A stretch of DNA of 22,851 bases, from positions 1 through 22,851 of IMG/VR virus record IMGVR_UViG_3300028025_001665. One strand, written 5' to 3'. Below, one piece after another: positions 1 to 22,851 of this stretch. A program made the translations under genes and the position numbers. Every line of letters begins with the position of its first letter. The stretch's first letter is position 1. Below the pieces are notes generated by a model. The model had not been told where the DNA came from, did no database searches, and saw nothing but the letters and a program-made list of their open reading frames with translations. Source of the stretch: a virus.

Positions 1-729
1 GTATAACTCTAAACCTTCGTTAGACTGCAAGTAAGAAGATAACACATATAAATGGTCTTCTCCAAATGGAACAGTTAATAAACGTTTCTTATTGTCTTTC
101 AAGTTGTAGTAGATATCCTTACCATTTCTGAATGTCAAGTATCCTTCTGATATTGATTTGAATGCAATGTTATTAATTGTCAACGATGGATCATCTAATG
201 CTTCCATGAAGTCTTGAGGATAACGCTTAGCAAATAACATCATATCGCGTTTAATCTCAGCTGAACTCATTTTGTCTACATTTCCATGTAATACCAATCG
301 AGCGATAGCCTCTAATTTACCGAAGTCATTATTTGATAAATCACGAACTGCAATTAATGCATCGATTTCTGATACCAATTCTTCAACGTACTCTTGAGCA
401 TCTTTTTCAGAGTCAAACTCATAGAACTCGCTTCCGTTACCAGGATGGTAATGTAAGAACTCCTGAAGTACTGGATTTGTTCTTGGAACATTTAACACTC
501 CGTCTTCAAATACGATTGGTTCTAAAATTGCATTTGCATCTTGTTCGTGTTCAAATGGACTCTTTTGATTTCTAGCATATCTTAATGTAAAATTTACTCC
601 TTCTTCTTCATCGAAGTAAAGTAATCTTTTTCGCTTTGTATCGCGAGATAAGATAAAATAAGTTAATGGGGCTGAATCACCTGTTAAAAGATAGGTGCGA
701 TCTTTTGATTCTAGTTTTACTCTTTTCAT
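1..729 (-). CDS. Conserved phage protein downstream of capsid gene, 3' end missing
   Basis: I translated this frame by hand. It is open from an ATG at 729 to the window edge, giving 243 residues with no stop, so the C-terminus lies outside the window. The N-terminal part contains a distinctive stretch reading YARNQKSPFEHEQDANAILE, followed by an LQEFLHYHPGNG segment; I recall similar stretches in uncharacterised proteins of environmental Bacteroidota phages but cannot name a family. The middle is acidic and probably helical. No signal peptide or membrane segment is visible. It follows the block A capsid gene and its terminator, so it may be transcribed separately from the head genes. A structural or head-completion role is only a guess from position. 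Confidence 0.8.
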   Translation of the reverse strand, partial: MKRVKLESKDRTYLLTGDSAPLTYFILSRDTKRKRLLYFDEEEGVNFTLRYARNQKSPFEHEQDANAILEPIVFEDGVLNVPRTNPVLQEFLHYHPGNGSEFYEFDSEKDAQEYVEELVSEIDALIAVRDLSNNDFGKLEAIARLVLHGNVDKMSSAEIKRDMMLFAKRYPQDFMEALDDPSLTINNIAFKSISEGYLTFRNGKDIYYNLKDNKKRLLTVPFGEDHLYVLSSYLQSNEGLELY

Positions 730-751
730 TTGATATAATTTAATTTACAAT

Positions 752-782
752 AAAAAATAGAGAGGAGCCGAAACCCCTCTCT
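752..782 (-). terminator. Intrinsic terminator after block A major capsid gene
   Basis: Read on the minus strand, a 9-bp stem (AGAGAGGGG paired with CTCCTCTCT, one G-U pair) encloses a six-base loop and is followed one base later by six T residues. It starts 12 bases after the capsid gene stop and ends before the next ATG at 729. This is a textbook rho-independent terminator, and phages often place one behind the capsid gene. Confidence 0.85.
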
Positions 783-794
783 GATTTGTTCTTC

Positions 795-2231
795 TTATTT
801 GAAGATGAAGAAGTTGTTAGCTCCTAATGTACAAAGCGCACGCTCTGACAAGAAGTTAACCTCCATTGCATCTAGGTCACTTGTTTGTGCACCTCCTGCA
901 GATCCTGTCATCCATGTTTTGTAACGACGATTTTCAGATTCAGAAGCACGGTAACGAACGTGTAAGAATGGACGTTTTGCATTTTTACCAAGAACTTGGT
1001 CATAAACATTCATTGTTCCAGCAGGAACTAAGATACCGTTAATGTTTCCACCTACTAAACCACCACGAAGTGTAGCGTCGTTCAAGTATTTCCAGTCTGT
1101 TTTGTAGAAGTCATATCCACGACGGAAGCTAGTGAAACCTAAGTTCAATGCCATTTGCTCGTCGTTATCAAACAATCCGTAAGACGTACCACCTGCTCCG
1201 TAAGAGTTTTGTGCAGCCAACATATCGTCGATATCGAAAGAGAACTGACGGTTGATGAACAATGTGTTCTCAGCGATAGCTCCTTGTTTGTCTAAACGTT
1301 GTACGATTGTATCGAAGTCAGACAATGCAGATGGAATACCACCAGACCAAACATTACCACGGTTTTCTACTTCATAGAATAAACCTTTAGTACCAGCAGC
1401 AGTAGACGCAGGTCCTTGTCCAGCGAACGTTGTTTGACTTGCAGGAGATAATTGAGCTAATGCAGCAGATGATGCTTCAGCAGGAACACCTTCTACCATT
1501 GCCATCTCTAAGTAATCCTCATAACGTAAACGAGTCTCGTGTTCAGACTTCATATACCAAAGGTATCCTGTAGCTCCGTTCTCAGTTGTTATCTCAACCC
1601 ATCCGATTTGCGCCATATCAGATCCTGATACTGCGTATTTGTCTTTGATAATGATTGGTTTAACGTCGAAGAATACATCTTGAGCTTCTAAAGAACCTTC
1701 CATTCCATTTGAACCTTTTCGGAACTCAGATCCGTAAACGAATGCAGTGAATGTAGCACTTGTATCACCAGCAGCAATACCAGATGCATTGTACAAAGCA
1801 ACTGTAAAACGAGTAGCATCTCCACTAACAGGAGTTGCTGTAACAACACCTTTGTAAGATGTAGCACCACCGTTGTTGGATAAGAATACAGTTTGACCTA
1901 ATCGGAACACACAAGTAGCTGTACCGATGTCAAATGTAACAACACCATCACCACCAGTAGCACTAACAGGAGTAACTGTAGTGTACTTTGTGTGTAAACG
2001 ACCTTGCTCTGCCCATTTAATTAAGTCAGAGTTTGTAGGAAGCTCAGCACCAACCATACGCAAGAAAGATGCGATTGAACGGTTACCGTAACGTTCGAAT
2101 TCCTGCTCATAAGTATCAGGAAGAAATTGATTTAAGAAATTGAAATCGGTCATGTAGTTATCAGCTACAGCGATTTTTTGTGCACTTGGAGTTAAACTTA
2201 CCCCAGGAGTGTTTGCTAAAATACCAGCCAT
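795..2231 (-). CDS. Major capsid protein (block A, crAss-like type)
   Basis: This 478-residue protein is probably the shell subunit of the block A head. It begins at an ATG preceded by an A-rich leader (CTAGAAAAA) and follows the scaffold gene by 5 bases. N-terminal features include NRSIASFLRMVGAELP and LIKWAEQGRLH, which resemble capsid proteins of crAss-like and other large Bacteroidota phages. Residues about 75-165 are rich in Thr, Val, Ala and Gly and look like a beta-sandwich insertion. After this come a conserved YGSEFRKGSNGM segment and an ERYED-like helix, GYLWYMKSEHETRLRYEDYL. The C-terminus (FLSERALCTLGANNFFIFK) is short and hydrophobic. The portal-scaffold-capsid order and the terminator behind the gene support the call. 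It shows no obvious similarity to the second capsid candidate at 18076-19038. Confidence 0.85.
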   Translation of the reverse strand: MAGILANTPGVSLTPSAQKIAVADNYMTDFNFLNQFLPDTYEQEFERYGNRSIASFLRMVGAELPTNSDLIKWAEQGRLHTKYTTVTPVSATGGDGVVTFDIGTATCVFRLGQTVFLSNNGGATSYKGVVTATPVSGDATRFTVALYNASGIAAGDTSATFTAFVYGSEFRKGSNGMEGSLEAQDVFFDVKPIIIKDKYAVSGSDMAQIGWVEITTENGATGYLWYMKSEHETRLRYEDYLEMAMVEGVPAEASSAALAQLSPASQTTFAGQGPASTAAGTKGLFYEVENRGNVWSGGIPSALSDFDTIVQRLDKQGAIAENTLFINRQFSFDIDDMLAAQNSYGAGGTSYGLFDNDEQMALNLGFTSFRRGYDFYKTDWKYLNDATLRGGLVGGNINGILVPAGTMNVYDQVLGKNAKRPFLHVRYRASESENRRYKTWMTGSAGGAQTSDLDAMEVNFLSERALCTLGANNFFIFK

Positions 2232-2236
2232 TTTTT

Positions 2237-3328
2237 CTAGTTTTTATTTTTACTTTTAATAACTAGTCTGTTACCAAACCCGGTTGGTTCGGATGCTCTA
2301 ACCTGCATACCCTCCACTTTGTTGGTTACTTGGGGTGCTTGACGAACCATGTCAATATTCTTTGATTCTTTAGCAATCCCATCAACCGCTTCTGCTTTAC
2401 CCTTCTCATAGAAGAACTTAGCAAATTTCTCAGGGTTTGAGGCCACAGCAATTGCACGATGGAAGGTTTCCGCATCCTTCAAGTAACCTTCTTCATTTAA
2501 GAACTTATTTACAAAGTTCGATAAGTTAGATTGTTCTTGAATCAAAGTCTTTGCATCTGTTGGCGTGTAAACAACTTTCTTATTCTCATCAATGTTGAAT
2601 CCGAAACCTTCGAATTTATCAGAGAATAACTCACTTGTTTTGTCAGCAAAATACTTCGACTTCTTTGCTTGATCTTCCTGGGCTTCAGCTCCAGACTCTA
2701 TCTGTTTCTTGTAAGCATTGTATGCATCTCTTTCTTCTTGTGGAACAAAGGTATCCCTTGACTCAAGCGGCACCTTGTACTGATCCTTCAGTTGATTGAA
2801 ATACTCCTTAGCTTTAGCAAGCTCTTTTTTCTTTGCTACTTGTTTTTTCTTGATTTCCTTTTCGTCATCAAAATCCTCATCGTAACCAAACTTTGTCTCT
2901 AACTCAAACTTGACGTCTTCTAAGTCTAGACCTTTGTTTTGTTCTCGATTATATTCAAGAAGCAAAGTATCCTGATCCATAGTGTTGTAGTCTCTATTCA
3001 ATTGAATAAAATCTTCAATACCACGTCCAGTTTCTTTTTTGTATTTTAGAAATGCAGAAACGTCTTCCGGTAGGTCTTCGTTAACTGAACGTTGTTCAGA
3101 TAAGTCATCCAAAGAAGTAATCTCTCTATTCCATCTCTTACCTAAGTAAGATACAACACTAGATTCATCTAGTTCAACCGGCTCGTTTGCCGGAGGTGTT
3201 TCAATATTTGATAAGTCAACAACTGGAGTTTCTTCCGGTTGCTCCTCATGTGCTTTTAAAAGCTCTGTTTCTTTTTCAGCTAGCGACTTCTCTTCATAGT
3301 CAACTGTTCTTACTGTAAATTCACTCAT
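2237..3328 (-). CDS. Capsid scaffolding protein (block A)
   Basis: This 363-residue protein is highly charged and mostly helical by composition. It has an acidic, Pro-containing N-terminus (residues 1-60), a Lys/Glu-rich helical centre (about 150-230, including DDEKEIKKKQVAKKKELAKA), and a basic C-terminal tail ending KSKNKN. Sitting between portal and major capsid genes, with this composition and no catalytic motif that I can see, it fits a scaffolding protein: such proteins fill the immature shell and often bind the capsid subunit through a basic C-terminal helix. That role is inferred from position and composition rather than from a recognised domain. A fused protease is possible, but I saw no convincing His/Ser or Asp pattern. 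Confidence 0.7.
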   Translation of the reverse strand: MSEFTVRTVDYEEKSLAEKETELLKAHEEQPEETPVVDLSNIETPPANEPVELDESSVVSYLGKRWNREITSLDDLSEQRSVNEDLPEDVSAFLKYKKETGRGIEDFIQLNRDYNTMDQDTLLLEYNREQNKGLDLEDVKFELETKFGYDEDFDDEKEIKKKQVAKKKELAKAKEYFNQLKDQYKVPLESRDTFVPQEERDAYNAYKKQIESGAEAQEDQAKKSKYFADKTSELFSDKFEGFGFNIDENKKVVYTPTDAKTLIQEQSNLSNFVNKFLNEEGYLKDAETFHRAIAVASNPEKFAKFFYEKGKAEAVDGIAKESKNIDMVRQAPQVTNKVEGMQVRASEPTGFGNRLVIKSKNKN

Positions 3329-3349
3329 TATAATTAGATTTAATTGTTA

Positions 3350-3357
3350 CAAAGTTA
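3350..3357 (-). promoter_or_regulatory. Possible Bacteroidota -7 promoter element before scaffold gene
   Basis: The 47-base gap between portal and scaffold genes contains TAACTTTG on the minus strand, an exact match to the Bacteroidota -7 consensus TAnnTTTG. It lies 21 bases upstream of the scaffold ATG. No TTTG -33 element occurs at the expected spacing; the nearest is about 29 bases upstream. It could raise scaffold and capsid expression, but a chance match is quite possible. Confidence 0.25.
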
Positions 3358-3375
3358 ATTATTATTTACTTACGT

Positions 3376-5805
3376 CTATTTAGGTCCAAAAGACTCTAAA
3401 TCGAAACCATCCAAACTATCCTCTGTAGATTCGAAATTCTTAGGAGGTAGATTGTTTTGTCTTTGGTTTATTAGGTCTGATTGTCTAGTAGCCTGCAAGT
3501 CAACTCGTTTGTCTTTTGCTTTCTCTTTCTCCATGTCACGGTTCTTAATAACTTCACCTTCCATGCCTTTTAACTGCATGTTGTATTGGAACTCGACATC
3601 CATTAACTGACGTTTAAGCTCAACCTCAGCCTGCATTTCTCTAATTCTATACTCAGTTTCAGCTTGCTTAAGTTGCATTTTAGACTGAGCTTCCAATTGG
3701 ATGAGCTGTGCTTTTTGTTCAGAGGCAGCTTGTTGAGATTGGATGTTCGACTGCATCTGCATTTGGAACTCCATCTCTTTTTGTTTCTGCTGTTGCTCCA
3801 TACGACGCTTGCGTTTAACCTTAAGCATCTCATTAGCCAACTTAATGTTATTGATCATACGAATGTCGATAGCATCCTCTAGGTCAATCGTTTGTTGCTG
3901 AAGTGATATCTGAATGTTTGCCTCTAACTGAGCTTTCTGCTCTTCGTCCGGAGCAAGGTCAATAAAGATACCAAAGTCATGTAGGTATAAGTCCTTGATG
4001 TCATCTAAGATAGCAACGTTGTACTTACCAATCTGCATAGCAAACTCTTCAGCAAAGTCAGAGTACTCTAAAACGTCAGCGATACGAACTGATAAACAGT
4101 CTGCCAATCGTTTAGTTGTATATAGACCAGACTCAAGTATGTGTCTAGTAGCTGTGTTTGAATTTAACGCTGCTAACTTCTGAACACCAACCAATGCGTC
4201 AGGATGAGGAGTGGACGCATCCCTTGCCTCATTGATACCCGTCACATCGCGGATCATATTTAAGTAGTGGTTGTAGTTGCCGATTAAAGCAGCCATCTTA
4301 CCTTGTCCACTGTTTGTGTTTAACTCTTGGATTGGAATACGCGCGTTGTTGAACTCACCCTCTTGAGTGTAGCTACGTCCAATTACACTACCCGTTTGGA
4401 AGTATAGTTTCAATGCATCCTCAGGATTGTATGCCGCACCGGTACCTAGGTCAACCTCATTGATACCATCGGCATCGATGAATACACCATCAGGAACTAC
4501 GCGTGCCATGACTTGTTGTAACTTAAGGTGTGTCAATTGGATCTGATCAGCAAATGGGATCATACGTCTAACCAAAGACTCGATGTTTCCTTTATACATT
4601 CTTGGCGCATGCACCACATAGTTTGGAAGAGCCTTTTGAGTAGCAGACTTAGGACGAACCATGTTCTTCATAAGCTCCCACTTAACAAGTATGTTTGATC
4701 CACCAACTAAGATACCATCATACCAAACGTCACGAACCGCCTCTACTCTTTCGAATAGCATTCCGTCCTCGATGATTGGATTGAATGACTCATCCTTACG
4801 AATAACTCTCTCTCCACCGTTCTCAAGTAATTTCTTTTTCCATACAAAACGTTTGTCAGTCTTGTAGTTGAAGTATAGCAATGTAACGACCTCATTTAAG
4901 AATGAGTCGTCTTGATAGTTTCTAACAATAGGGAAGTAATCGTACCATGCAGAACTTGCGTTTCTAATCTCTTGAAGTTGCTCGTCTGTAAGTGTAGGAT
5001 CAATTTTAAGTAGCTCAGTATAGTGAACCATCTTAACCTCACCAAAGTAATAACAGTCAGAGAAGTCATTCTTCTCAGTATAACTGTAGATCATGTTAGC
5101 AGGGTCAACGTAGTCAACCTTAACACCATCATTAACTAGGAATGTATGTCTTACAGCTCCGATACCGATAGTGGTAACGTCATAGTCATATAGCTTCTTG
5201 GTATACTCATACTCATTCATTTTGAGTAATGTATCAATAGCTACCTCTTCAGCGATCTCAATACTTGGTTTGTATTTCAACTGCATGTACAATGACAACT
5301 CTTCGTCGTTCTCAGGAAGCTCTTCAGGATCAACATTAAATGCATCGATACCAAACTCATCCTTAGTTAACTGAAGGAAGTCCTTTGCTACCATGTCAGA
5401 CTCAATCATATCCTGGAATACGTTCTTCTTCTCAGCGGACATAACGTCTTGCGCCTCTGCTTTGATAGCATAAGGTCGCTCCGACATACCGTTTACAACA
5501 AGATCAACGAACTTGGGAATAATGGGAATAGGAGACCAGTCTAAGTTTAACATAGACATATCTCCATTGATAGACAATTCATCTTTATATTTCTGAACTG
5601 GCTGCTCTCCTCTTGCGTATAGTCTCAATCGGTGGAATTCCCCCCACTGGTGATAGAACCTACACGAATTTGCTTTTCTTTTAAACCACTCACCCTCAAT
5701 AGACTTTGCTACCTTAAGTCCATACTCGAAAGTAGACTTTTCTTCATCGGTAGCCATCTGATTCGGGAACGGCCGCTGGGAAATTAAAACTTGTGGTTTC
5801 TCCAT
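3376..5805 (-). CDS. Portal protein (block A, large podovirus-type)
   Basis: This 809-residue protein would form the dodecameric DNA channel at one vertex of the block A head. Its ATG shares one base with the terminase stop (TAATG), which implies coupled translation. Portal-like features include an N-terminal RLYARGEQPVQKY segment (about residue 60-75), LDWSPIPIIPKFVDLVVNGM (about 90-110), a later RMIPFADQIQLTHLKLQQVM helix, and a GYNHYLNMIRDVTGINEARD-like segment around residue 515-540. Residues about 655-760 form a long coiled coil dominated by Gln, Met, Lys and Glu, ending in a charged tail. Large portals with Gln/Met-rich C-terminal helices are known from crAss-like phages. Position directly after the large terminase is canonical. 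It shares no visible similarity with the second portal at 14919-16955. Confidence 0.88.
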   Translation of the reverse strand: MEKPQVLISQRPFPNQMATDEEKSTFEYGLKVAKSIEGEWFKRKANSCRFYHQWGEFHRLRLYARGEQPVQKYKDELSINGDMSMLNLDWSPIPIIPKFVDLVVNGMSERPYAIKAEAQDVMSAEKKNVFQDMIESDMVAKDFLQLTKDEFGIDAFNVDPEELPENDEELSLYMQLKYKPSIEIAEEVAIDTLLKMNEYEYTKKLYDYDVTTIGIGAVRHTFLVNDGVKVDYVDPANMIYSYTEKNDFSDCYYFGEVKMVHYTELLKIDPTLTDEQLQEIRNASSAWYDYFPIVRNYQDDSFLNEVVTLLYFNYKTDKRFVWKKKLLENGGERVIRKDESFNPIIEDGMLFERVEAVRDVWYDGILVGGSNILVKWELMKNMVRPKSATQKALPNYVVHAPRMYKGNIESLVRRMIPFADQIQLTHLKLQQVMARVVPDGVFIDADGINEVDLGTGAAYNPEDALKLYFQTGSVIGRSYTQEGEFNNARIPIQELNTNSGQGKMAALIGNYNHYLNMIRDVTGINEARDASTPHPDALVGVQKLAALNSNTATRHILESGLYTTKRLADCLSVRIADVLEYSDFAEEFAMQIGKYNVAILDDIKDLYLHDFGIFIDLAPDEEQKAQLEANIQISLQQQTIDLEDAIDIRMINNIKLANEMLKVKRKRRMEQQQKQKEMEFQMQMQSNIQSQQAASEQKAQLIQLEAQSKMQLKQAETEYRIREMQAEVELKRQLMDVEFQYNMQLKGMEGEVIKNRDMEKEKAKDKRVDLQATRQSDLINQRQNNLPPKNFESTEDSLDGFDLESFGPK

Positions 5806-8024
5806 TATTTTATTATTTCGCTTCTGTTTCCACGATTATCGTATTTTACAAATTTAATACTTATTTTTGATTCCTTCTTTTCAGGTGTAAACATATACTT
5901 ACGAGTAGCCATAATAGCTAATCCTGAACTGATGGAGGCATCGTGTTTTGTTCTATTGTTAATATCAAATCGAGCCCAATCTTCTAGAGTCCTGGTAAAA
6001 TACATTGATCCCATAACGTCAGAGTCTCTATAAGTCCCCTCATTATCTAAACCAACGTACTCCTCGATATAAGACTCGATAGCTGCCGCGTGAGCCTGCT
6101 TAACGTCCTCAGATGAGTTAGGTATACCACCGAGCTCTAATTCGGTCTTAGACAGCTTAAACGTCTGCTTGTCGGGTCTATTCAATACATAACCACGGTA
6201 TCCCCTATTCTTAAAGTGATATAGTAGTCGGGCTTTGTTGTTCTCCGGTAAGATAGGCATTCCGTAGAATATACAAGCCATCAAAACCTCCTCAAAGAAT
6301 ATCTCTGCTGTTTGAGGTCTAGCCACATACTCTAAAAAGAATTCGTTCGTTGGTGCCTTCTCCATATGGAACTTAGTCAAACCATGCAATGCACCATTCG
6401 ATCCACCACCACCTACTACTCCTGAGATGTCATAGGGGTCACATCCAAACGCACCGATATGCTCGTTTGCTGGAAACTTGCGTCCGTTCTTATACACCAT
6501 TCGGTTCCTAAGTCCCTGCTCCGGGATCCACGATACATAGAACCTGCCCTTTTGATCTGGCGTCCAAATAACCTCACTGTCTTTAACTCCGCCTTTCCAA
6601 TGGAAATACCCTCTAGTAATGACTCGATCCTTAATCATTGAATCGTTGTAGTCAATCTGTTGGTATATCTTTGTCAAGTTGAATAACGACTGCTTGGACT
6701 CATCCCTAAATGCGTGTGACTCTGTGCGAGGGAACTGACGATAGAACTCATTGAGTGCATCTGAGTCAGACTTTAATGCCGCAACCTCATTGTTCCAATA
6801 GGTAATAACGCCATTGCTAATCATCTCTCCATCTACACCAACCACAGGTTTCTTTGGATCCTCGAATACCGGCCAACCGAACTCATCGATGTAACCCTCG
6901 TAGTTCCACTCCATCGGAATGAATAAGGCATACAACCCTGACTTAGTCTGACCATTGGCAGATCGTTGTCTTGGGTCGCTATCGTTGAATAGTTTCTTGA
7001 AGTTCTCACCACCTTTTGATAGTGCATTCGATGTTGATCCCATCATACACTTACCAATGATCCTAGATCCCAATCGGAGACACGTCTTGGTTACTCGCCA
7101 GTTATTGAGAATGTTCTCAGGCTTCTCCCATTTTCCGCTCTCGTCATGTACAAGTAGCAATAACTTCTCACCATCATAACTGTTGTCAGCTGTGTTCTTC
7201 CAGTCAATGGTAGTATCCAACCCTTCTATGTCATCCTCGCGCTCCTCATCCATATTCTTACGAGTGATCTTACTCGCAGGAACCCGGAAGGCTAACTCCG
7301 TCTTCGGGTTATCCATACCATCTTGGATCGGCTTGAAAAAGAAGGGATAATTTCTTACAATAGGCACAACCTTATCGGTAAACATCTTCTTGGCATCGGA
7401 TCCTGTTTTAGATAGGATTCCAAGACGAGAGTCACGGACAATTGTACCTTGATTTGATGTCTCAGCAGAAGACATAAATGAGAAACCTGAACGTCGGTTC
7501 TTTAGGTAACACATACCAAACGATCGATTGTCTGCCTTACATGCCTCCCAAAATATGTAGAATATCCGGTTGGACTCACGGAAGTCAGGTAGACCAACGT
7601 CAATCTTGGTCCACTGCAAGTACATATAGTGAGTACCGGTTATGTAAGTTGGCTTGCCGTTATTCATGAACCAATGTCCATGCTCACGTCGATCAAACTC
7701 TCTCTCGATACTATCTACATACTTTGATTTGAATGAGTTGTCCTTTCTGTTCCAATCAAATATTGACTTGATCTTTTGAAGCTCAGCAGGATACTCTTGG
7801 GCAACCCATCTATTGTTGGTGTTCTCTAATTCTTTTGGTGTGGCCGGAATAGCAATCCTTAGGCCGTTTATCTCGTACACGTCACCAATCGTTCCGTCCT
7901 TTGATATGACTATTAGGTCGTAGTCGGGGTGATAGCCGTAGTTCCAAGACTTATTCTTATTCTTAGCCACCACAGCTTGACGCTGTACATAGTTACTTAA
8001 TATGGAGTATAATTTATTTTCCAT
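5805..8024 (-). CDS. Terminase large subunit (block A)
   Basis: This is the ATP-driven DNA packaging motor with a C-terminal nuclease. I chose the ATG at 8024 (739 residues) because the longer reading frame begins with GTG at 8057 inside the upstream gene. The ATPase half has an unusual Walker A-like KNRRSGFS (residues 175-182), a Walker B LLLLVHDES (288-296) ending in the catalytic Asp-Glu, a GSTSNALSKGG coupling motif (about 329-339), and the conserved FPRTESHAF segment (431-439). The nuclease half begins with GCDPYD (527-532), where the Asp would bind metal. The atypical Walker A resembles forms I recall in large Bacteroidota phages. It overlaps the upstream gene by 11 bases and the portal by one. 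Confidence 0.92.
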   Translation of the reverse strand: MENKLYSILSNYVQRQAVVAKNKNKSWNYGYHPDYDLIVISKDGTIGDVYEINGLRIAIPATPKELENTNNRWVAQEYPAELQKIKSIFDWNRKDNSFKSKYVDSIEREFDRREHGHWFMNNGKPTYITGTHYMYLQWTKIDVGLPDFRESNRIFYIFWEACKADNRSFGMCYLKNRRSGFSFMSSAETSNQGTIVRDSRLGILSKTGSDAKKMFTDKVVPIVRNYPFFFKPIQDGMDNPKTELAFRVPASKITRKNMDEEREDDIEGLDTTIDWKNTADNSYDGEKLLLLVHDESGKWEKPENILNNWRVTKTCLRLGSRIIGKCMMGSTSNALSKGGENFKKLFNDSDPRQRSANGQTKSGLYALFIPMEWNYEGYIDEFGWPVFEDPKKPVVGVDGEMISNGVITYWNNEVAALKSDSDALNEFYRQFPRTESHAFRDESKQSLFNLTKIYQQIDYNDSMIKDRVITRGYFHWKGGVKDSEVIWTPDQKGRFYVSWIPEQGLRNRMVYKNGRKFPANEHIGAFGCDPYDISGVVGGGGSNGALHGLTKFHMEKAPTNEFFLEYVARPQTAEIFFEEVLMACIFYGMPILPENNKARLLYHFKNRGYRGYVLNRPDKQTFKLSKTELELGGIPNSSEDVKQAHAAAIESYIEEYVGLDNEGTYRDSDVMGSMYFTRTLEDWARFDINNRTKHDASISSGLAIMATRKYMFTPEKKESKISIKFVKYDNRGNRSEIIK

Positions 8025-8289
8025 TTCTAGTCTTGGCTCTACCCTCTGCCCATCCACCTTTACCTGCCGTTACCTCAGCTGGTTGGTCTTGTCTACTTTC
8101 CTCCTCCTCAATCTTTGTCAGCATATACATAGCATCCTCAAATGCCAAACGTTTAGCTGACGCAGCGTTCTTCATCTTATCGGCCGATATATCGTCCTCA
8201 GCATGTGTGATGATAGGAGACTTTAATACTTTGATCAGCTCATCAATCGCTTGCTTAGCTGCTTCTACAATCTCTATTTTTTTAGACAT
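8014..8289 (-). CDS. Small helical protein, possible terminase small subunit
   Basis: This 91-residue protein is short and mostly helical over residues 1-70, including ASAKRLAFEDAMYMLTKIEE, and ends in a flexible Gly/Lys/Arg-rich tail (GKGGWAEGRAKTRNGK). It sits immediately before the large terminase gene and overlaps it by 11 bases, where phages commonly encode the DNA-recognition small subunit. I do not see a clear helix-turn-helix, so the function is suggested by position, size and helical content only. It overlaps the preceding gene by 16 bases, consistent with one tightly coupled transcript. It could equally be an unrelated conserved protein. Confidence 0.7.
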   Translation of the reverse strand: MSKKIEIVEAAKQAIDELIKVLKSPIITHAEDDISADKMKNAASAKRLAFEDAMYMLTKIEEEESRQDQPAEVTAGKGGWAEGRAKTRNGK

Positions 8290-8831
8290 ATGTTCCGGTT
8301 ATACATTCGGTAAAGAATCTCATCGTCAATCTTAAACTCATACTCGCAGTCAGGTGTGTACGACACTATGTCTCCCTTCTCAACCTCATCTAGCTTGTCG
8401 TTCTTATAGACCAACTCACCCCACATTTGCTCTAGGCCACCCGTTTGATTGAACATCCGATCTTCCGATTCGATTGGTCTAACAAACACAAATGGCTCAG
8501 GTGCCTGCCATTCCTCACCTCTTTTGAATAGGTAGATCTGATCAGGCTCAGCAATAAATAGGTCTTCTGATAGGTGATGCCAACTGCTCTTTTGTCTACC
8601 CTTCATGTCGTAGTAGAACTTAAACACGTTGTGGTGAACACACACGGTGTCACCTGCTTGTATTGGACCATCGTAATATATAGGCACGGATACAACCTCA
8701 GCGAATCTATTGGATACGCGGTGGTCTTCCTGGGAGGTACTAATAATAAACTCGGAGTCTCCGAATTGTCTTATGTTGTCGTACCGCCTCAAGCCAACCG
8801 GCTTTATGATGAAGCAGTAGGGAGCTTTCAT
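8274..8831 (-). CDS. Tandem GroES-like (co-chaperonin-like) protein
   Basis: This 185-residue protein reads as two consecutive GroES-type units. The first (about 5-95) has FIIKPVG, then AEVVSVP, then IQAGDTVCVHHNVF. The second (about 112-185) has PFVFVRPI, then WGELVY, then VEKGDIVSYTP and FKIDDEILYRM. The strand pattern 'xxRPI … GxV … GDxV … IDGE-LYRM' is that of the GroES fold. Phage GroES-like proteins help host GroEL fold capsid subunits, so a role in folding the block A capsid is plausible but inferred. It starts with an ATG sharing a base with the upstream stop (TAATG) and lies in the small-gene run before terminase. A structural-domain search is needed to confirm the fold. Confidence 0.75.
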   Translation of the reverse strand: MKAPYCFIIKPVGLRRYDNIRQFGDSEFIISTSQEDHRVSNRFAEVVSVPIYYDGPIQAGDTVCVHHNVFKFYYDMKGRQKSSWHHLSEDLFIAEPDQIYLFKRGEEWQAPEPFVFVRPIESEDRMFNQTGGLEQMWGELVYKNDKLDEVEKGDIVSYTPDCEYEFKIDDEILYRMYNRNICLKK

Positions 8832-9082
8832 TAGAAATCTATTTTGTACTCTGTTGAGATTGGCATATTAGCCGAGAAGTTTTTCCAACAAACAATCGCG
8901 CCGTCCTGCATGATCCAAATAGAGATTGATCCATCATCATTCTTGATAATAGACTCGATCTCATACTCGTCTCGGAGAACGCGTTGTCCTACAACGTAGT
9001 GCATGCACTTCATGTAGTCAGGACCAACTGATATCTTTCTAATTAAATTCACCTGTTTGAAGGTTAACTTGTACGTCACCAT
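8831..9082 (-). CDS. Conserved small phage protein, function unknown
   Basis: The core (from about 9013 to the stop) reads MHYVVGQRVL…YEIESIIKNDDGSISIWIMQDGAIVCWKNFSANMP, a compact beta-rich pattern I recall from uncharacterised proteins beside terminases in environmental Bacteroidota phages. The start is uncertain. The ATG at 9082 (83 residues) has an AGGAGG 15 bases upstream but overlaps the previous gene by 44 bases. A GTG at 9052 overlaps by 14 bases, like neighbouring junctions, and an ATG at 9013 avoids overlap. The longest frame (ATG at 9136) overlaps by 98 bases and is unlikely. The stop shares a base with the next ATG. No function can be assigned. Confidence 0.65.
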   Translation of the reverse strand: MVTYKLTFKQVNLIRKISVGPDYMKCMHYVVGQRVLRDEYEIESIIKNDDGSISIWIMQDGAIVCWKNFSANMPISTEYKIDF

Positions 9083-9278
9083 ACTCGTTGTAGATCTCCT
9101 CCTGAACGGAAGATAGGTCGTGAGCAGCGATTTCAATGTTAGCCATTGACTGAGCCTTTTGAACTTTCAAACGCTCGAAATTAATCTCGATGTCTGCAAT
9201 GTTAAACTTAAGGTCTCTGAATTTTCTGTTAGCATCGATCAATCGATCTAGCTGTTCTTGTTTGATTTTTTTTGCCAT
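9039..9278 (-). CDS. Small coiled-coil protein, function unknown
   Basis: This 79-residue protein is almost entirely helical, with a heptad-like pattern from about residue 5 to 68 (for example LDRLIDANRKFRDLKFNIAD and EIAAHDLSSVQEEIYNEYGD) and a short tail. It begins with ATG after an A/T-rich leader and is the first gene of the block A run that continues into terminase and head genes. No enzymatic motif, signal peptide or membrane segment is visible. Small coiled-coil proteins of this sort can be assembly chaperones or structural parts, but nothing here decides the matter. Confidence 0.7.
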   Translation of the reverse strand: MAKKIKQEQLDRLIDANRKFRDLKFNIADIEINFERLKVQKAQSMANIEIAAHDLSSVQEEIYNEYGDVQVNLQTGEFN

Positions 9279-9289
9279 TAGATTTTATT

Positions 9290-9691
9290 TTATAAAGATA
9301 TGTACCAAGTTGCGTTGGCGTGATTATATTGGAAACACACTGGTGTGTTTGCTGTTAATGCAGATGGAGCTCCTACTATTGTAGCTCCTGGAGATATCCA
9401 TGTAGTTGACCCTCGAGTAATTGTTGCCATAAGTACATATTTAGCTCCGTTTAAATTTGAATTAGATGCAGGAAGATAAATTGTAAATGTTGCGCCTGCT
9501 GTTCCTGTAAAGTATGTATTGGTTTTAATAACTGTATAAGAAGTTAACGCATCATTAGTAACAATTTGAGGTGTAGCATTCAATGCCAATAAAGCTTGTA
9601 CATTAAAGTTCTTTTGAGCTCCTGCCTCATCAGTACCAAATACTGTGCAATCTACATTTGGCGCTACTACGTTATAGTTATTTACTTTCAT
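9290..9691 (-). CDS. Small beta-rich protein, possible virion decoration or fibre component
   Basis: This 133-residue protein is rich in Thr, Ala, Asn and hydrophobic beta-branched residues, with alternating segments such as GTAGATFTIYLP and TWISPGATIVGAPSALTAN. The pattern suggests a beta-sandwich or fibre-tip domain. There is no signal peptide. It lies between the endolysin gene and the small genes before terminase. The composition resembles Bacteroidota phage fibre proteins, so a role as a decoration or receptor-binding accessory is plausible, but I recognise no defined family. The ATG at 9691 follows the endolysin stop by 22 bases. Confidence 0.75.
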   Translation of the reverse strand: MKVNNYNVVAPNVDCTVFGTDEAGAQKNFNVQALLALNATPQIVTNDALTSYTVIKTNTYFTGTAGATFTIYLPASNSNLNGAKYVLMATITRGSTTWISPGATIVGAPSALTANTPVCFQYNHANATWYISL

Positions 9692-9713
9692 ATCACAAAT
9701 TTACTAAAAATAA

Positions 9714-10286
9714 TTAAGGTCTGAACGTTTTATTATAATCCGATAATCGGTTCAACCATCCCTTGAGAAATTTCGCGTTCTTAGATCCCGGCCGACCAAT
9801 CGCTTTGAAGAATCGTTCGCGCTCTGCTATCAGTGCGTCAAACAACTTTGTTGGATTGATAGAATTTGCGGCCTTAATCGTATTATTTCCGATTATCCCA
9901 TCTTTATCTACCATAACTCCACAGTTAAGTATAGCTCGCTGCAATGTCATACCGGCCTGCTTAACACCACTTCCCCATGCGACACCTGTCACAATTATTG
10001 CAATATTTGTGACTTTAAACTGATCACCTTTAACACCATCCCAATAACCTTTCTTGAACACTTTGAACCAGTTCTCGTCAGACATATTAAAGAAATCGTC
10101 GTCGTTGTCCTTACCGAAGTACTGAACCCATGCAGCGTAAGTGATCCCCATGTTTGTATGGTAACCTGACTTTCCCTTGTAAGGGGTTGGACATGGATAG
10201 CTAGATGCTGAGTCGGATGTATCTCTAGATAGGCCGCCCTCCCATTTCTTTGTAAAGGCAATATATTTTTTGATTAGCTCTTCCAT
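9714..10286 (-). CDS. Endolysin, glycoside hydrolase family 108-type muramidase
   Basis: This 190-residue protein degrades host peptidoglycan at lysis. The N-terminus carries KWEGGLSRD, in which Glu16 of the E-G-G motif is the expected catalytic acid of the family 108 (N-acetylmuramidase) fold. NMGITYAAW follows at about 46-54. The C-terminal half contains LQRAILNCG and DGIIGNNTIKAAN (about 116-142), matching the peptidoglycan-binding region usually joined to this catalytic domain. The length fits the family. There is no signal peptide, so it should depend on the holin encoded immediately upstream, whose stop overlaps its start by 13 bases. Confidence 0.92.
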   Translation of the reverse strand: MEELIKKYIAFTKKWEGGLSRDTSDSASSYPCPTPYKGKSGYHTNMGITYAAWVQYFGKDNDDDFFNMSDENWFKVFKKGYWDGVKGDQFKVTNIAIIVTGVAWGSGVKQAGMTLQRAILNCGVMVDKDGIIGNNTIKAANSINPTKLFDALIAERERFFKAIGRPGSKNAKFLKGWLNRLSDYNKTFRP

Positions 10287-10726
10287 TTGTCGCTCTCATT
10301 TTTAAGCCCTGTGATGAAGTCCCTGAATGATTTTAGCATATCCTTTCCGGTAACATCCTTATAGCTCTCGTTCATGCTCTTTACTTCAATGAATACAAAG
10401 AATAATGCAACAGCTTTAGTGAGCAATAACTCTATCGATATGAAGTGAGATATGATGTCGCCTGCGATGAATCTCTCTACCAAGTAGAAGAATGCAATTG
10501 ATCCAGCATATATACCACACTTAACGCCTGTAGCAAGTGCCTTTGTACTTTGAATGATGTCGCCTATCTTAGCTGATGATCCTTCTTTTCGTCTGCTCTG
10601 AACAGATCTCCAAATACCAAAACCGAAGTCAAACCCTATAGAAATTAATGCTATTGTGACCAATGGGCCAATTGGCGCAAATAGCGTGATAAAGCTTGAC
10701 AAAATGATTACGGTGTTGGTTTTCAT
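10274..10726 (-). CDS. Holin-like membrane protein
   Basis: This 150-residue protein has three or four hydrophobic segments: two near the N-terminus (about 5-35), one about 75-90 (GIYAGSIAFFYLVERF), and one about 98-116 (LLLTKAVALFFVFIE). A positively charged loop (RSVQSRRKEG) separates the first pair from the rest, and the C-terminal 35 residues are charged and soluble. The EVKSMNESYKDVTGKD segment after the last helix is typical of Bacteroidota phage holins as I recall them. Its start overlaps the spanin stop as ATGA and its end overlaps the endolysin start, placing it in the centre of a three-gene lysis cassette. Holins time lysis by opening the inner membrane. Confidence 0.85.
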   Translation of the reverse strand: MKTNTVIILSSFITLFAPIGPLVTIALISIGFDFGFGIWRSVQSRRKEGSSAKIGDIIQSTKALATGVKCGIYAGSIAFFYLVERFIAGDIISHFISIELLLTKAVALFFVFIEVKSMNESYKDVTGKDMLKSFRDFITGLKNESDKWKS

Positions 10727-11151
10727 ATCGATATTTTAATTACTCTATACCCCGTATAGAGTATAACAAAGATAATCAAAAAAGCTAAAATGTTGTTGAC
10801 TAGCTTCTTCCAAAACGGATACTTCTCGTAGTACTTAACTGGTATCTTTCTATCTACAATTTTCGTGATGTAAATAGGATCACATTTCCCTTGGATGTAT
10901 ACCTTCTTCTCTTTTGGAACATACCATGTCTTAACAGTGATTCTATCTTTAGATATGACCACTGTATCGATAAGCTCCTTTAACGTCACCACAGTGTCCG
11001 TATGGACCTCAGGGACGTACAAGGTGATGGTATCACGAATGGTGATAGTATCTGAAGTGATCAAATAAGGATACTTCTCGATTAATCGGTTAAACCTCTT
11101 CGTCGGACTGCACGCTGTCAGCAGGAGCATTATTATTACTAGATGCTTCAT
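10723..11151 (-). CDS. Single-chain spanin (u-spanin): lipoprotein with C-terminal membrane helix
   Basis: This 142-residue protein would join the outer and inner membranes and fuse them at lysis. It starts with a lipoprotein signal, MKHLVIIMLLLTAC, with Cys14 as the predicted lipidation site. Residues about 25-110 alternate in a beta-strand pattern rich in Thr, Val, Asp and Ile, suiting a periplasmic domain. A single membrane helix (about 117-135, NILAFLIIFVILYTGY) follows, then a short basic tail. A lipobox at one end and an inner-membrane anchor at the other is the defining layout of a unimolecular spanin, as in phage T1 gp11. Its place directly before holin and endolysin supports the call. 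I found no separate Rz gene. Confidence 0.82.
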   Translation of the reverse strand: MKHLVIIMLLLTACSPTKRFNRLIEKYPYLITSDTITIRDTITLYVPEVHTDTVVTLKELIDTVVISKDRITVKTWYVPKEKKVYIQGKCDPIYITKIVDRKIPVKYYEKYPFWKKLVNNILAFLIIFVILYTGYRVIKISI

Positions 11152-11245
11152 TTAAAATGTTTAGTAATGAGATAGCAAACTTACCCGGCATCTCACCGAT
11201 AAGTACTTCGATTTGCTTTACTTGTTCTTGATTTAATTGGATCAT
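11090..11245 (-). CDS. 51-residue protein overlapping the spanin gene, function unknown
   Basis: I found this small frame by translating the gap between the 89-residue gene and the spanin. It starts with ATG at 11245 (MIQLNQEQVKQIEVLIGEM) and stops at TAA at 11090, overlapping the first 62 bases of the spanin gene in another frame. The N-terminal 32 residues look like one amphipathic helical unit with a GEMPGKFAISLLNIL segment; the last 19 are Asn/Ala/Asp-rich. It fills what would otherwise be a 114-base gap in a packed operon, and similar small proteins beginning MIxLxxEQ are, as I recall, frequent before phage lysis genes in Bacteroidota. No function can be given. Confidence 0.6.
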   Translation of the reverse strand: MIQLNQEQVKQIEVLIGEMPGKFAISLLNILNEASSNNNAPADSVQSDEEV

Positions 11246-11265
11246 AATATAATTTTTTTGCTAAT

Positions 11266-11535
11266 TTACGAAATAATTGTAACTCCGATTGCTTCAGCAA
11301 CGTACTCGTTTACTACCGAGTTATCACGTCCCCATTCAGCGAATTGTTCTTCCGTCATTTGGTAGCGTCCATCGGTTAAGATTTTGCCCTCATCGGTAAG
11401 CAATCGGTAATAGGTACTTGCGGTTGTAGCATCCGTTAAAAATGCTTCTACTAGTACTGTTAAGAATGTTGCAGTACCTTCGTTAAGTGGATATACGATT
11501 GGTTGAATCGCTACTCCGTTTGTGTTTGTTTCCAT
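11266..11535 (-). CDS. Small phage protein downstream of tail fibre, function unknown
   Basis: This 89-residue protein starts with ATG two bases from the homing endonuclease stop. The central part, AFLTDATTASTYYRLLTDEGKILTDG, is followed by RYQMTEEQFAEWGRDNSVVNEYVAEAIGV. The second half resembles short proteins encoded next to tail fibre genes in Bacteroidota phages. There is no signal sequence or membrane helix. If the endonuclease gene is an insertion, this gene originally followed the fibre directly, so it may be a fibre-associated or assembly protein. That is inference from position. Confidence 0.72.
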   Translation of the reverse strand: METNTNGVAIQPIVYPLNEGTATFLTVLVEAFLTDATTASTYYRLLTDEGKILTDGRYQMTEEQFAEWGRDNSVVNEYVAEAIGVTIIS

Positions 11536-11536
11536 A

Positions 11537-12097
11537 TTATAGTTTTACTAAATTATTTACTTTATTTAAAAATGAATCTACTTGCTCGCCAAATAGAAAC
11601 TTATATCCTTTTACGTTATAAAAACCCATGCTCTTGCAGGACTTTTGTATGTCTTTAGGTCCACAAGAAATCGCCTTAGCTGCGTCTGTGATTGAATCAT
11701 ATTTAGCTACTAAAAACATATTGTCTCTTGTGTACATATATACAGGCTTAACTTTACCAATAAGTCTTTGATAGTCTGAAATTTTCTTTTTATATTCATC
11801 TGTTCTTACTACTCCTTTAGGACTACAACCTTCCCTGCACATATTGCAACAAAGCTCATTGTCTACGTGTTCAAATAAATATTTTGTCTCTATTGAATTT
11901 AATTCCTCTTTTGAGCATTCGTGTATTACTTCAAATTTAGGCTCTCCATATTTATTAAAACAATTTTGAAGCCTGCTATTTGAATGAATTCCTTTTGTTA
12001 ACTCTCTTTTGTGTTGAGTGAATCTTCTATTTGTATCTACCGCTTGACCTATGTAATAATGATTATTACTAAATGTCATTTTATATATTCCTATCAT
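11537..12097 (-). CDS. GIY-YIG homing endonuclease with NUMOD-like DNA-binding region
   Basis: This is a selfish endonuclease gene rather than a virion component. I start it at the ATG at 12097, which overlaps the fibre stop as ATGA and places the GIY motif at residues 3-5; the protein is 186 residues. The catalytic domain shows GIYKMT, YYIGQ (14-18), the Arg-bearing NRRFTQHK (23-30) and a Glu-bearing SIETKYLFE. A Cys-rich stretch (CCNMCREGC), an SPKG…EYKKKISDYQR segment, and a repeat-like SITDAAKAISCGPKDIQKSC region follow, matching the modular NUMOD DNA-binding elements of phage homing endonucleases. It probably targets a fibre or lysis-region sequence in related phages. I see no intron around it. 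Confidence 0.9.
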   Translation of the reverse strand: MIGIYKMTFSNNHYYIGQAVDTNRRFTQHKRELTKGIHSNSRLQNCFNKYGEPKFEVIHECSKEELNSIETKYLFEHVDNELCCNMCREGCSPKGVVRTDEYKKKISDYQRLIGKVKPVYMYTRDNMFLVAKYDSITDAAKAISCGPKDIQKSCKSMGFYNVKGYKFLFGEQVDSFLNKVNNLVKL

Positions 12098-13710
12098 AAT
12101 AGCAATGCCCAACCTGTTGATTTGTAAATATAAAGACCTTCTGTTCCATCAGTTTGATAAACCTGAAGCCCAACAGCTGGAGAGGCAATAGCGGTACGCT
12201 GTGCTTGAGTTTGTCGTGGGGGTAAAAAGCCTTTTGTCGTAGAGTCCGCTTGTAATATTGCTGAAGCTACCGTATTTGCGTTTGTTCCTACTCTTAAAAA
12301 TGTGCTTATTGATACTGCACCTCCAAAATGATTTCTATCGTTTATCGTATTGTAAAATGCACCATTAAAAAATAATTGAGTTCCTCCAACTGTCAACGCT
12401 CCACTCACCCTCGCAGTACCATTAACGTCAAGTTGGTATCCTGCGTCTGTGGTGGTGTTGATTAGGACGTTGCCCGTTGCTGACTTTAATCTCATTGCAG
12501 TTGTAGCACCTGCGGCAACACGAAATAAAATATCATTTGCACCATCCAAATAAGTGTTGTTATCACTAAACATTTGTAGAATGGTAAAAGCTGCACCTCC
12601 CGTATATCTTGAGCGAATACCTTGAGCATTGGAAAGTTGAATAGCACCCGAAACAATTTCTAGTTTTTCAGATGGTGATGAAGTTCCCACACCTAAACGA
12701 GCATTCGTATTATCCCAAAACAAATTAGCCGATTCGCTCACCACATTTCCCGTACCTTCAAACAATACCCGTCCAACTGTACCCGAAGTGATTGCAGTCG
12801 TACCGATTGTGATTCCTGTTGAAATTGTGAACGTTCTGTTCGCGGTTAAATCTTGAGTAACGCCGTTAATTGTTAGCGTTCTAGAATCCGGAACCGGTGT
12901 GAATCCAAGTGCGTTTTGTTTACCGTTGAAAATTGTCCAATCCGCCGCGGAAAGATAGCCATCAACGGCCGTTGTAGCTTGCGGAATTGAAAGGGTTCGA
13001 TCCGCTGTTAAATCCCCGCCACCGGTCAAAGGTGCGGTTGTGGAAATTGTGCGCGTTTTTGGAGTTAATCCGCTTAAATCTTGATCCCCTGTATTGGATC
13101 CGGAAAGCGTTGTAATTCCAAGTTTTGTTTTTATTGAGGCCGTCGTTTCGTCCCCTGTATTTGTCCCGCTGTTGATTCCGGTAATGTCCGAAGTCAAGGC
13201 GATTGTTCCGCTTTGATTAGGTAAATAATGATCGCGCGTTTGAGTTAACAAAGTCAAAAATAAATTTGATTGAATTGTATCGGTTAAATGCAATTGCAAA
13301 AATCCATCCTCAACAACAAAAAGTTTGTGGCCGTCCGCGTCCTCAATATGAAAGTTTCCATCCGTGTAATGAATGGAGCCAAAGTTTCCATTTGGTTCGT
13401 CATAAAGGAAAATCTTTCGAACGCTTAAATCGTGCTCGCCGAGATTAACGTCCTGAGTTGCGCCCGAATAAGGAACTAAATCATCGAGCGCGTTTTGTAA
13501 ATCTGTTTGATCCGCAAGTGTTCCCGTAATATCGCCCCAATTAACAGCAACAGCCGCGCCAAGTTCAACGTAAGCATTTGAAGTATTGTTCCAATAATAC
13601 GCAACGTTCGCCGTTTGATCAATGTAAATAACGCGAGTTTTTCCAAGCGCTGGGAATTGCGATCTGTTTACAAATGGGCTTACTTGCGTAGGTATGTTTA
13701 TGTTACTCAT
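12094..13710 (-). CDS. Tail fibre / receptor-binding protein, possibly chimeric
   Basis: This 538-residue protein would recognise the host surface. The start is the ATG at 13710, overlapping the upstream stop as ATGA; a longer frame starts with TTG. The N-terminus (to about 60) includes RVIYIDQTANVAYYWNN, a virion-anchor type seen in Bacteroidota fibres. The middle holds repeat-like motifs: SGTNTGD, SGSNTGD, LTGGGDLTADRTL, DGYLSAADWTIFNGKQNAL and NGVTQDLTANRTFTIS. The C-terminal half has LFWDNTNARLGVGTSSPSEKL, INTTTDAGYQLDVNGTARV and ADSTTKGFLPPRQTQAQR, which recur in fibre tips of Bacteroidota phages and serve trimerisation or as a tip domain. Codon texture appears to change near 12800, with GCG/CCG-rich codons before it and fewer after. 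Confidence 0.85.
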   Translation of the reverse strand: MSNINIPTQVSPFVNRSQFPALGKTRVIYIDQTANVAYYWNNTSNAYVELGAAVAVNWGDITGTLADQTDLQNALDDLVPYSGATQDVNLGEHDLSVRKIFLYDEPNGNFGSIHYTDGNFHIEDADGHKLFVVEDGFLQLHLTDTIQSNLFLTLLTQTRDHYLPNQSGTIALTSDITGINSGTNTGDETTASIKTKLGITTLSGSNTGDQDLSGLTPKTRTISTTAPLTGGGDLTADRTLSIPQATTAVDGYLSAADWTIFNGKQNALGFTPVPDSRTLTINGVTQDLTANRTFTISTGITIGTTAITSGTVGRVLFEGTGNVVSESANLFWDNTNARLGVGTSSPSEKLEIVSGAIQLSNAQGIRSRYTGGAAFTILQMFSDNNTYLDGANDILFRVAAGATTAMRLKSATGNVLINTTTDAGYQLDVNGTARVSGALTVGGTQLFFNGAFYNTINDRNHFGGAVSISTFLRVGTNANTVASAILQADSTTKGFLPPRQTQAQRTAIASPAVGLQVYQTDGTEGLYIYKSTGWALLL

Positions 13711-14363
13711 GTCCAATTTATGTTAATCTCAAAGTCCTCCATTGCCGGGACCTCGATTGTTTCCTGTAATTCATCCTCAACAAAAACGTTGATTGTTTGA
13801 TCCTCCAAAGTATAACTTGATCCGCTTTCGATTAACTCCGAAAATGATTGATTTGAATTAGTTACCAGGGCCGGAGGACATGGCTCAATTTCTGAGCTCG
13901 CGCCGTTTTCAAAATCGTAAGATCCGAAAGGAATATCACACCAATTTTGCAGGTCAAAAATGTTTGCCGTTAAATTCATGGACCAACCCGCGACAACGTC
14001 CTGAGATCGCTCGACAAATGGCTCCGTTGAATGCTGAGCATCGAGCGTTAAATCCTCAAATCTTTCCTGGCGTAATGTAATGTCAATATCTCGTAAGATT
14101 TGCAAACAATCCGAATGAACTTCAATGATGCTTCGATTTGAATCGAAAATATATTTATCACAAACGGTAATCGTCATTGAAAGATTGACCGTTTTTTCAT
14201 TCATTGATCCAGGTGAAAGCATCACATTAAGCAATGGATAATTTGCCGGGGTTTCCTGGTTTAAAGCGCTGAGAAAATCACCGAAAAAAAAGCCGTTAAT
14301 TTGCTTATGCTGTTGGGCAATTATCGCAAATTCTTTGACTAGCTGATTTATCGTTAATTCCAT
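13707..14363 (-). CDS. Probable tail terminator / neck protein (block B)
   Basis: This 218-residue protein follows the connector gene and precedes the fibre. The N-terminal 160 residues contain a helix (LVKEFAIIAQQHKQINGFFFGD) and then a beta-rich domain with VNLSMTITVCDKYIFDSN and a SDCLQILRDID helix, a layout I recall in short 'minor tail' or tail-terminator proteins of Bacteroidota phages. The last 50 residues (VFVEDELQETIEVPAMEDFEININW) look like an added small beta domain. The function is inferred from layout and location between head-tail connector and fibre genes. Confidence 0.7.
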   Translation of the reverse strand: MELTINQLVKEFAIIAQQHKQINGFFFGDFLSALNQETPANYPLLNVMLSPGSMNEKTVNLSMTITVCDKYIFDSNRSIIEVHSDCLQILRDIDITLRQERFEDLTLDAQHSTEPFVERSQDVVAGWSMNLTANIFDLQNWCDIPFGSYDFENGASSEIEPCPPALVTNSNQSFSELIESGSSYTLEDQTINVFVEDELQETIEVPAMEDFEININWT

Positions 14364-14411
14364 TTAAGTAACTCTTTAATTTTTCAATCGTTAGGGCGCT
14401 CGGCTTGTAAT

Positions 14412-14915
14412 TTACACGATCCAATTTTTTCGGAATCCCCTTTTCTCTTTCAATACGTTTTCCTTGTTGCATTCGCAATCTGTATATAGTGGATAATCGT
14501 TTCCGTTATCATCTTTCAAAAATCCGATTAATCTTTCTTTGTAAAAATACGCATCTTTTCTCAGGCGGTCCCGCATTGGATTGCGTTGCTCGTTTGACAT
14601 GGCTTGCAAATTTGCATCCTGCAAAAATCCGGTTGCCTTGTTTGTGATCTTTTCGGTTGTGTAATCGATCATCCTGTAATCAACAAACGCGATCAAGGCC
14701 GGTAAAACGTACTCATCCATCAAAAGCAAAGTTTCCGGAGTGAAAGTATTTGTTTGCACCCTGTTTAATAGGTCCCTAAAAAGACATGTTCCGAGGGCCG
14801 TTTGTATGTGGATGTCCTGGCTTCGCGCGATTGCAACGGTTATTGTTTTCGCGTCAACATTTCCATGCGTTAAACCGCGTCGGATTACCTCCTCAACTGA
14901 TATTAGATAATTCAT
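14412..14915 (-). CDS. Head-tail connector-like protein (block B)
   Basis: This 167-residue, largely helical protein begins 3 bases after the portal stop. It contains SQDIHIQTALGTCLFRDLL (about 31-49) and MDEYVLPALIAFVDYRMIDY (about 66-85), both characteristic, as I recall, of a Bacteroidota phage family of adaptor proteins (DUF6712-like). These are structurally similar to the head-tail connectors that bind below the portal and extend the DNA channel. The C-terminus (YTDCECNKENVLKEKRGFRKN) is charged and contains two Cys. Its position between portal and the putative tail terminator is canonical. Confidence 0.78.
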   Translation of the reverse strand: MNYLISVEEVIRRGLTHGNVDAKTITVAIARSQDIHIQTALGTCLFRDLLNRVQTNTFTPETLLLMDEYVLPALIAFVDYRMIDYTTEKITNKATGFLQDANLQAMSNEQRNPMRDRLRKDAYFYKERLIGFLKDDNGNDYPLYTDCECNKENVLKEKRGFRKNWIV

Positions 14916-14918
14916 TTT

Positions 14919-16955
14919 TTAGCTTTTTTTAACAATTGATTGAAACCATAAATGTCGACACCATGGCGTAGTAACTCCGGTTTCCGGATTGGTATAAAAC
15001 CCACCTTTGTAAACCCAAACATCGCGATCAACTCGGCTTGAAATTGTGTTAATTTCCTCACGTGTATAAAGTCGATTCAAATCAATCAAGTTCGCGCAAA
15101 ATTCACGGCTCCCGGACATAGCGTCGGGAACATCGGTTCTCACCTGGTAACTATATCGAACCTCGAACTCCGGAACGTTTGCAGCCTCGCTGTCGATCAA
15201 GCGATCTCCTAAACTTGAAAGCTCGCCTCCGGTTACTAAACCCCATTCAGTAAGGCGCGAAATTGAAAGCGCAACATCTTTGATCTTTAATCCTGTAGCT
15301 TGCGCGATTCCGTTCCCGTCCTCACCTTTGTTTAACAGGGCTAAAATATCTTTGTCAATGTTTGAGATTCCGATTGTAATTTCTCCGATTGTAGCGAAAA
15401 CCTCATCATGTTTTTTGTAAACTTTTTCACTATCTGAATTCCATTCAATCGGAATTTTTGCGAACTCTTCAAAGTCCGAAGCGCTTTCACCAAATTCAGC
15501 GAAAACCGTTAAATCATCTTTGCTGAAAGAGTGATTTCCTTTGCATGTGCTAAAACCCGTTGTCGTAACCCCGACCATTTTTTGGGCTTGTGCTTGATCA
15601 ATTGAAGGGAACGAAGCCAGGATAATCTCAACGGCGCTATTTGAGTCGATTTCGCCAAGTTTAGCCTTGGCAACAACGTCCACAAGTGAGGCTATTTGCG
15701 CACCGTTTAAAGCTGTTTTGGATACATCGGTAACAGTTGCATCAATTACAGGCGTTACCGCTGTTGTTGGCGCTGTTTCCGTAGCTGTTGGCGTTGGTGC
15801 GTTGTTTATTGTTATGCTACTTTCAGGCGTTGCATTGTTTACAGCGTCCTCAATTGGTTTTACTTCTACTAATTGGACCTCACCAACAAAGCCGGAAAGT
15901 TTTGCCATTTTATTAAGCATCCAATTTATGCGGGCCTGGCGTTGCATGACGTAAGTTTTTTTGAATACCTCAAACAATTGAGCGCTTTCAGCTGCATTAA
16001 ATGAGCCCTGCTGCATTACTCCGAATAATGTGGGGCTAACTACTCCATGAGCAATTAAAATGTTTTGAAGCGTCGCGGTATTCGTAACCGTGTAACGCTT
16101 ATCGAGATCATTCCCATTCAAAGGCATTACCATAGGAGCCCGATCTTTGCCCTCCGCAAAAGTGATAATTATTTCACCGGCATTTTCGGCGCCCTGGCTT
16201 GGCGCTTTAATGTCGTTTTTGATTTTTTGAATTTCCTCCTCCGTTTCTGGTTCGCCATCTGTAAAGACAATCATTGTACCGGATGAAAATGAGTTTTGGA
16301 TTAAGGCGTTATTGTATTTGTTTAAATTCCAATCCGTTTCAATTGCTGAGATCCCGGAATAATAGGGAGGCTTTGGATAAACGCCCAACTCTTTGCGGTT
16401 CTTTTTTGTTGGATCCTTGTAATAAATAAAGAATGATCCGGATGTTTGGTTTTCATCTAAAACCGAATAGCTTCTATAGCCTGTTTTTTCCGGATCCTGG
16501 TTCTGAGCGTTCCAATCGTTTGATAAATAAACAATCGTTTGATCGATATTAAATCGACACGCATCCATTGGCAAATGTTCCCACTTAACAACGCGCGTTC
16601 CCTCCATGTCATAGGTTCCCTTTACGATAAAACCGCCGTATCTTTCGCCATCCTCACAAATTGCCTCCGCAATTTCGTTAATGTCAAAATCGCTGTATTC
16701 ATTCAATAAAAAAGCCTCCAAATCACCGGAAAGAATTTCAACGCCACCGCCGGCAATATAGCGAACTTTGTTTTTTATGATTCCCCCGTGAACCGGTGAA
16801 CCCTCCGTTAAATCATTAAGGAAAAAAGGATAGTCATTTTTTCGGCCCCATTTTATAAAGCCTTTGGTATCTTTTTCCTCCGTTGGTTTTGGCGCCACCT
16901 TTGCGAAGCTGGTGCGCTCAATTGTTTTCGGGGTTCTAGTTTTCGAGTTCTCCAT
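14919..16955 (-). CDS. Portal protein with C-terminal winged-helix-like and Cys/His extension (block B)
   Basis: I start this at the ATG at 16955 (678 residues), which overlaps the upstream stop by 20 bases; the longer frame runs deep into the previous gene. Residues about 30-370 match PBSX/SPP1-type portals: GFIKWGRKNDYPFFLNDL near the N-terminus, IIKNKVRYIAGGGVEI, ISAIETDWNLNKYNNALIQN, and VSPTLFGVMQQGSFNAAES. A Pro/Thr/Ala linker (about 370-405) leads to LNGAQIASLVDVVAKAKLGE (about 416-435), a helical segment common in portal C-termini. Residues about 531-578 resemble a small winged-helix fold, and about 612-675 carry SGSREFC and TPWCRHLWFQSIV with conserved Cys and His. It is unrelated to the block A portal. 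Confidence 0.85.
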   Translation of the reverse strand: MENSKTRTPKTIERTSFAKVAPKPTEEKDTKGFIKWGRKNDYPFFLNDLTEGSPVHGGIIKNKVRYIAGGGVEILSGDLEAFLLNEYSDFDINEIAEAICEDGERYGGFIVKGTYDMEGTRVVKWEHLPMDACRFNIDQTIVYLSNDWNAQNQDPEKTGYRSYSVLDENQTSGSFFIYYKDPTKKNRKELGVYPKPPYYSGISAIETDWNLNKYNNALIQNSFSSGTMIVFTDGEPETEEEIQKIKNDIKAPSQGAENAGEIIITFAEGKDRAPMVMPLNGNDLDKRYTVTNTATLQNILIAHGVVSPTLFGVMQQGSFNAAESAQLFEVFKKTYVMQRQARINWMLNKMAKLSGFVGEVQLVEVKPIEDAVNNATPESSITINNAPTPTATETAPTTAVTPVIDATVTDVSKTALNGAQIASLVDVVAKAKLGEIDSNSAVEIILASFPSIDQAQAQKMVGVTTTGFSTCKGNHSFSKDDLTVFAEFGESASDFEEFAKIPIEWNSDSEKVYKKHDEVFATIGEITIGISNIDKDILALLNKGEDGNGIAQATGLKIKDVALSISRLTEWGLVTGGELSSLGDRLIDSEAANVPEFEVRYSYQVRTDVPDAMSGSREFCANLIDLNRLYTREEINTISSRVDRDVWVYKGGFYTNPETGVTTPWCRHLWFQSIVKKS

Positions 16956-17292
16956 TGTATATTTTATCAATTGCGTTTTCTGAATAATCGTGATCGATTG
17001 GATCCGTTCCAAATACTTCGGCGCGTCCGATCTCACAAATTACGCCTGTTTGTTCCTCCGTTATTTTGTACGTGTATTGTCCCTCAAATGGAAACGTAAG
17101 ATTCACGCCCTCCTCCAGGATAAACAAATCGTATCTGGGAACGCTTTGAGAAATATTGTTAAGCGTTGCCGTTACCACCGCGCGCGATTGCGAGTGAGTG
17201 AATTCCCATTCAAAGATTGGGTTTAAAACTGTTGTTAATTCAGATGCCGTTACCGTCAATTGGTTGACTTGGCCCTTTTTTATTTTCAACAT
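16936..17292 (-). CDS. Small conserved structural-region protein (block B)
   Basis: I take the ATG at 17292 (118 residues), preceded by AAAAGAA, over the in-frame ATG at 17319. The start of the protein, MLKIKKGQVNQLTVT, and the later EWEFTH, RYDLFILEEG, FPFEGQYTYKI and EIGRAEVFG segments form an even beta-rich pattern that I recognise as common in Bacteroidota phage head-tail regions, where its role is not defined. It overlaps the preceding small gene by 53 bases and the portal start by 20. It may be a head decoration or neck component; I cannot go further. Confidence 0.75.
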   Translation of the reverse strand: MLKIKKGQVNQLTVTASELTTVLNPIFEWEFTHSQSRAVVTATLNNISQSVPRYDLFILEEGVNLTFPFEGQYTYKITEEQTGVICEIGRAEVFGTDPIDHDYSENAIDKIYNGELEN

Positions 17293-17431
17293 TTCTTTTG
17301 ATTTTTTTCTCGAACACATCGAATTTTAAAGCCTTGTAAACGCCCTCATTTCCCTCGGAAATTGTAAACCATTTACCAAAATTTTCATGTTTGATTTTCA
17401 TCCCCAAACATTCCTTTCTAATCTTTGCCAT
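17240..17431 (-). CDS. Small protein, function unknown
   Basis: The frame is open from 17455, but that ATG sits inside the terminator hairpin. I use the ATG at 17431 (63 residues); an ATG at 17401 (53 residues, MKIKHENFGKWFTISEGNEG) is also plausible. The core is basic, with FDVFEKKIKRNVENKKG, and the C-terminus is Pro/Gly-rich. An exact TAnnTTTG match (TACCTTTG, 17442-17435) lies just upstream but without a -33 element; if it were a promoter, the 17401 start would be favoured. The gene overlaps its downstream neighbour by 53 bases. No function is apparent. Confidence 0.5.
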   Translation of the reverse strand: MAKIRKECLGMKIKHENFGKWFTISEGNEGVYKALKFDVFEKKIKRNVENKKGPSQPIDGNGI

Positions 17432-17441
17432 TTTCAAAGGT

Positions 17442-17474
17442 ATTAAAAAAGGCAAAGCGTAAAACTTTGCCTTT
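17442..17474 (-). terminator. Terminator behind the putative tail tube gene, probably bidirectional
   Basis: On the minus strand AAAGGCAAAG pairs perfectly with CTTTGCCTTT around a seven-base loop, and the 3' arm continues into a run of six T residues. On the plus strand the 3' arm is also followed by a T run, so it may act in both directions. It begins about 20 bases after the stop of the 175-residue gene. Confidence 0.75.
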
Positions 17475-17494
17475 CATTTTTTTAAATTCAATGA

Positions 17495-18022
17495 TTAAAC
17501 CGCTTGTCCTAATAATGTATTCCAAACAGACGCCGCAACATCTGGGACCTCATTATCCTCCATTGATGTCATAACGATTGTATGTCCGTTACGATCGGCT
17601 ACAGCTGTTCCCGTTCCTGCCTCTGAAGCTTCGCGGATCTGTAAACCTTGATCCAATCCAAGTGCGATAATATCGCCATTTCTTTTCTCAACTAATGCAA
17701 CTAATTCATTTTGCGCTAACAAATGAATTTCAGCGCGAAGCTCTTTCGTGTCATTGTTAAGGATCATTGAAAGAGTTTGCTCATAATACAAAGCACCGTT
17801 ATCATTTGCGCGAACCGGATAAGTTGCGTTTGATAAATCTCTTTTCAATTTGTAGTGGTAGGTGTCGCCTGTTACCGTCATTGCAGTGATTTCATTCGCT
17901 ACGATTGTTGGATTACTTGCGCCCGTTAATTGATCTTTGGTAAAGAATAAAACCGATTTGATCCCGCCTTTTCCAACGGTACAAATTCTGTCATTCCATC
18001 CAGCTGATAAAGTACAACTCAT
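17495..18022 (-). CDS. Probable major tail tube protein (block B)
   Basis: This 175-residue protein begins MSCTLSAGWNDRICTVGKGG and contains GIKSVLFF (about 20-27), YEQTLSMILNNDTKELRAEIHLLAQNELVALVEKRNGDIIALGLD (about 79-123), and DRNGHTIVMTSMEDNEVP (about 142-159). The beta-strand/helix/beta-strand pattern, the GGI near the start, and the 'DRNGxTxxxTGxE' ending match a family of Bacteroidota phage tail tube-like proteins as I recall them. It is the first gene after the capsid gene, with hairpins on both sides, which suits a highly expressed structural protein. A head decoration protein is the main alternative. Confidence 0.7.
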   Translation of the reverse strand: MSCTLSAGWNDRICTVGKGGIKSVLFFTKDQLTGASNPTIVANEITAMTVTGDTYHYKLKRDLSNATYPVRANDNGALYYEQTLSMILNNDTKELRAEIHLLAQNELVALVEKRNGDIIALGLDQGLQIREASEAGTGTAVADRNGHTIVMTSMEDNEVPDVAASVWNTLLGQAV

Positions 18023-18042
18023 GTTTTTTATTTTAAGGGTTA

Positions 18043-18062
18043 AAAGGGGGCGAACCCCCTTT
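18043..18062 (-). terminator. UUCG-capped hairpin after block B major capsid gene
   Basis: On the minus strand AAAGGGGG pairs with CCCCCTTT around a TTCG tetraloop, 14 bases after the capsid stop. The T run beyond the stem is short, so it may be an attenuating terminator or a stabilising 3' end rather than a full stop. Confidence 0.5.
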
Positions 18063-18075
18063 GAAAATTAATTGA

Positions 18076-19038
18076 TTAGTCTAAAACAAAAACACCCATT
18101 TCATTCAAGTAAGGCACCTGAACACCCGCTTTGAATTTGATTCGGATATAAAGTTTATCATCATCCTGAGAATACCATAATTCAAAGTTACTTGAATCAG
18201 ATGCTAAATCCGTTCCAAAGGTAAACGCTGAACGTTTTCCGATGAACACGCGAGAATCACCATTCAATCCTGGAACACGCTCAACAACTAAGTCGGTACC
18301 TGGTAAGATAACGCTTGTCATTGTTGCCATGTCATTCGGCGAGTAATGAAAGAAATTAAGATCAACTAAATTCTTGATTAAGAAATTAAAGTTCTCACGT
18401 CCACAAAATGCGATTTTCTCCGGGCTGTCCGCGATTGCTGCAGGCATTGACGTAAACATGTCATAGAATAAATCGTAAGCATTACCCGCGTTGATTGCTG
18501 TTGCGTTTGAAGGGTTCAAATTCGCCGCGCCATTTGCAACGGTGATAATTGAAGCAAATCCGTTCATGAATGCAAGGTTTCCTGAACCTGTCGTTTTGTT
18601 ACCTCTCCAAATTAACTTGTCTAATTCCAAAGCATGTAAAGACAATAAATAACTTGTGATTTGTTGCTCAAAAGGTAGCTCTTTATTTTGAGCCATTGCG
18701 CCATTTGGTAACGCTAATTGAGTCCAAAATCCAACTAGGTCATCATTACAAAATCCTTTTTTGAATCCAATCGGTTCAACTGTGATTTGACGATCCGAGA
18801 AAATTGTATTTCCTAAATCTGTCATGTCGCAATCAGCTGTTTGGTAAATAACCTCATCTGAAAGCAATTTTAATTTTTCTGATCCTTTAACGCCTTCTTG
18901 CGTTTTGATCAATTGAAGCGTGCGCGCTTCAGATACTTGGCGAACAATAAGTTCGTTTCTTTGCTCATCTACATAAGCTCCCAAATCGCTCACATCGTAA
19001 GCAAATTTGTCTTTGATAATTTGTTTTAAACCAGCCAT
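18076..19038 (-). CDS. Major capsid protein (block B, HK97-type)
   Basis: This 320-residue protein is the likely shell subunit of the block B head. Its ATG has the A-rich leader AAAAAAGAAAAA. The N-terminus (MAGLKQIIKDKFAYDVSDLG) leads to a helix (RNELIVRQVSEARTLQLIKTQEG), followed by beta segments and SYLLSLHALELDKLIWRGN (about 147-165). NAGNAYDLFYDMFTSMP and PEKIAFCGRENFNFLIKNL fit an A-domain. VILPGTDLVVERVPGLNG and ELWYSQDDDKLYIRIKFKAGVQVPYLNEMGVFVLD form the typical HK97-fold end. Upstream protease and scaffold genes support the role. It shares no recognisable sequence with the capsid protein at 795-2231. Confidence 0.85.
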   Translation of the reverse strand: MAGLKQIIKDKFAYDVSDLGAYVDEQRNELIVRQVSEARTLQLIKTQEGVKGSEKLKLLSDEVIYQTADCDMTDLGNTIFSDRQITVEPIGFKKGFCNDDLVGFWTQLALPNGAMAQNKELPFEQQITSYLLSLHALELDKLIWRGNKTTGSGNLAFMNGFASIITVANGAANLNPSNATAINAGNAYDLFYDMFTSMPAAIADSPEKIAFCGRENFNFLIKNLVDLNFFHYSPNDMATMTSVILPGTDLVVERVPGLNGDSRVFIGKRSAFTFGTDLASDSSNFELWYSQDDDKLYIRIKFKAGVQVPYLNEMGVFVLD

Positions 19039-19067
19039 TTTTTTCTTTTTTAATGGGTTAATAAAAT

Positions 19068-19919
19068 TTATTTTTTCAATGAATCAAGCATTCTTTTTTG
19101 ATTAGCATTAAACTCGGTTGATTCGATTCGAGTGAAACGCTCATTTTCTTTTGATTTGTCGCTCGGTGCGTTTGCTACTTTTTCAAAGCGTCCTTTGATC
19201 TCAGCAAATTCTAAAGCCTGTTTTTCGATTTGTTCGGATAGTTCACCAACAATTGCGCTAACTTGTTCAACTACATTGAACACGCCGTTTGTGATCTCCT
19301 TTGCCTCAGCTACCGCCGCGCTCATCTCCTCTGTGGATGCTTGAACTTGTGCGGGATCTGTTGGCGCTGCCTCATCCAAAAACATTCTTACAACTCCGGC
19401 GCCATCAACTAGGAATCTTTTTCCCTCCGCTGTTTCGTATTCGCCAGCCATTACGCTATAAACGTCGGTTGTTTCGCCGTATGTATAAGAATACGTCAAC
19501 GCGGTTCCAACTTCAATTGTATCTTGATCAACAGTCATGGACCATTTGGAAACCTCCATGATTTGCGCAAAATGCAAAATTTCCTTTTTCGAAAAAACTT
19601 CCGCTTTTGTTTCCGCTGCTCCTTCGTCTCCTGCTCCGTCTTTTGATAATCCTGTTTCCTCAATCACCTCAACGATGATTCCTTCAGCATCTAAAACAAT
19701 GCTTTTTCCTGCAAAGTCGCCCGTCAACATGTGGGTTCCTTCTGGAGCCGGCACGCTCGTTTCTCCATCAACTACAAAAACCGCCACACCTGGAGCAAGA
19801 TCACCCTCCCAAGTTAAAACAGTTCCATCCTCCAAAGTTGACTCGGAAAACTTTCCGGTTGTTATTTTCGCTTTGATCTGATTCATCAAGCTGAAAATTG
19901 TTTCAAGTTTCTTTTTCAT
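19068..19919 (-). CDS. Scaffold-like head protein with duplicated beta domain (block B)
   Basis: This 283-residue protein has two similar beta-rich units. The first spans about 22-86 (LEDGTVLTWEGDLAPGVAVF … GKSIVLDAEGIIVEV) and the second about 126-181 (IEVGTALTYSYTYGETTDVY … GKRFLVDGAGVVRMF). Between them is a charged linker, and residues about 195-283 form a helical, coiled-coil tail (VSAIVGELSEQIEKQALEFAE). It lies between the protease and capsid genes, the standard place for a scaffold. The beta units resemble a repeat I recall in Bacteroidota prophage scaffold-region proteins; whether they are packaged or removed by the protease is unknown. Confidence 0.75.
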   Translation of the reverse strand: MKKKLETIFSLMNQIKAKITTGKFSESTLEDGTVLTWEGDLAPGVAVFVVDGETSVPAPEGTHMLTGDFAGKSIVLDAEGIIVEVIEETGLSKDGAGDEGAAETKAEVFSKKEILHFAQIMEVSKWSMTVDQDTIEVGTALTYSYTYGETTDVYSVMAGEYETAEGKRFLVDGAGVVRMFLDEAAPTDPAQVQASTEEMSAAVAEAKEITNGVFNVVEQVSAIVGELSEQIEKQALEFAEIKGRFEKVANAPSDKSKENERFTRIESTEFNANQKRMLDSLKK

Positions 19920-19946
19920 AAAATTTTTGATTTCTTGTATATTGTG

Positions 19947-20564
19947 TTAAAGTGTTTCTATTAATTTAGTCAATTCCATAATTAACAGATCAAACTCATC
20001 CGGATCCGCTTTGAATCCGTTGTAAGTTGAGCCCGTTTCGTAAAGGGCAAAAACGCCCTCAATGGAAAAGCCTTTAAAATCTCCGGCCTTTGCTTTCTCG
20101 TATACATCCGCGTTTAAACATTTGTAACTAGCAATCGCGGTCCCATCGCTTTCGTCCTTAAATCGCTCCGGAGCCGTGAACCCGTTTGTTTCATCAATCA
20201 CATAAATCATTGTCATGAAAATATCATTGACAATTTCTTTATTGTTATGCTCGATGTTTACCGAATTGAAAGTTTGGCGCTGAGCCATATCCAAAACGAT
20301 GTCTTTGATTGATTGCTTTCCAAATTTCACATAATATTCCTCTTTTGTATCTTTGTTAAATCGATAAATCGGAACATCGCAAGCGATCATTACACCGGTA
20401 ATTGTTTGCTCATCGTCGTTAAAAAAGTATTGAGGCTCAACTTTGGAAAATGTTTCAAACATCCTTTCATGTGCCGGTTGTTTAACCAGGGAATTGAAAG
20501 TTATTTTCGTTTCATCATCGTTTAAATCAATTCCAATTTCGTAAAGTGGTAAATCTTTCATCAT
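19947..20564 (-). CDS. XkdF-like prohead serine protease (block B)
   Basis: This 205-residue protein probably cleaves the scaffold during head maturation. NSVNIEHNN places a catalytic-type His at residue 106, and GFSIEGVF places the nucleophilic Ser at residue 167; that His-then-Ser order matches PBSX XkdF-type proteases. Other family features include an N-terminal YEIGIDLNDDETKITFNSLV strand set, LVKQPAHE, and the ACDVPIYRFN strand. It begins MM, with the second ATG also possible. It is encoded directly before the scaffold and capsid genes, as expected. Confidence 0.85.
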   Translation of the reverse strand: MMKDLPLYEIGIDLNDDETKITFNSLVKQPAHERMFETFSKVEPQYFFNDDEQTITGVMIACDVPIYRFNKDTKEEYYVKFGKQSIKDIVLDMAQRQTFNSVNIEHNNKEIVNDIFMTMIYVIDETNGFTAPERFKDESDGTAIASYKCLNADVYEKAKAGDFKGFSIEGVFALYETGSTYNGFKADPDEFDLLIMELTKLIETL

Positions 20565-20582
20565 GTTTAAAGTGTTTTTATG

Positions 20583-22851
20583 TTACCCGAAAAGGCTTTT
20601 ATTTTCTTGCGCCTTAACTTTGTTCTGTATTCCTGTTACATCGCTTTCAACTAAAATGATCGGAACATTTGGCGTTGTCGTTTGTGATCCTGGTCCCGTT
20701 GTTGTGCTAGTCGTTTGTTGATTCCCTGTATTAATTTGGAAAGCGCTTGCGCCCATTCCGGAACCGCCCGAAATATTTGGAGCGCTTGGCGCTGATCCGC
20801 CTTGATATTGCTGTTTGGCTACAGCTGCAGCCTGAGCAATTCCAATCGCCGAAGCAAAAGCAATTGAAGCAATCCCGGCCGGTGAAGGCGGAGGCCCAAA
20901 AGTTGCAATACCTTTCGCAATTGCCGTAGCTGTATCGATTGCAATTTGTGCGATCCTCAAAGCTTTATCGCGTTTAAATTGAGATTGCTTTATTCGATCA
21001 TCATCCTGAAATTGCTTAAGCTGAATTTGATATTTCTTTTTGGCAAAGCTTTCCTGGATCTGAGTTCTTTGAGCCTCGTTTAAATTCTCATTGTCAAGCT
21101 GTCTTTTCAATTGCTCATCCAGGATTAAAGTTTGTTGATCCGCTCGCTGTTTGTTTTCCGCAAGCTTATTCTCTTCAAACATCTTTGCAATGTCATTGAT
21201 CCGGTTAAGCTCATTCAATACCTTTTGAGCGTTCTCAATAAGTTTTTGAGCCTCTTTTACTCTTTCCTCATTCGTCTTTTTTTCCGCGTCCTGGATGTCT
21301 TTGTTTTTCTTTTTGTTTACCTCAACTATTTTTTTATCGTATTCCTCCTCAAGTTTTAACATTTGAGCAAAGGCATCCTCCGCGGTAATGTTTCCGGCTG
21401 TTAAATTTTCGCCGATCAATTTGGATTTTTCCGCTTGCGTTTTTGCTAGCGCTGAAACCTCCGCTTGATATTCATCCTCAATCAAATCACGGTATTGTTG
21501 AGCAATTTCAATACGTCTTTTCTCCTTGTCTTCAGTCTCTTTCAAACTCAAAGCATTTGCCGCCTTTTGTTTTTCATAGGCTTCATTTTGATATTTTAAA
21601 TTGATGTCGTTTTCCTCATTCAATTGGCCAATAAGTAAAGCTTGCACCTGGGGCGAATCCTCTTTGTAATATTTACGCGCGACCTTTAATCGCTCGGCGT
21701 ATTTTTTTTGTACATCCAGGATCTCGCGCTCCTGTCCAACAACCGTTAATAACGCAACCTCATCGGTCCATTTTTTAATTTCCGCTTTTTCGTCGTCCCT
21801 TAATTTTTTTCTTTCAACGGCCTTTTCTTTTGCTTTGGTTTGAGCCTCAATATTAGCGACCTCGATTGCGTTGGCGTTATCCTTATTCGCTTTGTATTGC
21901 GCGCTCATTTCTTTGGCGTTTTCACCGATCAATTTTTTCAGATCCTTTGATCTTTTCGAATCCGCATCCCCCAAAGCTTTCAAAGTGTCGAGCTCTAATT
22001 TATAAGCTGCTTGTTTTTTATTTTGCTCCGCTAAAATGGCGCGTCCTGTTTTAAGCATCTCGGCGCGCTTAGCTTGTTCAAGGGCTGTCGTATCTTTTCC
22101 GGCCGCCTTTGCTTTGTTAATCTCATGATCGTAATGGTTGCTTATTGCATTTTGTTGGCGCTTTAAATTATTGATATTTTCATCCGCCTCCTTTTTAGTA
22201 TATTCGCTTCGTTTCTTTGCATTTGCTTTCGATTTGCGCTCGGTTTCATCATCAATAACGCCAAAGTATTCAAGCGCTTTTGTAATTCCGTAAATGATAC
22301 CAATCAACGGGAACATGATCGAGATCACAACCTTTACGCCCGTTCCTAATTTATTAAATCGATCATAAGCGCCTTGAACAAATTTCGCGACCTTGTCAAA
22401 ATTAGCAATCAACAATCCAAGCCCAATAATCAAAGCTCCGATACCTGTTGAGATCATGGCAATTCGGAATAGTTTTAATGCGCCCGTGGATTGACCAACG
22501 GCAACGGCGTAAATTCTTTCCCAAGCGATCTTTAATTGAAGGCCTAAAACCGATTCACTATTTAAATTGTTTGCGATCGTATTCACTGAATTTACAACTC
22601 CCTGGACCGCTTGCAATTTTACCATAGTTTGCACTAACTTTTCATTCTCAACGCCTGTTAATGCGATTGCGCTCTCAACTCCCTGGAATACCGCGGCGCC
22701 TGTTTCAATACTTTGAACCGCTGTATCTAGTCCAACAAAATCAGAACTTAAAGCCGTTGTTTGAGCGCGAACGTCTCCCATGCGATCCGTCAAAGCCGCC
22801 GCGTTTCTGAGCGCCTCGGATCCAATTGGCGAAGTTTCTCCGGTTGCCAAT
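20583..22851 (-). CDS. Tail tape measure protein (block B), 5' end missing
   Basis: The frame is open to the right edge, so at least the N-terminus is missing; the apparent first codon at 22850 is a TTG, not a real start. At least 755 residues are visible. A hydrophobic region at about 120-200 contains LFRIAMISTGIGALIIGLGL and VVISIMFPLIGIIYGITKAL. A long Lys/Glu-rich coiled coil follows (about 205-640). The C-terminus has FGPPPSPAGIASIAFASAIG, a Gly/Ser/Thr-rich stretch, and VPIILVESDVTGIQNKVKAQ. The last segment matches the conserved end of Bacteroidota tape measure proteins. It sets tail length, so block B should encode a long-tailed virion. Confidence 0.9.
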   Translation of the reverse strand, partial: LATGETSPIGSEALRNAAALTDRMGDVRAQTTALSSDFVGLDTAVQSIETGAAVFQGVESAIALTGVENEKLVQTMVKLQAVQGVVNSVNTIANNLNSESVLGLQLKIAWERIYAVAVGQSTGALKLFRIAMISTGIGALIIGLGLLIANFDKVAKFVQGAYDRFNKLGTGVKVVISIMFPLIGIIYGITKALEYFGVIDDETERKSKANAKKRSEYTKKEADENINNLKRQQNAISNHYDHEINKAKAAGKDTTALEQAKRAEMLKTGRAILAEQNKKQAAYKLELDTLKALGDADSKRSKDLKKLIGENAKEMSAQYKANKDNANAIEVANIEAQTKAKEKAVERKKLRDDEKAEIKKWTDEVALLTVVGQEREILDVQKKYAERLKVARKYYKEDSPQVQALLIGQLNEENDINLKYQNEAYEKQKAANALSLKETEDKEKRRIEIAQQYRDLIEDEYQAEVSALAKTQAEKSKLIGENLTAGNITAEDAFAQMLKLEEEYDKKIVEVNKKKNKDIQDAEKKTNEERVKEAQKLIENAQKVLNELNRINDIAKMFEENKLAENKQRADQQTLILDEQLKRQLDNENLNEAQRTQIQESFAKKKYQIQLKQFQDDDRIKQSQFKRDKALRIAQIAIDTATAIAKGIATFGPPPSPAGIASIAFASAIGIAQAAAVAKQQYQGGSAPSAPNISGGSGMGASAFQINTGNQQTTSTTTGPGSQTTTPNVPIILVESDVTGIQNKVKAQENKSLFG

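Follow-up and report, generated by a model that had tools for sequence, protein, structure and literature searches.

Judging from its layout and genomic setting, the protein designated P0001, which is encoded on the minus strand at positions 10723..11151 of a viral DNA stretch of 22,851 nucleotides (here referred to as the window), is very probably a unimolecular spanin (u-spanin). This agrees with a preliminary description in which the gene had been read as a single-chain spanin, since all structural features named there were found, were seen to be kept in 105 distinct relatives, and are accompanied by a lysis-cassette setting. With the u-spanin reading, P0001, which is named in none of the libraries searched, receives a name; by the searches made it belongs to no described u-spanin sequence family. 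What appears to be new is that the P0001 family carries a periplasmic cysteine which, by the statement of the published survey, the surveyed u-spanins are without (Kongari et al. 2018, PMC6139136).

Layout of the P0001 protein

The coding sequence runs from 11151 to 10723 on the minus strand and specifies 142 amino acids, the same frame on the plus strand being interrupted by stops; the preliminary description gave the coordinates correctly, and the minus strand is to be added to them. The N-terminus, MKHLVIIMLLLTAC, contains a signal peptide (residues 1-13; 11113..11151, minus strand), which represents the least conserved part of the protein (mean column identity 0.49), and a lipobox with the sequence LTAC (residues 11-14; 11110..11121, minus strand) that is closed by the predicted lipidated Cys14 and followed by serine at position +2. 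This lipobox had been proposed before, and is borne out by the motif together with the adjoining hydrophobic stretch and by the invariance of its cysteine in all 105 distinct proteins. The equally anticipated C-terminal membrane helix was located at residues 117-135 (10747..10803, minus strand), the most hydrophobic 19-residue segment of the protein (Kyte-Doolittle mean of 2.02). The best 19-residue segment with a start between residues 21 and 94 reached a mean of 0.86, and the signal and residues 117-135 are the only strongly hydrophobic stretches of P0001. A short C-terminal tail of presumably cytoplasmic location follows (residues 136-142; 10726..10746, minus strand), its net charge being positive in 104 of 105 relatives. 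Both the lipobox and the helix were called by motif and hydropathy.

The predicted periplasmic domain (residues 15-116; 10804..11109, minus strand) consists of a short helix followed by DT-rich beta strands, as seen in two low-confidence AlphaFold2 models that were built with 28 and 68 sequences (mean pLDDT of 65.6 and 68.5, respectively, and a pTM of 0.28 for both). Each model contains a short helix at residues 16-26, several strands within residues 31-108, and a long helix at residues 113-141, which is the segment of highest pLDDT. The periplasmic part may thus be beta-rich as previously suggested, these strands being of low confidence in both models (region pLDDT mostly 42-76).

The combination of a signal, a lipobox and a single C-terminal helix was used as a home-made scan of 1411 ORFs of 60-300 aa, taken from both strands of the window and 58 relatives, and returned 56 matches, all of which are members of the P0001 family; L020, L039 and L054, which yielded no scan-passing member, are all three cut at their 5' ends. 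When the residues of P0001 were shuffled, 1 of 20000 shuffles passed the same scan. A separate 51-aa ORF is present upstream of the spanin gene (11090..11245, minus strand), the last 62 bases of which are shared, out of frame, with the signal-peptide region; its identity to the counterparts in the relatives L001 and G001 is 98% and 90%, respectively, and scanning it for a membrane segment retrieved none.

Relatives of P0001 and their conservation

Relatives were collected from IMG/VR by scans of increasing reach, which produced 58, 139 and 260 confirmed relatives, the best 80 of 139 and the best 80 of 260 being used. The resulting 207 parsed loci include many duplicate contigs, and counts are therefore expressed on the basis of 107 distinct genes or 105 distinct proteins, with six unparsed loci (L054, L124, L152, L153, L162 and L211) standing outside these counts. 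Identity to the window protein ranges down to 41-48%. Across the 105 distinct proteins the lipid cysteine and a proline at +3 are invariant, the +2 residue is serine (75 proteins) or threonine (30), and residues +2 to +6 are free of acidic residues in 101 cases. A hydrophobic C-terminal segment is kept in 105 of 105 proteins, the lowest 17-residue hydropathy maximum being 1.62. The residues that precede this helix also carry a net positive charge in most members, so that the positive-inside rule leaves the topology unsettled, and the topology given here rests on the lipoprotein signal. The ratio dN/dS, which was calculated for 738 pairs with 0.1<dS<1.5, has a median of 0.16 and a maximum of 0.52, showing at the level of codon substitutions that the family is under purifying selection.

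Ten relative contigs of 58-65 kb contain exactly one copy each of the P0001 family. In the four relative contigs that were scanned whole, the family member is in every case the only ORF with a lipobox and a C-terminal helix, and no separate o-spanin gene was retrieved from their cassettes by a lipobox scan. Other lipobox-like ORFs are limited to two of these contigs, G001 having one (57 aa) and G003 three (48-60 aa), with none in G002 and G005.

Searches for sequence kinship to a known or tested spanin returned no credible match in Pfam, PHROGs, NCBIfam or the phage collection. Chance-level matches were obtained for P0001 in Pfam (the best being Plk4_PB1, E 0.0018, with a score under the cut-off) and in PHROGs (best E 0.079), NCBIfam gave no match, and 14 further family members produced nothing credible against the family libraries. 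A tblastn search of 50,697 phage records with P0001 gave no match at E values up to 10; the relative L145, when used as a tblastn query, had a weak match in a phage from human faeces (E 0.3), which turned out to lie in an ORF unrelated to it. Cellular homologues were sought in genome contigs, where 30 pattern matches were obtained and none was confirmed. In a Foldseek comparison with viral models, two matches reached an E below 1e-3, neither of them to a named protein, and DUF6808 was matched weakly twice (E 0.028 and 0.035); nothing is concluded from these matches because the TM-scores are about 0.3.

The terminase of the window matches 87 phage records, corresponding to phages of Flavobacterium (68), Cellulophaga (15), Tenacibaculum (2) and Maribacter (1), and one uncultured phage (71% identity). 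The host of the window phage is therefore most likely a flavobacterium, as far as such terminase kinship indicates, and the hosts of these terminase-kin phages are Gram-negative.

Lysis cassette

P0001 is the first gene of a three-gene cassette in the window. Its stop codon overlaps the start of the next gene in the four bases ATGA (10723..10726, minus strand), an offset which is the same in 93 of 107 distinct genes. The overlapping gene specifies a holin-like protein of 150 aa (10274..10726, minus strand) that matches Phage_holin_4_1 with an E of 6.7e-4, just below the Pfam cut-off, and is itself overlapped by 13 bases by the gene of a 190-aa endolysin (9714..10286, minus strand). This endolysin contains a GH108 domain (Pfam E 4.2e-11) and a PG_binding_3 domain (E 1.8e-13), and matches a PHROG endolysin family with an E of 1.1e-29. 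Beyond the endolysin lie a GroES-like ORF and the genes of the terminase large subunit, the portal and a virion structural protein. The lysis-cassette setting assigned in the preliminary description is thus confirmed, the relatives likewise possessing a membrane protein and a hydrolase. The discovery of a separate two-gene spanin pair nearby, which the same description had named as evidence against its reading, did not occur: a lipobox scan of the window and of the four whole relative contigs of 64-65 kb found no such pair, and no second lipobox ORF was found in the window. Membrane-like segments are present on the coding strand of the window in P0001, the holin and one large tail-region ORF only. 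Directly upstream of the lysis region, a GIY-YIG / NUMOD1 homing endonuclease is encoded (11537-12112, minus strand), and in L137 and L138 visual inspection showed similar GIY-YIG-like ORFs downstream of the M15 gene.

A downstream ORF of at least 60 aa was available for 105 genes, and in 104 of them the first of these ORFs contains a membrane segment. A holin match is present in the window and the first 58 loci except for L041, which has two small ORFs instead. A hydrolase could be assigned behind 100 of the 107 distinct genes, based on phmmer likeness to, or a motif common to, representatives that had been checked against Pfam, PHROGs or NCBIfam. At least seven classes are represented, being Amidase_3 (41), Amidase_2 (21), Peptidase_M15_4 (13), PHROG endolysin 33083-like (10), GH108 (8), GH24 lysozyme (4) and TIGR02594/CHAP-like (3). 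Of the seven genes left over, four are followed at 1720-1768 bases by a Peptidase_M15_3-like gene (recognized by likeness to the L142 protein) and the other three are located where the sequence ends within 316 bases, meaning that all 104 genes with enough sequence have a hydrolase behind them.

When the hydrolase class was mapped by parsimony on a quick spanin tree of 98 rows, from which the seven genes without an initial hydrolase class were left out and in which 27 of 93 inner branches are weak, 23 changes of class were obtained (the least possible being 6, and the mean of shuffled assignments 52.3). On the well-supported branches alone, Amidase_2 needs at least 6 changes and GH108 at least 5. 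Considering that the hydrolase class changes while the spanin and usually the holin stay, the common theme of these loci is lysis, and a gene that is kept beside holins and varying endolysins is best explained as a third lysis component. The maintenance of the spanin-holin pair across endolysin swaps also provides a natural demonstration that a spanin need not match a particular hydrolase. In the subgroup L130-L143, two small membrane ORFs, an ORF with a membrane segment and a coiled coil, and a secreted ORF are placed between spanin and endolysin; these extra cassette ORFs could share the spanin's work.

A family of approximately 192 aa with the motif WWSAGCQV was observed in the endolysin slot of several loci (L014:5860-6438, L041:5859-6437 and relatives), which matches PHROG endolysin 33083 (E 4.5e-12 and 1.4e-9) and no Pfam family. 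Its cysteine motif resembles that of L,D-transpeptidase-like enzymes.

The invariant periplasmic cysteine

Each of the 105 distinct proteins contains one periplasmic cysteine at 74-80 residues past the lipid cysteine, within the motif GxC[DA], which in P0001 corresponds to Cys90 in the motif GKCD (10882..10884, minus strand). No further cysteine is present in 98 of these proteins, the other seven having one more in or after the helix. The codon is TGT in 75 and TGC in 32 of the 107 genes; as both are used, it is the residue that is kept and not the codon. One of the two search patterns employed in the widest scan includes the cysteine itself, and the unbiased count, which is limited for this reason to the relatives retrieved by cysteine-free patterns and the window, is 62 of 62.

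According to the survey, none of its 58 u-spanins has a periplasmic cysteine, from which its authors concluded that the mode of action of u-spanins is not that of two-component spanins (Kongari et al. 2018, PMC6139136), and this absence is repeated in a review (PMC7830690). Since P0001 has no second periplasmic cysteine, the simplest role for Cys90 would be an intermolecular disulfide between two copies, and it is proposed here that such a bond links them into a homodimer. That this flavobacterial phage family uses a covalent, disulfide-linked homodimeric u-spanin, the activity of which would depend on oxidation of the invariant periplasmic cysteine, is a proposal to which we give a nearly even chance. 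If it is true, the oxidation requirement that has so far been ascribed only to two-component spanins would hold for a single-gene bridge. The absence of periplasmic cysteines had, in the published accounts cited above, served as an argument that u-spanins differ fundamentally from Rz/Rz1; the P0001 family, with its one invariant cysteine, is an exception to that rule and opens the mechanism of single-chain spanins to direct testing.

Proposed mechanism and alternative explanations

In the proposed sequence of events, Sec would export the precursor, which would then undergo cleavage ahead of Cys14 and lipidation. Surface-export signals of Bacteroidota are described as rich in acidic residues (PMC5080379), and with serine at +2 and no acidic signal of this kind the lipid end would be directed to the inner face of the outer membrane. 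The C-terminal helix would remain in the inner membrane, with the short basic tail in the cytoplasm, and the beta-rich periplasmic part of about 100 residues, which is long enough if extended, would cross the envelope through the peptidoglycan mesh. The working unit may be a covalent homodimer derived from one gene, in which the Cys90 disulfide joins two copies as is the case for lambda Rz and Rz1. Once the inner membrane has been opened by the holin and the peptidoglycan has been cut by the endolysin, P0001 linkers could gather and refold, and would then pull both membranes together, leading to their fusion and to phage release.

Several points count against the u-spanin reading, these being the lack of sequence kinship to a known u-spanin in the libraries and the phage collection searched, the periplasmic cysteine, the first place in the cassette, the weak models, the extra ORFs of the L130-L143 subgroup and the lack of the usual holin in L041. 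A serious alternative, to which we attach a probability somewhat short of even, retains P0001 as a u-spanin of which Cys90 does not join copies, and instead acts within one chain, either structurally or in redox chemistry, or makes contact with another envelope protein. Published u-spanins are described in the sources cited as working without periplasmic cysteines, and the four u-spanin candidates of Bacteroidota phages that were re-found by our scan (phi12:1, RAP44, 11b and FCL-2) have none. However, a lone non-lipidated cysteine cannot form an intramolecular disulfide, which is the situation in the 98 proteins without another cysteine, whereas the extra cysteines of the remaining seven sit in or after the helix, and Cys90 stays invariant down to about 41-48% identity.

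Other explanations assign P0001 to a different activity. Both anchors could reside in the inner membrane, with the protein regulating the holin as an antiholin-like periplasmic sensor, a notion in line with the ATGA translational coupling to the holin and with the inner-membrane helix. Lipoprotein sorting to the inner membrane cannot be predicted in Bacteroidota from the +2 residue as it is in E. coli, and for this reason the sensor explanation retains some probability; it is nevertheless unlikely, as the gene is kept where unrelated small membrane proteins replace the holin (the L041, L130 and L145 types). It is slightly less probable still that P0001 is a lipoprotein of the envelope that serves a different purpose (superinfection exclusion or the masking of receptors, for instance) and stands beside lysis genes by chance: the sole match in that direction is a weak one of residues 1-29, i.e. 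the signal peptide, to PHROG Cor (E 0.35), whereas the place beside a holin and hydrolases of many classes is constant, the C-terminal helix (105 of 105) would not be needed by a surface or outer-membrane blocker, and 101 of 105 proteins have no acidic surface-export signal. Least probable of all, and very improbable in our opinion, is that P0001 represents half of a two-component system with an unrecognised partner, for which the extra membrane, coiled-coil and secreted ORFs of the L130-L143 subgroup might be candidates. P0001 already bears both anchors, though, and neither the window nor the four whole relative contigs offer a second cassette lipobox ORF, while few membrane-like ORFs occur on the window's coding strand.

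Comparison with known spanins

The u-spanins compiled in SpaninDB comprise 58 proteins in 13 families (Kongari et al. 2018, PMC6139136). As described there, T1 gp11 and the other SpaninDB u-spanins resemble P0001 in having an N-terminal lipobox, a C-terminal helix and a place in a lysis cassette, and the order reported for the T1 gp11 family, a short helix and then beta strands, is the same as that suggested by the P0001 models. In contrast, T1 gene 11 is reported as the last gene of its cassette, whereas P0001 is the first, and the SpaninDB u-spanins are stated to be without the periplasmic cysteine that is invariant in the P0001 family. Membership of the T1 gp11 family, which calls for an identity of at least 40% across 40% of the periplasmic part, was not found for P0001, as judged by tblastn against the phage collection. 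Lambda Rz and Rz1, which are reported to form homotypic intermolecular disulfides (PMC6139136, PMC7830690), also bridge the envelope, and these disulfides resemble the one proposed for Cys90; yet Rz/Rz1 consist of two genes and coiled coils, as opposed to one gene and predicted beta strands for P0001.

The phi12:1, RAP44, 11b and FCL-2 candidates, which judging from the scan are probably the genes used in the survey, share with P0001 a lipobox and a C-terminal helix near flavobacterial-phage endolysins, but differ from it in sequence. In phi10:1, a candidate with a lipobox and a helix has one periplasmic cysteine, its match to the gene of the survey being uncertain. A putative u-spanin has also been reported for Cellulophaga phage Ingeline (Bartlau et al. 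2021, PMC8776804), in which our scan retrieved one plausible candidate (L067:32051-32524; hypothetical in the record) that is presumably the u-spanin meant in that paper, and which shares one periplasmic cysteine with P0001 while being different in sequence. No u-spanin candidate was found by the scan in the stretches of phi13:2 and Nekkels, each of which has one in print, so that the scan misses some u-spanins. Bacteroidetes phages are said to use u-spanins exclusively (PMC12596118), and Bacteroides phage B40-8 is listed in the two-component tables of the 2018 survey (PMC6139136).

Other envelope proteins in related and compared phages

The scanned pieces of MW202828, which has 71% terminase identity with the window, contained no P0001-like protein, and the single match of the lipobox/helix scan in this phage is a 66-aa ORF far from the cassette. 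Between its holin and M15 endolysin, this phage encodes a different protein, which has a helix at the N-terminus and a DT-rich part; this may mean either that the different protein takes over the function of the P0001 family or that the family is dispensable. This protein (L225:4497-5120) and one of Flavobacterium phage elemoE (L226:7300-7845), likewise a terminase relative of the window, start with a membrane segment, which is followed by a DT-rich middle and by a C-terminal sequence suggestive of amphipathic strands, the last residue being F in elemoE; neither matches Pfam. The two may represent single-chain bridges of inverted orientation, in which the helix would lie in the inner membrane and the strands in the outer one. 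The elemoE protein matches 68 phage records, all of which are from Flavobacterium.

Directly after the GH108 endolysin, phages of Bacteroides and of Phocaeicola encode DUF6549 proteins (L062:3494-4072 and L063:3500-4069), which have a membrane segment at the N-terminus and a coiled coil. Their tblastn matches cover 169 phage records, 164 of which are named for Bacteroides, Phocaeicola or Parabacteroides, and a literature search for DUF6549 found nothing; these genes are candidate lysis genes. Overlapping gene pairs also occur after the GH108 endolysin in Cellulophaga phage phi13:2 (L251:751-1303) and in FPSV-S8 (L061:3507-4230), where one ORF has an N-terminal membrane segment and the other a signal-like start and a hydrophobic C-terminal end, and such pairs are possible two-gene envelope-disrupting pairs.

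What the first reader, a model, noticed from the sequence alone, without database searches (positions are those of the whole stretch)
12700..13000. Sequence-texture change inside the tail fibre at a shared motif
Upstream (N-terminal) codons in the fibre favour GCG, CCG and GAT-C patterns like block B, while the C-terminal half looks like block A and the lysis genes. The change seems to fall near the NGVTQDLTANRTFTIS segment, which recurs in many Bacteroidota phage fibres. Such a motif could act as a homology patch for real recombination, or could mislead an assembler.
Basis: partly seen in the sequence, partly recalled or inferred. Interest (0 to 1): 0.6.

Follow-up and report, generated by a model that had tools for sequence, protein, structure and literature searches.

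The report
Phage tail fibre spliced from two
The tail-fibre gene in this metagenome contig really does switch from one phage's DNA to another's at a short stretch shared by many phages, and the contig as a whole joins two unrelated phages, probably by an assembly error, in a gene where natural swapping is already well known.

Summary
Codon usage and k-mer content change inside the fibre gene (12094-13716, minus strand). Codons 1-275 match block B; codons 276-540 are neutral (permutation p < 0.0002; best split 12,939, ML switch 12,702). At DNA level the switch falls at 12,816/12,817: against a family of fibre alleles the window differs at about 17 of 60 nt just upstream and 0 of 38 nt just downstream, inside a conserved patch (12,676-12,880). 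Upstream DNA belongs with block-B phages of about 30 kb (86% identity to L170 from 13,489). Downstream is a fine patchwork of fibre-tip, GIY-YIG and '89' alleles, then block-A podovirus DNA from about 11,290 down. Block-A terminase and block-B capsid never co-occur in 20 relatives; the window alone has both head modules, so it is almost certainly a fusion of two phages. The join lies between 11,290 and 13,489, most likely near 12,816. Assembly chimera is likelier than a living hybrid, because a single crossover leaves two head modules, but no reads were available. Modular tail fibres are known; specific here are a roughly 130-bp patch conserved beyond its protein and a homing endonuclease beside the fibre. 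Interest is modest.

The parts
1..9278 (-). Block A: podovirus-type head module (g1, major capsid/virion protein, scaffold-like, portal, large terminase, small genes)
   Evidence: PHROG hits for portal, terminase and virion protein; relatives are Flavobacterium elemo phages, Maribacter Panino and Cellulophaga phages; 94.6% DNA identity to L082 over 3378-10787
9290..11151 (-). Lysis cassette (133 aa, endolysin, holin, 142 aa) belonging to block A
   Evidence: Same order next to block A in L176, L183-L186, L193, L198; endolysin PHROG, holin Pfam just under cut-off
11266..11535 (-). Gene '89', follows fibre genes in many phages; block-A-like DNA ends inside it near 11,290
   Evidence: L198 identity 98-100% at 11,100-11,250, 90% at 11,250, 66-76% after 11,300; other loci take over
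11537..12112 (-). GIY-YIG homing endonuclease between fibre stop and '89' start; absent there in most relatives, present in L021 and L294
   Evidence: Pfam GIY-YIG 1.6e-6; PHROG homing endonuclease 4.3e-21; empty sites in L001, L011, L062, L012
12094..13716 (-). Tail fibre gene, 540 aa, in one frame across the breakpoint
   Evidence: ORF; PHROG tail protein 6.5e-6
13474..13716 (-). Fibre aa 1-81: anchor, colinear with block B
   Evidence: 85.9% DNA identity to L170 from 13,489 through block B; L162, L165, L167, L172 matches also stop at aa 77-81
12817..13473 (-). Fibre aa 82-300: shaft modules with B-like codon usage
   Evidence: Codon score -19 for aa 81-183 and -22 for aa 184-275; the aa 80-185 module also follows a B-type anchor in L168
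12676..12880 (-). Conserved DNA patch shared by many phage fibres
   Evidence: 59-77 loci align here against 5-10 beside it; synonymous codons conserved 0.77-0.85 at aa 279-296 against 0.48-0.65 in most of gene 89
12779..12816 (-). 38-nt core identical in 11 distinct sequences of different contigs; allele switch at its upstream edge (12,816/12,817)
   Evidence: About 17/60 mismatches upstream versus 0/38 in the core against L001, L015, L065 and others
12396..12486 (-). Second shared patch in the fibre tip, further candidate junction
   Evidence: 46-74 loci align here, close to none just after
13707..22851 (-). Block B: second head and tail module (218 aa, 167 aa, portal, capsid-like, protease, tape-measure-like)
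   Evidence: Relatives L162-L172; capsid-like protein 66-87% in 8 contigs; portal PHROG, XkdF-type protease Pfam

Best explanation
The contig joins two unrelated Bacteroidota phages: a podovirus of about 60 kb (block A plus its lysis cassette) and a phage of about 30 kb (block B). The texture change is a junction between two fibre alleles at 12,816/12,817, inside a DNA patch that many fibre genes share. Most likely both parents carried the patch and the assembler crossed from one to the other inside the fibre region. The same patch probably also serves natural exchange of fibre tips, which is why it is shared. Shown: the switch, the patch, and that A and B modules do not co-occur in relatives. 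Inferred: that the A/B join is at this patch rather than elsewhere in 11,290-13,489, and that it arose in assembly.
For: Codon and k-mer change. Sharp allele switch beside an identical 38-mer. Block-A terminase in 12/12 A contigs and 0/8 B contigs; block-B capsid in 8/8 B and 0/12 A. B contig G002 has its own terminase. Block-A relatives L198 and G008 have fibres with a different N-terminus (MQV[IV]DA.GNMFGYD). Relatives' contigs tend to stop in or near the fibre region: L168 ends inside the patch, L082 ends at 10,787, and 7 of 56 patch copies lie within 220 nt of a contig end against 2.2 expected (p 0.006). A single crossover keeps both head modules, which a successful receptor-binding swap would not.
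Against: No reads, so assembly error is not shown. The longest exact match across the patch is 38 nt, short for the late k-mer rounds of modern assemblers, and the true parents were not found. The contig-end excess is weak at other distances (100 nt p 0.08; 500 nt p 0.23). C-side codon usage is neutral, not A-like. Several other breakpoints exist (11,290; 11,500; 12,400-12,486), any of which could hold the A/B join. A natural B-type fibre (L170) also loses its B signature towards its C-terminus. An anchor resembling the window's is not confined to block B: A-type Cellulophaga phages match aa 11-92 at 43%.
Confidence: 0.6

Rival explanations
1. The fibre is a naturally mosaic block-B fibre, its tip, the endonuclease and gene 89 included; the join to block A (assembly or other) lies downstream, inside gene 89 near 11,290.
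For: Patch and fibre-89 order are found mostly in B-like phages of about 30 kb; block-A DNA identity falls inside gene 89; L168, a B relative, has anchor, shaft and patch in one fibre; L170 shows a similar weaker codon change.
Against: The strongest composition break is at 12.70-12.94 kb, and the tip, endonuclease and gene 89 are neutral rather than B-like.
Confidence: 0.27
2. A real recombinant or cointegrate phage genome with both head modules, formed by homologous crossover at the patch.
For: Frame is kept; the patch is a likely natural exchange site; a B contig encodes a RecT-like annealing protein, of the class shown to recombine diverged phage DNA (PMC3945230).
Against: No relative among 20 contigs of 23-66 kb carries both modules; a single crossover would join the two genomes and leave duplicate capsid and portal systems.
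Confidence: 0.08
3. The texture change reflects protein-domain constraint, not a different origin.
For: Shaft and tip domains differ in structure and composition.
Against: Scores are conditioned on amino acid; other fibres lack so strong a change; the allele switch is seen at synonymous sites within one conserved motif.
Confidence: 0.03

Closest known systems
Modular tail-fibre and tailspike mosaicism (PMC10684548)
   Same: Anchor, shaft and tip modules occur in different combinations across phage lineages, some at high identity.
   Different: Here the exchange point is a DNA patch conserved at synonymous sites, and this contig also fuses two head modules.
Homology-driven phage mosaicism by Rad52-like recombinases (De Paepe et al. 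2014, PMC3945230)
   Same: Short homologous stretches at the borders of exchanged fragments; a B relative encodes a RecT-like protein.
   Different: That work is on E. coli phages; no recombination was measured here.
Flavobacterium elemo phages, Maribacter phage Panino, Cellulophaga phage Calle_1
   Same: Block-A portal 48-49% identical over 99% of its length in elemo and Panino.
   Different: In the window, block A and its lysis genes are followed by a fibre with a block-B anchor and by block-B head genes.
Nonlabens phages P12024S/L
   Same: The only isolate phages with a recognisable block-B portal (25% over 44%).
   Different: Distant; block B is much closer to uncultured contigs L162-L172.

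Membership tests
Chimeric metagenome contig | Parts whose relatives are consistently separate genomes | tested here: met
   A terminase 12/12 A and 0/8 B contigs; B capsid 0/12 A and 8/8 B
Chimeric metagenome contig | Junction at sequence shared by both parents | tested here: inconclusive
   Shared patch with a 38-nt identical core, but the true parents were not found
Chimeric metagenome contig | Read coverage or pairing breaks at the junction | not testable with these tools
   No reads available
Modular mosaic tail fibre | Conserved N-terminal anchor tied to the virion type, with exchangeable distal parts | tested here: met
   Most block-B relatives match only about aa 1-81; the aa 81-183 module occurs behind different N-termini in L001, L214, L215, L216, L168
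Modular mosaic tail fibre | Receptor binding by the distal part | not testable with these tools
   Needs experiment
Elemo-like podovirus (block A) | Homologous portal, terminase and capsid genes in the same order | tested here: met
   Portal against isolate phages; order in uncultured relatives
Elemo-like podovirus (block A) | Own fibre upstream of the lysis cassette with the N-terminus seen in close relatives | tested here: not met
   L198 and G008 start MQV[IV]DA.GNMFGYD; the window fibre has the block-B anchor. L084, a less close A relative, has another N-terminus
GIY-YIG homing endonuclease | GIY-YIG domain and insertion next to an otherwise intact empty site | tested here: met
   cleavage not tested

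The most novel reading that the evidence does not exclude
The contig is a true hybrid phage genome that carries two complete, unrelated head modules joined through a shared fibre-gene patch.
Probability: 0.06. Interest if true: 0.7.

Novelty: new member of a known kind. Interest (0 to 1): 0.3.

Why it matters
It flags a public viral contig that probably should not be treated as one virus, and shows a specific way such errors can arise: a fibre-gene DNA patch shared across unrelated phages. The patch itself, conserved at synonymous sites among contigs from many metagenomes, marks a likely exchange point for receptor-binding tips in Bacteroidota phages.

Tried and rejected
A scan for contigs carrying the window's own version of the motif (TINGVTQDLTANRTFTI) found none, so the N-side parent allele was not identified. 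A scan of bacterial genomes with the patch gave only weak or very short hits, in Bacteroidota and various other phyla, with no clear prophage of either parent. Contig-end clustering at the patch was tested and is only suggestive, since it depends on the distance chosen. The start of gene 89 was tested as a second DNA-conserved border; only its first 8 codons stand out, which translation signals could explain. Structure prediction was not run because a monomer model of a probably trimeric fibre would say little about the breakpoint. The idea that domain constraint explains the texture change was rejected because the switch is seen at synonymous sites.

Full report
The window is a whole linear viral contig of 22,851 bases with all main genes on the minus strand. 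It holds two head modules. Block A (1-9278) has a virion protein, portal and large terminase related to Flavobacterium elemo, Maribacter and Cellulophaga phages. Block B (13707-22851) has a second portal, capsid-like protein and XkdF-type protease and is related to contigs of about 30 kb. A lysis cassette, gene '89', a GIY-YIG endonuclease and the fibre lie between them.

The observation. Codon models conditioned on amino acid separate the blocks well. The fibre is B-like up to about codon 275 and neutral after it. The change-point statistic is 4.80, not reached in 5000 permutations, with eight other long genes at 2.74 or less. A Markov model flips in the same place. In eight other fibres scored with the same models only L170 gives a significant, weaker change, 3.22.

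The fine breakpoint. Fibre nt 841-1020 align at DNA level to 59-77 fetched loci, with far fewer on both sides. Against a family of alleles (L001, L005, L015, L021, L058, L065 and others) the window differs at 16-18 of 60 nt in 841-900 and at none of 38 nt in 901-938. Among themselves the alleles that share the core are 93-98% identical in that upstream stretch, so the window is the recombinant one. Its synonymous codons agree with the wider family at 0.17-0.50 for aa 279-300 and 0.74-0.84 for aa 301-312. The switch is therefore at 12,816/12,817.

Which side belongs to what. Upstream, DNA identity to L170 is 86% from 13,489 through block B, and other B relatives also stop matching at aa 77-81. 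The shaft (aa 82-300) is B-like in codon usage, and L168, a B relative, has anchor, shaft module and patch in one gene, its contig ending in the patch. A related anchor is also seen at 43% in A-type Cellulophaga phages, so the anchor fold alone does not assign the gene; the continuous DNA match to block B does. Downstream, block-A DNA is followed with confidence from position 1 to about 11,290 through L082 and L198. Between 11,290 and 12,816 the best match changes every few hundred bases (L021, L008, L325, L005, L294, L001), often at 95-100%. The patch is most common in B-like phages of about 30 kb. So the fibre change is one of several breakpoints in a mosaic fibre region.

Fusion. Block-A terminase is in 12 of 12 A-type contigs and none of 8 B-type; block-B capsid is in 8 of 8 B-type and none of 12 A-type. 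G002, a B contig, has its own terminase and a RecT-like protein. Block-A fibres in L198 and G008 have a different N-terminus. The window is the only sequence seen with both head modules.

Mechanism. The simplest account is that the assembler crossed between two phages in the fibre region, where unrelated phages share near-identical DNA. A natural single crossover would leave two head modules, whereas a useful fibre-tip swap needs two crossovers. Contig ends near the patch are somewhat more common than expected (7 against 2.2 within 220 nt, p 0.006), though this depends on the distance chosen. Natural exchange in this region is very likely: tip and shaft modules appear behind different N-termini in other contigs. 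The GIY-YIG endonuclease between fibre and '89', with empty sites in relatives, could drive co-conversion of its flanks; that is inference from other homing endonucleases, not shown here.

Comparison. Mosaic receptor-binding proteins are well documented (PMC10684548), and so is homology-driven exchange between diverged phage sequences (PMC3945230). The details added here are the patch with conserved synonymous codons (0.77-0.85 at aa 279-296, against mostly 0.48-0.65 in gene 89) and this particular, probably chimeric, record.

Noticed in passing
11537-12112: A GIY-YIG homing endonuclease in the low-GC stretch (about 0.32-0.34) sits exactly between the fibre stop and the start of gene '89'; relatives L001, L011, L062, L012 lack it, L021 and L294 have it.
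   Followed up: partly
11266-11535: Gene '89' follows fibre genes in many unrelated phages and has no Pfam or PHROG match; its first 8 codons are almost invariant at DNA level.
   Followed up: partly
L298/L310 (IMGVR_UViG_3300042458_000289): This 31,066-base contig carries the patch near both ends on the same strand (527 and 30,884), so its ends may lie in a repeated patch.
   Followed up: no
8274-8831: Block A encodes a GroES-like co-chaperonin (PHROG 7.7e-18), and relative G008 encodes a GroEL-like protein (L402:9063-10631).
   Followed up: no
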